From contig QCSJ01000002.1 in assembly GCA_003211535.1 (NCBI GenBank), positions 1-62,609 of the forward strand: a stretch of 62,609 nucleotides of DNA, written 5' to 3'. Each line of letters opens with the position of its first letter. Position 1 is the stretch's first letter. This stretch comes from Synechococcus sp. AG-670-A05. Lineage in GTDB: Bacteria; Cyanobacteriota; Cyanobacteriia; PCC-6307; Cyanobiaceae. Shown here piece by piece: positions 1 through 62,609 of this stretch. The translations under genes were made by a program, and so were the position numbers. The notes beneath the pieces were generated by a model that searched no databases, had not been told where the DNA came from, and saw only the letters and a program-made list of their open reading frames with translations.

Positions 1-421
1 CTCAAGCAACGCCAGCGTGTCGATGCTGACGCGCATGGTGCGGGGCTTGCTGCCCTTACTAGCAGCCGAACGTTGCCCCCCTCACGGGCGGTTCGATGTC
101 CTCCCATCGCAGCCGACACAGCTCGGACATCCGGCAGCCCAATAGATATGAGCTGCGGACCATGACGTAGTCCCGCGTTGCGTTGGCGGACCCCTTTAAC
201 TTCGCGGCACTGATGACCTCTAGTACCGATGTCAGATCAGACTCAGCCCACGGTCTGGCCAGCTTTGGTGCCGCCATTCCTCTTCTTCCGGGAATAACAC
301 AGATGATCTCGTAGGTTCCGATGCCCAGCTTGAGACTGAGCTGACCGCGCTGATTCGGCGTTTGAATGAGAGCGGCGGTTGGCTCTAATTGTTCCCGTAG
401 TAGGGCCACCCACCCCTGCAT
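1..421 (-). pseudogene. Tyrosine recombinase (phage integrase) remnant, frameshifted
   Basis: Read on the - strand, residues encoded by about 285-100 look like the start of a tyrosine-recombinase catalytic domain, including GCRMSELCRLRWEDIE, which carries the first catalytic Arg. The frame then stops at 59-61. Shifting by one base at the run of six C at 76-81 restores GGQ, then SKGSKPRTMRVS, the expected beta-hairpin with its conserved Lys, and this frame stays open to the left edge of the window. One indel in a homopolymer therefore explains the break. The upstream end runs into the palindrome at 405-460, so the N-terminal half also appears lost. The rest lies outside the window. A sequencing error in the C-run is the main alternative to true decay. 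Confidence 0.7.
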
Positions 422-460
422 CTGCAGGATCTAGATCCTGCAGATGCAGGGGTGGGTGGC
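405..460. repeat. Perfect 56-bp palindrome
   Basis: Bases 405-432 are the exact reverse complement of 433-460, with no spacer; the centre reads GATCTAGATC. The arm starts with GCCACCCACCCCTGCATC. The palindrome sits exactly where the integrase remnant loses its N-terminal half, so it may mark a rearrangement or inversion junction. A site-specific element end or an assembly artefact are alternatives. There is no T-run, so a terminator is unlikely. Confidence 0.9.
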
Positions 461-622
461 TGCGATCACGCCAGCGTGGCTTCGATGATATATATCCAAT
501 CCCTGACGGGGTGGCATGACTAAGTGAAGTAGACCGATTTTCCTCAGACGTTCTTTGAATTATATGCGTTGGTATTTGACTTTTACACCGCAACAGATAA
601 TATTTTAAATCTCCATAAACTT
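461..622. other. A+T-rich spacer without a recognised gene
   Basis: Between the palindrome and the first intact gene there is A+T-rich DNA. No reading frame here resembles a protein and no tRNA-like fold is visible, although an integrase remnant would often lie beside a tRNA attachment site. Confidence 0.5.
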
Positions 623-1171
623 TTAGTTCACGCTAATGAGCCATGATCCCAAATAACTCTTAGATTTCTGCTCATTGATAGTACTCATAAGATTAAATTG
701 GTACAGACCATTGCTGATGGGATTACTTAGTTTTGCGTAAATAGCAATATCATGATTGTCGCCAAGAGTCTCGTCAAGATTAATTGTTAATAATTGATTT
801 GAATCGTCAAATGTAGATCCAAAAGCTATGTCATCTTTGCATTTTGTTTTTTTCACAAAACCACCCAGCTGCATAGTACAAACGTTGAGGGAACCTAATT
901 TAAATCTTTTGTAGAAACCTCTTGGTATTGAAACCTGTAATTGATCTGTGGTGCCAAGACGCTCTTCTTTCTTAATTACAAGATAATATTCAGAGCGGTC
1001 TAGCCGTTCACCTGAGGTACCGAAAAAATATAATCTCTTAAACAGATTCGATTGATCCATCCGGAATTGAAAAATTGGCGTTGTAGATTGATATTGAGCA
1101 GCAACAGGTGTCGAGACAAGTGCAGTAGCAGAGATTGCAGAGAGAAAGAACAGACGAGGGATGCAGTGCAT
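623..1171 (-). CDS. Exported DUF2808-like protein
   Basis: A 182-residue protein with a clear Sec signal peptide (MHCIPRLFFLSAISATALV, cleaved after VAA). The ATG at 1171 is preferred over an in-frame TTG at 1195 because it gives a compact signal peptide. The C-terminal half, with LSNPISNGLYQFNL, resembles the pattern of cyanobacterial DUF2808 proteins (a segment like 'rNP.sgGvYlF' after a 'Pv.pG..v.v.l' strand), which are predicted exported beta proteins of unknown function. It lies 43 bp downstream of the porin gene on the same strand, so it may be co-transcribed and act in the envelope. The family assignment is from memory of the pattern and is moderate. Confidence 0.65.
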   Translation of the reverse strand: MHCIPRLFFLSAISATALVSTPVAAQYQSTTPIFQFRMDQSNLFKRLYFFGTSGERLDRSEYYLVIKKEERLGTTDQLQVSIPRGFYKRFKLGSLNVCTMQLGGFVKKTKCKDDIAFGSTFDDSNQLLTINLDETLGDNHDIAIYAKLSNPISNGLYQFNLMSTINEQKSKSYLGSWLISVN

Positions 1172-1214
1172 GTAAAAAAAATGAGATGGGATCAATTGGA
1201 AGATTTCTAAAAAG

Positions 1215-3833
1215 TTAGAATTTCAAATAAGTGCGGACGGTCATTCCCCAATCAGTACCGCCATCGGATAAACCGTCGTGATTCGTTAGGAAAAAGACTC
1301 CTGGTTGAACAGAAACATAGTCACTCAGATCCCAATTCACCCAGGTTTCGAAGGCTAGAGGTGCGGTATCAGTGCCCCAAGCAGAGTCATTTTCGTAAAT
1401 ATAAGGTGCATTTCCTACTGCTATACCAAGCTTTGTATCATCAAATATCAGGTCATCTATAAGGAATGAACTCATCCAGCTGCGTGACTTCGCAGTATCG
1501 CCAGTTTCGACCATTGATACTCCAAGTACAGAGCTGTCATAGCGAGACCGATACCAAAGTTCATTATAGGCAGCGTTGAATGAAATGTTTTCTGCAAACT
1601 GCCAACCTAATGAAAGACCAAATTGATTGTATTGATCGGTGTCATAGTAGAAAGGATTACAGGCCAGCGTTGTGCCAACAAAACAGTTTAATGTATCACC
1701 ATTGCTGAATATATAGTTCAGTGACGCAATGACAGAACCATCGTCGCTTGTATAACCAAGTTGCAGAGGTACTCTGAATCTGGTATCTCTCCCAACTAAA
1801 CCTTTTTCTTGGTAGGCATTTGTAATTGGATTGATTGCATCTGCTGAATTAGCGAGATAACCTCCCCCAAGACTTAGACTACCCCCAATAAAATTACTAG
1901 CAAGATTATTAGATGTAAATCCAATACCAGATCCGACAAAATCATGCATACCAGCAGCTGTCGCAAAGAAATAATTTTGTTGTTCTACTGGATAGAAGTT
2001 ACCATACCGTACAGGCAAGAAATGATAGTCTTTAAGGCGAGTTCCAATCCAAAAACTTGTATTGTTATTTATGGGAAGTTTCCACCAAAGCCTGTCAAAA
2101 GTTAAGTTTTGATTGTTATTGCCACCAAAACCAAATGCTAAGTTGGCAGCAGGGAAATTTGCACGATTTCCGTATGGTAAATAATTCCTATGTCTAAGTG
2201 TAACCCTCAGCATATCTGGGCCCCAAAGGCTTGCAGTGAGATTTAACTTGACATCGTGATTAAAGGTATAGGCACGCATAAAGTTATTGTTGATTTTCGT
2301 TGGGTCTGAACCTGGTTCGGACTTAGCCAACCCACGAATAAAACTTTGGGCGGAGTTTTCTGCTTTACGACGTTGATTATTAGTTAACGAGCCATATTCT
2401 GCAATTGCTAGATTTAGCAGATCATCGTATGCAGCTTTATTGTCAACAAGTCCGCCGGGTGTAACAATATTATCACCTTTGGTAAGTTTCGCATTAAGGT
2501 TTGATGGAACCTTAAGATCTGTTCCTTGTTTTAAAATATCTACATCACTAATATCATCACCTAGTCCAGGATTTAATTCTAAAAGTTTTGAAGCTGTTGT
2601 ACCGAATTTAAATGCAATAGTACTAATTGTTTCTCCACTACCGACAGTGTAGTCGACGTCCATATCGTCTTTGACACCTTTAGCGCGTCGTGAAGCATTG
2701 CCGAGATTAATAAGGTTTTGAACATCATCTCTTGAAAGTGAAATGCCGTTAAGCGTTATCTCATTACCAAGATTATTGATATAAAAGTCATTTGCATCAA
2801 CTTTCTTTCCAGATGTGACCCCAGGTTTTAAACCTCCTGTTCCAACATTGGGGACCATAGGCCGACCTTGCCAATCAACTGACAGTTGCTTTGAAGATCC
2901 ATAATCAAGAGTTTTGGGACTCGTTTTACTGAAATTAGGGTCATCTTTATTGGTGATCACAAGATCACCACCATTTGCTAGGGTGTTGAAGCGAACCTTT
3001 CCTCCAGTCCAGCTTGACGCTAACGCATAACTTTCGGCAGTTCTTCGATTGACAGATTTCAGGCCATTGGGTGGGAATGTATTTTCACTCTGACCCGAAA
3101 AGTAGTATCGATAAGCTTTACCACCTGCGCGATTTGTTGCACCAGTGATTTGAAGGGGTGTGTTCGAAAACGATTGGTTACTAAAATCCTTATTTGCATT
3201 AGAAAGATCAGATTTCCACAACTGTCGACCTGCACTATCTTCTTCACCAGTTATACCACCGTAGAGCATGTTGGCTGATCCACTGAACGTTACAGTGGGC
3301 TTGAAAAGAGGCGCTTCTACCTCTGCATCAGTTGCTGTCCTTGCTGAGCTGGCAATATTACTGCCATTACCTTCGAGTTCAACCTTGAGAATATTCACCT
3401 CTTTTGTCAATTCAGCAACAGATTGCTCCAATAAAATTTCTCTTTTTTCAGCAGCAGAGGCTGATATGCTTGCTTGGCTTTCGAGCTGAACAATTTTATT
3501 TCTTAGGGCATCAATTTGTCGCTGTAAACTTTCAAGGCTAAGAGGTTTAGCCTGAGCAATATATTGAGGCTTGGTCTCAATGATTGCAGTATTTAGAGAT
3601 TTTAATTGGTCTTTAAGTTTGTAGGATATTTGATTACTATTTAAACATTCATCAATGAGACTTTTACTACTTTTGATCAATGAGCTAAGAATTGATTCAC
3701 ATTGTTTCTCAAGAGATTGGTTTGAAATATCTGAATTAATGGAGGATTTATGGTTTGTAGTGCTTGCAGCCGCTACTTGTTGACTTAAAAGGACTGCTCC
3801 AACTAAACTGAGAGAGTAGAATGAGAGTCTCAT
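1215..3833 (-). CDS. Outer-membrane porin with coiled coil and inserted LysM domain
   Basis: An 872-residue protein with a signal peptide (residues 1-22), a heptad-rich coiled coil at about 95-155, and a long C-terminal beta-barrel of alternating aromatic strands ending in Phe (TVRTYLKF), as in outer-membrane porins. It resembles the cyanobacterial OprB/'iron uptake porin' group, which has a periplasmic coiled coil before the barrel, but no SLH domain is recognisable at the N-terminus. Residues about 394-445 form a LysM-like unit (YTVGSGETISTIAFKFGTT, then LKVPSNL), a peptidoglycan-binding fold, inside the barrel-encoding part. Inference: general solute uptake across the outer membrane, with LysM perhaps replacing SLH as the wall anchor. 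The gene is A+T-rich compared with core genes. Confidence 0.8.
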   Translation of the reverse strand: MRLSFYSLSLVGAVLLSQQVAAASTTNHKSSINSDISNQSLEKQCESILSSLIKSSKSLIDECLNSNQISYKLKDQLKSLNTAIIETKPQYIAQAKPLSLESLQRQIDALRNKIVQLESQASISASAAEKREILLEQSVAELTKEVNILKVELEGNGSNIASSARTATDAEVEAPLFKPTVTFSGSANMLYGGITGEEDSAGRQLWKSDLSNANKDFSNQSFSNTPLQITGATNRAGGKAYRYYFSGQSENTFPPNGLKSVNRRTAESYALASSWTGGKVRFNTLANGGDLVITNKDDPNFSKTSPKTLDYGSSKQLSVDWQGRPMVPNVGTGGLKPGVTSGKKVDANDFYINNLGNEITLNGISLSRDDVQNLINLGNASRRAKGVKDDMDVDYTVGSGETISTIAFKFGTTASKLLELNPGLGDDISDVDILKQGTDLKVPSNLNAKLTKGDNIVTPGGLVDNKAAYDDLLNLAIAEYGSLTNNQRRKAENSAQSFIRGLAKSEPGSDPTKINNNFMRAYTFNHDVKLNLTASLWGPDMLRVTLRHRNYLPYGNRANFPAANLAFGFGGNNNQNLTFDRLWWKLPINNNTSFWIGTRLKDYHFLPVRYGNFYPVEQQNYFFATAAGMHDFVGSGIGFTSNNLASNFIGGSLSLGGGYLANSADAINPITNAYQEKGLVGRDTRFRVPLQLGYTSDDGSVIASLNYIFSNGDTLNCFVGTTLACNPFYYDTDQYNQFGLSLGWQFAENISFNAAYNELWYRSRYDSSVLGVSMVETGDTAKSRSWMSSFLIDDLIFDDTKLGIAVGNAPYIYENDSAWGTDTAPLAFETWVNWDLSDYVSVQPGVFFLTNHDGLSDGGTDWGMTVRTYLKF

Positions 3834-3936
3834 TTGTCAGAGGAAAATCATATTAATACTAAGTTGATTCTCTCACTTTGCTCAGCTACTAGACTGCATA
3901 TTCGCAAATCAACATTTGAAAGAAAATCTGAATATC

Positions 3937-4485
3937 CTACTGCTCGGTTTCTGCTTTCAGATCTGACAGGACATTAATAAATGCCTTTACAAAAAATCCC
4001 TTTATCTTTTCGGCATCATTTACTTGCTCTGATTTCAATCTGAAGGTTGAACCCCAAGTTACCAAGCACTGTTGGCGGCTGTTCAGATTCACTAGATTGA
4101 CTTGGTTAATTGTTTCGCGTACTGGACCTGCTTTAACGTGGCTATAGGCAATAGTGTAACTGGGTCTATCGAATAGTATCATTTTCTCTTCAAATTTTTT
4201 GCCATTAGAAGCCCGCGTCAGTTCACGAACAGCTCCTACCTGGTTAATAGGCCCTGACTTATGACGGCTATTTGAAAAACCTGAATACCAACTGGAAATA
4301 CTATCAAAATCAGAAATTGTCTTCCAAATTGTCTCACAAGTATTATTTATTACGGTAGATCTAGATACTTGTTGAACAGGGATTGTGTTAATAGTGTCAG
4401 TTGCGTGAGATTTAGTGAGGATTGCATCATGCAGGAAGATTGTAAAAATAAATCCCGAAGACGCAAGAAAGGACCTTAATTTCAT
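3937..4485 (-). CDS. Exported SRPBCC (polyketide cyclase-like) protein
   Basis: A 182-residue protein with an N-terminal hydrophobic signal (about residues 1-28). The rest reads as an SRPBCC/START-like ligand-binding fold: TCETIWKTISDFDSISSWYS is the typical opening helix and strand, GAVRELTRASNGKKFEEK the beta hairpin, and the C-terminal EKIKGFFVKAFINVLSDLK the long helix that closes the pocket. Members bind hydrophobic ligands or act as cyclases, but the substrate cannot be told. It starts 19 bp after the end of the SMP-30 gene upstream on the same strand, so the two are probably co-transcribed and may work on the same small molecule in the periplasm. Confidence 0.7.
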   Translation of the reverse strand: MKLRSFLASSGFIFTIFLHDAILTKSHATDTINTIPVQQVSRSTVINNTCETIWKTISDFDSISSWYSGFSNSRHKSGPINQVGAVRELTRASNGKKFEEKMILFDRPSYTIAYSHVKAGPVRETINQVNLVNLNSRQQCLVTWGSTFRLKSEQVNDAEKIKGFFVKAFINVLSDLKAETEQ

Positions 4486-4504
4486 GATCTGAGGTAAGAG
4501 GCGT

Positions 4505-5524
4505 CTACTTAAGTGAAATCGTATATAGCTTGTCTGCGGATGTGACCAATATTAAATTACTATCATCGCCTCCAAATGAAAGATTTGCAACATGATTAGG
4601 GAATGGGATTGAGCAAATTTTGCTTCCGTCCTGCGCTAGAACATTGATACCACCTTTGCCGGATGCCCAAATTGAATTATCCGAACTAACTCGCAGGCCA
4701 TCTGGTCCGTGGCCATCACCACCACCTTCGACCGGGGAAAGCTCTGCAAACTTGACTGCAGGCAAGGGCTGGTCCTCGTAAGATCCTAAATCGATTGAGT
4801 ACAAGGAATTGGTAGCAGTATCAGATACAATTAAGGTCTGCTGATCATTCGTAATTGCAATTCCATTTGGTGTCGCAAGGTCTTTACTAATAAGATCAAG
4901 TGATCCATTGGCGAAACGAAATACACCTGCATATCCCAAAGCAGATTCAGCCTTTTCTGGTCCAAATCCTTGAATTCCAAACATTGGATCGGTAAAATAT
5001 ATAGTGTCATCATCACCTATCGAAACATCATTCGGGCTATTAAGTTTATCACCTCGGTAAGAGCCTGCGATCAGCATGAACTCTTCACCGTCACTAGACG
5101 CCGAGTTCAAAGTGCGGTCATGCTGAGCAACTACAAATGATCCATCGCTCTTTGCTGCGTGGCCATTTGGAAAACCTGCCTTCTCCCTGAGAGTTGTTAG
5201 CTCTCCCTCAGGTGTGATGGCATATTCGGAATCACCCATCACGTCGCTAAAAATCCAGCGGTTATTGGTTTTATCCCAGGCCGGCCCTTCGGTCCATTGG
5301 AACCCATCTTTCAACAGATTTACATTCTCAACAATATTTGTACAGGTACCAATACTCAAAGACGCATCATCAATCGATCCTCCATAAGCCAGGGTGGAAG
5401 AAGAGGTTTCCGAGACGGTTTGATCGGCACCCTTAGCTTTGATATCAGAAAAATTGCTGGCAAACACAGCAAAGCTTGCCAGTAATGCAGATTTAATCAG
5501 CAGTCTGTGCATGGAACATAACAC
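4505..5524 (-). CDS. SMP-30/gluconolactonase-family exported protein
   Basis: A 339-residue protein with a signal peptide; the second Met (5512) is an equally good start. The six-bladed propeller signature of SMP-30/gluconolactonase/LRE-like proteins is clear: WTEGPAWDKTNNRWIFSDV (first metal Glu), LNSPNDVSIGDDDTIYFTDP (Asn and Asp of the metal site) and GPDGLRVSSDNSIWASGKGG. These enzymes hydrolyse sugar lactones or similar esters using one divalent metal. It is transcribed divergently from the multicopper oxidase gene across 155 bp, and upstream of the SRPBCC gene. A role linked to extracellular oxidation products is conceivable but is inference only. Confidence 0.82.
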   Translation of the reverse strand: MLCSMHRLLIKSALLASFAVFASNFSDIKAKGADQTVSETSSSTLAYGGSIDDASLSIGTCTNIVENVNLLKDGFQWTEGPAWDKTNNRWIFSDVMGDSEYAITPEGELTTLREKAGFPNGHAAKSDGSFVVAQHDRTLNSASSDGEEFMLIAGSYRGDKLNSPNDVSIGDDDTIYFTDPMFGIQGFGPEKAESALGYAGVFRFANGSLDLISKDLATPNGIAITNDQQTLIVSDTATNSLYSIDLGSYEDQPLPAVKFAELSPVEGGGDGHGPDGLRVSSDNSIWASGKGGINVLAQDGSKICSIPFPNHVANLSFGGDDSNLILVTSADKLYTISLK

Positions 5525-5679
5525 TCTTCTACCAATTTAAGCAGCGCTCCACGAATTGACGGCCAGAAAAGCTGAAATAAATATAAAAAAGCGCCCCCAA
5601 AAATGGCCTAACTTCCTAAAAATTTTCTTTTTTTTGCGCGATTCACTGCTAAATTTTATCTGATTGATGTTGATTCGCG
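5525..5679. promoter_or_regulatory. Divergent intergenic region
   Basis: This 155-bp A+T-rich spacer lies between two genes that diverge, so it must hold the promoters of both the SMP-30 gene (-) and the oxidase gene (+). No operator or strong Shine-Dalgarno sequence can be named; the oxidase ATG is preceded by a weak ribosome site. Confidence 0.5.
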
Positions 5680-8600
5680 ATGGCACCGTTTAAGAAACGT
5701 GGCGGTTTCTTCCCTGAATATCTTGTTTACGATGGCGGTCCGCTCGACGAAGATGGTGTCAAAGACGGTGTAGTTACCTATACTACTTATTGGGGCACTG
5801 GTCCCATCTCCGTGCCGGGTATCGGCCAACACGTTAAAAACGTTTTGGGTACGGAAGTTCCTAAAGGTACACCGGAAGTTGTTTATTCACATATTGACAG
5901 CAAAAACGCCAATTCAGATGTCGCATCCCATATACTTCTGTATACATATGGACATCGGAATTCTGCTACAAATGAAATCGAGCCTATTTCACCTGGTGCC
6001 CATCTGCATGTTGAACCTGGTGATCAATTAAAGCTCAATGTTGTTTTTGGGTATGAAAACAGTGATTTCGATATTCGTAGTTTAGGAAAGCAGCCCCGAT
6101 TGAGTGTTGGAGGTGTTGGATATACCCAATCTGGTGCTGCGGGTTCAACTAATGTGCACTTTCATGGAACCAACGTTATATCTGACGGCTTTGGAGATAA
6201 TGTCAAGGTTGAGTATACAGAGGATTGGGAACAAGTCATTAAAATACCAAAATCTCACCATCAAGGCTTATCATGGTGGCATCCCCATTTTCATGGATCA
6301 GCTAACTCTCAAGTCTATGGTGGAGGTTTTGGGAATCTTTCTATTGGCGATCCCCTGGACTATCTTCCTAAGGAATTTTCAAGGGCTCGTCGTAGTTATA
6401 TCGGGATTAAAAACTTTAATTTTGACTATAGTCAGGAAACAGGTCGTTATGAGCTCTTAACAAGTCCATTTACTCCTGAAGGCACTGCAAGAAATTTATA
6501 TCTCCTGAATGGTGAATATCAGCCCAAGAAAACTGGATATAAAACTGGTGAATGGAATGCGTTCTCGCTTATAAATTATTCCAGCAACAGTTTTTATAAC
6601 GTAAAGATCGTTCGCCCAGTGAAGGGTAAGGATTTTGATGTTGACAATCCCAACACTTGGAAATCAGTCGATACATACCTCTATGCGCGCGACGGTTATC
6701 AATCAAATTCAATTACTCAAACACGTACTGGCAATAACAACTCAATTCTAAATGGCCTTCAAATAGAAGATCCTGTGAATGGGAGGTTTAAGCCACTTCC
6801 AGCTCCTGAGCTAGAGAATAATCACTTTCTTTCACCTGCTAAGCGTCAGGAAGTTCTTACGTATTTTGAGAAGCCCGGTAAATACAAAATTATTTCTGAG
6901 GCGTGGACTGGTGCCGGATTGCGTGCCGGTGGTTGGATCTGGCCCAATATCGAGTTGGGCACGATTGTTGTGGACGGAGAAAAAGCTAATGCACCTAAAC
7001 GTCTGCCTAATGAGGTGACTCCTAAAAAGTCTGCTCCTGCGATTAACGACGATCTATCTAAGTACGAACCTCGTCAGGTTCGTCGGATGACTTGGTCTGG
7101 CAACTTGTTCGTAGAAGGAGCAAACCGATATGCCAAGATCAATGGCGGGCTTTATAACCCCAAAGAGTCTTTGCCTAACGATAAGCCAAACCGTTACGGT
7201 GGATATCCAACACCATTTCTTTTGAATGATAATGTTCTTCCTTACAATCCAGCCCTAATTACTCAACTCGATACACTCGAGTTTTGGGATCATGAGCAGT
7301 GGGCTTCAGAGCAGCATCCCTTTCACCCTCATCAGAATCATTTTCAGAGTATTGATCCATCAATTACAGGTAATACGGGCAACCTTAGGCGTGTTAATGC
7401 ATCGCCATTGATTGAAGATTCCTCTGAGGTTAATTCTATTATTCTACTATTTATGGCGTATTTGGGGCGCTTCCCAGATCCTGAAGAATTACGACTTGAA
7501 GCAGATCTTCTCGCAGCATCTGGTTCAGAAGATTCTTTTGTTGAGCGTCTTACTCAGGGCCCATATCAGGCCGAGTTTGAGAACTTTTATCAAAAATATT
7601 ATGATACAGCACGAGATCTTGATTTGCAAATTGCGGACGGAGCTTATTACACGATTACGCGTTCAAATATCTTTAATCCCGAGAATACTTTTTTCTGGGC
7701 AAGTGAGTTAAAGCGAGTTGGTGTTAACAATTTTCCTCAGCTGATGCTTGAACATTTCCGTAATGGTGGAGATTTCTCATCTTCTGATCTTGATGCTCAA
7801 GCTCGCCTAGATAACGTTGCTGATATTGCGCTCTTTGCGATTAATGAGATCGCAACCCGTGACGAGCGTCCCTTAGAAAGTGCGGCAACTTCCCTTTTGC
7901 GAGTATTGAATCAGCAAATAACCTCCGAAAATTTGACAAATTCTAATTTGAAAGAGGTTATAGTTGATTCACTTGGCTTTGATCATTCAGCCCAAGATAA
8001 TGGTGAGGGCTTCTTTGGTGCTGACTTCAGGCAAGATACTATTGCATTGCAGTCTGCTTTGCCAAAATCCCAATCTTATTCTCTTCCCAGCAGTAATCGT
8101 TATCCAGCACCCGCTAACTATAACGAGTGGGAACCATCGAGAATGACCACAGCCACCATTTATGAAAATTTTACTGGTGGATATATGCAGCATTGCCATA
8201 TTCTTCCACATGAGGATAGTGGTCAAGGCATTCTGATTAAGACAATTGATAACTTAGACAGAACTTGGACTTCTAATCGCTCTAGTTTCGAGCCTGGTGA
8301 GGATGTTGTTATCCAGAAGGCTTCGGATTATAGTGAAGTTGTTTTACCTTTGTCTGGTAATATCGGTCACGAGCTGGCATTTGGTGATGTCAACAAGGAT
8401 GGCTTTGTAGATATTATTGTCGGTTTTGGTGTTGGCGGTAGTGACCTAATTCGTGTATTTAGCGGTCGCGATCTCACAGAGATGGATCGTTTTAATGCTT
8501 TCCCAGACGAGAAGAACTGGACCGCGGGAGTCAACTTAGGTGTTGGCGATATGACTGGTGACGCCCTTAAGGACATTGTTATTGGAGCTGGCGAGGGAGG

Positions 8601-10755
8601 GAATGGTCGTATTAGTGTATGGAGCAACAGTAAAATTAATAATGGTTTTTTCCATTCAGGAGACATTACTTCTTTTGCATGGGATCCCAGCCTCCGAGAC
8701 AAGAGTGATACTCGATTTACGATCGGCGATTTTGACACGGACAACTTTAGCGATATAGCAATTGTTGGTGCTCAGGATAAGGGAAGTCCAATTCAGGTAA
8801 TCTCGTCACGCAATAATACAACTTTATCAGCTTTTTATCCAAAGATGAAGGGCAAAATTGACTTGTCAAGTGGATTTTCTTCTTGGCATAATATTGGGTT
8901 GGAGACTCTTGTGATGTATCAAAAAGAGAAGCGCTCTGCCTTAATGAAAACAGCCACTATGCGGGCTGCTAGCTATGTTGCTCACTCTACTGGAGATTTT
9001 AATCCTTTTGTTGATGAAGCAAAGTACTCAGCTTATGCTGCAGATGATTTTCAATTCCAGATTAGTTCACCACTCGATCGTCTTGAACCTATTGATTCAG
9101 GACGGGGTTTTGATTGGTTGGTAAACGATGAGCAAAGTCTCTCTGATTTGAAGAAACGTGGTGGTGGTGGAGATTTAAATCTTAAGCAAGCTTTTTCTGG
9201 TTTTCTTGCGAATCCCGTCACTGTTGCTTCCGTCGGGGATGCAACAGATGCTTATGCATATTTAGATCAACACAATATTTATCGCTTGCCTTATCTTTCT
9301 AATGATTCAGAATTTATTTCTGCTCAAAAGGATGTCATCAAACTCTTTGTCGTCGAAATCGATCGCCTTCCTACTCCCGAAGAATTGGCGCGTTTTAGTA
9401 GTCGTCTTTTAGGTGTCAAGTACGGACCAGATGTAGCTAATGAGCCTGTATCCACAGACTATATTCGTAGTGTTCTTCGCTTTGATGGGGATTTTGATCC
9501 TTCCAATCCTATTGCCACTGATGCTATTATCGGAAAATTTTATGACCACGCACTTGGTGCGGTGACTTACGCTCAGGCAGGTGTTGTCAATTTCGGTGAA
9601 CGATCTAGTTATATGAATCTTGCCGAGGATCGTGGTTTGTCGGACGTAAGCCAGTACAATTCATCAGAGCTTTCAGAAATTGCCGAATTTGGTCTTTATG
9701 CCCTGGCTCAGATCGGTAACAGTATCAATGTTGACGGCGATATCGAAATGTACATGGGCCCTTCTGAGAAGTTGAAGGGGCTTCTGTCCAGTTCCTATCG
9801 ATTAATCGGCAGTGGAGAAGAAACGGTTGAGCAGTCGATCGAACGTTTGAACCGAGATCTTAAAGGCGACTATATTTATCCTGGTGATGCTAAATATGAT
9901 GGTTCTTCTCCTCTCCAAAATGGTCTGAATGTGGAATCAGAATCATTTGTGGATTCTGAATATAATGTCCTGAGTCCTGAGTTTGATGATACTTCTACAA
10001 CAACTTTTATAGAACTTGGATCTACCCATTCCCATCATGGCGCTCATTCACGTAGTCACGGTGAATACTCAGATCTGTCAGGTTATGACTCACGTCTTAG
10101 CCGCACTGGTACACGTCAAAATGATCGATTGGTGCCATTCCGGCCAACCGACTCGCTTTTTGCAAGCGGAGGGTTAGGGCATGATCGTCTATCTGGAAGC
10201 TCGTCGGACGATATCCTCTATGGCGACTCAGATAATGATCAATTGAAAGGCAATAGGGGGAATGATCAGCTAGATGGTGGGGGTGGTGATGATCTTCTGA
10301 TCGGTGGTTCAGGTCGAGATCTTTTGACAGGTGGAGATGGTTCTGATTCTTTCCATATTCTGAAAAAGGACAAGATTGGTCGTCGTCACGCTGATCGCAT
10401 TTCTGACTTTAATTTAGATGGATCTGGATTGGATGATCAGCATAGTGATCATCATCATCATGATGTTCCCACCGAGGCTGATTCAGTGAGAGATAAGCTT
10501 GTCTTCTCCAATTCTAGTCCTCTTTTGTCTGGTTCTGAGCTACCACATCTGCATGTGGCGCAGAATAAGAAAGAGCTCAAATCGTACTTTGACTCTGACC
10601 ACCTGTCGGTCGTATATCACCAACCGTCTGGAAAAGTGTATTTAAACATCGGTTTTGGAGAGCTTGATTCTCGTCAGCTTAAGTCACAGGGGTTAGTTGC
10701 CATCCTCGAGGGTTCCCCTGACTTGCTACCAAGTGATTTAGTTTTTGAAGGATGA
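5680..10755 (+). CDS. Giant composite multicopper oxidase with DUF4214-like, FG-GAP and RTX segments
   Basis: A 1691-residue protein. All four copper motifs of laccase-type oxidases are present: HFHG (H160, H162), HPHFHG (H201, H203, H205), HPFHPH (H546, H549, H551) and HCHILPH (H838, C839, H840, H844). About 284 residues separate the last two motifs, against about 70 in CotA. The extra part holds a DUF4214-like helical segment (from about 583, FMAYLGRFPDPEEL). Then come FG-GAP/integrin-like calcium repeats (about 900-1040, DVNKDGFVDIIVGF), a second DUF4214-like segment near 1230 (LPTPEELARF), His-rich stretches, and RTX nonapeptides (about 1494-1560, GGGGDDLLIGGSGRDLL). There is no Sec signal, so type I secretion is likely. 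Expected activity is extracellular oxidation of phenols or metals such as Mn(II). The usual axial Met of the type 1 copper is Gln849. Confidence 0.88.
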   Translation: MAPFKKRGGFFPEYLVYDGGPLDEDGVKDGVVTYTTYWGTGPISVPGIGQHVKNVLGTEVPKGTPEVVYSHIDSKNANSDVASHILLYTYGHRNSATNEIEPISPGAHLHVEPGDQLKLNVVFGYENSDFDIRSLGKQPRLSVGGVGYTQSGAAGSTNVHFHGTNVISDGFGDNVKVEYTEDWEQVIKIPKSHHQGLSWWHPHFHGSANSQVYGGGFGNLSIGDPLDYLPKEFSRARRSYIGIKNFNFDYSQETGRYELLTSPFTPEGTARNLYLLNGEYQPKKTGYKTGEWNAFSLINYSSNSFYNVKIVRPVKGKDFDVDNPNTWKSVDTYLYARDGYQSNSITQTRTGNNNSILNGLQIEDPVNGRFKPLPAPELENNHFLSPAKRQEVLTYFEKPGKYKIISEAWTGAGLRAGGWIWPNIELGTIVVDGEKANAPKRLPNEVTPKKSAPAINDDLSKYEPRQVRRMTWSGNLFVEGANRYAKINGGLYNPKESLPNDKPNRYGGYPTPFLLNDNVLPYNPALITQLDTLEFWDHEQWASEQHPFHPHQNHFQSIDPSITGNTGNLRRVNASPLIEDSSEVNSIILLFMAYLGRFPDPEELRLEADLLAASGSEDSFVERLTQGPYQAEFENFYQKYYDTARDLDLQIADGAYYTITRSNIFNPENTFFWASELKRVGVNNFPQLMLEHFRNGGDFSSSDLDAQARLDNVADIALFAINEIATRDERPLESAATSLLRVLNQQITSENLTNSNLKEVIVDSLGFDHSAQDNGEGFFGADFRQDTIALQSALPKSQSYSLPSSNRYPAPANYNEWEPSRMTTATIYENFTGGYMQHCHILPHEDSGQGILIKTIDNLDRTWTSNRSSFEPGEDVVIQKASDYSEVVLPLSGNIGHELAFGDVNKDGFVDIIVGFGVGGSDLIRVFSGRDLTEMDRFNAFPDEKNWTAGVNLGVGDMTGDALKDIVIGAGEGGNGRISVWSNSKINNGFFHSGDITSFAWDPSLRDKSDTRFTIGDFDTDNFSDIAIVGAQDKGSPIQVISSRNNTTLSAFYPKMKGKIDLSSGFSSWHNIGLETLVMYQKEKRSALMKTATMRAASYVAHSTGDFNPFVDEAKYSAYAADDFQFQISSPLDRLEPIDSGRGFDWLVNDEQSLSDLKKRGGGGDLNLKQAFSGFLANPVTVASVGDATDAYAYLDQHNIYRLPYLSNDSEFISAQKDVIKLFVVEIDRLPTPEELARFSSRLLGVKYGPDVANEPVSTDYIRSVLRFDGDFDPSNPIATDAIIGKFYDHALGAVTYAQAGVVNFGERSSYMNLAEDRGLSDVSQYNSSELSEIAEFGLYALAQIGNSINVDGDIEMYMGPSEKLKGLLSSSYRLIGSGEETVEQSIERLNRDLKGDYIYPGDAKYDGSSPLQNGLNVESESFVDSEYNVLSPEFDDTSTTTFIELGSTHSHHGAHSRSHGEYSDLSGYDSRLSRTGTRQNDRLVPFRPTDSLFASGGLGHDRLSGSSSDDILYGDSDNDQLKGNRGNDQLDGGGGDDLLIGGSGRDLLTGGDGSDSFHILKKDKIGRRHADRISDFNLDGSGLDDQHSDHHHHDVPTEADSVRDKLVFSNSSPLLSGSELPHLHVAQNKKELKSYFDSDHLSVVYHQPSGKVYLNIGFGELDSRQLKSQGLVAILEGSPDLLPSDLVFEG

Positions 10756-10902
10756 TTCCGCTGATCTTTTTTGTTGTCGTCAATAGTTATATAGCGTGTC
10801 GATCCCTTTGTTCAAGCGTGGTTCTCTATGCTGCGCTTTTATTTGATCTGCCTTTTTTAAATCGTCATACACGGGATCCATTCATTTGGTTCAGAGGGGG
10901 AT

Positions 10903-11319
10903 ATGGATAAATCTTCGTACTTGCTTGAAATTCACAGTGGGCTGGCTAGATCACTGATGAGTTCCTGGTCCGGCGTCACAGTAGGCTGTGGTGAACAAGC
11001 AAGAAGTACCCCGGGTATGGCTGCTGACCACGAGCTTCTGAAGGAAGTCGCCCTGGATCTGTGGAACACGACCAAGAAACTGCGACCTGGGCTGCCGAAG
11101 GCACCACGTGCTCAGCTGGTCCTTAAGGCCCTTATGATCATTGGTGATGTCAGTGATCAGCTGGAAGCGGCGATGGTTCTTGGCCTCATCGCTGAGCAGG
11201 AGCCGGATGATGATCCAGAAGCTCCTAAAGATGGGGAAGACAAAACCGTCGACCAAGTTCAGACGGACAGCAGCCGCACTACCCCGCGGGTGGTGCGTAA
11301 GCGCTCAGCTTCCCGTTAA
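10903..11319 (+). CDS. Conserved small protein of unknown function
   Basis: A 138-residue protein preceded by a strong ribosome site (AGAGGGGG before the ATG). Residues about 40-100 are predicted helical (ELLKEVALDLWNTTKKLRPG, then QLVLKALMIIGDVSDQLEAA), followed by an acidic and then Arg/Lys-rich tail. There is no signal peptide or membrane segment. I do not recognise a family. Base composition returns here to the GC-rich core type, so this gene marks the right edge of the A+T-rich block. It converges on the sulfotransferase operon. Confidence 0.6.
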   Translation: MDKSSYLLEIHSGLARSLMSSWSGVTVGCGEQARSTPGMAADHELLKEVALDLWNTTKKLRPGLPKAPRAQLVLKALMIIGDVSDQLEAAMVLGLIAEQEPDDDPEAPKDGEDKTVDQVQTDSSRTTPRVVRKRSASR

Positions 11320-11331
11320 AGCGAGGATTTC

Positions 11332-11360
11332 GCTCCCCCCTCTGATCTGTAGGAGGGAGC
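11332..11360. terminator. Hairpin between convergent genes
   Basis: GCTCCCCCCT and AGGAGGGAGC can pair around a short loop between the end of the small gene and the end of the sulfotransferase operon. There is no convincing T-run, so it may be a weak bidirectional terminator or an mRNA-stabilising hairpin. Confidence 0.4.
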
Positions 11361-11364
11361 ATGT

Positions 11365-12069
11365 TCAGCCCAGATGACCGTGACTGAGATGGTCTGGATC
11401 AATGTCGCTGTAAAACAGCTTCAAATCATCGCCATAGCGATCGACGACAAGCTGGGCCAGTCCTGGGTCCGAGAAATATCTGCCAACATCACTGCGGTCG
11501 TCACTTCGGCGACGATTTTTTTCGGGGAGGTTTCCGAGCGTTGGTAGTTGCTCCTTCCTCATACGTATTGCGAGTCGTCGCCAATCGGTCTCCATTGTTT
11601 CCAGTCGACCGATGAAACTGGGGATCAGCTGGCCGTCGAGACAAAGGATGTTGCTTTGGGGCAATAGATGCACATCTAAGTCATCATCCTTGGTTTCTAT
11701 GATGCATTCCAGAAAGGAATGGAAGGACATGCCACGGATGAGTCCCATGGACTGCATTGGACCTGGTACTTCATCCAGTTCAAGAATTTTGTTGTTGTAA
11801 GCAGAAACCAGTCTGTCAAATGGATTGCGCACGAAGCTAAAGCTGAAGTGTGTGCCTCGGCACATTCGTGCAGTGTGATTATCCACCATGGATGTCTCCC
11901 CATGGGTGCCTTTGCTCCAAAATGCGTCTGAGGTTGTGCGTAATCCTTGCCCTGGCCTTTGTTTCAGCAATCGGCTAAGACAGGCTTTGATCGAACTGTT
12001 GGCCACCTTAGGAACGCGGCCGTAAAGCAAAGGCAGTTCACGGAAGCAGATGTAGTGTTTAGCGCTCAT
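11365..12069 (-). CDS. Sulfotransferase (Sulfotransfer_2-like), third of three
   Basis: A 234-residue protein if started at 12069, where ATG overlaps the TGA of the upstream gene as ATGA; a longer frame exists upstream but would run inside that gene. The start MSAKHYICFRELPLLYGR also matches the start of its paralogue two genes upstream. The PAPS-binding elements are visible: GRVPKVANSSIKACLSRL (5'-phosphosulfate loop) and SFVRNPFDRLVSAYNNKIL (3'-phosphate site). It would transfer sulfate from PAPS to a sugar hydroxyl. It is last in the neuA-to-sulfotransferase operon, so the capsule-like glycan is the probable acceptor. Confidence 0.82.
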   Translation of the reverse strand: MSAKHYICFRELPLLYGRVPKVANSSIKACLSRLLKQRPGQGLRTTSDAFWSKGTHGETSMVDNHTARMCRGTHFSFSFVRNPFDRLVSAYNNKILELDEVPGPMQSMGLIRGMSFHSFLECIIETKDDDLDVHLLPQSNILCLDGQLIPSFIGRLETMETDWRRLAIRMRKEQLPTLGNLPEKNRRRSDDRSDVGRYFSDPGLAQLVVDRYGDDLKLFYSDIDPDHLSHGHLG

Positions 12070-12908
12070 AGATCCCAATAATTCTTTGGTTTTCCCATGT
12101 AAGAAAGCATTTTTTTTGCATCGGGCTTGATGACCTTCAGTACACGTTTTTTGAGTTTGGGGGTCCACTGGGGCTTATCGACATGTCCTCGCCCTTTCGC
12201 GCCAGCGATGTTTTCTTGGGGCAACGTGAGATCACTCTCTAGAATCAATTGCAGCTTTGGCTTGACTCCTAGGAAGCGGAGCATCGTTCGTAATGTTCGC
12301 TTTGGACGATCTAGAAGGTCCTCGAAGGTAACGCAGTGAATTTGATTGTCTGGGAAGTATTCTCTAAAAGATGATAAATGTCGATGGTAGAGTGAACAAC
12401 CGACAACTAAGCGTCTGAGCGTACGGTTGTCCATCAGATCGCTAAAATCAGCGCAATCAGGTGTACGGCCGCGATAATGACGCCATTGCGAAATAATTCT
12501 GTCTAGAGGATGGCGAACGACATAAATCAGTTTGAGGTTAGGTAGACATCGTCTCATCAGTTTAGGAGCATATCGAAATGATTTCATTCTGCTTGCATAT
12601 AGTGTGCTTGCCTCTCCGCGAAGTGCCATGGAAGCCCCCTTTTCGAAGCGTGAGGCGTACCACTCCCACCCTTTTGAGTGATAGCGGCCAAAGAATTTCG
12701 GCTCTTTCGGTTTGCTGATAAAGATGTCTGGATGTCTCGGAAGAACTGTTGTTAGTGTTGTCGTCGCAGACTTAGCTGCGCCAATGATGATGAAATTTGG
12801 CAGGCTTGATATTTTTTCTTCAATAAGACTGTCGTAATCTCCGCGAAGGGACTCCTTCATCATGCGTATTGAATCGACGTTGGATCCCATGATGCTCTCC
12901 CAGATCAC
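12066..12908 (-). CDS. Sulfotransferase (Sulfotransfer_1-like), second of three
   Basis: A 280-residue protein beginning at a GTG that overlaps the preceding stop (GTGA at 12905-12908); an ATG at 12890 is an alternative. NFIIIGAAKSATTTLTTVL is a classical 5'-phosphosulfate loop and KLIYVVRHPLDRIISQWRHY the 3'-phosphate site, as in the heparan N-sulfotransferase/Sulfotransfer_1 group. It is clearly not a paralogue of its two neighbours, which are of the Sulfotransfer_2 type. It is translationally coupled on both sides. Two distinct sulfation reactions on the same glycan are implied. Confidence 0.85.
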   Translation of the reverse strand: MIWESIMGSNVDSIRMMKESLRGDYDSLIEEKISSLPNFIIIGAAKSATTTLTTVLPRHPDIFISKPKEPKFFGRYHSKGWEWYASRFEKGASMALRGEASTLYASRMKSFRYAPKLMRRCLPNLKLIYVVRHPLDRIISQWRHYRGRTPDCADFSDLMDNRTLRRLVVGCSLYHRHLSSFREYFPDNQIHCVTFEDLLDRPKRTLRTMLRFLGVKPKLQLILESDLTLPQENIAGAKGRGHVDKPQWTPKLKKRVLKVIKPDAKKMLSYMGKPKNYWDL

Positions 12909-13681
12909 GCTTTTGTTTCTAACTGTTGTTTGGGGTGAGATTGCTTGCTCTTGCGCTGCAGTGGGGGTAATTTTTTGAGCCCGTCTCCATTGAGCAGCTC
13001 CTCAACAGAATAATCACTGTAGAAAAGATTGAAATCGTGTTCATAGCGCTCAAGCACTTTGTTGACAAGATTTGACGAGTTGAACAGTTTGCGGATATCC
13101 GATTTCCCGTCTCGCCTAACATTCTTGTAAGGAAGTTCTCCAAGAGTTGGTAAGCCCTCGTGTTTCATACGACGGCGCAAGCGCTGCCAGTGATCGGACA
13201 TATGTTCCATTCGTCCGATGAATTTTGGAACAAGTTTGTCGGAGCAAAGTAACATGTCGGCCTGTGGACGAACGTGGTTATCCATGCTCTCTAGGTCGGC
13301 CTTGCAAATGATTTCAATGAAATGATCGAATGCCATTCCGTGGTGTAATCCCATGGTTTTCATGGGTAATGGCACATCATCGATTTCGAGGATCTTGTTG
13401 TTATAGGCTGCCACTAACCTGTCAAAGGGATTGCGCACAAAGCTAAAACTGAAGTGGCTGCTGCGTAGTCGCCTGGCATGTTTCGGGGTGACTAATTCAG
13501 TTTCTCCATGGGTATGTTCTCGCCAAAACCTATCTGCTGTTGTCTTGATCCCACCATCTGGTCGCTGGATCAGAAATTTGCACAGTGTGGCTTTGATCGA
13601 TGAATTGGCGACTTTCGGGACTCGCCCGTATAACAGCGGGATGTCACGAAACAAGATGAAGTGCCGAGGCGATTTGCTCAT
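12905..13681 (-). CDS. Sulfotransferase (Sulfotransfer_2-like), first of three
   Basis: A 258-residue protein whose ATG overlaps the stop of the NeuB-fusion gene (ATGA at 13678-13681). It shows GRVPKVANSSIKATLCKFL and SFVRNPFDRLVAAYNNKILE, and aligns along its whole length with the last gene of the operon, including HTHGET and the GM.F motif, so the pair arose by duplication. The C-terminus is Lys/Gln-rich. Family knowledge: PAPS-dependent O-sulfation of carbohydrates, as in chondroitin and HNK-1 sulfotransferases. The acceptor is not known. Confidence 0.83.
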   Translation of the reverse strand: MSKSPRHFILFRDIPLLYGRVPKVANSSIKATLCKFLIQRPDGGIKTTADRFWREHTHGETELVTPKHARRLRSSHFSFSFVRNPFDRLVAAYNNKILEIDDVPLPMKTMGLHHGMAFDHFIEIICKADLESMDNHVRPQADMLLCSDKLVPKFIGRMEHMSDHWQRLRRRMKHEGLPTLGELPYKNVRRDGKSDIRKLFNSSNLVNKVLERYEHDFNLFYSDYSVEELLNGDGLKKLPPLQRKSKQSHPKQQLETKA

Positions 13682-15942
13682 GACGCCGCTGCTGCTTCAA
13701 GTCGTTCCAGTGCTAGCCATGCTCCTTCTCCACCGTTCTTATGTCCTTGCCAGATCTCAGGGATGAACGACGCCTTGGGGCAGTGTTGATTGATCTGCTC
13801 AAACAGTTGAACCCAATCAATATCACCGTCTTCAATTTGAAGCCCTTCTCCATCCACATCCTTGGCATCTGCCAGATGTAAGTGGGCCGTAAACGGCAGG
13901 ATCTGAGCGAGGAACTTACGGAAGGGGATATGTAGATGGTTGCAGGCCAGTTTAGAATGTGAGACATCCAAACAGACGCGCATACTCTGCTCTTCGCAGA
14001 AGTTGCGAATGAAGTCGGTGTCCACAAACAAGTTGTGGAAGCGTTGTCCACCAAAGTGCCAGGGGAAGGGAGGCATTGTCTGGGGAATTATTTCCACCTC
14101 GCCTGAAGTGTCGAGATGCCGCAGGCTTTTGATCAGCCTGTCGCGCAGAGGTTTGCGCTCGTCGATGTTGAGGTGATGGTGCTCGGAGAAACCACCTACA
14201 TTGGTCACCAGCAAGACAGGTTCGTGGCATTGAAAGCGGTTTCTCAAATCCTTTGAAATGTTGATCACCCGCTGAAGTTCGGCGATGGAGTGTTGTCGAT
14301 AGCTTTCGTCAAGGGTGCAGAGATCCAGGGTGTGGTCGCTGGCAAAAAGCTCCGGGGCATGAATCACCAGTCCGATGCCCTGTTGCTCCGGAAGAACTCG
14401 GTTGAGGTCAACCTCAAGATCCTTGTAGCTGAGGTGGATTTCCACGAGATCGAGGTTGCTGACTTCGGAAAACACCTTGATGTCGTGGTATCGAACGGGC
14501 AGCCCAAAGGGCTGCTTGAACTGATAGGTGCGTGGGCTGGCAGCTGGTGTTTCCAGATCGGATGGGAAGAACACCTCCCCTTGGGCCTTGGCTACAGGCA
14601 GTCGGCGGCCTATCAGATCCTTCAGTCGGTTGGGTTGCAGACCCTGCCCTGGGCTCTGGATGCGCACCATCTCTTCCGTGATTTCTGTTCCGGCCGGCAC
14701 CTCACAGGCTGCAACAAGGCTCTTGGCCAACACCTCACGGTTCATCATCTCGCCCTGGCTGATGCTTCGCTCACCGCCTTGGCCCATGGACTCCTCCACC
14801 CTGCGGATGCCTTGCATCATTTGGGCGAATTCATCAGGCAGCAGGCTCACCTTGTGATCGTTTCCTTCCATACCGCGATCGAGGGTGATGTGTTTTTCGA
14901 TAACTGCTGCCCCCATGGCTACCGCCGCAAGAGGTACCTCAATTCCCCGTTCATGGCCTGAGTAGCCCACAGGGGCTTCTGCCAGTTCCCGTAGGCGGTC
15001 CAAGTACCGCAGGTTCACGTCCTTGAATGGCGTGGGATAGGTTGAGTTGCAGTGCAGAAGCACATAATTTGCCCCCACCTGCTGCAAGTGGCGAATGCCA
15101 GAGCGAATCTCAAGTTCGCTTGCCATGCCGGTGGAGCAGATCAGAGGTTTCCCGGTGGCGGCCAACTGACTGATCAGCGTGTGATTGGTGAAGTCAGCGG
15201 AGGCCACCTTGAATCCCTCCATGCCCCAGCCATTCAACTTCTCAAGGCTGGTCTCATCCCAGGGGGTGCACAGCGGCACAAGCTCTTTGGATGCGGCGTA
15301 GTCAAAACAGCGGAACAACTCTTCGTCACTAAGTTGGAAGCGCTCCAGCAGGTCAAGGGTGTACTGGGTCCCCAGATCCGAGGCCATGTCGTTGCTGTCG
15401 CCGGCATTGCTATACAGCTTTGACATGTCTCGCATCTGGAACTTGGCGCAGTCCGCCCCAGCTGCATGGGCCGCATCTATCAGCTGAAGCGCAACGGAGA
15501 CATCACCGTTGTGGTTGTTACCGATCTCGGCGATCACGAAACTGGGCTCGCCATCACCGATGCGCCGGGATCCCAACTGCAGAGCGTCTGTGGCGGGCAA
15601 GACAACCGCAACAATCCGGCCATGGCTGTCGAGCAGCGGCAGGGCGATGATTCTTGAGGTCAGTAGACCTGAGAGTTCTCCAGAAGGTGTGCCTTCCCGA
15701 GCGGTGCGGCAGTCGGCGTTCATTGCCGCTGTCACCGGGCGGTTCAGATCGATGTCACCACAGCTCGCGATCCAGCGGCGGAAATCGCCATCGGTAAGTA
15801 CACCCTGCAGGATCCCGGATTCCGAGACCACAAAGATCAGCCGTGATTGATTCGCGGTGATTTTGCTCAGGGCGGAGAGGATCGTGTCCTCAGCAAAAAC
15901 AACGAACTGCGTGAAGTTCCTCTCGATCTGGATACCCTTCAC
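13678..15942 (-). CDS. CBS-NeuB-SAF-TIM barrel fusion, nonulosonate synthase
   Basis: A 754-residue multidomain protein. Residues 1-125 are two CBS motifs (GVLTDGDFRRWI is typical). Residues about 133-385 are the NeuB barrel (PSFVIAEIGNNHNGDVSVAL, CSTGMA, GYSGHERGIEVPLAAVAMGA, EKHITLDR). Residues about 403-460 are an SAF/antifreeze-like domain (AKSLVAACEVPAGTEI). From about 478 there is a second TIM-type barrel like xylose isomerase/AP-endonuclease-2 epimerases (VCLDVSHSKLACNH, HLADAKDVDGEG). NeuB condenses phosphoenolpyruvate with an N-acyl-hexosamine to a nine-carbon nonulosonic acid. The C-terminal barrel may make or epimerise the precursor, and the CBS pair may sense nucleotides. It sits between the glycosyltransferase-like genes and the sulfotransferases. 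Confidence 0.88.
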   Translation of the reverse strand: MKGIQIERNFTQFVVFAEDTILSALSKITANQSRLIFVVSESGILQGVLTDGDFRRWIASCGDIDLNRPVTAAMNADCRTAREGTPSGELSGLLTSRIIALPLLDSHGRIVAVVLPATDALQLGSRRIGDGEPSFVIAEIGNNHNGDVSVALQLIDAAHAAGADCAKFQMRDMSKLYSNAGDSNDMASDLGTQYTLDLLERFQLSDEELFRCFDYAASKELVPLCTPWDETSLEKLNGWGMEGFKVASADFTNHTLISQLAATGKPLICSTGMASELEIRSGIRHLQQVGANYVLLHCNSTYPTPFKDVNLRYLDRLRELAEAPVGYSGHERGIEVPLAAVAMGAAVIEKHITLDRGMEGNDHKVSLLPDEFAQMMQGIRRVEESMGQGGERSISQGEMMNREVLAKSLVAACEVPAGTEITEEMVRIQSPGQGLQPNRLKDLIGRRLPVAKAQGEVFFPSDLETPAASPRTYQFKQPFGLPVRYHDIKVFSEVSNLDLVEIHLSYKDLEVDLNRVLPEQQGIGLVIHAPELFASDHTLDLCTLDESYRQHSIAELQRVINISKDLRNRFQCHEPVLLVTNVGGFSEHHHLNIDERKPLRDRLIKSLRHLDTSGEVEIIPQTMPPFPWHFGGQRFHNLFVDTDFIRNFCEEQSMRVCLDVSHSKLACNHLHIPFRKFLAQILPFTAHLHLADAKDVDGEGLQIEDGDIDWVQLFEQINQHCPKASFIPEIWQGHKNGGEGAWLALERLEAAAAS

Positions 15943-15980
15943 AATTTGCCCCGCAGGTGCCTAAGCAGAACTAACGGACA

Positions 15981-17294
15981 TTACCCCACGTCCCGGTAGG
16001 TCACGCTCAGCACAAGTCGCCTGATGATCCGGTTCTGTGCTTGGACAGCCCGTAGTCGGCGGGCCACATTTCGATGGGTTGGTCGCATCAGGATGCCGAG
16101 TCGCAACAGACTCTCTGCCTCGTTCCAGTTCTTCTCCTGAATGGCACGTTCTGCATCGCGGCGCAGCTGGGTGAAGCTGAGGTTGGCGTTGCTGAGGTAG
16201 CCCGGTTTAGTGAGCGGACTTTCTATCGGGTCGGATTGCAGTTGGCGTAGGGCCCTGATCAGCTTCTCAGGGGCAAGATCGGTGCCGTACCCCATCCAGG
16301 CAAGCCAGTCTGGATCAGGGGCGGGCAGCGAACTGTCAAGAGCATCAAGATCTTCCACATCGTCCAGGCACTGCCAGACGCCCGATCCGGCGAAGACATG
16401 GCTTCCGTTCGTCGGATTGATGCCGAAATCGGCCATAACCATGGGCCTGCAACCGAAGTCCAGAGCGTCGAAGAAGGCGGTAGATGACACCGTGGCCATC
16501 AACCTGGACTGACGGAGCAGCTCTGGCAAGGGTCGGTAGTCGAGCCTTAGGTTGTCTGGAGGATGGCCGAGGGTTTGCTGAAGCGTGGCACTGATGTGGT
16601 TGGTAGTGCTGTGAAAGGTTGACTCACCTGGTGCAATACGAGGTTTGACCAGCACCTCCCAGTCCGGCGACCGTCGGGCCAGGTCCGCCAGGATCCGTAC
16701 CAGGTTTGCTCGTTCTACGGAATTTGACGGCATCACCACTTGTTCAGCGAAAACCAGCTGCTTTCGCCTCTGTTGTTGGTTCAGGAATTTTTGATCCGTG
16801 GTGCTTTGACGCTGCAATCCGGTGAGCACAGTGCACTGACCGGCAAAGGGAGTGCCCTCCAGCATTCGTGCAAGCGTTTCGCGATCACGAGGTCCGCTGA
16901 GACAGATGAGGTCATATCCCAGCCGCCAGCTCATACCCTCCATAAACTTCTCGAGTACAACACCGTTGAAGCCGCAGAACAGCAGCGGCCGCCCAAGGCT
17001 GGGCATTAATTCCAGTGCCAAGCGGAAGTCACTGATCTTGCTTCCGGTGAGGTAGACGCCGATGGCATCGAACTGATGCAGGCTGGGGTGGGATAGCAGC
17101 TGACCCATATCCAGCCGCCAGAGATCACCGAGGGCCGCAGCCCGCTGCAAGATCAAGTCCGGCGTTCCCTCGCGTGGAATGGCATTGATGGTGATCTGAA
17201 CGTTGAGGCTCGAAGGGAAGCGGCATAGGGCTTCACACGCCAGCAATTGGCTATCGCTGTCGCCGATCAGCAGCAGTTTGAACGGATGATTCAT
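15981..17294 (-). CDS. Putative glycosyltransferase (DUF6716-like), third of three
   Basis: A 437-residue protein starting with ATGA overlap to the previous stop (17291-17294). The N-terminus KLLLIGDSDSQLLACEALCR looks like the first Rossmann unit of a GT-B enzyme. The C-terminal half has the pattern common to all three neighbours: a KPRIAPGEST strand, LPELLRQSRLMATVSSTAFF, and a downstream MVMADFGI. TVSSTAFFDALDFG is the kind of nucleotide-sugar site seen in capsule-type transferases. Residues about 360-437 add a helical, TPR-like tail. The setting beside NeuA/NeuB suggests use of a CMP-nonulosonate. Family name from memory; function inferred. Confidence 0.65.
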   Translation of the reverse strand: MNHPFKLLLIGDSDSQLLACEALCRFPSSLNVQITINAIPREGTPDLILQRAAALGDLWRLDMGQLLSHPSLHQFDAIGVYLTGSKISDFRLALELMPSLGRPLLFCGFNGVVLEKFMEGMSWRLGYDLICLSGPRDRETLARMLEGTPFAGQCTVLTGLQRQSTTDQKFLNQQQRRKQLVFAEQVVMPSNSVERANLVRILADLARRSPDWEVLVKPRIAPGESTFHSTTNHISATLQQTLGHPPDNLRLDYRPLPELLRQSRLMATVSSTAFFDALDFGCRPMVMADFGINPTNGSHVFAGSGVWQCLDDVEDLDALDSSLPAPDPDWLAWMGYGTDLAPEKLIRALRQLQSDPIESPLTKPGYLSNANLSFTQLRRDAERAIQEKNWNEAESLLRLGILMRPTHRNVARRLRAVQAQNRIIRRLVLSVTYRDVG

Positions 17295-18346
17295 GGCATC
17301 AGCTCCCCCAGGCAGCGAATCAGGCGCGTGGTGCCGTCATGCACTCCCCAGCCCATGGACTGCAGCCAGGACGCGTTGACGGGTGGCAACGCAAGAAGTT
17401 GATCCAACTGGTCAATCGTCTTAAGACGATGCATGCTGCCGCTGCCGAAGAACGCAGTGGTTCCCTGTGTTGTATGGATGCCATAGTCGCCGATCATGAA
17501 GGTTTGACGCCCCCATGCCATGGCGGTGAGGCTCCAGGCTGAGCTCACGCTGAGGCAAGCGCTGCAGCTGGTCAGCTGGCTCAAGAGCTGACCTGGAGCT
17601 CCGAAGTCCAGGTTGGCAGGAAGCGTCCAGTCGCTCGATTTAAATTTGGCTATCCAGGGTTGACCCCTCTCCCAAGAGTGATCGCGTTGAACGACGATCG
17701 ACCACTCTGGAGACGTTTCCGCCCAGCGGATGAGCTGTCTTAGCAGCTGTGCCTTGGCACCGATCTGGGTGGGAATGCTTTCCTGCACGAGAACGAGCAG
17801 GGTGTGGGGTGGCTTTGGCGATCCACCATTGAGGCCGCCAAGGGGAGGTCGTTCCGGTGAGAACCAATGCCCGATAGCCGCAATCCGTGGTAGTGCCACG
17901 CTCTCGGGCCAGAACTGCGTGATTGCTTCAAGTTCTTTTCGCTGCCGTTCGCCTGGGACCACCAGGAGATCGCAGGACTGGCGATCACTCAGTTCATGCA
18001 CCAGGTTGTCCCCGACCGATGCCTCGAGAGGACCGCTGAAGACTTTTGCAGCGCGCTGACCCCGCTGACGAGCGAGTTCGCGGTGCGCGTCGACAAAGTG
18101 TTGGAGCTGGTCGTTGCGACGCATGAACACGCCCACGGCGCTGGCCGATTCCAGCAGCTCATGGTTTAGCAGATCCATCAAGCTCAAAGGAATCTGCGGG
18201 GTCACCGTTGGCAGAGGACTGTGTTTGCGCTCGGACAGCGCCGGACCGATGGTCAGGCAGGTCTGACCGCGCTGCTCAAGCTGCTGAGCCAGCAGCTGAC
18301 AGGCCAGTGCGCTCCGGTCGTCATCACTCACCAGAAGGATCGTCAT
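17291..18346 (-). CDS. Putative glycosyltransferase (DUF6716-like), second of three
   Basis: A 351-residue protein. The start at 18346 (MTILLVSDDDRSALACQLLA) is preferred because ATGA overlaps the preceding stop; upstream in-frame Met codons lie inside that gene. It shares the overall plan of its neighbours: Rossmann-like N-terminus, then LTSCSACLSVSSAWSLTAMA and a downstream FMIGDYGIHTTQG. It is the shortest of the three and lacks the C-terminal tail. Sequence identity between the three is clearly low, so they probably differ in acceptor or linkage. Confidence 0.62.
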   Translation of the reverse strand: MTILLVSDDDRSALACQLLAQQLEQRGQTCLTIGPALSERKHSPLPTVTPQIPLSLMDLLNHELLESASAVGVFMRRNDQLQHFVDAHRELARQRGQRAAKVFSGPLEASVGDNLVHELSDRQSCDLLVVPGERQRKELEAITQFWPESVALPRIAAIGHWFSPERPPLGGLNGGSPKPPHTLLVLVQESIPTQIGAKAQLLRQLIRWAETSPEWSIVVQRDHSWERGQPWIAKFKSSDWTLPANLDFGAPGQLLSQLTSCSACLSVSSAWSLTAMAWGRQTFMIGDYGIHTTQGTTAFFGSGSMHRLKTIDQLDQLLALPPVNASWLQSMGWGVHDGTTRLIRCLGELMP

Positions 18347-19662
18347 CTTTCCCTCAGCCATCTCGACAGCCAACCGAATCCCACCAGCCCATCACGCAGG
18401 CGGCGCAGAAGGGTGCGGGTTTTGTGACGTTTGCGCTGGCTGGAGCGAGCCCCCCCGCTGCTGAGCATGCGGCGGCCGCCGTGGCGGATCGCGTACGTCT
18501 GCCAGCTGGGGCTGCCCCAGCTGCCCGGGCCAAGACCATTGGTTGGCAACGGGGGTCGGTCTCTATGCAGTCGCTCCAACAGGGCGGCGAGAAAGATCTC
18601 CCGTCCCTGGTGGTGGTGTCCATGCTGATGAAGCCAGTCGTCCTTGTGAATCGGGGTGAAGGGGTCACGAGCGATGGCAGCAAAGTCCGCCACGGCTCCC
18701 GATTCGGCGAAAAAGTGATTGCCAAGGGTCTCGGTGACACCGAGATCGCCGACGATGCGGGTGCTGACACCCATGGCCATGGCCTCGAGGGCTGCAGTCG
18801 ATGACACAGTGATGGCGCAGTGACATTGCCGGAGCAGCCGCGTGGCTGGTTTGAAACTGAGCTGTAGGTTGGGCACGGTTTCGCTCATTTGCTCGATCAC
18901 ACTGGCCATCTCTCCGTGGCGCCGGTGCAGCGTGCTCTCGATGCTTGAGGTTCGCGGTTTGAAGATCACCGGATAGTCAGGCCAGGCTTCCGCTAGCTCC
19001 TTGAGCTTCATGCAGATGTAGCGCCGTTGCAACGGATGGACCGGAATTGAGGGCTGCTCGAAGAACACGATCGAGCTTTTGTCGGGTGCTGCTTGATGGT
19101 GTTCGGCATTCCAGAGCAAGGGCAGGCCCGTCACCACAGCGTTGTCGCTGGCCAGCGCCAGGGCCTGACAGCCGAGCCGATAATTGCTGAGGTCCTGCTC
19201 ACTGTTGAGGCAGAGCAGATCAGCGCCTGAACGGTCCAGCATTCCCTCGAGGGCAAAGCGAAACAGGATCCCCGGATAGGCGCTCACTAGAACAGGGCGA
19301 TCAGGGCGCTGGCTCCACTCCTTGGCGAGCATGAGGAGCGCATCACGGCTGCGGAAACCGTCCAAACCCAGTATCAACACGTCAATGTCACCGACCATTG
19401 CGGCTGTCAGGCTGCGGAAGTCACTCCAAGAACTCTTTTTGATGGGCGTGCGGGGGTCGGTACGACGAATCTCCAACCGTTGTCGGCGGGACAGAGCCCT
19501 GTTAGAGATCTGCAGCAAATGCAGGGTGGTCTCGGCTCCCTCCTGCCGGCAGGCAGAGAGCAGGGTCATGGCCACTTTCCCGAAGGAATCAAAGCAGGCG
19601 ACGGCTGCAACCTTTCGGCCAGACAGGCGCTTGTCGGCAGCGGGCGCCATCGGTGGCCTCAT
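18343..19662 (-). CDS. Putative glycosyltransferase (DUF6716-like), first of three
   Basis: A 439-residue protein starting at the ATG at 19662, 14 bp after the neuA stop; the ATG at 19650 is also possible, while a longer frame would overlap neuA. It opens with KVAAVACFDSFGKVAMTLLS and later shows FKPRTSSIEST, RQCHCAITVSSTAALEAMAM and TRIVGDLGV, which match the corresponding elements in the next two genes. The C-terminus from about residue 370 is Arg-rich and ends in WLSRWLRER, perhaps membrane-associated. Proposed role: transfer of an activated nonulosonic acid or neighbouring sugar. Confidence 0.63.
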   Translation of the reverse strand: MRPPMAPAADKRLSGRKVAAVACFDSFGKVAMTLLSACRQEGAETTLHLLQISNRALSRRQRLEIRRTDPRTPIKKSSWSDFRSLTAAMVGDIDVLILGLDGFRSRDALLMLAKEWSQRPDRPVLVSAYPGILFRFALEGMLDRSGADLLCLNSEQDLSNYRLGCQALALASDNAVVTGLPLLWNAEHHQAAPDKSSIVFFEQPSIPVHPLQRRYICMKLKELAEAWPDYPVIFKPRTSSIESTLHRRHGEMASVIEQMSETVPNLQLSFKPATRLLRQCHCAITVSSTAALEAMAMGVSTRIVGDLGVTETLGNHFFAESGAVADFAAIARDPFTPIHKDDWLHQHGHHHQGREIFLAALLERLHRDRPPLPTNGLGPGSWGSPSWQTYAIRHGGRRMLSSGGARSSQRKRHKTRTLLRRLRDGLVGFGWLSRWLRER

Positions 19663-19676
19663 CGAATCTGGCAAAA

Positions 19677-20357
19677 CTAGCCGGATGCACGAGCCGCAAG
19701 GCTGCGGCACAGGGCCAGATCGGCTGGGTTATCGATCTCCGGTCCTGAATCGTCTATCACGACGGGTTGCCAGGGGGCGCAGAAGCGGCTGCCACTGGCT
19801 CGAAAAGCGTCTGTGGTCATGGCGTAGATCGCGCCGGTTTCCAGAAAGGCGGGCTCTAAATCCTGGCGTCGCTGACGTGGTTGCTGGGGGTCGTGGTTGA
19901 TGCCACGGCCGTCACGGCGCCAGAGGAAGCCATGCCAGGGCGCGACAGCGAAGGAACTGTTGATTTCAGGGTTCTGCAGTGCTGCCAGCACCTGGTCGAT
20001 CTGGGAGCCGCTGGTGAACGGGGACGTGCATTGCAGGAACACCAGCTGGGCGGGCAGCGGCCCTTGTTGTTCCAGTGTTTCGAGGGCGTGAAGAAGAGCG
20101 GATTCGGAACTGGCGCTGTCATCGGCGATGGCTGCCGGACGCCGCACCACCTTAGCTCCATGGGCTTGAGCCTCTTCAGCGATGGCGTCATCGTCGGTGC
20201 TGACCACCACCCGGTCTACCCCGCGGCTGGCGAATGCCGCTTGCACGCTGCGAGCCACCAGGGAGAGCCCGCCCACGTCTTGGAGGTTCTTGCCAGGGAT
20301 GCCCTTGGAGCCGCCTCGCGCTGGAATCACAGCCAGGGCTCCAGGGGACGCGATCAT
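19677..20357 (-). CDS. neuA: Acylneuraminate cytidylyltransferase (CMP-nonulosonate synthetase)
   Basis: A 226-residue protein, the usual length for this family. AVIPARGGSKGIPGKNLQDV (residues 9-28) is the CTP-binding signature of NeuA/KdsB-type enzymes, followed by RVVVSTDDDAIAEEA and VFLQCTSPF. It would activate the NeuB product with CTP to the CMP-sugar used by the transferases. It is the first gene of the - strand operon, and only 32 bp separate its start from that of kpsC on the other strand. A KdsB (CMP-Kdo) role is less likely, given the distant motifs and the NeuB partner, but cannot be excluded. Confidence 0.85.
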   Translation of the reverse strand: MIASPGALAVIPARGGSKGIPGKNLQDVGGLSLVARSVQAAFASRGVDRVVVSTDDDAIAEEAQAHGAKVVRRPAAIADDSASSESALLHALETLEQQGPLPAQLVFLQCTSPFTSGSQIDQVLAALQNPEINSSFAVAPWHGFLWRRDGRGINHDPQQPRQRRQDLEPAFLETGAIYAMTTDAFRASGSRFCAPWQPVVIDDSGPEIDNPADLALCRSLAARASG

Positions 20358-20389
20358 CGGAGAGGATTCAAGTTGCTCCCTCCTACCCG
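20358..20389. promoter_or_regulatory. 32-bp divergent spacer between neuA and kpsC
   Basis: Both start codons are separated by only 32 bp, too short for two independent, fully intergenic promoters. At least one promoter must lie inside the opposite coding sequence. A polypurine stretch, GGAGGGAG on the - strand, lies at an unusual distance from the neuA ATG. Confidence 0.45.
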
Positions 20390-22375
20390 ATGATTCAGCG
20401 CTTCGGGGTGCCGGAGACAGGTCTGCTGGCCCATCGCACGGTGCCCTCGCTGTTGGCTCCGGCAGAATTGCTCAGCGGCTGCCGTCGGGATGTGGACGCG
20501 CTGCTGGCCTGGGGGCGCCGGCCCAGCGCTCGGCGGGTGGAGCGCTTGGGGCTGCACTGGCAGCTGCCGGTCTGGCACCTCGAGGATGGCTTGCTGCGCT
20601 CCTTGGCTAAAGGGTCCAAGCATCCGCCTTTGGCGCTGTTAGTGGATGACTTGGGTGTTCATTTCGACGCCACTCAGCCCAGCCGGTTGGAGCAACGCAT
20701 CCCTCAACCGCTTCAGCCGGAGCAGCAGCAGCGAGCACGCCGTCTGCAGCAACTGTGGTGTGAACTGCGCCTGAGCAAACTCAATCCAGCCCGAGAGTCG
20801 CCGGCCCCGAACGCACCTTTCGTTCTGGTAGTGGATCAATCCGCCGGAGACTGCTCAATCGCTCTCGGACAGGCTGGTCCGCAACACTTTCAGCAGATGC
20901 TGCAGGCTGCCCTGAGGGATCACCCTGACTGCACCGTGGTTGTGAAGGTGCATCCCGATGTGATCCGCGGCCGGGCCCGCGGCCATTTCCGCCGTCGGGA
21001 TTTGCAGCACCCCCGTATCCAGCTCTGCGCCGACGGGCTTCACCCCGCTGCGCTCCTGGAACAGGCCCAGGCGGTGTACGTGGTGACCTCCCAGATGGGC
21101 TTTGAAGCCTTGCTTTGGGGCAGGCCGGTGCAGTGTTTCGGAATGCCCTTTTACGCCGGCTGGGGGCTGACCCGCGACCGCCTTCCGGCGCCGTCTCGCC
21201 GCCAGCAGGGCATTGCTCTGGAAGGGGTGGTGCATGCGGCTCTAGTGGCCGGCACCCGTTGCATTGACCCGCATCGGCACCAGGCCTGTTCGATCGAGGA
21301 GCTGATGCGGGCGATCGGGCTGCAACGCCGCCTGCAGAGGGCGCATCCACAGCGAGTGGAGGCCTTTGGGTTCACCCCTTGGAAGCAACGCAGCCTCAAG
21401 TGTTTTTTGGCCGGTAGTGCCTTGCGCTTCCGCCTGCCGCGGTCGCTGCCGGGGCCGCGGGCGGAGGCTGTGGCTGTGTGGGGTCTGCGGGCTCGACCGC
21501 GTCTGCTAGCTACAGCTCGTCAGCGGGGCCTACCGCTGCTAAGGGTCGAGGATGGTTTCCTGCGCTCGGTGGGTCTGGGGGCAGATCTGATCGACCCGAT
21601 TTCCTGGGTGGTGGACCACCGGGGGATGTACTACGACGCCGCCGTTGCCAGCGATCTGGAGTACGGACTGGCCACTGGGGACTGGAGTGAGACGGAGTTG
21701 CAGCGTGCCGAGGCCTTGCGCCAGCTGCTAGTGGAGCGTGCAATCACCAAATACAACCTGACCGGTGGAGGATGGCAGCGCCCGGAGGGTGCCCGGCGTG
21801 TGGTGCTGGTGGTGGGTCAGGTGGAAAGCGATGCCTCAATCCGCTACGGCGCCCCTGGGTTATCCAGCAACCTGGCGCTGCTGGAGGCGGTACGAGCTGC
21901 TGAACCGGCAGCTTTGCTTGTTTACAAGCCCCATCCAGATGTGGTGGCGGGCCTCTGCCGCGCTGGAGATGGAGAGCAGCGGGCTGCACAGATCTGCGAC
22001 TGCCTGCTGAGCGATGGGTCGATCCATGCCCTGTTCGAGCAGGTGGATGCCTTGCACGTGCTCACCTCCTTGGCGGGGTTTGAGGCGTTGCTGCGGGGAC
22101 TGGAGGTGCATTGCTGGGGACTGCCCTTCTATGCAGGCTGGGGACTGACCCAGGACAAGTTGTCGTCCTCCCGGCGGGGACGCTCGCTGCCCTTGGCGGC
22201 GTTGGTACATGCCGCTTTGATTGACTATCCCCGGTATGTGAGCCGCCACAGCGGTTGGTTCATCACCCCTGAGCAGGCGATCGAGGAGCTGGTGGCTTGG
22301 CGGTCGGCACCGCCGGCCCGACGCACCTTGGTGCAGGCCCTGTTCCGCCACTGGGGGCGTATGCGCCGCCGCTGA
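20390..22375 (+). CDS. kpsC: Capsular polysaccharide beta-Kdo transferase KpsC
   Basis: A 661-residue protein (start ATG 20390, MIQRFGVPETGLLAHRTVPS) made of two halves of similar design. Each half has a VWHLEDGLLRS/RVEDGFLRSVG motif, a DQSAGDCSI/GQVESDASI strand, a VKVHPDV/YKPHPDV motif and an FGMPFYAGWGLT/WGLPFYAGWGLT motif. This duplication is typical of KpsC (LipA), which adds alternating beta-Kdo residues to a lipid acceptor to make the linker of group 2 capsules. It acts on the cytoplasmic face of the inner membrane. kpsS follows 20 bp downstream. Codon use is GC-rich like the core genome, so transfer is not recent. Confidence 0.92.
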   Translation: MIQRFGVPETGLLAHRTVPSLLAPAELLSGCRRDVDALLAWGRRPSARRVERLGLHWQLPVWHLEDGLLRSLAKGSKHPPLALLVDDLGVHFDATQPSRLEQRIPQPLQPEQQQRARRLQQLWCELRLSKLNPARESPAPNAPFVLVVDQSAGDCSIALGQAGPQHFQQMLQAALRDHPDCTVVVKVHPDVIRGRARGHFRRRDLQHPRIQLCADGLHPAALLEQAQAVYVVTSQMGFEALLWGRPVQCFGMPFYAGWGLTRDRLPAPSRRQQGIALEGVVHAALVAGTRCIDPHRHQACSIEELMRAIGLQRRLQRAHPQRVEAFGFTPWKQRSLKCFLAGSALRFRLPRSLPGPRAEAVAVWGLRARPRLLATARQRGLPLLRVEDGFLRSVGLGADLIDPISWVVDHRGMYYDAAVASDLEYGLATGDWSETELQRAEALRQLLVERAITKYNLTGGGWQRPEGARRVVLVVGQVESDASIRYGAPGLSSNLALLEAVRAAEPAALLVYKPHPDVVAGLCRAGDGEQRAAQICDCLLSDGSIHALFEQVDALHVLTSLAGFEALLRGLEVHCWGLPFYAGWGLTQDKLSSSRRGRSLPLAALVHAALIDYPRYVSRHSGWFITPEQAIEELVAWRSAPPARRTLVQALFRHWGRMRRR

Positions 22376-22395
22376 GGCGTGCCAGGATCTTCCCA

Positions 22396-24423
22396 GTGCT
22401 GGACGGCGATTTGGGCAGGGGACGGGCGCCGGCGTTGGTACAGGTGCGCATCGAAGGACCTGTCTTGCTGCTGATGGGCCCGATTGGGTTGTTCTTTGCT
22501 CGCTTCAGCAGATACCTGCAGGGCTGCGGTATTCCGGTCACCAAAGTGACCTTCCCGCTGAGGGAATTTGGCTTCCCGTCGGACGTGTGTGTGCCATTCC
22601 GGCAGCCGATGGAGGCCTGGCGGCCTTTCCTGCGCCAGCTGCTGCAGGAGCGCGGCATCCGCCATATCTTTATGTATGGGGATTTCATCATTCCCCACAG
22701 GATTGCCATTGAAGAGGCTCAAGCGCTAGCAATTGAGGCCTGGGTGTTCGAGCTGGGCTACCTGAGGCCCAATTACGTGACGTTGGAGCGGGACCGGGTC
22801 AATGCTCGCTCCAACCTCAACCAACCAGCGGCATTTTACCGCGACCTGCCTCCGGTAGATCAGCTGCCGCAGGACATTGTGCTGGACCCAGGCTGGCGCT
22901 GGCGCAAGGCGTGGAAGGCACCCACCTTCATGCAGCACGCCTTCACCCACTACCCGATAATCGAGGGCGAGCACAAACTGCAGCCCACACCAAGCTTCCT
23001 TTGGTGCCAGCTTCGTGGAAGCTGGCGTTACTGGCTGTACCGCTGGCAGGAGCGGGATCTGAAGCGCCGGCTGCTGGAGCACCTCTCCTTTTTCCTGGCA
23101 GTGCTTCAGGTGTCCAGTGATTCCCAGATTCAGCTGGGTTCGCCCTACCGCGGCATGCACGACTTCATCGAAGACGTAATCCGCTCATTCGCAGCCCATG
23201 CCCACAGCTCAGACCATCTGGCCTTCAAGCACCACCCGCGGGATCGGGGCTACAACAATTACTCCAGCCTGATTGCCTTGCTGGCGGGCCGTTACGGCAT
23301 CCGTGGTCGAGTGCACTACTTCCACGACGGCCCCCTCAGCCGTTACCTGCGCACCTGTCGCGGCGTGATCACAGTGAACAGCACGGTGGGTCTTCAGGCC
23401 CTGTTCCATGCCGTGCCTACCAAAACGATGGGCACAACCTTCTACAACCTCGAAGGACTGACTGACCAGAAGTCACTGGATCGCTTCTGGTTGGACCCGC
23501 ACCCCAGTGACAGGCCGCTGTTCTGGCGCTTCTATCACCACCTGGTGATGACCACCCAGGTGAACGGCAACTTTGACGGAGACTTCCCCTTCCGCGTCAC
23601 CTTCCCGATCGGTCCAGAGGCGCGTAAGCTGCAGCCGCAACCAAAGCTGCCACATTTGCAGCCCAGGACGCTTGCGAACCCCTTGCTGTTGCCGGCCCGA
23701 GTGCTGGCACGCCTGGCATGGGCGGCTCTGGGTTTCCTGCTGTACGGCCTGCAGCTCCCTTCAGTGCTGCTCCGCCGTTCGGACTGGGCGGCTCAGTTGA
23801 TGACCTGGGCCTCTGCCGTGGCCCTGCGCGCCCTGGGGGTGCAGGTTGTGGTGGACGACAGCCAACCCAGTGAGCCGGCCGGGGTGCCACTGGTTCATAT
23901 CTTCAACCATCGCAGCCCTTGTGATGGCCTAGTGATTCAGGGTGTATTGCGCCTGCCGGGCATGACTACAGCACAGTTGCATCTGAAATGGGTGCTGCCT
24001 GGCTATGCAGCCGCAGCTCGCAATGCTGGATCGGCCGTTTTGGATCACCGCCAGCCCAGTTCGCGGCTGGAGGGGATGATGCGGGCCTCTGCGCTGTTGC
24101 GCGACCAAGGTCAAATTATGCTGGCACCTAATGGCTCACTGGTGACCCCGATCGAGCAGCGGGTGTCTCCAAGTGCATGGATGCTGGCCCAGCATTACAA
24201 CGGGTGTGTTGTGCCCTGGCTGTTCCGCTACGAAGGACTGGAGGGGGCTGTGGGAGCGCGATATCGCCCCCTGGCGCTGCTGCTGAGCCGGTTGACGTCA
24301 CCTCTGGGGACGATTCACTGCCGCCGAGGTCGTTCCAAGGATCTGGTCCTGCCAGATGATCCCCGGGATCGGGAGGGTTTCAGCCGTGCGGTGCAGGCCT
24401 ACTACCGGCTAGCACAAGACTGA
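22396..24423 (+). CDS. kpsS: KpsS-type Kdo transferase fused to an acyltransferase domain
   Basis: A 675-residue protein if begun at the GTG at 22396 (AGGA 8 bp upstream); an upstream ATG at 22297 lies inside kpsC. Residues about 15-430 match KpsS/LipB: GPIGLFFARFSRYLQGCGI, FMYGDFIIPH, FELGYLRPNYVTLERD, FKHHPRDRGYNNY and ITVNSTVGLQALFH. KpsS adds the first Kdo to lyso-phosphatidylglycerol. Residues about 500-660 look like a PlsC/LPLAT acyltransferase (HIFNHRSPCDGL has the catalytic NHx4D). The later EGT motif appears as PNGSLVTP, so it is degenerate. The fusion could acylate the lipid acceptor. The 3' end overlaps the convergent KAS gene by 44 bp. Confidence 0.85.
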   Translation: MLDGDLGRGRAPALVQVRIEGPVLLLMGPIGLFFARFSRYLQGCGIPVTKVTFPLREFGFPSDVCVPFRQPMEAWRPFLRQLLQERGIRHIFMYGDFIIPHRIAIEEAQALAIEAWVFELGYLRPNYVTLERDRVNARSNLNQPAAFYRDLPPVDQLPQDIVLDPGWRWRKAWKAPTFMQHAFTHYPIIEGEHKLQPTPSFLWCQLRGSWRYWLYRWQERDLKRRLLEHLSFFLAVLQVSSDSQIQLGSPYRGMHDFIEDVIRSFAAHAHSSDHLAFKHHPRDRGYNNYSSLIALLAGRYGIRGRVHYFHDGPLSRYLRTCRGVITVNSTVGLQALFHAVPTKTMGTTFYNLEGLTDQKSLDRFWLDPHPSDRPLFWRFYHHLVMTTQVNGNFDGDFPFRVTFPIGPEARKLQPQPKLPHLQPRTLANPLLLPARVLARLAWAALGFLLYGLQLPSVLLRRSDWAAQLMTWASAVALRALGVQVVVDDSQPSEPAGVPLVHIFNHRSPCDGLVIQGVLRLPGMTTAQLHLKWVLPGYAAAARNAGSAVLDHRQPSSRLEGMMRASALLRDQGQIMLAPNGSLVTPIEQRVSPSAWMLAQHYNGCVVPWLFRYEGLEGAVGARYRPLALLLSRLTSPLGTIHCRRGRSKDLVLPDDPRDREGFSRAVQAYYRLAQD

Positions 24424-25645
24424 TGTTATGGCCTCCGAAGCCGAAGGCATTCTTGAGCAGTAGCAGTTTGCCTTGTTCTGAAGGCAGCGCCACTGGTCCT
24501 TGGTTGGTCACCGCCAGCATCACTTCCGGATCAAGGGGATCGGCGTTGAGGCTACCGGGCATGACGCCCTGGCGCAGGGCCTGCAGGGCCAGGATGCTTT
24601 CCACTGCGCCGGCGCCCCCCAGCAGGTGACCCAGCTGGCCTTTGGGGGCATAAACCGGTAAGTGATCAGCAGCGCTGCCCAGGCTGCGCCGCAAGGCCCT
24701 GGCTTCCGCTAAGTCACCGAGGCTAGTGCCGGTGGCATGGGCCTGAACGCCGCAGAGGTCCGTGGGACTGACATCCGCTCGACGCAACGCATCCTCGATG
24801 GCACGGCTGGCCTGGAGACCCTGGGGCTCCGGGGCGACGATGTGGTGGGCATCACTGCTGCTGCCACTGGCCAGCAACCAGCCCAGGTCAGCCCCTTCAG
24901 GGGTATCCGACTGCCTCATCAGGGCCAGTACGCCGGCTCCTTCTGAAAGCACAAAGCCATCCCTGCCCTGCCCGTAGGGACGCGAGGCCTGATCCGGGGC
25001 CTCGTTGCGGGTGGAGAGAGCACGCATCGCGGAAAAACCCACCAGTCCCAGCCGATTCACCGGCGCTTCGCTGCCACCAGCCAGCACCAGATCGGCACGG
25101 TCATCGTTGAGCAGCATCTGAGCCAGCATCAGTGCTTCGGCGCCTGAAGCGCAGGCTGAAACCGGGGTGTGAGCTCCACCGAGGACACCGAGATCGATGG
25201 CGATCTGCCCGGCGGCAGCATCCGGAATCAGCATTGGAACGGTGAGCGGGTTCACCCGGTTGGGGCCTCCAGCGCTCAAGTGCATGTGCTGGTCGTGCAT
25301 CGTTGCGAGACCACCAATGCCCGTGCCGACCACTACGGCAACTCTGTTCGGATCGATGCCTGTGGTTACAGGGGTGGCCATAGCCCAGGCCTGACGGGCC
25401 GCTATGACTGCCAAATGGGTACAGCGATCAGAGCGACGACGCAGTAGCGGCGAGAGGCTGTCAAGGGTGCCGGTGGGGACGCAACCGGCCAGACGCACGG
25501 GCAGGTCGTCGGTCCATGGTTCCCTAATGACCTGAATCCCGCTTCTACCGGCTACCACTGCATTCCATGTGGAATCAGCGTCGACTCCCAAGGGGTTAAG
25601 AGAACCCCATCCCACGACGGCTGTTGGCTCAGCTCGGGGTGCCAT
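24380..25645 (-). CDS. Beta-ketoacyl-ACP synthase (KAS II-like)
   Basis: A 421-residue protein started at the ATG at 25645 (MAPRAEPTAVVGWGSLNPLG), 17 bp inside the acyl carrier protein gene. The thiolase-fold triad is complete: Cys in VSACASGAEALMLAQ, His in VQAHATGTSLGD, and His in KGQLGHLLGGAGA. The terminal KNAFGFGGHN motif is also present. It elongates acyl-ACP with malonyl-ACP. The setting (dedicated ACP, GNAT acyltransferase, capsule genes) suggests a specialised rather than housekeeping role; primary fatty acid synthesis genes are not next to it. It resembles but is not assigned to fabF. Confidence 0.87.
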   Translation of the reverse strand: MAPRAEPTAVVGWGSLNPLGVDADSTWNAVVAGRSGIQVIREPWTDDLPVRLAGCVPTGTLDSLSPLLRRRSDRCTHLAVIAARQAWAMATPVTTGIDPNRVAVVVGTGIGGLATMHDQHMHLSAGGPNRVNPLTVPMLIPDAAAGQIAIDLGVLGGAHTPVSACASGAEALMLAQMLLNDDRADLVLAGGSEAPVNRLGLVGFSAMRALSTRNEAPDQASRPYGQGRDGFVLSEGAGVLALMRQSDTPEGADLGWLLASGSSSDAHHIVAPEPQGLQASRAIEDALRRADVSPTDLCGVQAHATGTSLGDLAEARALRRSLGSAADHLPVYAPKGQLGHLLGGAGAVESILALQALRQGVMPGSLNADPLDPEVMLAVTNQGPVALPSEQGKLLLLKNAFGFGGHNISLVLAGSRPAPHG

Positions 25646-25910
25646 CGGCAGCGTTTGTGCTGAGAGATTCAAGGTGCTGCAGGATGTCGGCAACTGTGCG
25701 GAAGCGCAGGAGCTCTTCCTCTTTAATGCGAATGCCGAAATTCGTGTCCGCTTCGATCAGGATTTCGTAGAAACCAAGTGAATCAATTCCCACGTCTTCC
25801 ATCAACCGGGCATCCGGGGTGATCGCGGCTGGGTCGGCGCCGGAGATGCGATGCAGGATCTCGATCAGCCGTCCCTGCAGCTCCTGCTTGTCAGGGCAGC
25901 CCTCTCCCAA
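25629..25910 (-). CDS. Acyl carrier protein, dedicated
   Basis: A 93-residue acyl carrier protein. The phosphopantetheine serine is in GIDSLGFYEILIEAD (Ser44), preceded by helix I and a DARLMEDV loop. It has a longer than usual C-terminal tail (SLSTNAADGTPS). Its end overlaps the KAS start, so the two are translationally coupled. Placement with KAS and a GNAT acyltransferase points to delivery of a special acyl chain. It is distinct in sequence from the usual acidic housekeeping AcpP. Confidence 0.88.
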   Translation of the reverse strand: MGEGCPDKQELQGRLIEILHRISGADPAAITPDARLMEDVGIDSLGFYEILIEADTNFGIRIKEEELLRFRTVADILQHLESLSTNAADGTPS

Positions 25911-25958
25911 TGCACGACCTCCTTTAAATGAACAGCCAAAGTATCAGTGCTGGTGGGA

Positions 25959-26870
25959 TCACCCTTCCCCCCGGTACCAGCTGAATTGGTGGTAGACGGG
26001 CTGATGGGGTAAATCGATGAACAGGGCTAGTCGTTCAGGAGGGAGTCGATGCAGATCAGCGGCCATCAAGATTTCCGTGATCTGGTTGAAGTCCAGGGCT
26101 AGGGACAGACCACAGACTTCCGCCTGCATCAGGTTGACGTACTGACGCAACAGCACCGGCAGGCGGAAATCTGCAGAAAGGTTCTGGCGGATCTCCTGCT
26201 CGAGGGCCTGAATGTGACCGCTGGGGTGTGGCTGTTCATCAACATTGATGCCCGGCACCGGATAGCGCGGTGGTGGTAGTTGGCTGTTGCAAAGGCGGTA
26301 AGGCGGGCGCATCAGGGCGCTGAGAAAGGCGGAGTTCACCCCGTCGCTATGCGCGAAGTGGTTGTACGACACCAATCCATGCAGCAGGTGGTAACCACTG
26401 CGGGCTGCAATCAGTAGTCCGCCACGAAACAAGGCCATCAGTGAATGGGGCTGACGTTGAAAGCGCTCAGCCAAGGCGACTCGTCCGATCTCAAGGTGGT
26501 TGGTGCGGTTGGCTAGTGCTGCCTTGATCCCGGGATAAACATGCTCGAGATACGAGCTGCTGCTGCCGGGCAGGTCGCTTGCTCCAGCGGGAATGAACTG
26601 CAGCCGGGCGGAGCCGGCAAGGTCTCCACTGCTGCGTTCAACCAGAAGTAGGTGGTCGTAGTGGGGATCGCGACCGTCAAGATCCCGTTCCTCGCCGGAT
26701 CCGGAGAGCTGCTTTCGATAGGTGGACTCCCGCAGCTGCCCGACCGCATCGGCTACCTCTGCAAAGGCAATGCCTGAGATCAGGTGGAGATCCAGATCAT
26801 CGATCGTCAGCAAGCGAGTGTCCGTCGCCTCAGCCAGGCTTGCGGGAATGGACGGACCAGACAGCGTCAT
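25959..26870 (-). CDS. OlsB-like GNAT acyltransferase
   Basis: A 303-residue protein. The core around residues 50-185 has the order seen in OlsB/autoinducer-synthase-type GNAT proteins (Acetyltransf_5): YRKQLSGSGEERDLDGRDPH, then HLLLVERSSGDLAGSARLQF-like strands, LEIGRVALAERFQRQPHSLM, then LIAARSGYHLLHGLVSYNHF. OlsB transfers a 3-hydroxyacyl group from ACP to the amino group of ornithine. It is the first gene of the GNAT-ACP-KAS unit (48 bp before ACP) and diverges from the export gene across 46 bp. The substrate is not known. The C-terminal 100 residues are outside the core and unassigned. Confidence 0.65.
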   Translation of the reverse strand: MTLSGPSIPASLAEATDTRLLTIDDLDLHLISGIAFAEVADAVGQLRESTYRKQLSGSGEERDLDGRDPHYDHLLLVERSSGDLAGSARLQFIPAGASDLPGSSSSYLEHVYPGIKAALANRTNHLEIGRVALAERFQRQPHSLMALFRGGLLIAARSGYHLLHGLVSYNHFAHSDGVNSAFLSALMRPPYRLCNSQLPPPRYPVPGINVDEQPHPSGHIQALEQEIRQNLSADFRLPVLLRQYVNLMQAEVCGLSLALDFNQITEILMAADLHRLPPERLALFIDLPHQPVYHQFSWYRGEG

Positions 26871-26916
26871 TGTTGTTCCAATCTGTCTCAGTCAGCGGGC
26901 AGATTAGACCCGTTCC

Positions 26917-27999
26917 ATGATGCGCCCAGGTTCTGTGGTTTTGACCCGTCTGTTGTCGGGAATGGTGGCCGTGGCTGCATCTCTGGCGGTTGCTCCGATT
27001 GGACTATCTGATGTTTCTGTGGCGCGAGCAGACAAGTTATCAAGCATCAGCAGGGATTCCTTTCGCTACAAGCTGGGTCCTGGGGACAGCTTGGCCATGT
27101 CCGTGTTCAAAATGAGCGGATACGAGGCAAGGGTGAAGGTGCTGAGCGACGGCACCATCAACCTGCCCCGCATAGGTACGGTCGACGTGTGGGGGCTAAC
27201 GCTGGAGGAAGCGCGCCAGAGGATCACGGAGGCCTACGAGGTCTTTCTTCGCCGTCCAATCGTATATCTCGATCTGGTGACCTCTCGCCCGGTGAAGGTC
27301 ACGGTGACCGGAGAAGTTGGGCGCCCCGGAGTGTTCAGCCTGCCAACCCAACTAGCAGGGGGCTGGCCAACCCTGGTCGATGTTGTACAGAAAGCTGGTG
27401 GTGTGACTGCCAGTGGTGATCTCTCCCGAATTGAGGTCTTGCGTCCGTCTGCGCGATCCGGAAATTCGATTCAGCGTTACCAATTCGACTACCTCACGGT
27501 TCTGCGCGAGGGAGGGCATGCCCCGAACCCTCTGATTTATGACGGCGACAGCATTCGCTTGCACAAAAACGAGGGCGTGAATAATGCCGATCTGATCACT
27601 ATGGCGGCCTCTAACTTCGCCCCAGACACGATCCGCGTGAACGTGATCGGGGAAGTGGCCAAGCCGGGTGTCCAGCAAGTGCCGTCCAATGCGCCGTTGT
27701 CCCAGGCGATCTTCGCGTCTGGGGGAATTACCCGTCGCGGCAGCATCAGCACAGTGGAACTGGTGCGTATGGATGGTGATGGGCAGCCGACGGTATCGGT
27801 CATGAGTTTCGACCCCAGCGCAGTGCTGAGCAGCCCCACGAACCCACCACTGCGTCAGGGGGATGTGATTGTGGTGAACCGCACAGGACTGGCCAAGGTG
27901 AGAGACGGCCTTACAGATGCATTGTCGCCGCTGACACCGATCGTGAATGCAGCGTCGATCTTCCGGATCCTTGGCTTGCCCTCCGTGATTGGCAACTGA
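26917..27999 (+). CDS. Polysaccharide export protein (Wza/KpsD-type, Poly_export-SLBB)
   Basis: A 360-residue protein with a long signal region ending near VSVARA (residue 38). Residues about 50-130 form the Poly_export domain (YKLGPGDSLAMSVFKMSGYE, then LSDGTINLPRIGTVDVWGLT). Two SLBB domains follow (VTVTGEVGRPGVFSLP and VNVIGEVAKPGVQQVP). No lipobox Cys is seen, so it resembles periplasmic KpsD more than lipoprotein Wza. It would form part of the outer-membrane exit for the capsule. No ABC transporter (KpsM/T) gene is present in the window. Confidence 0.87.
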   Translation: MMRPGSVVLTRLLSGMVAVAASLAVAPIGLSDVSVARADKLSSISRDSFRYKLGPGDSLAMSVFKMSGYEARVKVLSDGTINLPRIGTVDVWGLTLEEARQRITEAYEVFLRRPIVYLDLVTSRPVKVTVTGEVGRPGVFSLPTQLAGGWPTLVDVVQKAGGVTASGDLSRIEVLRPSARSGNSIQRYQFDYLTVLREGGHAPNPLIYDGDSIRLHKNEGVNNADLITMAASNFAPDTIRVNVIGEVAKPGVQQVPSNAPLSQAIFASGGITRRGSISTVELVRMDGDGQPTVSVMSFDPSAVLSSPTNPPLRQGDVIVVNRTGLAKVRDGLTDALSPLTPIVNAASIFRILGLPSVIGN

Positions 28000-28024
28000 G
28001 GATCTGGCTCAATCAATTGTGGAT

Positions 28025-29320
28025 TTAGATCCCCAGACGCTCCCAAATCACACCGAGGTTGGCCTTATGCAATTCGGCGCTGAAGCATTCTGCTAGGTGG
28101 TCGGCTGACAACCGACTGGTTACATCAGCATCGGCTTCGAGGTTGGCGCGGAAGTCGCCGCCTGCTGTGTTCCAGGCTGTGTGGGCATTCCGCTGCACGA
28201 TCCTGTATGCCTCCTCGCGGCTCATGCCGTTGTCCACCAGGGCCAGCAGCACCCGCTGGCTGAACACCACGCCGCCGTACACATTCATGTTGCGGCGCAT
28301 GTTGTCGGGATAGATCCCGAGCCCCTTCACCACGTTGGTCATCTCCCGCAGCATGAAATGTAGGGTGACTGAGCAGTCAGGCAGCATCATCCGTTCGGTG
28401 GAACTGTGGCTGATGTCGCGCTCATGCCATAGGGCCACATTTTCCAGGGCGGCAATCGTGTAGCTTCGCAGCACCCTTGCTAGACCACTAATCCGCTCGC
28501 TGCGGATCGGGTTGCGTTTGTGGGGCATAGCGGAGCTGCCCTTCTGGCCCTTGGCGAAGTTCTCCTCCACCTCGAGCACATCGGTGCGTTGGAGGTTGCG
28601 GATCTCGGTGGAGAAGCGCTCCAGAGAAGCGCCCACCAGAGCCAGGGTCTGCACGTAGTCGGCATGGCGATCGCGGGAGATCACCTGGGTGCTGGCGGTG
28701 TCGGGGGTGAGCCCGAGGATCTCACAGGCGATCGCTTCCACCTGTGGATCGGTGTTGGCATAAGTCCCCATGGCGCCGCTGACCTGGCCCACGGCCACAT
28801 CCTGCTCAAGCCGGTCCAGCCGGATGCGGTTGCGCTCGGTTTCCGCCAGCCAGCCTGCCACCTTGAACCCGAAGGTGATCGGTTCGCCGTGGATGGCATG
28901 GGAGCGGCCGATCATTTCGGTGTCTTTGTGGGCCCGGGCCAGTTCGCGAAGGGCCTCGGCCAGGCCATCCAGCTCTGTATGCAGCAGGGCGACGGAGCGT
29001 TTCAGCTGCAGGGCTACGCCCGTATCCAGCACGTCGCTGCTGGTCATGCCCACATGAATGTGGCGCCCGGCATCCCCCACGTGCTCGTTGACGTTGGTGA
29101 GGAAGGCAATAACGTCGTGCCGTACCTCGGCCTCGATCTCGAGGATGCGTTCCACCTCGAAGCTGGCCGTGGCTTTGATCGTGTCGAGCGCCGCCTGGGG
29201 CACGCGGCCGAGGCGGCAGTTGGCTTCCGTGGCGGCGATCTCCACATCCAGCCAGCTCTGGAACTTCGCCTGTTCACTCCAGACGGCCCCCATCTCGGGG
29301 AGGGTGTAACGCTCAATCAC
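28025..29320 (-). CDS. purB: Adenylosuccinate lyase
   Basis: A 431-residue protein, exactly the usual length when begun at the GTG at 29320 (VIERYTLPEMGAVWSEQAKF), rather than at an upstream ATG at 29344. The fumarase/aspartase superfamily signature GSSAMPHKRNPIRSERISGL is intact, as are HVGMTSSDVLDTG and GRSHAIHGEPITFG. It makes AMP from adenylosuccinate and AICAR from SAICAR in purine synthesis. It is a housekeeping gene that ends the capsule-related block on the right. Confidence 0.95.
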   Translation of the reverse strand: MIERYTLPEMGAVWSEQAKFQSWLDVEIAATEANCRLGRVPQAALDTIKATASFEVERILEIEAEVRHDVIAFLTNVNEHVGDAGRHIHVGMTSSDVLDTGVALQLKRSVALLHTELDGLAEALRELARAHKDTEMIGRSHAIHGEPITFGFKVAGWLAETERNRIRLDRLEQDVAVGQVSGAMGTYANTDPQVEAIACEILGLTPDTASTQVISRDRHADYVQTLALVGASLERFSTEIRNLQRTDVLEVEENFAKGQKGSSAMPHKRNPIRSERISGLARVLRSYTIAALENVALWHERDISHSSTERMMLPDCSVTLHFMLREMTNVVKGLGIYPDNMRRNMNVYGGVVFSQRVLLALVDNGMSREEAYRIVQRNAHTAWNTAGGDFRANLEADADVTSRLSADHLAECFSAELHKANLGVIWERLGI

Positions 29321-29344
29321 CGGCGCGCTCGGTTGGAACAACAC

Positions 29345-30068
29345 TTCGACTCTATGAACCCGTTGGCTCTCAAAAAGCTCCTCTGAGAGGGGTGACTTGC
29401 TGTATCAGTGAATCTGTCAAATAGAAGGCGAGGAATCAGTAGTTTTGCGAACAAAATCCCACCGCCTGATCAATGGCGTCATCAATAATGTCGTTAAAGG
29501 CGAACTCTTAAGGCTTAACGAGCAATGCATAATGAGCGTGGAAGCGCTCGATAAGCAGGTTGACATTGCAACCTTAATTGAGTCAGACTTTCTGTATTTA
29601 TCGAGGTTGTCTCAATCCCTTAAAGGACTTTTTCTAGCAGAGATTGGTTATCTTATTCTTTTTCTTGGTGAGGTAGACGATGTCTCTGGACTTTCCTTCA
29701 ACATTGGTGGCTATGGAGTCCTAAACCTCAGTTCAGCGTGTTGTGATCCACTCGGTTGCAAAATGGTGGTTTACCGAAGTGATCCCAACTAGAAGGGTAT
29801 TGGACTGCATGGGACGAATGATTTTTGGCTATTAAAGATTAGATATAAACTCTCAATGTCAATTTTCTGAGGAGATCAGCGCCGAAATTTTGCACATTAA
29901 CTTATTGGGATGCATTCTATCAGGCTCTCGTTCAAGAGCTTAGCGTGACTTAAAGATCTTCATTTTAGTGGTTGCGTATAGGTATAGATGAAGTTATTTG
30001 TGTAACATTCAGCCGGCCATCGCTGATCGCCGACTTGCCCAAAAGTTTCAGGTCTGCCGATGCGCGGA
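29345..30068. other. 720-bp A+T-rich intergenic stretch
   Basis: Between purB and glnB the sequence becomes A+T-rich. It holds one modest frame (29445-29792, listed separately) and otherwise no recognised gene, tRNA-like fold or strong terminator. It carries the purB upstream region and the 3' side of glnB. Confidence 0.5.
29445..29792 (+). CDS. Possible small protein, unrecognised
   Basis: An open frame of 115 codons in an A+T-rich gap. The middle has a hydrophobic run (GLFLAEIGYLILFLGEV) and the C-terminus has three Cys (SSACCDPLGC). No good ribosome site, family or neighbour link was seen. It could be a decayed gene or chance. Confidence 0.25.
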   Translation: MRTKSHRLINGVINNVVKGELLRLNEQCIMSVEALDKQVDIATLIESDFLYLSRLSQSLKGLFLAEIGYLILFLGEVDDVSGLSFNIGGYGVLNLSSACCDPLGCKMVVYRSDPN

Positions 30069-30494
<426 letters not shown>

Positions 30495-30529
30495 CTAAGT
30501 TCACAGATGACCACAGACCCTTTCATCTT

Positions 30530-32863
<2,334 letters not shown>

Positions 32864-32917
32864 ATCCGACAGCAGCAGAAGGGAGTCCAGTGGGAGTCTT
32901 ACGTGAGTGGGGTAAGC

Positions 32918-34138
32918 CTATCGGGACCTTCGCGCCCGCCCGCCGATCAGGCCGGTGGATTCCAGCGAGCAACGCACCAGCAGGCCTAGGATCACCAGAC
33001 TGGACACCAGTGAATTACCGCCGTAACTCACCAGCGGAAGTGGCAGGCCGGTCGTGGGCATGGCGCCAGAGGCTACGGCGATATTGAGGATCGACTGGCC
33101 CACCAGAATCGTGCAGCTGCCGATCGCCACCAACCGGGTCTGGTTACAGCGGCAGCGTAGAGCCACCCTCAGGCCCACCCAGGCCACCAGCATCAGGAAC
33201 AGCAGCAGCACCAACGAGCCCACAAAGCCGAATTCCTCGGCAAACACCGCATAGATGAAGTCGGTGCTCTGAATCGGCAGATACTGCAACTTCTGAGTGG
33301 AGAGGCCATAGCCCTGTCCAGTGAGGCCGCCGGAGCCAATGGCTAGTAGGCTTTGCACCAACTGGTAGCCGTCTCCCATCGGATCAGCCCAGGGGTCGAG
33401 GAATGACACCACCCGCAGCCGCTGGTAGTCGTTGATCAGGATGCTGGCGGTACCTAGGGCGCCACCAGCGAGGGCGGTGCCGAAAAGACAGCGCCAGCGA
33501 ATCCCGGAGGCGAGCGCCACCATCCACAACGTCAGGCCGATCAGGGCGGCTGTGGAGAGGTTGGGCTGTTTGAGGATCAGCAGCAGCAATCCAGCGAAGC
33601 TGCCCAGCCACAGCAGCTTCTGATCGGGCTGCATCCTGCACCAATGGGCAAACAGATTGGACGCTTGGAGCACCACAAACGGTTTCACCAGCTCCGACGG
33701 CTGGATCTGCAGCGGACCCAGCACCAGCCAGCGGCTGGCCCCGTTCACCGTGGTGCCCATCACCAGGGTGGCAGCGATCAGCAGGCACCCCCCAAAAAGG
33801 GCCGGGCCTGCCCAGCGCAAGCAGCGTCTGAGGTTGATCGTCACCGTCATGCTGAACAGGCTCCAGCTGGCGATCAGCCAGATCGCCTGACGCTTCATAT
33901 AGAAGGCACCATCACCGATTTCGCGGGTGGCCACCCACCAGCTTGCGGAGCCCAGCACCAACAACCCTGCCAGGCTCCAGAAGGCGGCTAGGCCCACCAG
34001 CAACCGTGCTTCCGCCGGCCACATGGCCCATGGCAGGGGCATTAACCGCTGGATCAGCCCAGGCCGCTGCAGGACCCTTTCTCGGGCGGAGCGGCGGCGC
34101 GAGGCTGTGGCGATGACCAACTGGGGCTGTTGCAACAT
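32918..34138 (-). CDS. ftsW: Cell-division peptidoglycan polymerase FtsW
   Basis: A 406-residue SEDS-family protein with about ten membrane segments. NGASRWLVLGPLQIQPSELV is the conserved SEDS signature and TDFIYAVFAEEFGFVGSLVL the second one; PLPLVSYGGNSLVSSLVILG closes it. The long Arg-rich N-terminal tail is cytoplasmic. It polymerises glycan strands at the septum with a class B PBP. FtsW is preferred to RodA because of the septal-type N-terminus, but this is not certain. Transcribed toward ccdA. Confidence 0.85.
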   Translation of the reverse strand: MLQQPQLVIATASRRRSARERVLQRPGLIQRLMPLPWAMWPAEARLLVGLAAFWSLAGLLVLGSASWWVATREIGDGAFYMKRQAIWLIASWSLFSMTVTINLRRCLRWAGPALFGGCLLIAATLVMGTTVNGASRWLVLGPLQIQPSELVKPFVVLQASNLFAHWCRMQPDQKLLWLGSFAGLLLLILKQPNLSTAALIGLTLWMVALASGIRWRCLFGTALAGGALGTASILINDYQRLRVVSFLDPWADPMGDGYQLVQSLLAIGSGGLTGQGYGLSTQKLQYLPIQSTDFIYAVFAEEFGFVGSLVLLLFLMLVAWVGLRVALRCRCNQTRLVAIGSCTILVGQSILNIAVASGAMPTTGLPLPLVSYGGNSLVSSLVILGLLVRCSLESTGLIGGRARRSR

Positions 34139-34218
34139 TCGATGCCCTATTGAGCCGCGTTAGTGACGCTTTGCCAAGGCATTGGTTGTCAACAAATCAA
34201 GCCCTGGAGGACTTGGTA

Positions 34219-34425
34219 TCAGGCGGCCCGCAGCCGTTCGTGTTCCACTTCCCAATGAACAAATTGCCCCCAGGCCTGCTGACGCACCCAGCAGCGACCG
34301 CCACGACATTGAATCAATTGAAACGGTGGCAGGTCGGTGGGTTGGTTGTCCAGCGTCACAAAGCTGCCCGGCCGCAGCAGCGGCACCACCTTGGCGGGTT
34401 TGGGGTGGTGATCAGACACGTCCAA
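34219..34425 (-). CDS. Small conserved cyanobacterial protein
   Basis: A 68-residue protein just upstream of ftsW (80 bp) on the same strand. The composition is protein-like: PGSFVTLDNQPTDLPPFQLI, then GGRCWVRQQAWG and a terminal EVEHERLRAA. It reads as a small SH3-like beta protein of unknown function that I believe is conserved in picocyanobacteria. No signal peptide or membrane segment. Confidence 0.6.
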   Translation of the reverse strand: MDVSDHHPKPAKVVPLLRPGSFVTLDNQPTDLPPFQLIQCRGGRCWVRQQAWGQFVHWEVEHERLRAA

Positions 34426-34515
34426 GTGGTGGCTCCATGCGATCCTCCCGGTGGATCGAGGACCGGCTGGTGGATCCCCGGTTTTCTTCGGGATCGGGGC
34501 GGTTTATGTGACGTA

Positions 34516-35360
34516 ATGGCACAAAGTCGGTCAGGCGGTGTGGAGCTGCTGACGTTATGTCGTCCTGTTTGCACATGGATCCGAGCCAGATCCCCAGCTG
34601 TGGCGGCCACGATTTATCTGCAATAGACCGCCACCCGCTACGACTGGGTCCGCCCCGGCCATTACCACCGGATCATTGGCGGCGATGGTCGTATGCATCG
34701 GCTGCACGCCCTCACGGCGGACTTGCCGGTCTACACCTCGCGGCGCAACAGCAACAGCGTTTTCCTTGCCTGCGCCTGCATGGGTGGTCAACCCGAACCC
34801 TGGACCTTGCCACCAACAGCAGCGCAGCTGCACAGCCTCTGCCTGGAGGTGGCGGCCATCGCCCGCAGCTGGGGTTGGACGGCTGCCGACATCACGATTT
34901 AATCTGCGATGACCCATGCCGAACCCGCCTCCAACCTCGACGGCCGCTGGATGCACGACAACTACGAACCGGTGATCTGGGGGAACTCTGGATAGCGCTG
35001 GGATCTGCTGCAGCTGGAGCCACACGGGCCGAGTGATGGCAGTGACCAGTTATGCCAGCGCATTGCCTCCTTGCTGTCTGAGGAGCAGCCCCGCTGTCTG
35101 CGACTTATCAGCTGGACTTCCGCGGCATCACCAGAATTGAGGCCCGCGGCCAGGCTTTGCCGGTGCAGATCGATCCCCATGGCCGCTCCTGGGCATTGAT
35201 GGCGGACCTATTGCGGCGTTAAAACCTTTCTGTCCACTGGGATGCCGATCAACGCCGGGTGCTGATCGCCGCAACCGATGTGGCTCCCACTTGCCGCGAC
35301 GATGCCCTGCAGGCGACGGTGGGTTGGCCGCTGGTGGAGATGGCCCTGCAGTGCGTCTAG
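34516..35360 (+). pseudogene. Decayed amidase-like gene with three in-frame stops and a frameshift
   Basis: One frame from 34516 gives a continuous protein-like sequence despite stops TAG 34624, TAA 34900 and TAG 34993. It includes VRPGHYHRIIGGDGRMHRLH, LPVYTSRRNSNSVFLACACM, LCLEVAAIARSWGWTAADIT, and MTHAEPASNLDGRWMHDNYE. A further frameshift near 35100 is followed by FRGITRIEARGQALPVQIDP and LSVHWDADQRRVLIAA. The first part resembles cyanobacterial N-acetylmuramoyl-L-alanine-amidase-like proteins, with a His-rich MTHAE site; the family is a moderate guess. Upstream coding evidence fades, so the original start is uncertain. The many lesions argue for real decay and not sequencing error. Confidence 0.65.
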
Positions 35361-35552
35361 ACCCCGGTGATCTTCACGGACATTCTTCGCAATTCGTCAG
35401 CTGGTGAACGCGCCTGGTGCTGTGTGCTGGAGTTCGCTGAAGAGTGCGACATCAGTGTCAGTTTTGAGCCGTTGTTGCGCGGGGAACTGCGCGGAGGCTA
35501 GGTCCTGTCGTGTGTTCGTAAGGTGAACCACTTGGTCGTTGGCTTGCAAGCG
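35361..35552. other. Intergenic, pseudogene tail to tlyA
   Basis: The first part still translates to protein-like residues in the frame of the decayed gene (FTDILRNSSAGERAWCCVLE). No separate gene is supported. The tlyA promoter must lie here or further upstream. Confidence 0.35.
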
Positions 35553-36368
35553 ATGGCCCCGAAACAGCGTCTTGATCTGGAGCTGCTGAAGCGCGGACTT
35601 GTTGCATCGCGACAACAGGCTCAGCAACTGATCCGTGCCGGGAAGGTGCGCGATGGCGCTGGCACCTTGTTGGACAAGCCCGGAACCGAGGTGGCCGCAA
35701 CTCTGGAGCTGCGGGTGGAACAGCCTCCTCGCTTCGTGTCGCGCGGTGGCGAGAAATTGCTAACGGGCCTGCAGGCTTTCCCGATCGCCATCGGTGGCCG
35801 TGTTTGTCTCGATGGCGGCATCTCAACTGGCGGCTTCACCGACTGCCTGCTCCAGCACGGCGCCACCAGAGTTTATGGCGTGGATGTGGGCTATGGCCAG
35901 ACTGCCTGGAGCCTGCGCACCGATGAACGGGTGGTGTTGCGGGAGCGCACCAATCTGCGCCACCTGCTGCCAGAGCAGCTCTACGGAGCGGGGGATCCCT
36001 GGCCCAGCCTGGCGGTGACGGACGTGTCGTTCATTTCCCTACGACTGGTGCTTCCGGCATTACGACGCCTGTTGCAGCCAGCGGACGGCTTCTGCCAAGA
36101 GGCCCTGGTGTTGGTCAAACCCCAGTTCGAAGTGGGCAAGGACCGTGTGGGTAAGGGCGGCGTGGTGCGCGATCCGGCGGCCCACCGTGATGCGATTGAG
36201 CAGGTGATGGTGGCGGCCAGAGCGTTGAATTGGCATCCGCAAGGGATCGTTGCCTCGCCAATCACCGGCCCGGCTGGCAACCACGAGTATGTGCTCTGGT
36301 TGTCAGAGGAGAAAGCGGCCGAGCAGCCGGATCTGGATCAGCTGGTGGCGACCTCCTTGGCCAGTTGA
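35553..36368 (+). CDS. tlyA: TlyA-family rRNA 2'-O-methyltransferase
   Basis: A 271-residue protein from the ATG at 35553; a GTG 30 bp upstream would add ten residues. It has an N-terminal S4 RNA-binding domain (LLKRGLVASRQQAQQLIRAG) and then an FtsJ-type methyltransferase (LDGGISTGGFTDCLLQHGAT is the SAM-binding motif I; VTDVSFISLRLVLPAL motif IV; LVKPQFEVGKDRVGKGGVV). The family methylates 16S/23S rRNA riboses and is sometimes called haemolysin. It converges with apcC over a shared terminator. Confidence 0.92.
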   Translation: MAPKQRLDLELLKRGLVASRQQAQQLIRAGKVRDGAGTLLDKPGTEVAATLELRVEQPPRFVSRGGEKLLTGLQAFPIAIGGRVCLDGGISTGGFTDCLLQHGATRVYGVDVGYGQTAWSLRTDERVVLRERTNLRHLLPEQLYGAGDPWPSLAVTDVSFISLRLVLPALRRLLQPADGFCQEALVLVKPQFEVGKDRVGKGGVVRDPAAHRDAIEQVMVAARALNWHPQGIVASPITGPAGNHEYVLWLSEEKAAEQPDLDQLVATSLAS

Positions 36369-36380
36369 CGGCCATAAAGA

Positions 36381-36405
36381 AAGCCCGACCGCAGGAGCCG
36401 GGCTT
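36381..36405. terminator. Bidirectional terminator between tlyA and apcC
   Basis: AAGCCCG at 36381 pairs with CGGGCTT ending at 36405; TTTTT follows on the + strand and a T-rich tract (CTTTCTTTATGG) on the - strand. It can end both converging transcripts. Confidence 0.8.
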
Positions 36406-36426
36406 TTTGAACGATCTTTGGGGTGA

Positions 36427-36627
36427 TCAGTTACCGACGTTGACCTGGCGGCCGCCTGTGCAGAGTTCCACCTTTACGATGCGCCCCCCTTGCTTCTGAA
36501 TCCGCTGTTGCTCAGCGAACCAGCTGTCGTAGGGGACCCACTTGGTGAAGAAGGTGTTCTGCAATTCTCGCTGCGTCCTCACCTTTTCAGGACTGGGGAT
36601 GCAGGCGGTGACTTTGAACAACCGCAT
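36427..36627 (-). CDS. apcC: Phycobilisome small core linker ApcC
   Basis: A 66-residue basic protein, exactly the family length for the 7.8-kDa core linker. The start MRLFKVTACIPSPEKVRTQR and GGRIVKVELCTGGRQVNVG are diagnostic of the CpcD-like fold. It caps the ends of allophycocyanin cylinders. It follows apcB by 5 bp and is last in the apcA-B-C operon. Confidence 0.97.
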   Translation of the reverse strand: MRLFKVTACIPSPEKVRTQRELQNTFFTKWVPYDSWFAEQQRIQKQGGRIVKVELCTGGRQVNVGN

Positions 36628-36632
36628 TGGCC

Positions 36633-37121
36633 TCAGTTGCCCAGACCGGAACAGATGTAGTCAAAATAAACACCCATTTCCTTACCTGCGTCAGGGCCGA
36701 CCAGGCCAGCGGTGACTTCCTTCATGGCCTGGATGGCCTGAACGGTGGCACCGATGGGCACTCCCAATGAGTTGTAGGTCTCCTTGAGTCCGTTGAGAAC
36801 GCGCTCATTGAGGATGGAGGTGTCGCCAGCGAGCATGGCGTAAGTGGAGTACCGCAAGTAGTAGTCCAGGTCGCGGATGCAGGCGGCGTAGCGGCGGGTG
36901 GTGTACATGTTGCCACCGGGACGAGTGATGTCCGAGTACAGCAGTGCCTTGGCCACGGCATCACGAATGATGGCGGAGGCGTTGGCACTGATGGTGGCAG
37001 CGGCGCGCACCCGGAGCTCACCGCTAGCGAAGTACGACTCGAGGTTGCTCATCGAAGCCGTGTCCAGGTAAAGACCCTGGACGTCGGACTTGTTGATGAC
37101 GTTGGTAATGGCGTCTTGCAT
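36633..37121 (-). CDS. apcB: Allophycocyanin beta subunit
   Basis: A 162-residue globin-like phycobiliprotein. The phycocyanobilin Cys is in [35 protein letters not shown] carries the Asn that is methylated in phycobiliproteins. The N-terminal helices [16 protein letters not shown] start the subunit. With ApcA it forms the trimers of the phycobilisome core that collect energy for chlorophyll. It starts 39 bp after apcA. Confidence 0.98.
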
Positions 37122-37160
37122 GGATCCGTGAGGAGACGTGAAGGGGAATCAGCGGAGGGT

Positions 37161-37646
37161 TCAGGCGAGTGCGCCCACCACGTAGTCGAAGTAAGTGCCG
37201 GCTTCAGCGGCGTCATCGCCGGTCAGCAGACCCATGGCGACAGTCTTCATCTCACGCACGGCCTCTGCCATGGCCTCGAGGGGGGTGCCCAGGGAGCGGT
37301 AGAGCTCCTTAGCGCCGATCACTCCGATCTCTTCGATAGGAGTTACATCTCCCGCGACGATGCCGTAAGTAACCAGTCGCAGGTAGTAATCCATGTCGCG
37401 TAAGCAGGTGGCGGTCATCTCTTCGCCGTAGGCATTGCCGCCGGGGGAGATGACATCTGGGCGCTTCTGAAACAGCTGGCCGCCGGCCTGCTTCACAATC
37501 CGCTCGCGGCTCTCGCACAGAACCTGAGCCACGCGAAGACGGCGTTGTCCGCCGGTCACGAAGGCTTTGATCTGGTCGAGTTCGCCAGGGCTGAGATAGC
37601 GGGCTTCGGCGTCCGCGTTGATGATCGAGTTGGAGACGATGCTCAT
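37161..37646 (-). CDS. apcA: Allophycocyanin alpha subunit
   Basis: A 161-residue phycobiliprotein starting [20 protein letters not shown]. The chromophore-binding Cys is in [31 protein letters not shown] precedes it, as in other allophycocyanin alpha subunits. It pairs with ApcB. It is first in apcA-B-C and stands 402 bp downstream of apcE on the same strand, the usual cyanobacterial order. Confidence 0.98.
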
Positions 37647-38048
37647 GCAGTTCTGCCTCGAAACAAGCGGCCGCCCGTAGGAGACCGATATCCGGTGAAT
37701 AAGGGGTGATCCCGGGGGATCGTGTCTCAGAATAAAGGCTGGGACAGGGGGTCGAGCGTCGGGAGCGCAGCTTGTTCACAACGATCAACACGTGGTCGAT
37801 GTGGCGGCGTTCCCTTGCGTTCGGCTGACGCATCCTGCATCGGCATTGCCCCGAGGTTTTTGCCCGGGTAACAGTTCTTCACGGCCCTCGCGATCGCTGG
37901 AATCCATTGCCCTGCTGTCGTTCTCAGACTTCAGGGTCCCGTCCGAGCACGCATAAGAAGAGTTCTGATGAATGGTGACTTCACCAGGGATGATGGGTTG
38001 GACCACCGCCATTTCAGCGGTCGTTCGAAGCAGGTTGTAAGGAGTGAT
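37647..38048. promoter_or_regulatory. Long apcE-apcA intergenic region
   Basis: This 402-bp stretch holds no convincing gene. It should carry the apcABC promoter and a long leader, as is usual for the highly expressed core genes. I cannot name a binding site or hairpin with confidence. Confidence 0.5.
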
Positions 38049-40967
38049 TCAGATCGCCTCGTCCGTGGGCGGGTTGAGCCCGGCGTTCCCCCGGTACAGA
38101 GCTGCTGTCCGTTGAATCGTCGACTGGCTCACCCCCTCAGGGCTATCCATCCCCTCGATCCTTGGGACGGCATCGCCGAAGCGATCGGCTAGCAGTTCAC
38201 TCACCGCTGCACCATGGCCGCCCTGGGCCCGGGTGATCAGGAACCGGCTGGTTTCCGCAGGAGTGGTGGCTCGACCTAGCAGCGCCAGGCCTGCAGCGGA
38301 GGCGGCCCGCAGTGGGGCCATCGAGGCGATGCGGTTCTGAAAGGGTTCGCTCATGGCCACCTCGGCCAGGAAGCCATCGAGATCGATGTCCTGATTACGC
38401 AGACGTGACTCGGCGGTTGTCAGACGCTCGTTCTCCAGGGGAACTCTGTTGAGTAGCTGGCGGTAGGTGGCATCCAGAACGGTGCGGAGCTCACTTTCAT
38501 CGCAAGGCTGGTTCAACGCCAGGGGCTGGGGCAGGCCGGCGCGACGGCTGAAGCCCGAAGCATCACCGGACACTAGGGCCATGCCCATTTTGGTGAGGGG
38601 CTTCTGCTTGGTGGTGGGTGTGGTGAGAGTGCGGAAGCTGGTGTTGCGAGTCCGTCCTCCGCTACCGGCTCCACCAGGTGCCGTAAGACGCATGCTCAGC
38701 ATCAGGTCGGGCCCATTGCTGAAGCCACGGGCCATCGCGCTCCAGTTCTCCTTGGAAGCGCTGGACCGGCCCACCAGATTGCGCGGCGTCAGATCACCGC
38801 TGCTGCGGAACGCCGTGTTGGTGGCAGCGTCGGGACGGCCGCCGAGAACGATGCCCGAGCTGTCGTATCCATAGACCTTGACCTCCCGCTTGAAAGTCGG
38901 TGTGCGTCGGACCGCCAGATCGCCAGGGGTGATGAACCGTTCAAAGGGGACGGTGTCTTCGCCGAAGCTCTCGTTGTATTCACGGCTGTTGATCAGGGCG
39001 TCCACCACGCCGTAGAAACCATTGCGGGCGGCGGTGTCGAACAAGGCGTCGATCTCCCAGCGGCCGAAGGTGGGTCGGCCCAGCAGGCGACGGTGGATCA
39101 CCTCGATCGCTTTGGTGATGTAAAGGCCACTCCAGTAACGCCGGCGGAACGCATCGGAACGAGCAACGGCGCGCACGAACTCCCGCAGGCAGATGTCGCC
39201 GTTTTCAAGCCGGGCTTCATCGGAGCCCATCCGTTCGCCGGCGTAACCGGCATTGCCAAGCACCTGCACATACACAGCTTTGATCACCGCCTGGGTGCTG
39301 GATTCGGTGTTGCGCACGCTGGGGCGACCGCTGACGCGCCGGTTGACGTTGCCGCCGGTGGCGATCTGCTGAAGCCGAACCACTCGGGGTCCGACCTTGC
39401 GGGGGCGGCTGCTGCGGAAGCTGGCGCTGTTCAGTTGGCCAGGGGTGTTGAGACCGTTGCTCACCAGCAGGCGACGGCTGTCGTAGCCGTAGGGAGCCGG
39501 ACGGGTAGCTACCGATGCTGTTCCGCTGGGGAAGATGGCGCCGTACTGGTTGGCCACCGGATCATTGCCACCGCCGTAGACATGTTGATCGCTGAAAGGT
39601 TGGCGATAGGAGGCGTAAAGCGTGACGTACTGAGGAGCGCCATCGAAGGGGGCGCTGAAATTGAACAGCTTGCGATTGGAACCCCAGCCGGCACTTTCCT
39701 GCGCTTCGGTGCCAAGGTCCCTCAGGAAAGGAACCGTTTCTTCCCCGAAGGTCTGGGCGTACTCGGCTGAGTTCACCAACACATCGACCAGGCCGTTGAG
39801 GCCCTGATCGCTGAGGATGGCAAAAGATTTGCGGAACTCCTCAAGCGAGCTGATGCCTCGTCCGAGGAAATGGCGATAGGCCAGCTCGAGCACGCGGCTA
39901 TTGACAAAGCCGTCGTGGAACTGCTGGCGATATTCCTTGCTGCGACCAAGGGCGCGGATGAACTCGCGCATTGATATCTGACCCTGCGCCACCTGGCTGG
40001 CCTGGCTGGCGCAGGGGGTCTGGGAATAGCCCTTGGCGATGTCGCGCTCGAATACCTGGCGATAAGCAGCCCGGATGATCTCAGCCTTTTCGCCGCTGGA
40101 GAGACTGGGGCGCATTTCAAAGAGCTGGCGCCCTTCAGCGGCAAGGGCGTAGATGGCGGGCAGTTGCAGACCCTGCTGCACGCTGCTGCCCTGGCGTTGC
40201 TTGGTGCTGGGAGTAGGAATCGCGAGCTCCTGCAGCAGCACGTTGAAGCAGTCGATCGTCAGCTGGCGGGCTTCTGGTCGATCTCGCAGCAGCTGGGCTG
40301 AAGCGGCACGCATCTCCTGCAGCGCCACGTTGGTGGCGATGAGGGAGCAGTTCTCTAGAAGAATGTCGCGCAGGCCGCGGGTGTTCACCGAGAGGATGCT
40401 GGGGTCACCGGCCACCAGGGCGTAGCCCACGTAGCGCAGGAACCAGCCCATGTCCCGCACGGACTTGCGCATGAAGGCGGGGCCGTATTTCGAGACGCTA
40501 ATGGCGTTGAAGCCGGTGGGTAGCACCACCCGCACGTCGGCATCACCGCCGGCGCCTTCGAGCAGCCTGGTGAGGAAATTGCCGCGTTTGGTATCGCCAC
40601 TGCTGCCGGTGAAAGTGCGCACCGATTGCTCAAACGCCGCCTGGTCGGAGGCGAGTGGGGTGCCCTCCTGTCCAGTAGGACGGCCGATCTCACCGGTGGT
40701 GAGCGGCGCTTCCAGGAAAGACAGCGGTGTACCGCCGACAAAAATGCGGTTCGCGGCGCGAGCCACGATGGCTTCGGCATTGGCCGCGATGATCTGCGAG
40801 GCCTCGATGCGGTCCTGACCGCTGCGGAAGAAATTGACCAGGTTCTCGAGCTCAACCCGCTCGGGAAAACGGTCCTGTTGCTCCGCCTGACGAACGCTGG
40901 AGAGCGGCAGCGTGTCGAAGAGCTGGGGAGACACACGCGGGCTGCCGCTGCTGGCGGTCACTGTCAT
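38049..40967 (-). CDS. apcE: Phycobilisome core-membrane linker ApcE
   Basis: A 972-residue LCM protein, starting at the ATG at 40967 (MTVTASSGSPRVSPQLFDTL); a frame extending to 41105 would overlap the divergent methyltransferase gene. The N-terminal phycobiliprotein domain carries the chromophore Cys near residue 207 (RDILLENCSLIATNVALQE), with a loop insert at about 80-150. Three linker REP domains follow, each with a REFIRALGRSKEYRQQF- or FVRAVARSDAFRRRYW-like motif. Three REPs indicate a tricylindrical core. It is the terminal energy emitter and anchors the phycobilisome to the thylakoid. Confidence 0.96.
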   Translation of the reverse strand: MTVTASSGSPRVSPQLFDTLPLSSVRQAEQQDRFPERVELENLVNFFRSGQDRIEASQIIAANAEAIVARAANRIFVGGTPLSFLEAPLTTGEIGRPTGQEGTPLASDQAAFEQSVRTFTGSSGDTKRGNFLTRLLEGAGGDADVRVVLPTGFNAISVSKYGPAFMRKSVRDMGWFLRYVGYALVAGDPSILSVNTRGLRDILLENCSLIATNVALQEMRAASAQLLRDRPEARQLTIDCFNVLLQELAIPTPSTKQRQGSSVQQGLQLPAIYALAAEGRQLFEMRPSLSSGEKAEIIRAAYRQVFERDIAKGYSQTPCASQASQVAQGQISMREFIRALGRSKEYRQQFHDGFVNSRVLELAYRHFLGRGISSLEEFRKSFAILSDQGLNGLVDVLVNSAEYAQTFGEETVPFLRDLGTEAQESAGWGSNRKLFNFSAPFDGAPQYVTLYASYRQPFSDQHVYGGGNDPVANQYGAIFPSGTASVATRPAPYGYDSRRLLVSNGLNTPGQLNSASFRSSRPRKVGPRVVRLQQIATGGNVNRRVSGRPSVRNTESSTQAVIKAVYVQVLGNAGYAGERMGSDEARLENGDICLREFVRAVARSDAFRRRYWSGLYITKAIEVIHRRLLGRPTFGRWEIDALFDTAARNGFYGVVDALINSREYNESFGEDTVPFERFITPGDLAVRRTPTFKREVKVYGYDSSGIVLGGRPDAATNTAFRSSGDLTPRNLVGRSSASKENWSAMARGFSNGPDLMLSMRLTAPGGAGSGGRTRNTSFRTLTTPTTKQKPLTKMGMALVSGDASGFSRRAGLPQPLALNQPCDESELRTVLDATYRQLLNRVPLENERLTTAESRLRNQDIDLDGFLAEVAMSEPFQNRIASMAPLRAASAAGLALLGRATTPAETSRFLITRAQGGHGAAVSELLADRFGDAVPRIEGMDSPEGVSQSTIQRTAALYRGNAGLNPPTDEAI

Positions 40968-41073
40968 CGACGGATGCAAGCCGGATCCCGCCACGTTACG
41001 GCTGCCGGGATGAAGCCCAGCCGACCTATGAACAAAAGTTGTGAAAAGCTCGGCAACATCCGATTTCTCCTGA

Positions 41074-42243
41074 ATGGCTAACCCTGGGATCAGGGATGCC
41101 GCCACTCCGGTGGTGAGCGCCTTCTACGACCGTTTTCCCTTCCCTGGTGATCCGATGCAGGACGGCCCACCACCTGGATACAACTGGCGTTGGTGCTACC
41201 AGAGCGTCCTCGCTGCCGTCCATGGGGCGGTGCCGGCCGGGTCAGAACGGCCACGCATCCTGGACGCCGGTTGCGGCACCGGGGTGAGCACCGACTACCT
41301 ATGCCATCTCAACCCTGGTGCCGACGTTCTGGGGATCGACATCAGCGAAAGGGCGCTGGCGATGGCCCGCGAGCGTCTGCAGTGCTCCGGAGCTGCCGCC
41401 CAGGTGAGTTCACTGCGCCAGGAACAGCGCAGCCTGCTGGATCTGGAAAACGAAGGCCTCTTTGACTACATCAACTCCGTTGGAGTGCTGCACCATCTGG
41501 ATCAGCCGGAGGCAGGGCTGCGCGCCCTGGCTGGCCGCCTCGCCCCCGATGGTCTGCTCCATCTTTTCCTATACGCGGATGCCGGCCGCTGGGAGATTCA
41601 TCGCACCCAGCAGGCCCTGACCCTGCTCGATGTCGGCACCGGAAGCGAGGGCCTTCGTCTGGGCCGGGAGCTGTTCGAGACCCTGCCCGAGAGCAATCGC
41701 CTTGCTCGTCATCATCGCGAACGCTGGGCCTTGGACTGCGCAGCCGATTCCAACTTCGCCGACATGTACCTGCACCCGCAGGAGACCAGTTACAACCTCG
41801 AGCGTCTCTTCACGTTCATTGCAACGGCGGGTCTGCATTTCGCCGGCTTCTCCAATCCGGAGGTCTGGGATCTGGCTCGACTGCTGCAAGGGGAATTACT
41901 CGAGCGGGCCAGGGCTCTGCCGCACCAGCAGCAGTGGCTGCTGGTGGAGCAACTGGATCCGGATATCAGCCACTTCGAATTTTTCCTTTCATCTGCACCG
42001 ATCGCGACCACTCCGCTTAGTGATGAAGCTTTGAGGGCCGCCCATGGACTGCGACAGCCCTGTCTCTGGGGGGAACCGTATCCAATCCTGGACCGCAACA
42101 TGCAACCGCTGCAGCTCAATGACTTGGAGCGACAGCTATTGATCAGCATCCACGATCAACCGGATACCCCGTTGGGTGCGTTGGCCGCGCCAGCGGTGAT
42201 CCGTGATCTAGCGGCTCGTCAGCTGCTGCTGCTGAAGGCCTGA
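41074..42243 (+). CDS. Class I SAM-dependent methyltransferase
   Basis: A 389-residue protein. RPRILDAGCGTGVSTDYLCH is motif I for SAM binding; VLGIDISERALAMARERLQ and YINSVGVLHHLDQPEAGLRA follow as motifs II and IV-V. The N-terminal VSAFYDRFPFPGDPMQDGPP is typical of a picocyanobacterial methyltransferase group of unknown substrate. The C-terminal 180 residues are an extra domain. It diverges from apcE over 106 bp and stands 13 bp upstream of atpI. Confidence 0.85.
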   Translation: MANPGIRDAATPVVSAFYDRFPFPGDPMQDGPPPGYNWRWCYQSVLAAVHGAVPAGSERPRILDAGCGTGVSTDYLCHLNPGADVLGIDISERALAMARERLQCSGAAAQVSSLRQEQRSLLDLENEGLFDYINSVGVLHHLDQPEAGLRALAGRLAPDGLLHLFLYADAGRWEIHRTQQALTLLDVGTGSEGLRLGRELFETLPESNRLARHHRERWALDCAADSNFADMYLHPQETSYNLERLFTFIATAGLHFAGFSNPEVWDLARLLQGELLERARALPHQQQWLLVEQLDPDISHFEFFLSSAPIATTPLSDEALRAAHGLRQPCLWGEPYPILDRNMQPLQLNDLERQLLISIHDQPDTPLGALAAPAVIRDLAARQLLLLKA

Positions 42244-42256
42244 GTCAGGAAGATGC

Positions 42257-42628
42257 GTGATAGATTCCGCGCGCCATTTCAGGCAGCGTTTGGAGGATTT
42301 CTACCGTCTTCAACGCCGTCTGCTGTTGGCCACCGTCCTGGTGTCCTTGGTCACGGTTCTCATCGTGGCCCTCACCATGAATCTCTCGGTGGCCGGCAGT
42401 GTGCTCGTGGGTGCCTGCGCCGGACTTCTGTACGTGCGTCTGCTCGCCCGCAGCGTGGCCCGGCTCAGTGACCAGTCCCGTGGACTGGGGCGTTTTCAGC
42501 TCATCGTTCCGACCTTGCTTGTGGTCGGTTCGGCCAAGCTGCCCCAGCTAGATCTCCTGCCGGCATTCCTGGGATTCTTCCTTTACAAGCCCGCCCTGAT
42601 TCTTCAGCACGTCTTCGACGACAACTGA
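42257..42628 (+). CDS. atpI: ATP synthase assembly protein AtpI
   Basis: A 123-residue protein from a GTG start. It has about four hydrophobic segments (LLLATVLVSLVTVLIVAL, VAGSVLVGACAGLLYV, and others) and lies directly upstream of atpB, the usual place of atpI (atp1). The family helps assemble the c-ring. It is the first gene of the main atp operon. Confidence 0.85.
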   Translation: MIDSARHFRQRLEDFYRLQRRLLLATVLVSLVTVLIVALTMNLSVAGSVLVGACAGLLYVRLLARSVARLSDQSRGLGRFQLIVPTLLVVGSAKLPQLDLLPAFLGFFLYKPALILQHVFDDN

Positions 42629-42652
42629 AGCTGAGCACTCCTCTCTGCACCC

Positions 42653-43378
42653 ATGGCTTTGCTGCCCTTCTCACTTCCTTTCGCTGAACTGGAAGTGGGC
42701 CACCACCTGTACTGGCAGATCGGCGATCTGTACCTCCACGGCCAGGTGTTCCTGAGCTCCTGGATTCTGATAGGCATCCTTCTGGCACTAGTCCTGGCTG
42801 GTACCCGCAACATGCAGCGCGACCCCCTGGGTCTGCAGAACCTGCTGGAGTTTCTTTGGAACTTCATCCGCGATATCGCCCGCGACAACATCGGGGAGAA
42901 GTATTACCGAGACTGGCTGCCGTTCATCGGCACCCTGTTTTTATTTATCTTCGTCAGCAATTGGGGTGGCGCGCTGATCCCCTGGAAGATCATCGAACTG
43001 CCCGAGGGTGAGCTTGGTGCTCCTACCGCCGACATCAACACCACCGTGGCCATGGCCCTACTGGTGTCTCTCGCTTATTTCTACGCCGGTCTGAGCCGCA
43101 AAGGTCTGCGCTTCTTCGAGCTGTACGTGGAGCCGACCCCGATCATGCTCCCCTTCAAGATCATCGAGGAATTCACCAAGCCTCTTTCCCTTTCCTTCCG
43201 TCTGTTCGGGAACATCCTGGCCGACGAACTGGCAGTTGGCGTTCTTGTGTACCTCGTGCCACTGCTTGTGCCCCTGCCGGTGATGCTTCTTGGCCTCTTC
43301 ACCAGTGCGATTCAGGCGCTGATCTTCGCCACCCTCACTGCCTTTTACATCGGTGAAGGGCTGCACGAAGCGCATTAG
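42653..43378 (+). CDS. atpB: ATP synthase F0 subunit a
   Basis: A 241-residue membrane protein. The conserved proton-channel Arg lies in [20 protein letters not shown], and the C-terminal helix [20 protein letters not shown] is typical of photosynthetic F0 a subunits. It forms the proton half-channels beside the c-ring in the thylakoid membrane. Confidence 0.97.
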
Positions 43379-43419
43379 TCGCTTCCATTTTCTTTCGCCT
43401 TTTGATGGCGATCTGCTAA

Positions 43420-43797
<378 letters not shown>

Positions 43798-43806
43798 TCA
43801 GCGCGA

Positions 43807-43822
43807 GGGAGCCTTCGCTCCC
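43807..43822 (+). terminator. Hairpin after atpE, probable attenuator or stabiliser
   Basis: GGGAGC pairs with GCTCCC around a CTTC loop, 10 bp after the atpE stop codon. No long T-run follows and the operon goes on, so it likely tunes atpE mRNA level, not full termination. Confidence 0.45.
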
Positions 43823-43866
43823 CCCTCTGAACCTCTTGTTTCGATACCTTTCCAGCACACCCTTCC

Positions 43867-44331
43867 ATGACCTGGCTTCTGCTCGCTGAAGCAGGTGTTC
43901 CGGAGGGAGGTCTCTTCGACCTCGACGCCACCCTTCCGCTGATGGCGGTTCAGGTGGTTCTCCTCACCTTCCTGCTCAATATCCTCTTCTTCCGTCCGGT
44001 CGGCAAGGTCGTGGAAGACCGTGAGGGTTATATCTCCACCAGCCGCGCCGATGCCAAGCAGAAGCTTGCTCAGGTGGAGCAGCTTGAGGCCGAATTGGCC
44101 GAACAGCTGAAGGGGGCACGACAAGCGGCTCAGGCAGTGATTGTCGAGGCTGAACAGGAGGTTGATCGTCTGTACCGCGAAGCTCTTTCCACGGCGGAAG
44201 CCGAGGCAAATCGCAGTAAGGATGAGAGCCGTCGCGCCATCGAAGCCGAGCGTGAATCTGCCCGCACCCAGCTTCAGGGGCAGGTTGATCAGCTCAGCGT
44301 CACCATCATCGACCGACTGCTGGCTGCATGA
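43867..44331 (+). CDS. atpG: ATP synthase subunit b' (b-prime)
   Basis: A 154-residue protein with one membrane helix near the start ([20 protein letters not shown]) and a long coiled-coil tail rich in Ala, Glu and Arg. Photosynthetic organisms have two diverged b subunits; this is the b' copy, marked by its acidic N-terminus. Its end overlaps the start of atpF (ATGA). Confidence 0.93.
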
Positions 44332-44813
44332 TGACTTTGAACTTCAATCCCTTAGAGACAAACCTTGTCAACCTGGCCATCGTCATTGGCGTTCTGGTCT
44401 GGTTCCTGCGCGGTTTCCTTGGCGGCATCCTCGACCGTCGCCGTCAGGCCATTCTTCAGGAGCTTCAGGATGCCGAAGCGCGCCTGAAGTCCGCGACTAA
44501 AGAGCTCGGCAAAGCCCAATCCGACCTGGCTGCTGCTCAGCAGAAAGCCGACAAGATTCGTGTGGATGGTGAAGCTCGTGCGGCTGCCATCCGCAGTGAT
44601 GGTGAACAGCGCACCATCGCCGCCATGGCGGCGGTAAAGCAGGGCGCTGCCGCTGATGCTGACGCCGAGGCGGCTCGCATCAAGGACACCCTTCGCCGTG
44701 AGGCTGCTTTGGCTGCCATCGACAAGGTCCTCAGCGACCTGCCATCCCGACTTGATAATCAGGCCCAGGCCAGATTGATCGATTCCACCATCACCAACCT
44801 GGAGAACGCCTGA
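44328..44813 (+). CDS. atpF: ATP synthase subunit b
   Basis: A 161-residue protein with an N-terminal membrane helix ([20 protein letters not shown]) and a coiled-coil stalk. The motif [15 protein letters not shown]-like start is typical of the cyanobacterial b subunit. It forms the peripheral stalk with b' and delta, and its last base is the first base of atpH. Confidence 0.94.
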
Positions 44814-45361
44814 TGCCTCTCCTGAACTCTCTCGCCACCCCCTACGCCGAAGCACTGCTTCAGGTTACTGAGGCCCGCGGCGAATCCCAGTCAGTGGCTG
44901 ACCAGTGCAAGCAGTTGCTTGAGATATGGGACAGCTCAGCTGATTTCCGAGATGCCATGGTATCTCCGGTCCTGGAGCCCGATGCCAAGAAGAAAGCTCT
45001 TCAGAGCCTCGTTGGCGAACAGGTAACTGCTTCGCTGCTCAACCTCCTTAAGGTTCTTGCTGATCGTCAGCGGCTTCTGGCCTTCGATGCTGTGATGCTG
45101 CGCTACCTCGAGCTCTACCGCGAACAGCAGGGCATCACACTGGCTGAAGTCCGTTCTGCCCAGACCCTCACTGAGGATCAGCAGGCGGCTCTATCCAAGA
45201 AGGTGCAGGCGATGGCCGGCACCAACAAGGTCGACATCGACCTCAGTGTTGATCCCTCACTCATCGGCGGTTTCGTCGTGAGTCTCGGATCCCAGGTGAT
45301 CGACGCCAGCCTGGCTGGCCAGGTTCGTCGCCTCGGTCTGGCGCTCGCCAAAGCGAGCTGA
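44813..45361 (+). CDS. atpH: ATP synthase subunit delta
   Basis: A 182-residue protein with the delta/OSCP pattern: an N-terminal helical domain starting LLNSLATPYAEALLQVTEAR, and the conserved C-terminal region VDPSLIGGFVVSLGSQVIDA. It links the b/b' stalk to the top of the alpha-beta hexamer. Coupled to atpF by a one-base overlap. Confidence 0.96.
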   Translation: MPLLNSLATPYAEALLQVTEARGESQSVADQCKQLLEIWDSSADFRDAMVSPVLEPDAKKKALQSLVGEQVTASLLNLLKVLADRQRLLAFDAVMLRYLELYREQQGITLAEVRSAQTLTEDQQAALSKKVQAMAGTNKVDIDLSVDPSLIGGFVVSLGSQVIDASLAGQVRRLGLALAKAS

Positions 45362-46939
<1,578 letters not shown>

Positions 46940-46952
46940 GGGAGGAGCCGAC

Positions 46953-47903
46953 ATGGCGAATCTCAAGGAAATCCGCGACCGGATTAAATCGGTCAAAAAC
47001 ACCCGCAAGATCACCGAGGCCATGCGCCTCGTGGCTGCAGCCAAGGTGCGTCGCGCTCAGGAGCAGGTGCTCCGCAGCCGTCCTTTCGCGGACCGGCTGG
47101 CGCGGATCCTGGAAAACCTCCAGTCCCGCATGCGCTTCGAGGACGGGTCTTCTCCGCTGATGGAGCAACGCGATGTAGAGACCGTCACCCTGGTCTCCGT
47201 CACAGGTGACCGTGGCCTCTGTGGCGGCTACAACGCCAATATCATCAAGCGCACGGAGCAGCGCTTCGCTGAGCTGACCGGCAAGGGTTTCAAGGTAAAG
47301 CTGGTGCTGATCGGCAACAAGGCCATCGGTTATTTCACCAAGCGTGATTACCATGTGCAGGCCTCGTTCTCCGGTCTGGAGCAGGTGCCCACCGCCGATG
47401 AAGCCAACAGCATCTCCACCGATGTGTTGGCCGAATTCATCGGTGCCGGTACCGACCGCGTCGAGCTGATTTTCACCAAGTTCATCAACTTGGTGAGCTG
47501 CAAGCCTGTGGTGCAGACCTTGCTTCCATTGGATCCCCAGGACATCGCTGATCCTGAGGATGAGATCTTCCGTCTCACCACTAAGGATGGCCGTTTGACT
47601 GTGGAACCCGGTGCTGGCCCAGCCAACACGGAGCCGAAGATTGCTTCGGACATCGTATTTGAGCAGACCCCAGACCAGCTGCTTAATGCTCTGCTTCCTC
47701 TGTATCTGCAGAATCAGATGCTGCGTTCATTGCAGGAATCCGCTGCCTCAGAGTTGGCCAGCCGGATGACTGCAATGAATAATGCCAGCGACAACGCCAA
47801 GGAGTTGGCCAAGACCCTGACTCTCGATTACAACAAGGCTCGCCAGGCTGCCATCACCCAGGAAATTCTGGAAGTGGCCGGTGGAGCTGCTGCTGTGGGT
47901 TGA
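46953..47903 (+). CDS. atpC: ATP synthase F1 subunit gamma
   Basis: A 316-residue protein from the ATG at 46953 ([20 protein letters not shown]), preceded by GGGAGGAG. The N- and C-terminal rotor helices are intact ([40 protein letters not shown]). The central part has the extra cyanobacterial segment near [12 protein letters not shown], without the redox Cys pair of chloroplasts. In cyanobacteria this subunit is atpC or atpG depending on the scheme. It closes the main operon at a strong terminator. Confidence 0.96.
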
Positions 47904-47923
47904 TCTTCGGGTTTATCGAGATC

Positions 47924-47951
47924 AAGCCGACCCTGGTGGGTCGGCTTTTTT
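47924..47951 (+). terminator. Rho-independent terminator of the main atp operon
   Basis: AAGCCGACCC and GGGTCGGCTT form a perfect 10-bp stem with loop TGGT, followed by a T-run. It sits 21 bp after the gamma stop. The repeat-protein gene ends 4 bp beyond on the other strand, so it may also limit that transcript. Confidence 0.92.
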
Positions 47952-47954
47952 ATG

Positions 47955-50198
47955 TCACAACCCAGTGGAGCTGTCTAGGATCCCAACCGTGACGATGTTC
48001 CCCACCGGATTGAGATATCCCGAGTCTGTGAAGGCTTGAACGCTGAAGGTTTCCAGACCCTCGGTTATTTGATCCTTGATTGTGCGGAACTGCATGGTGG
48101 CATTTCCATCAGAGCCAAGGATTACAGGACCACCGAGTGCATCACCGGTTGTCTCGTTGATGAGATCTTGACCAGAGGCTGTACCGGTCGCTCTCCAATA
48201 AACGACCGTTCCAGGATCCACGTTTTTGGTTTTGATTTTGATTTTGAATCCAGGTCCTTCTTTGACACTGGAGGTGCCCGTGATCAAATCATAAGTTACG
48301 GCAGGTGCAGTTGAGGTGTCGAAAATTGTCACATCGTCTGACTGGCCAACGAGTGTTGACTTTTCGGCATCTGAATAAACATTGAGGCGATAGAACTCGG
48401 TTCCTTCCGTTATTTTGTCCTTCCTAGTTGCAAAGTTGAGTTGAAATTTTTGAGTGGCATCTAAAGTCTTTGATCCTTCAATGGGGCTCGTATCAAAATC
48501 GTCTTGATTGATGTTGACGCCACTGATGTCCCAGTACAAATCAGACCCTGCTGGAAAGCCGGTAGTAAATATCTTGAATTTCATCTTTTTCCCTTCATCT
48601 AGGTTGTTGTTGTTGTTGTTGATTTCTATTTCAGCAGCGCCGTCGAGCAAGGGGAAAGATGTTGTGGCTAAAAGCTCATTCTTCGATTCATTTCTATACA
48701 TACTGATAGTGATCTCTTCAGTTCCTTCATTAATTCCATCAACAGTAAAGCTGTGACGAATCTCCCCGAATCCGTTGCGTGTAATAGTTTCCGTAGAGCT
48801 TAGCCTGTTACTGCCAGCGTCAAGATCAAGGTCTTGGATATTCATATTATTTCCGCTCAATTCCCAGTAAACTGTTGTGCCAGGAAAGGCATCTGAATCG
48901 ATGCGAACACTGCTAGATTCACCTTCCTCAAACTCACTTCGACTAGGTGACAATGTGAACCAAGTTCCCTCAATTGTTCCGCCTCCCCATATGGGTTGTA
49001 GTTTGTCTGGAGCTGGAGATTGCGTAGGGTTGTCTGTTTCGGTCTGGGTGGATGAGTCAATTAATGGAACTGATGTGGTGGCGAGTAAATCATCACTATT
49101 GTCGTCTCGAAAAAGTTCGATTGTTAGAGACTCGGGACCCTCCGTTTTGTTGTCGTTCCTTATCAAGTGAGGAATGAAAGCAACACCGTTAGTATTCAAC
49201 TCGACTTGGCCACTCTTCCTGGCGTAATTTAAATTTAAATCATCATCATCGATGCCATTGCCGCTAATCTTATAATATAGTTTCGTTCCTTCTGCAGCGT
49301 CAGAATCAATTCTTGTTCTAGAAGATGTGTTTTCTTGTATTTCAGTACGGCTTGGTGAAAGAGTGAACCAAGTTCCCTCAGGAGTAGAACTTCCCCAAAC
49401 TGGTTGTTTGCCATTAGGTTTTGAGGGTTTGGTCGGAAAATTGTCGACGCGTTCAGTCGTACCGTCAAGGATGGGAACTTCGACTGATGACAACTTTTTC
49501 TTCTTCTTCTTGTCCTCGAATAAAGTGAATGTTAGCTGCTCGACGCCTTCTTCACGGTAATCATTTTTAGGTAGAACAGGTATAAAGGCTTGTCCATCCT
49601 CGCCAATTTTTATTTTTCCCTGAAGTCCAGAATAAGAAAGATTAAAATCGTTTTTATTGATATTCTTCCCGCTCAGTTTGTAGTAAAGATTTTTGCCCGG
49701 GGCGCCATTCGTTATCGTATAGAACAAGCTTGTATTTTCCTTGACTTGCTTTCTGCTTTCGATGATTGCATACGCTTTGTCTGATACGTTTTCTTCGCAG
49801 TTGGTTGGATCATTTGATGTATCGATAATTTGAATGGAATCCGCGGCAATTATTTTGCTGCGGCCCGGATCTAGAAAAAACTGTATATTTAGATCTTCAA
49901 CTCCCTCTTGTTCGCAATCTGGATAAACTTCAAAGTCGAATGTTCTTGAACCATCCTTTTTGAGTGTTTCAGTGCCCGTTAGCACTTCGTCCTTGAAGTC
50001 TTTGGCTGTAATATTTTTCCCACTGAGCAACCAATAAATTTGCCTCTGTCGGTAGTCAGTGGATGACGACAATGAGGCTTTAAATGCACCGCCTTTGATG
50101 CCAAAGGCCCCCTGCTCTTTAACCGTATCCTTATTGATTGATAAGTTGAAGCTTTGCCCAATTTTAACTTTTTCCGAACCCTTTTTTTTGATACTCAT
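47955..50198 (-). CDS. Six-repeat extracellular beta-sandwich protein
   Basis: A 747-residue protein made of about six tandem units of 105-120 residues. Each has the order [E/N]-rich start, then LYYKLSGKNINKNDFNLSYS or VYWELSGNNMNIQDLDLD, then a TEGxExLxxxLF-like strand and a DxS or DGT end. Two linkers are near copies (GTWFTLSPSRTE and GTWFTLSPSRSE). The units recall Calx-beta or SwmB-type repeats of marine Synechococcus surface proteins. No Sec signal is seen at the N-terminus (MSIKKKGSEKVKIGQSFNLS), and no RTX. The gene is A+T-rich and ends next to the atp terminator. Function not known; cell-surface role inferred. Confidence 0.75.
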   Translation of the reverse strand: MSIKKKGSEKVKIGQSFNLSINKDTVKEQGAFGIKGGAFKASLSSSTDYRQRQIYWLLSGKNITAKDFKDEVLTGTETLKKDGSRTFDFEVYPDCEQEGVEDLNIQFFLDPGRSKIIAADSIQIIDTSNDPTNCEENVSDKAYAIIESRKQVKENTSLFYTITNGAPGKNLYYKLSGKNINKNDFNLSYSGLQGKIKIGEDGQAFIPVLPKNDYREEGVEQLTFTLFEDKKKKKKLSSVEVPILDGTTERVDNFPTKPSKPNGKQPVWGSSTPEGTWFTLSPSRTEIQENTSSRTRIDSDAAEGTKLYYKISGNGIDDDDLNLNYARKSGQVELNTNGVAFIPHLIRNDNKTEGPESLTIELFRDDNSDDLLATTSVPLIDSSTQTETDNPTQSPAPDKLQPIWGGGTIEGTWFTLSPSRSEFEEGESSSVRIDSDAFPGTTVYWELSGNNMNIQDLDLDAGSNRLSSTETITRNGFGEIRHSFTVDGINEGTEEITISMYRNESKNELLATTSFPLLDGAAEIEINNNNNNLDEGKKMKFKIFTTGFPAGSDLYWDISGVNINQDDFDTSPIEGSKTLDATQKFQLNFATRKDKITEGTEFYRLNVYSDAEKSTLVGQSDDVTIFDTSTAPAVTYDLITGTSSVKEGPGFKIKIKTKNVDPGTVVYWRATGTASGQDLINETTGDALGGPVILGSDGNATMQFRTIKDQITEGLETFSVQAFTDSGYLNPVGNIVTVGILDSSTGL

Positions 50199-50619
50199 TT
50201 TTTTGTGGGATTTACTTTAAATGGTGTCTTAAGCAGTTTCACCGGATCTTTTTTATACCATAAGCCGTTCTTTTTCTCAAGCTACCAAGCATTATTTTGA
50301 AAAACTCAGATAAGTTTTGCCAAGCAATTATGTTTCCCTTCACTCTTTTATTGCAGAATTCATTGTCATTAATAATAATGGGGCTTGGAGTTGCTGGGTT
50401 TGGCGCACAGGATCTACTTTGTTTTGTCGTATTGAGCACAGTTTGCTGGCGAATGGCGATCCGGGACTAATGCGCTGCTCAATCAGCTTTGACTTTGTCA
50501 TAACAGCTCTTGTCGAGGGTGAGCCGCCGGAATCCCTGGCTCCCCACCCCAGCGTCTGGACCCCGTAACCGCTTAAGGCCAACTGAGAGAATGCCAGTCC
50601 AACCGCGCTGAGTCACGGA
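50199..50619. other. 420-bp intergenic region
   Basis: A+T-rich to the left, GC-rich to the right. It is the divergent upstream region of the repeat-protein gene and the ferredoxin gene. No convincing gene, RNA or operator is visible. Confidence 0.5.
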
Positions 50620-50949
50620 ATGTCCGAGGTGGCCACCTACACCGTCCGCGCCGAGTTCGATGGCAACACTCATAGCTTCAGCTGCCGCGCCGACCAGACC
50701 GTGCTCTCGGCTGCTGAGGCTGCAGGTGTCACCCTGCCCAGCTCCTGTTGTTCAGGCGTCTGCACTACCTGCGCTGCTGTGATCAGTGCGGGAGAGGTGG
50801 AGCAACCCGACGCCATGGGCGTGAAGGGAGAGCTGCAGCAGCAGGGTTATGCTCTGCTTTGTGTCGCCTTCCCCCGGGCTGATCTCACGCTCAAGGCCGG
50901 CCAGGAGGACGCCCTTTACGAGGCGCAATTCGGGCGATACCAAAAGTGA
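50620..50949 (+). CDS. Plant-type [2Fe-2S] ferredoxin
   Basis: A 109-residue protein with the plant-type cluster pattern C43-x4-C48-x2-C51-x29-C81 (SSCCSGVCTTCAAVISAGEV and ALLCVAFP). An extra Cys44 adjoins the first ligand. It carries electrons, partner unknown, and its surface differs from the main photosynthetic PetF (less acidic). It begins a four-gene run in which each stop overlaps or abuts the next start, so the products may work together. Confidence 0.92.
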   Translation: MSEVATYTVRAEFDGNTHSFSCRADQTVLSAAEAAGVTLPSSCCSGVCTTCAAVISAGEVEQPDAMGVKGELQQQGYALLCVAFPRADLTLKAGQEDALYEAQFGRYQK

Positions 50950-50951
50950 GA

Positions 50952-51131
50952 ATGCGACGCCTGGAACGGCAGTTGCCCTGGCCGCACACCATTCCCGCCC
51001 AGCAGTTGCGCCGTTTGGTGATTCAAGAGCTAGCTCATGAGGCGCCTCTATTGCGCTGGGCGATCACGGCGGTTGTCGTGGATTCAAGCGGTGATCGCTG
51101 CTTGCAGGTGGAAGCGGTCGTTGAAGGATGA
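50952..51131 (+). CDS. Small conserved protein, unknown
   Basis: A 59-residue protein from the ATG at 50952; a GTG at 50946 overlapping the ferredoxin stop is an alternative. MRRLERQLPWPHTIPAQQLR and HEAPLLRWAITAV are protein-like and basic, with a helix-strand plan. It overlaps the next start by four bases. The family is not known to me. Confidence 0.6.
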   Translation: MRRLERQLPWPHTIPAQQLRRLVIQELAHEAPLLRWAITAVVVDSSGDRCLQVEAVVEG

Positions 51132-52174
51132 ACGCCGCTCCACTGCCGGTGTTGATGGTGGTGCCGACCGGGATCGGTTGCGCCATTGGAGGCTTTGCCG
51201 GTGATGCAATGCCGAGTGCCCGCCTGCTGGCAGCCGCCAGTGGTTGTCTGATCACCCACCCCAATGTGATGAATGGTGCGGCGCTGTACTGGCGCGACCC
51301 TCGCATCCACTATGTGGAGGGTTACGGAATAGATCGCTTCGCCGTCGGCGAATGGGATCTGCGGCCGGTGCGGTGCCAGCGGATCGGGTTGCTGCTGGAT
51401 GCCGGCATCGAAGCGGAGTTGGCCCAGCGGCAGATCCAGGTGGCGGAGGGCTGTCGCGCCAGCCTGGGCCTAGAGATCGGTCCGGTCGTGACCACGGATC
51501 AACCCCTGGAGGTACATCTGGAGCAGGGCAGCAGCGGATCCAGCTGGGGACGGTTGGGCCGCCCCGATGCTTTGCTCAGGGCCGGTGAGCGGCTTCAGCA
51601 GGCCGGGGCCACGGCCATCGCCGTCGTGGCCCGTTTTCCTGAGGATCCGGCGAGTGAAGAGCTCGCGGCCTACCGCGCGGGCAGCGGTGTGGATACCCTC
51701 GCGGGCGCTGAAGCAGTGATAAGCCATCTGCTGGTGCGGCACCTGCAGATGCCTTGTGCCCATGCCCCGGCCCTGGCACCGCTTCCCGTGGATCCCCAGC
51801 TGGATCCGCGGGCCGCTGGTGAGGAGTTGGGGTACACGTTTCTGGCTTGTGTGCTGGTGGGCCTCAGCCAGGCTCCTGATCTGGTGCCGGCGGGTCAAGG
51901 TGCTCTGCAGGCTGCACAGTTGGGGGCGGTGTTGGCGCCGGAGGGGGCCCTCGGTGGTGAAGCCGTGCTGGCATGCATGGAGCGCGGCGTGCCGTTGATC
52001 ACCGTGGCCAACCCCTCGGTTCTGGCGGTGTCGGCTGAGGCCCTCGGTCTTGATCATGGCGTGCAACGGGCGACCAGTTACGCGGAAGCCGCGGGCTGGC
52101 TGCTGGCGCTGCGGGAGGGAGTCGCGGCCTGTTCCCTGCAGCGGCCCTTGCCTCCCTTGGAGCGGTTGACCTGA
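51128..52174 (+). CDS. DUF3326 family protein
   Basis: A 348-residue protein. The start VLMVVPTGIGCAIGGFAGDA is the family opening, followed by CLITHPNVMNGAALYWRDP. LVTDQP-like and ITVANPSVLAVSAEALGL motifs look like a Rossmann-type fold. DUF3326 is conserved in cyanobacteria and plants with no proven function. It is coupled to both neighbours (4-bp and 1-bp overlaps). Confidence 0.85.
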   Translation: MNAAPLPVLMVVPTGIGCAIGGFAGDAMPSARLLAAASGCLITHPNVMNGAALYWRDPRIHYVEGYGIDRFAVGEWDLRPVRCQRIGLLLDAGIEAELAQRQIQVAEGCRASLGLEIGPVVTTDQPLEVHLEQGSSGSSWGRLGRPDALLRAGERLQQAGATAIAVVARFPEDPASEELAAYRAGSGVDTLAGAEAVISHLLVRHLQMPCAHAPALAPLPVDPQLDPRAAGEELGYTFLACVLVGLSQAPDLVPAGQGALQAAQLGAVLAPEGALGGEAVLACMERGVPLITVANPSVLAVSAEALGLDHGVQRATSYAEAAGWLLALREGVAACSLQRPLPPLERLT

Positions 52175-52584
52175 TGGCCGGTGGCTTCGCCCAGGATGCA
52201 GGGCCCTGTCCCTGTGGGGGCGGCGACTACGACCGCTGTTGCGGGCCGTTGCACAGGGGCGAGCGCCGGGTCGAGACCGCCGAACAGTTGATGCGCTCCC
52301 GCTATTCGGCCTTCGCCAGGGGGGAGGTGGACTATCTGCTGCAGACTCATAACCAGTCGGAGTCGCGCCGGGCCCTGCGTCAGGCCTGCCGTCATACCCA
52401 GTGGCTGGGGCTGTCGATCCTGGCGGTGGATGGTGGTGGTACCGATGATCTCGAGGGCACCATTCGTTTTACGGCCCGCCATCGGGGGGGAGCTTTGCTG
52501 GAGACGTCGTTGTTTCAGCGCCGTGGCGGTGCGCTCGCAGGGGAATGGCTTTACGTTCGGGCGATCGAAATTGACACGCAATAG
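52174..52584 (+). CDS. YchJ-like protein with zinc SEC-C motif
   Basis: A 136-residue protein of the YchJ/UPF0225 type. It has the metal-binding N-terminus GPCPCGGGDYDRCCGPLH and then a ketosteroid-isomerase/NTF2-like domain (AEQLMRSRYSAFARGEVDYL, WLGLSILAV). The family binds zinc and its role is unclear. It is the last of the four coupled genes. Confidence 0.88.
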   Translation: MAGGFAQDAGPCPCGGGDYDRCCGPLHRGERRVETAEQLMRSRYSAFARGEVDYLLQTHNQSESRRALRQACRHTQWLGLSILAVDGGGTDDLEGTIRFTARHRGGALLETSLFQRRGGALAGEWLYVRAIEIDTQ

Positions 52585-52634
52585 CAACGATATCGTATCG
52601 ATTCGGATGGAATATACAGAGATGTCGTGCCGAT

Positions 52635-53747
52635 TCAGCGCAAGCAGGCCATTGGATGCCTGGGTGGAATACCCAGAGCCCTTGCCACCCCCGGGTGGCA
52701 GACCGACCCTTGTACTGTATTTAGCCCAGTTAACAGTTCCGGCCGTTCGGTGACGGCTTCCTCCAAACCTCGGCCTGCAATCCCGAGAATGTAAGGGAGA
52801 GTGACGCTGACCAGCGCCTCGGTGGAGGTGAACGGTACCGCCCCGGGCATGTTGCCGACGGCGTAATGCTGCACCCCGTGAATGTTCACCGTGGGGTCGG
52901 TGTGTGTAGTTTCGCGGCTGGTGGCGATGCAGCCTCCCTGGTCGATCGCCACATCGACGATCACCGACCCCGCTCGCATCTGCTGCACCATTCCCTCATC
53001 CACCAGGGTCGGGGCTCGGCCTCCGGGCGTGAGCACCGCCCCGATCACCAGATCCGCCGTGGGCACCAGGCGTTCCAGCAGACCCCGGCTGCTCACCACG
53101 CTCATCAGCCGCCCCCGCCGGTCCGCCTCCAGACTGCGCAGCCGCTGCGGTGAACGGTCCAGCAGCAGAACTTCGGCATCCATGGCAGCTGCAGTGCGGG
53201 CGGCATTCCAGCCCACAGTGCCGGCCCCCAGGACCACCACCCGTGCCGGTTGCACGCCGGTGCAGCCCCCCATCAATACTCCACGGCCACCGTGAGGTTT
53301 CTCCAGCAGGTGGGCACCCACCTGGGCCGCCAACCGCCCGGCGATTTCGCTCATCGGCGCCAGCAGCGGCAGGCTGCCGTTTTCCAACTGCACGGTCTCG
53401 TAGGCGATGGCCGCTGTGCCAGCCTCAAGTAGCGCCTCTCCCACCTGGGGGTAGGCGGCCAGGTGCAGGTAGGTGAACAGCACCATGTCGTTGCGCAGGA
53501 AGCCGAATTCTTCGGGTTGCGGTTCCTTCACCTTCACCACCAGATGGGCACCCCAGGCCTCCTCTCGACACACCAGCTGGGCTCCGGCCGCGGCGAAGGC
53601 CTCATCGCCGATCCCCGCCCCGGCTCCAGCCCCGGCTTCAACCCGCACCTCCAGCCCCTGGCTGATCAGTTCCCGCACGGCATCGGGGGTGAGGGCCACC
53701 CGCTGCTCATCTGCCTTGATTTCCCTTGGCACGCCGATGCTGGCCAT
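52635..53747 (-). CDS. ald: Alanine dehydrogenase
   Basis: A 370-residue protein from the ATG at 53747 (MASIGVPREIKADEQRVALT), the usual length. The NAD-binding GAGTVGWNAARTAAAMDAEV motif, KVKEPQPEEFGFLRNDMVLF and VDVAIDQGGC are diagnostic. It catalyses reversible reductive amination of pyruvate to L-alanine. A longer start upstream is possible but not supported. A small stem (GCCACCC/GGGTGGC near 52686) lies within its 3' end. Confidence 0.95.
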   Translation of the reverse strand: MASIGVPREIKADEQRVALTPDAVRELISQGLEVRVEAGAGAGAGIGDEAFAAAGAQLVCREEAWGAHLVVKVKEPQPEEFGFLRNDMVLFTYLHLAAYPQVGEALLEAGTAAIAYETVQLENGSLPLLAPMSEIAGRLAAQVGAHLLEKPHGGRGVLMGGCTGVQPARVVVLGAGTVGWNAARTAAAMDAEVLLLDRSPQRLRSLEADRRGRLMSVVSSRGLLERLVPTADLVIGAVLTPGGRAPTLVDEGMVQQMRAGSVIVDVAIDQGGCIATSRETTHTDPTVNIHGVQHYAVGNMPGAVPFTSTEALVSVTLPYILGIAGRGLEEAVTERPELLTGLNTVQGSVCHPGVARALGIPPRHPMACLR

Positions 53748-53832
53748 CGGGGCCGTCAGGACGGAGGCTGCCATGGGGGCGAAGGGAGGTTCCTTCAATC
53801 TGGCTCCGTCGGCGTCACTCCGCCAGCTGGCG

Positions 53833-55506
53833 TCAGCTCGCCGCGATCGGCAACCGCCAGCCGCTGCCGAAGGCCTGGGGGCTCACCTTTAGAAGGGGTG
53901 CGGCCTGCCGCCGTTTGAATTCCGCTCCTTCCAGCAGCCGTTGCACCCTTTCCACCAGGGCAAAGTCATGGCCGGCCGCCACCAGTTCCCCTGGCGGAGT
54001 TCGCTCCTGGATCAATCCTTTCAGCAGGGGATCCAGCGCGCTGTAGTCCGGCAGGGAGTCGCTGTCCTTCTGATCCGGCCTCAGTTCGGCACTGGGCGGT
54101 TTGGTGCGAATCGCAGTCCCCACCAGCTCGCCTTGCTGCGGCAGTCCCAGCTCTTCGCGGCAGTTTCCGGCTGCCGGGCTGTCGATCCAGTCGCACAGCC
54201 CAAACACGCAGGTTTTGTATAAATCGCCGATGACGGCCAGTCCGCCGTTCATGTCGCCATACAACGTGCAGTAGCCCACCGCCAGTTCGGACTTGTTGCC
54301 GGTTGTCAGCAACAGCTGGCCCTGTTGGTTGGCTACTGCCATCAGCAGGGTGCCGCGGATACGTGACTGCAGGTTCTCGGCGGTGACCCCCTGCGGCGGC
54401 CGGCTCAACGTCGGCGTAAGGGAGGCATCAAACCCCTGCATTAGCTCCTGAATCGGAACGGTGTGGGTTCTGATCTCCAGGCGATTCGCCAGGTCGGTGG
54501 CGTCATCGATCGATCCCGAAGAGCTCCAGGGGGAGGGCATCAGCAGGGCGGAGACGTTCTCGGGACCGAGGGCGGCCGCGGCGATCACTGCCACCAAAGC
54601 TGAGTCGATGCCGCCGCTGAGCCCCAGCAGAGCCCGCTGAAACCCGCATTTGCAGGCGTAGTCGCGGACCCCCAGCACAAGGGCCCGCAGCAAGAGTTCC
54701 TCCTTCACCGGGGCTTTTGGGGCTGCGACGGCTGGTGTCGTGCTGTCCCACACCCGCACCGCCTCCCTGCAGGGAGGCAGCTCGAGCAGGCTGCTGCCAT
54801 CGGTGTCAACAACAAAGCTGCCGCCATCGAACACCAGCTCGTCATTGCCGCCGACCTGATTGAGATACGCCACCGGGCAGTTCAGACGGCGGGCGGCCTG
54901 GGTCGCCAGCTGACGGCGTAGGGCTGGTTTGCCGGGGTCAAAGGGGGATGCTGCCAGGTTGATCAGCAGATCGGGCCTCGCCGCGACAAGGTCAGCGATC
55001 GGGTCCGGTCCGACCAGCCGATCCCGTTGCAGCTCGTCCTCCACCCAGAGGTCTTCGCAGACGGTGAGCCCCAGCCGTTCACCCCCCGCCAGGGTCAGCA
55101 TGCAGGACCCGTCACCGGGGCGGAAATAACGCCGTTCATCAAAAACGTCGTAACTGGGCAGAAGCTGCTTGCGGGCCACGCCGCGCCAACCCTGCTGGTC
55201 CACCAGGACGATTCCGTTGTAGAGGCCTGGGGCGCGATCGTCATCGCAGGGCAGGGCCACCCCCACCAGCAGGGAGCACAGTCCATCGAGTTGGTGGACC
55301 AGCTCATCCAGCACCCTGCTCTGGAGGGCCAGCCGCACCGGTTGCAGCAGCAGGTCTCGGGGCGGATAGCCCCACAAAGAGAGCTCGGGCGTCAGCAGCA
55401 GCGTCGCTCCTCCGGCGCTGGCTTCAAGGGCGGCCGCCAGGATCCGTTCGGCGTTGCCCCGCAGGTCGCCCACCACAGGATTCAGCTGGGCCAGGGCCAG
55501 GCGCAT
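53833..55506 (-). CDS. nadE: Glutamine-dependent NAD synthetase
   Basis: A 557-residue two-domain enzyme, started at the ATG at 55506 (MRLALAQLNPVVGDLRGNAE), which shares a base with the nadD stop. The N-terminal nitrilase-type amidase has the Glu-Lys-Cys triad (LTPELSLWGYPPRD; LTVCEDLWVEDE). The C-terminal synthetase has LGLSGGIDSALVAVIAAAAL, the PP-loop, and NKSELAVGYCTLYGDMNGG. It converts deamido-NAD to NAD using glutamine. Confidence 0.96.
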   Translation of the reverse strand: MRLALAQLNPVVGDLRGNAERILAAALEASAGGATLLLTPELSLWGYPPRDLLLQPVRLALQSRVLDELVHQLDGLCSLLVGVALPCDDDRAPGLYNGIVLVDQQGWRGVARKQLLPSYDVFDERRYFRPGDGSCMLTLAGGERLGLTVCEDLWVEDELQRDRLVGPDPIADLVAARPDLLINLAASPFDPGKPALRRQLATQAARRLNCPVAYLNQVGGNDELVFDGGSFVVDTDGSSLLELPPCREAVRVWDSTTPAVAAPKAPVKEELLLRALVLGVRDYACKCGFQRALLGLSGGIDSALVAVIAAAALGPENVSALLMPSPWSSSGSIDDATDLANRLEIRTHTVPIQELMQGFDASLTPTLSRPPQGVTAENLQSRIRGTLLMAVANQQGQLLLTTGNKSELAVGYCTLYGDMNGGLAVIGDLYKTCVFGLCDWIDSPAAGNCREELGLPQQGELVGTAIRTKPPSAELRPDQKDSDSLPDYSALDPLLKGLIQERTPPGELVAAGHDFALVERVQRLLEGAEFKRRQAAPLLKVSPQAFGSGWRLPIAAS

Positions 55507-56081
55507 CAGTGGAGGCTGGTGGAGAGTCCGTACAGATTGTGCTGCAGCAGCAGCGTCCAAACGGCTGCGGGGATCTGTTGTTGCTGCGGAAACTGGCGCA
55601 GGGCGGAGCTTGCGCTGGCGGGCACCCGCAGGTCAAGCAGGTCGATGCGGGCCCCCAGCTGCTTCAGATCCTCGAGGACCTGGTTGTTTAGAAGCCAACC
55701 CTGGCGCGGGGCGATCGCTAGCCGGCAGCGGTTCAACCACTGGGCGGACGACTTCCAGCCTGGGATCAGTGCCGCTAGGTCGCTGCCCACCACAAACACC
55801 AGTTCGGTATCGGGCCAGCGGCGGGCGGCCTGATCGATCGTGCTGATCGTGAAGGGATGGCTGAGGGTCTGGTCCTGTTGCAGCCGCGGATCGTTGATCT
55901 CCTCCACCAGGGCTTGCAGTAGTTGTGCGCGCAGGGCCAGGTGGGCACCGTGCTGTTTCTGGGGGTTGTCGCTGGCCCAGGTGGCCACCTGGGGATAAAG
56001 GCTGAGCAGGCTGATCAGCAGGGCCTGATGGCCGCAGGTGGGGGGGTCGGCGCTGGTGCCTAACAAGGCGATCTGCTGCAT
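55506..56081 (-). CDS. nadD: Nicotinate-nucleotide adenylyltransferase
   Basis: A 191-residue protein from the ATG at 56081, 5 bp after the GTPase stop. IALLGTSADPPTCGHQALL is the nucleotidyl-transferase GxxxDPxxxGH motif in slightly diverged form (GTSADPPTCGH), and LVFVVGSDLA the second one. It makes deamido-NAD, the substrate of the next gene product. Start and length fit well. Confidence 0.9.
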   Translation of the reverse strand: MQQIALLGTSADPPTCGHQALLISLLSLYPQVATWASDNPQKQHGAHLALRAQLLQALVEEINDPRLQQDQTLSHPFTISTIDQAARRWPDTELVFVVGSDLAALIPGWKSSAQWLNRCRLAIAPRQGWLLNNQVLEDLKQLGARIDLLDLRVPASASSALRQFPQQQQIPAAVWTLLLQHNLYGLSTSLH

Positions 56082-56086
56082 TGCGC

Positions 56087-57382
56087 TCAGGGCAGCAGCG
56101 GTTGCCAGTTGGGCTGGGGTCGTCCTTGCCAGCGCTGCATCCAATGGCGCACCAGCGGATCCCCTTGTTCCAGCCGTTTCAGCAGGGCCCCGGGTTCCCC
56201 CCCCCGCACCTGCAGCAGCTGGCGGGCCACCAGCTCCCCGGTGCGGCGGCTGGCGTGGACGGCAAGGGCGGCCTGGGCCAGGGCGACGGGAGCGGCCGGC
56301 GCCAAGCTGGCCCCTCCACTCACCGGCACCAGCACTAGTAACAGTTGCTTCAGCAGTCCTAGTCCCAGCTGCACCCCCCCCAGGAGGGCGTTCTGGCCGG
56401 ACAGTTGTTGGAGCAGCTGCCGCGTGGTCGAGGGCGTGAGCGGCATGTCGTAGAGCTGGCAGAGCTGAAGCACCAGGCCGGTGTCGCAGGCCAGGCCACC
56501 CGCCAGATCGAGGGCCATCAATGGGTTCACCGCCACCGCGGTGGCCTTGGTGGCGGCATAGCGGCCGATCAGACCCTGGGCGCTGCGGCGATGCTGCTGC
56601 AACCGCAGTTGCTGGCGTTGCTGCTGGAAGCGATCTGCCTGGCGCAGGCTCTGCAGGGCCAGCAGCAGCTCACCTTCCCGATCGAGCTGGTCGACCAATT
56701 GGTGCTTCAGGGGGCTGACCTGGGCGGGCGCGGTGGTGCTGCGCACTATGCCTTCTGCATCGAGCACCGGCCTGCGCGGGGCCGCCGCCACGGCGGTGAG
56801 GGAAAAATCTCTGTGCAGGCGTGAACGGATGCTGGCCAACAGTTGCGGCAGCTCGTGTTCGGGCCATCGATCGCTGCGGTTGAGCACCAACCGCACGGGT
56901 TTGCCGCTGGCCTTGAGGGTCTCCAGGGCATCGTGGTCACAGCGGGTGAGGTCGCTGTCGATCACCAGCAGCACCAGATCCACCCCCATGGCCACCCGGG
57001 TCGCCAGGCGTGTGCGGCCAGCGGCATCAATTTCATCGATGCCAGGGGTGTCGATCAACTCCACCCGCCGTAGACCAGTCAGTTTCAACGGGCAGGTCAC
57101 AGCCTTTTGGCGGCGGGTGCTGCCATGGGCCACATCGGTTTCGAGCAGCTGTTGGCCGACCAGGGCATTGATCAGGCTTGACTTGCCAACCCCCACGCGA
57201 CCAAAGACGGCAATCCGGAGCACCCTCTGTTCAAGCCGCTGCAGCTGACGGTCCAGCAGCGACAGCTCCCCCCGTAGTAATCCCTGTTCGCGTAGGTTCA
57301 ATTGCAGATCTCGCCGCCAGCAACTCAGCAGCTGTCGGCAGCGTTCGGTGGTGGCGGGAGGCATGGACACCATGACCGTCAT
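56087..57382 (-). CDS. Membrane-linked GTPase with DUF697-like C-terminus
   Basis: A 431-residue protein from the ATG at 57382, overlapping the previous stop (ATGA). It has G1 FGRVGVGKSSLINALVG, G3 DTPGIDEI, and a G4 VLNRSDRWPE, the last being NRSD in place of NKxD. The C-terminal part has two hydrophobic stretches, as in YcjF/DUF697-containing GTPases. Role in the envelope is likely but unproven. It is upstream of nadD and nadE in one operon. Confidence 0.85.
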   Translation of the reverse strand: MTVMVSMPPATTERCRQLLSCWRRDLQLNLREQGLLRGELSLLDRQLQRLEQRVLRIAVFGRVGVGKSSLINALVGQQLLETDVAHGSTRRQKAVTCPLKLTGLRRVELIDTPGIDEIDAAGRTRLATRVAMGVDLVLLVIDSDLTRCDHDALETLKASGKPVRLVLNRSDRWPEHELPQLLASIRSRLHRDFSLTAVAAAPRRPVLDAEGIVRSTTAPAQVSPLKHQLVDQLDREGELLLALQSLRQADRFQQQRQQLRLQQHRRSAQGLIGRYAATKATAVAVNPLMALDLAGGLACDTGLVLQLCQLYDMPLTPSTTRQLLQQLSGQNALLGGVQLGLGLLKQLLLVLVPVSGGASLAPAAPVALAQAALAVHASRRTGELVARQLLQVRGGEPGALLKRLEQGDPLVRHWMQRWQGRPQPNWQPLLP

Positions 57383-58377
57383 GTTGCCGGCTTGCGCCAC
57401 CAGCCCGCTAGAACTGCTAGGACGGCCTCCGCGCCGATCACCCCGACGAAACCGCCGAATTCATCCACAACTACTCTTACACCGCTGCTGTCGCGACGGA
57501 ATCCCGTGAGCAGCCGATCAGCCCGGATCATTTCCGGGACGTAGTCCACCGGTTCGCAGAGATCTACAGGAGTGAGCAAGCCGCGGTTCTCCAGCAGCGC
57601 CTTCAGCAGTCGTCCGCGGTTGGCCACCCCCAGCACCTTGTCCACCTGGTCACCCAGCACCACCCACCAGGGGGCATTGTTGCTGAGCAGCAGTGCCCGC
57701 TGGGCTTCGAGGCTGAGGCTGCCGTCCAGGGTTGGGGCCGACACCCGCGGTGTCATCAGATCACGGGCTGTGAGGTCGTTGAGCTGGAAAACCTTGCCGA
57801 TCATCGCGGCTTCGTCAGCTTCGATTTCCCCCTTCTGGGACCCTAGGCGGGCCAGCAGGCGGATCTCCTCTTCGTTGGTGGTGATCTCCGATTCGGCCGT
57901 GATTGCCGGCAGCAGCCGTTCCAGGAGCAGCACCAGCGGGCTTAGCAGAAGGCCTAGCCAGTGTAGGAGCGGCGCAGCGGCCAAGGAGACGGGCAGGGCC
58001 AAGCGGCTGCCGAGGGCCTTGGGCAGGATCTCCCCCAGCAGCATCACTAGCACCGTGAGGCATATGGAAAAGAGAGGCAGGGCTGCGCCACCGATGCCCC
58101 GCTGCTCGAACACCCAGGCGGCGTAACCGCCCAGCATCAGGCTGCCGAAGATGTTGAAGCCGTTGTTGGCGATCACCAGCACCGACAGGGTGCGGCCTAG
58201 TCGCTGGCGCAGCTTGGCCAGCCGGCGGGAGCCGGCCACCGGCCTGCTGCGGGCCGCCAGTTCATGCACCCGGATTGGGTTAACCGTGAGCAGGGCCGCT
58301 TCCACGCCCGAGCACAGGGCCGATCCCAGCAGCACCACCAGCACCAACAGCAGCAGCACCAGCAGGTCGGAACGCAT
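57379..58377 (-). CDS. CNNM/CorC-type membrane protein with CBS domains
   Basis: A 332-residue protein. An N-terminal DUF21 domain has about four membrane segments (SDLLVLLLLVLVVLLGSAL; SVLVIANNGFNIFGSLML; LTVLVMLLGEILPKALG). Two CBS motifs follow (NDLTARDLMTPRVSAPTLDG; VVVDEFGGFVGVIGAE). The family transports or regulates Mg2+/Co2+. The usual CorC_HlyC C-terminal domain is missing. It leads the operon with the GTPase and nadD/nadE. Confidence 0.88.
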   Translation of the reverse strand: MRSDLLVLLLLVLVVLLGSALCSGVEAALLTVNPIRVHELAARSRPVAGSRRLAKLRQRLGRTLSVLVIANNGFNIFGSLMLGGYAAWVFEQRGIGGAALPLFSICLTVLVMLLGEILPKALGSRLALPVSLAAAPLLHWLGLLLSPLVLLLERLLPAITAESEITTNEEEIRLLARLGSQKGEIEADEAAMIGKVFQLNDLTARDLMTPRVSAPTLDGSLSLEAQRALLLSNNAPWWVVLGDQVDKVLGVANRGRLLKALLENRGLLTPVDLCEPVDYVPEMIRADRLLTGFRRDSSGVRVVVDEFGGFVGVIGAEAVLAVLAGWWRKPAT

Positions 58378-58464
58378 CAGAGTCCGGCGTGACTGCCATC
58401 GTATCGATGCTTCCCGGTTGCACCAGCCGAGCTGCCATCCTGATCAACTTAGGCTCACTCCGGC

Positions 58465-59793
58465 GTGCACGAATTCGACCCCAGCATCCACGCCAGCCGG
58501 CGGCAGCGCTTTCTCGATCAGCTTGGTGCGGCAGCAGCCGTGATCCCGGCGGCCCCGCTGGTAACCCATCACGCCGATTGTGAGTGGCCCTTCCGTCAGG
58601 ACAGCGACTTTTTCTATCTGACAGGATTTGATGAACCGGATGCTGTGGCTCTGCTACTGCCCCACCGCCCCGAGGGTGAACGGTTCGTGTTGTTCGTGCA
58701 GCCCAAGGATCCGGCGGCGGAGGTGTGGACCGGTTTCCGCTGGGGCACCGAAGGGGCCGTGGAGCGTTACGGGGCAGACATCGCTATGCCGCTCGATCAG
58801 CTGAGCGCTCGCTTGCCGGAGTTTCTCGATGGGGCCGAAGCGATCGCCTTCCGCGTCGGCCGTCATCCTGAGATTGAACCACTGGTACTGACGGCCTGGG
58901 GGCGCCAGCTCGACAGCTACGCCCGCTCCGGCAAAGCGGCCCTGGGGCTAGTGGCACCGACACCGATCCTGCACCGGCTGCGGCTGCGCAAGGAAGCCTA
59001 TGAACTGGACCGGATGCGGGAGGCCTGCCGGATTTCTGCGGAGGCCCATGAGCTGGCGCGGGCCATGACCCGCCCGGGCATGCATGAGTCCGAAGTGCAG
59101 GCCGCGATCGAAGCTCATTTCCGTTCAGCCGGGGCCCGCGGACCGGCCTATGGCTCGATCGTGGCCGGCGGCGACAACGCCTGCGTGTTGCACTACACCG
59201 CTAACACCTCTGTGCTGCAGGACGGAGAACTGCTGCTGATCGATGCCGGCTGCTCGATCGCCGATTACTACAACGGCGACATCACTCGCACCTTCCCGAT
59301 CAACGGTCGTTTCAGCGCCGAACAGCGCGATCTCTACAGCCTTGTGCTGGCGGCGCAGGAGGCGGCTATTGCCGTCGTCGGGCCGGGTGGAACGGCAGAA
59401 CATGTCCACGCCACGGCTCTGCGGGTGCTGGTGGAGGGCCTGGTGGAGCTGGGGCTGCTGCTGGGCGACATCGACGGGATCATTGAGCGCGGTGATTACC
59501 GCCACCTCTATATGCATCGCACCGGCCACTGGCTTGGGCTGGATGTGCACGATGTGGGGGCTTACCGCCTCGGGGAGCAGCCCTCTGAGCTGGAGGCCGG
59601 CATGGTATTGACCGTGGAACCTGGGCTCTATGTGAGTGACCGCCTGGCCGTGCCGGAGGGCCAACCGGAGATTAACGACCGCTGGAAGGGCATCGGCATC
59701 CGCATCGAAGATGATGTGGCGGTGACCGACGGCGGCTATGAGGTGCTGACGGCTGTTGCGCAGAAGAGCCTGGCGGCCATGGAGCGGCTTTAG
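58465..59793 (+). CDS. pepP: Xaa-Pro aminopeptidase (aminopeptidase P)
   Basis: A 442-residue protein of the M24 family, starting at a GTG or at the Met read at 58465. The AMP_N domain (RQRFLDQLGAAAAVIPAAPL; DSDFFYLTGFDEPDAVALLL) precedes the pita-bread fold. Metal ligands are visible: IDAGCSIADYYNGDITRTF (two Asp), HRTGHWLGLDVHD (His), VEPGLYV and GIGIRIEDDV (two Glu). It cleaves N-terminal residues before Pro. Confidence 0.95.
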   Translation: MHEFDPSIHASRRQRFLDQLGAAAAVIPAAPLVTHHADCEWPFRQDSDFFYLTGFDEPDAVALLLPHRPEGERFVLFVQPKDPAAEVWTGFRWGTEGAVERYGADIAMPLDQLSARLPEFLDGAEAIAFRVGRHPEIEPLVLTAWGRQLDSYARSGKAALGLVAPTPILHRLRLRKEAYELDRMREACRISAEAHELARAMTRPGMHESEVQAAIEAHFRSAGARGPAYGSIVAGGDNACVLHYTANTSVLQDGELLLIDAGCSIADYYNGDITRTFPINGRFSAEQRDLYSLVLAAQEAAIAVVGPGGTAEHVHATALRVLVEGLVELGLLLGDIDGIIERGDYRHLYMHRTGHWLGLDVHDVGAYRLGEQPSELEAGMVLTVEPGLYVSDRLAVPEGQPEINDRWKGIGIRIEDDVAVTDGGYEVLTAVAQKSLAAMERL

Positions 59794-59816
59794 GGATTAC
59801 GGGCGGAATGTGTCGG

Positions 59817-60566
59817 TCATGGTGTGAATCCGTCCTGAATCATGGGGAGAAGGTCCCGGGTTGCGCCCAGAGTGTGGTCGGCGCCTAGCTGTTGCAGCTG
59901 CCGGTTATACGTCACAACATCGGTAATGTGCGGTGGGGCCACAGCAATGCTGATCCAGGGAAACTCCGGCCGCCGTTCGCGGGCATTGAGCACAGTTTGC
60001 ACATCGGCCACTGTGTCGCCGATGTAAGCGATCCAGCGGGGAACTTCCCCGGCTGCCAGCTGCTCGGCCAAGCGAATCAGGCCGGAGGGATCAGGCTTGT
60101 CCGGTGCATCGCCCATGGCGATCAGTGGGGGATCACTTAGACCAAGCCGCTGCTGCAGCACGTAGCGGGCGGAAGGTGGTTCTGCTCCGCTGACGAAGCC
60201 CCAGCGGATGTGTTGCCGGCTCAGCTCCTCGAAGAAGACTCGGTCCACCAGCAGCGGTTCGTCACCGATGAAGCCTTGCCAATGCGTCGGATTACCTTCG
60301 GGATCACCGCCGAAGTAGAAGCCGCTGAACACCTCGATCAGGGCTCGTCGGCTTGGAACATAGGTACCATGGCGACGCAGCAGTTCCAGGCTGGCGTCCC
60401 AGTCGTTGTTCCAGTTGCCTTCGGCCTTGAGGGCATCGATGACAGCTGCCGTTGGGCGCCAGCCGCTGAAGTGCTCAACTGTGACCTGGAGTGCGCGCCG
60501 GTAACTGCCGGCAACATCACGGATGACACCGTCGATGTCGAATAGCAGGATCGCGGGAAGGACCAG
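59817..60566 (-). CDS. HAD-family phosphatase (TIGR01548-like)
   Basis: About 249 residues. The nucleophile motif [36 protein letters not shown] (motif II Ser), and [17 protein letters not shown] (motif IV) form a complete HAD core. The start is uncertain: no ATG, GTG or TTG lies near the natural N-terminus, and the frame stays open to 60806 over the divergent PSRP-3 gene. The listed end is a CTG codon just before the core; the next ATG, at 60629, would overlap PSRP-3. Confidence 0.8.
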
Positions 60567-60627
60567 GAAATTCTTTTTAGCGGCTGTTAGATTAGTAGTT
60601 TGTAATTCTGTCTTGAGCGCTGACACC

Positions 60628-61149
60628 ATGACGGTCACCGAAGGTGCTGCCACCACCGACCAGGAGGTCGCGACTCCGGCCGCCGACGCTGTTGAAGGTG
60701 CTACCCAGGCAGCGGCAGCTGAAACCACTGACAAGCCAGCTGCCAACGAGGGCGAACGCCGTCCTATGTTGCGCGGTGCTGCAGCCGCTTTGGCTTCCGC
60801 AACCATCGACGCTGACGGTGTTCCCTCCGGTTACACCCCCAAGGCCGATGAAGGCCGCTTTCTGCTGAAGATTCTTTGGCTCCCCGAAAACGTCGCCCTG
60901 GCGGTAGACCAGATCGTGGGTGGCGGCCCCAGCCCTCTAACCTCCTATTTCTTCTGGCCCCGGGAGGATGCCTGGGAAACCCTCAAGACGGAACTGGAAG
61001 GCAAGAGCTGGATCACCGACAACGAGCGGGTGGATGTTCTCAACCAGGCTACCGAGGTGATCAACTACTGGCAGGAGGAAGGCAAAGGCAAGAGCCTCGA
61101 TGAAGCCAAGGCCAAATTCCCCGAGGTCACCTTCTGCGGTACCGCCTGA
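60628..61149 (+). CDS. ycf65: 30S ribosomal protein PSRP-3 (Ycf65)
   Basis: A 173-residue protein from the ATG at 60628. The C-terminal 100 residues are the PSRP-3/Ycf65 domain: [40 protein letters not shown] and [18 protein letters not shown]. The first 70 residues are an unusual Ala/Thr/Glu-rich, likely unstructured extension. PSRP-3 is part of the small ribosomal subunit in plastids and cyanobacteria. Its start region diverges from the HAD gene. Confidence 0.92.
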
Positions 61150-61210
61150 TTTGTTGAAATTGGTTTGGTTCAAGCCCTGCCGCAAGGTGTGGGGCTTTGT
61201 GACGCCATCA

Positions 61211-61236
61211 AAAAAGCCGGGGAAAAATCCCGGCTT
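61211..61236 (-). terminator. Terminator of the atpD-epsilon unit
   Basis: On the - strand AAGCCGGG pairs with CCCGGCTT around ATTTTTC, and TTTT follows. It sits 29 bp after the epsilon stop. It could also end the PSRP-3 transcript in the opposite sense, less strongly. Confidence 0.85.
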
Positions 61237-61264
61237 GAGAATTTCAATGTTCTGACCGGTGTGT

Positions 61265-61675
61265 TCAGTCGGCAGACTTGCTGGCCTGCATGCGTGCACG
61301 GGCCATGTTCAGCTGCTGCTGAGCCTTGACTTTTTCAGGAGAAGCTGGCTGGCCTTCCATACCATCCGCCACGTTGGTGGCCTTCTGGAAGTCTGCTTCG
61401 GCGGCACTGCCGTCAATAGTGCTGCCCAGTTCGGCCTGATTCACCAACACGGTGACTTCATCGGCATCCACTTCAGCAAAACCGCCCATCAGGGCGATGG
61501 AGTTCCAGCCGCCGTTGGCGCGAACACGGAGTACCCCAATGTCAATCGCGGTGAGCAAGGAAATATGGCCAGGCAAGATGCCGAGCTGACCGGTGGTGCT
61601 GGGCAGGATCACCTCATCGGCGCTGCCATCAAAGACGTTCTGGTCAGGTGCCAGCACGCGGAGGGTGAGGGACAT
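61265..61675 (-). CDS. ATP synthase F1 subunit epsilon
   Basis: A 136-residue protein from the ATG at 61675 (MSLTLRVLAPDQNVFDGSAD). The N-terminal beta-sandwich (EVILPSTTGQLGILPGHISL, VLRVRANGGWNSIALMGGFA) and the C-terminal two-helix part (ASPEKVKAQQQLNMARARMQ) are both present. It is a regulatory rotor subunit. It follows atpD by 73 bp. It is named atpC or atpE depending on the scheme, so no symbol is given. Confidence 0.96.
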   Translation of the reverse strand: MSLTLRVLAPDQNVFDGSADEVILPSTTGQLGILPGHISLLTAIDIGVLRVRANGGWNSIALMGGFAEVDADEVTVLVNQAELGSTIDGSAAEADFQKATNVADGMEGQPASPEKVKAQQQLNMARARMQASKSAD

Positions 61676-61748
61676 GAACCTTGGTTCGGTGGGAGATAGG
61701 GACGTCGGACAATAAGTAAATGGGGTGTTGATTAAACCCCCGACTGGA

Positions 61749-62609
<861 letters not shown>

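Follow-up and report, generated by a model that had tools for sequence, protein, structure and literature searches.

A Synechococcus capsule locus couples Kdo transferases to O- and N-acyltransferases and may make its own lipid anchor

Kdo-linked capsules of the Gram-negative bacteria so far studied are taken to share a conserved lipid end, (lyso-)phosphatidylglycerol. A capsule locus of Synechococcus sp. AG-670-A05 that carries acyltransferase, ACP and KAS genes beside kpsC and kpsS raises the question whether such a locus makes the lipid that receives its first Kdo. We looked at this locus in a window of 62,609 nucleotides, the whole stretch of DNA that was analysed, which comes from a draft genome (G000; 2.0 Mb in 142 contigs, 83% complete) of the family Cyanobiaceae, with near relatives in Synechococcus, Cyanobium and Vulcanococcus of the named genome collection. 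Genes were called from ORFs and from Pfam and NCBIfam profile searches. The kpsC gene, the kpsS-PlsC fusion, the ACP, KAS and GNAT genes and the KpsD/Wza-type exporter gene named in the initial annotation were all found and intact, at coordinates that proved correct within a few codons (Table 1). The real start of KAS is probably near 25645, and that of KpsS probably lies some 35-45 codons inside the longest ORF, since most homologues align from residue 30-49.

Table 1. Capsule locus genes and probable polymer synthesis genes in the window
Feature	Position	Strand	Evidence and remarks
NeuB-type synthase	13678..15942	-	Profile searches; probable polymer synthesis gene
DUF6716 putative glycosyltransferases (three)	15981-17294, 17291-18373, 18343-19710	-	Profile searches; probable polymer synthesis genes
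CMP-sugar synthetase, nearest PseF (nonulosonate type)	19677..20357	-	1.1e-37, below cut-off; for a capsule polymer precursor
kpsC-like	20405..22375	+	Pfam Capsule_synth 5.5e-79 in several stretches; full-length, two-domain Kdo transferase
kpsS-PlsC fusion	22297..24423	+	Capsule_synth PF05159 4.4e-56 (aa 124-426); NCBIfam KpsS 2.5e-83; PF01553 3e-7 (aa 527-617)
KAS, FabF-like	24380..25693	-	Pfam; FabF 2.2e-114, below cut-off; Cys-His-His catalytic residues
ACP	25629..25910	-	PF00550 7.5e-12; GIDSLGF, with the phosphopantetheine serine in DSL
GNAT N-acyltransferase, OlsB/OlsF/GlsB type	25959..26870	-	PF13444 2.5e-11
Wza/KpsD/EpsE-type outer-membrane polysaccharide export protein	26917..27999	+	Poly_export PF02563 1.6e-18; SLBB 2.6e-19

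As the GNAT, ACP and KAS genes run convergent to kpsC and kpsS, the locus is a conserved neighbourhood and not a single operon. The exporter gene and the GNAT gene are divergent with a 46-bp gap between them, and purB comes after the exporter gene. The profiles also placed three sulfotransferases upstream of kpsC, and because these stand with the PseF-like, NeuB-type and three DUF6716 genes, the polymer is probably built on nonulosonates and possibly sulfated. Mapping of the locus in related genomes showed that the CMP-sugar synthetase gene adjoins kpsC in most of them.

The distribution of these genes was followed across 300 Cyanobiaceae genomes, where GNAT was present in 43 and KpsS in 45. 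Within the near-complete subset (196 genomes at least 90% complete) the two proteins occupied the same 36 genomes and none carried just one of them; the discordant genomes (G159, G103, G279 and G297) were incomplete drafts. Regions of ~20 kb, where the contig allowed, were cut out for 42 of the 43 GNATs, G000 being represented by the window, and the window proteins were mapped onto them. kpsC and kpsS adjoined GNAT in all 40 readable loci, the remaining two lying on contigs of 3.9 and 5.8 kb that stop before the kpsC/kpsS region. This adjacency holds at GNAT identities of 28-42%, even without purB or sugar genes alongside. Both states, GNAT together with KpsS and neither of the two, are found among the genomes of each of the genera g1, g5 and g9. 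A naive co-occurrence test, which leaves the relatedness of the genomes uncorrected as no species tree was used, was overwhelming, and the pairwise identities of GNAT and KpsS correlate (rho 0.92), partly through vertical descent. A chance neighbourhood is ruled out by the 40/40 adjacency and the identical sets of 36/196 genomes; the arrangement is more than chance because it recurs in every Cyanobiaceae GNAT genome whose contig reaches kpsS. By the terms of the initial annotation, a GNAT sitting mostly away from kps genes in related genomes would have spoken against its proposal, but no Cyanobiaceae GNAT was found in such a position. Elsewhere in the phylum sample KpsS was not found outside Cyanobiaceae, and GNAT gave six weak, partial matches (27-33 bits), all in family f7. 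In our judgement the GNAT and acyltransferase genes almost certainly act jointly with the capsule system, and a tight coupling of Kdo transferase, O-acyltransferase and N-acyltransferase is well supported. A caveat to the co-occurrence is that kps clusters lie in a flexible part of the genome and can move as one block.

The proposed association of a whole GNAT-ACP-KAS unit with kpsC/kpsS thus stood for the GNAT, while ACP and KAS had to be dropped from the invariant core. They flank GNAT in 37 of the 42 loci and are absent from the other five (four g5 genomes and G092); in the loci read without them, another ORF, glycosyltransferase-like by eye, lies between GNAT and the exporter gene. The invariant set is therefore KpsC, KpsS(-PlsC) and GNAT. 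Where the pair is present, the Cys-His-His residues of KAS are conserved in the aligned loci and the DSL motif of ACP in all copies. It also looks dedicated, since the closed genome of a relative (G112) encodes a second, housekeeping-like KAS elsewhere (39% identity to the locus KAS) and a main ACP separate from that of the locus (25% identity).

The reading of kpsC and kpsS as Kdo-linker genes was borne out by the CMP-Kdo synthesis genes, which track kps presence. KdsA was detected in 25/25 kps-positive genomes tested vs 2/14 kps-negative ones; KdsB followed the same pattern, falling below cut-off in two kps-positive genomes, and both were over cut-off in only two of the 14 kps-negative genomes. 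The KdsA of G000 is a contig-edge fragment, and in G112 the KdsA and KdsB genes lie within 6 kb of each other. For export, G268 has kpsM, an ABC ATPase gene and kpsE in one unbroken stretch with kpsC, a layout shared by G262, whereas G112 has KpsM and KpsE homologues away from the locus and G000 a KpsM homologue; the profile matches of KpsM and KpsE in G268 and G112, and of KpsM in G000, are all below equivalog cut-offs. The KpsE-like gene of G000 was recognised by the likeness of its start to that of the G112 gene, and KpsT was not located in the marine genomes. As the CMP-Kdo genes follow kps and KpsM/KpsE homologues exist, the locus belongs to a Kdo-linked, ABC-exported capsule system. The Kdo is probably meant for the capsule, because the lipopolysaccharides of Synechococcus WH8102 and CC9311 were reported to be without Kdo (PMC4515613). 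A 2015 survey concluded, from how narrowly KpsS/KpsC are spread, that polysaccharide assembly in cyanobacteria is distinct from the Kdo-linked route (PMC4594306), a view that fits our phylum sample with KpsS found just in Cyanobiaceae. The kps clusters of marine Synechococcus have already been described, and the main-text passages on them do not mention a lipid anchor (PMC7522525, PMC10119275).

The locus thus resembles the ABC-dependent capsules of E. coli group 2 and Neisseria in having KpsC and KpsS homologues together, KdsA and KdsB for CMP-Kdo synthesis, a KpsM/KpsE transporter (with the ABC ATPase adjacent in G262 and G268) and an OPX exporter. Unlike those systems, in which Kdo is placed on (lyso-)phosphatidylglycerol, it carries a C-terminal PlsC domain on KpsS and a GNAT, usually with ACP and KAS. 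In the fusion, a KpsS-like Kdo transferase (aa ~45-430) is followed by the PlsC-type domain (aa ~470-708). The KpsS part matches NF050054 over the full model (2.5e-83), yet stays under the equivalog cut-off of 600. None of the plasmid-borne proteobacterial KpsS proteins had the PlsC part (0/101 records cover 80% of the query).

The acyltransferase of the window is not a pseudogene or a decayed copy, as its HX4D motif (HRSPCD) is intact. HX4D is kept in 36 of 40 fused KpsS proteins. Decay is real in three relatives (L065, L066 and L073), whose fused domains are reduced to 26-29% identity without HX4D, but it is compensated, each locus carrying a separate PlsC of 257-273 aa with an intact HENPLD between KAS and kpsS. 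In L071 and L072 the fused and the separate copies are both intact, and L057, the single such case among the 40 loci, has no recognisable PlsC at the locus. An intact HX4D acyltransferase is thus encoded in 39/40 loci (36 fused and three separate beside a decayed fusion), and the pairing of each decayed domain with an intact separate PlsC argues that the locus needs this activity.

The AlphaFold model of the C-terminal domain (pLDDT 85) has its best matches in the PlsC of T. maritima (5KYM) and the mycobacterial PatA. In the PlsC family a PEGTRS-type block III motif binds the phosphate of the acceptor. In most members here block III is PNGSLVTPI or PSGSLVTPI, and this departure hints at a non-phosphate acceptor. 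The domain could nevertheless simply acylate lyso-phosphatidylglycerol. The anchor would then be conventional, with KpsS acting on (lyso-)phosphatidylglycerol, the fused PlsC re-acylating or making phosphatidylglycerol, and GNAT and ACP acylating an amino sugar of the capsule. We regard this as unlikely, the block III motif speaking against it, although the modelled fold is nearest to an LPA acyltransferase, the polymer genes suggest nonulosonic acids bearing amino groups and the E. coli K5 capsule terminates in Kdo on (lyso-)phosphatidylglycerol (PMC7694667).

The role left to GNAT under a conventional anchor also sits poorly with the GNAT itself, which matches amino-acid N-acyltransferases over its whole length and tracks kpsS and not one polymer type, the CMP-sugar gene being undetected in the GNAT-bearing g5, g32, g37 and G092 loci. 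The protein had been called OlsB-like, which holds at family level (PF13444 and the OlsF, GlsB and OlsB profiles); it falls, however, short of the curated cut-off in each named family. Its match to OlsF (1.8e-15) covers the C-terminal half and gives 56.5 bits against a cut-off of 620 set for a two-domain model. Among 12 GNAT homologues, OlsF was matched by all, GlsB by 11 and OlsB by five, the OlsB matches being weak, and tblastn against plasmids retrieved OlsF-type proteins at 24-26% identity over 80% of the GNAT. A PDB sequence search with the GNAT profile gave no match, whereas in a fold comparison its AlphaFold model (pLDDT 90) aligned with BjaI, LasI and FeeM (Z 13.4 to 12.8). Residues at the D-x-x-D, R and E-x-x-R positions do not vary within the family, which is the pattern of LuxI-type synthases. 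A reasonable reading of these profiles and models is that the GNAT is a putative acyl-ACP-dependent enzyme for N-acylation of an amino compound.

FeeM/FeeL and the N-acyl amino acid synthases associated with PEP-CTERM/exosortase systems (TIGR03694) share this GNAT fold (FeeM, Z 12.8) and, like the present locus, set the GNAT beside polysaccharide genes and its own ACP, a neighbour that it also has in the fee gene order. Unlike TIGR03694 proteins, the GNAT described here has an OlsF-type C-terminal region (FRLPVLLRQY...DFNQITEILM); TIGR03694 itself matched at E 0.11 with 11.9 bits, short of its cut-off of 111.95, and no exosortase was seen in the genes examined. The GNAT resembles OlsBA, OlsF and GlsB in being related over its full length to the OlsF C-terminal half and in having a PF01553 O-acyltransferase as partner, as OlsB has OlsA. 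It differs from these synthases in missing all their curated cut-offs, in the fusion of its partner to a Kdo transferase and in the dedicated ACP and KAS. OlsB/OlsA and OlsF make free aminolipids, and OlsB/OlsA-type pairs yield free membrane lipids in many bacteria (PMC11631085). GNAT and PlsC might likewise make an ornithine-like membrane lipid for the envelope of encapsulated cells, unattached to the capsule, and the position of GNAT-ACP-KAS on the strand opposite kpsCS would suit such a product. This seems improbable, as the O-acyltransferase and KpsS share one polypeptide and no near-complete genome has GNAT without KpsS or the reverse.

A capsule locus with its own anchor acyltransferase has a better documented precedent in VexE of the Vi antigen than in rhizobial rkp (PMC9597891). 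The Vi loci of Salmonella Typhi, Citrobacter and some Burkholderiales encode, like the present one, a PlsC-family (LPLAT) acyltransferase; VexE is beta-hydroxyacyl-ACP-dependent (PMC9597891). By analogy, the N-acyltransferase and the PlsC domain might load acyl chains onto an activated amino sugar or onto a HexNAc at the terminus, which would then end in an acylated sugar like the one that VexE provides for Vi antigen, with no amino acid involved. Such an anchor is doubtful, since viaB is without kpsS/kpsC (PMC3448643), whereas the Kdo genes and kpsCS are strictly present here. The protein family also counts against it, as GNATs of this type are not known to use nucleotide sugars. The two systems differ further in the UDP-GlcNAc acceptor of Vi and in the KpsS fusion and N-acyltransferase of the present locus.

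The best explanation for a Kdo transferase that is fused to an O-acyltransferase and evolutionarily tied to an N-acyltransferase is that the lipid accepting the first Kdo is made locally, and this association points to an acceptor other than (lyso-)phosphatidylglycerol. That this ABC-exported, Kdo-linked (group 2-like) capsule locus makes its own lipid acceptor, with an anchor of the aminoacyl type, has in our judgement about an even chance of being right. With the gene content, intact catalytic motifs, fusion, strict co-occurrence, Kdo pathway and KpsM/KpsE homologues in hand, we infer a substrate, a product, an order of reactions and the use of the lipid as capsule anchor as follows. A (3-hydroxy)acyl-ACP would come from the dedicated KAS and ACP, or from the housekeeping pair in loci that lack them, and the OlsB/OlsF-type GNAT would move its acyl chain onto the amino group of what is most likely an amino acid, giving a lyso-aminolipid. 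The PlsC-type domain of the KpsS fusion would attach a second acyl chain through an ester bond, and the KpsS domain of the same polypeptide would place the first Kdo on this lipid. KpsC would then lengthen the Kdo linker, the nonulosonate-type polymer would be added, and the product would be exported by KpsM/T/E and the Wza/KpsD-type protein. One point against this scheme is that the head group of a typical aminolipid such as ornithine lipid offers KpsS no hydroxyl to glycosylate; the acceptor would have to contain a hydroxy-amino acid or rely on another linkage.

The kps locus of marine Synechococcus, the VexE-type anchor enzyme and the free aminolipid synthases are each known, and no report of their combination was found; a non-exhaustive literature search likewise returned no acyltransferase-fused KpsS and no aminolipid capsule anchor. 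We put forward only tentatively, at somewhat less than even chances, that the locus represents an undescribed anchor class, in which a capsule-encoded GNAT and a Kdo transferase-acyltransferase fusion provide a phosphate-free N-acyl-amino-acid (aminolipid) acceptor. If the aminoacyl reading is right, the capsule would be held by an amide-linked lipid in which phosphate is optional. With KpsS fused to an acyltransferase and tied to an N-acyltransferase, which acceptor KpsS chooses, and whether that choice can be changed, becomes a testable question in a single protein.

Picocyanobacteria with this gene set probably anchor their capsule on a purpose-built and possibly phosphorus-free lipid rather than on a textbook phospholipid. 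The reported lipid A of picocyanobacteria is likewise without phosphate (PMC4515613), and the text on kps clusters in PMC10119275 suggests that they matter in low-N and low-P waters. A phosphate-free aminolipid anchor, if true, would be part of a phosphorus-sparing envelope in picocyanobacteria and would change the view of the surface of abundant ocean phototrophs, with bearing on phosphorus economy, grazing and phage attachment.

The CMP-Kdo synthesis genes kdsA and kdsB were both found in two kps-negative Cyanobiaceae genomes (G029 and G075). The kpsC and kpsS genes of G162 are split by an inserted ORF of 310 aa (4759-5691 of the fetched region L061), the start of which, judged by eye, resembles a sulfotransferase; the two genes are contiguous otherwise. 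The G262 locus lacks ACP and KAS, and a second ACP-KAS pair occurs elsewhere in that genome (contig C75, 9352-10984 of region L130), with 38-41% identity to the pair of the window and followed by a 370-aa gene. Within the window, a control region common to the GNAT and exporter genes is likely, as these divergent genes lie only 46 bp apart.

Features of the capsule region in the window
Feature	Position	Strand	Description
Three sulfotransferase genes	11365-13681	-	in a row, overlapping in part; adjoin capsule genes
NeuB-type protein, 754 aa	13678-15942	-	CBS domain, NeuB, SAF and xylose-isomerase-like TIM barrel (profile matches)
Three DUF6716 putative glycosyltransferases	15981-19710	-	in tandem; one of three weakly similar to Capsule_synth
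GNAT-exporter gap	26871-26916		between divergent genes

The NeuB-type protein is an unusual fusion, predicted from its domains to be an acid synthase of the sialic/legionaminic type, and its counterpart in the closed relative G112 has an identical sequence at its beginning. The gene at 5680-10755 (+) encodes a protein of 1691 aa that has RTX repeats and one FG-GAP repeat as well as stretches resembling multicopper oxidase. The tandem DUF6716 proteins may polymerise a capsule based on CMP-sugars, and the adjoining sulfotransferase genes suggest that the capsule may be sulfated.
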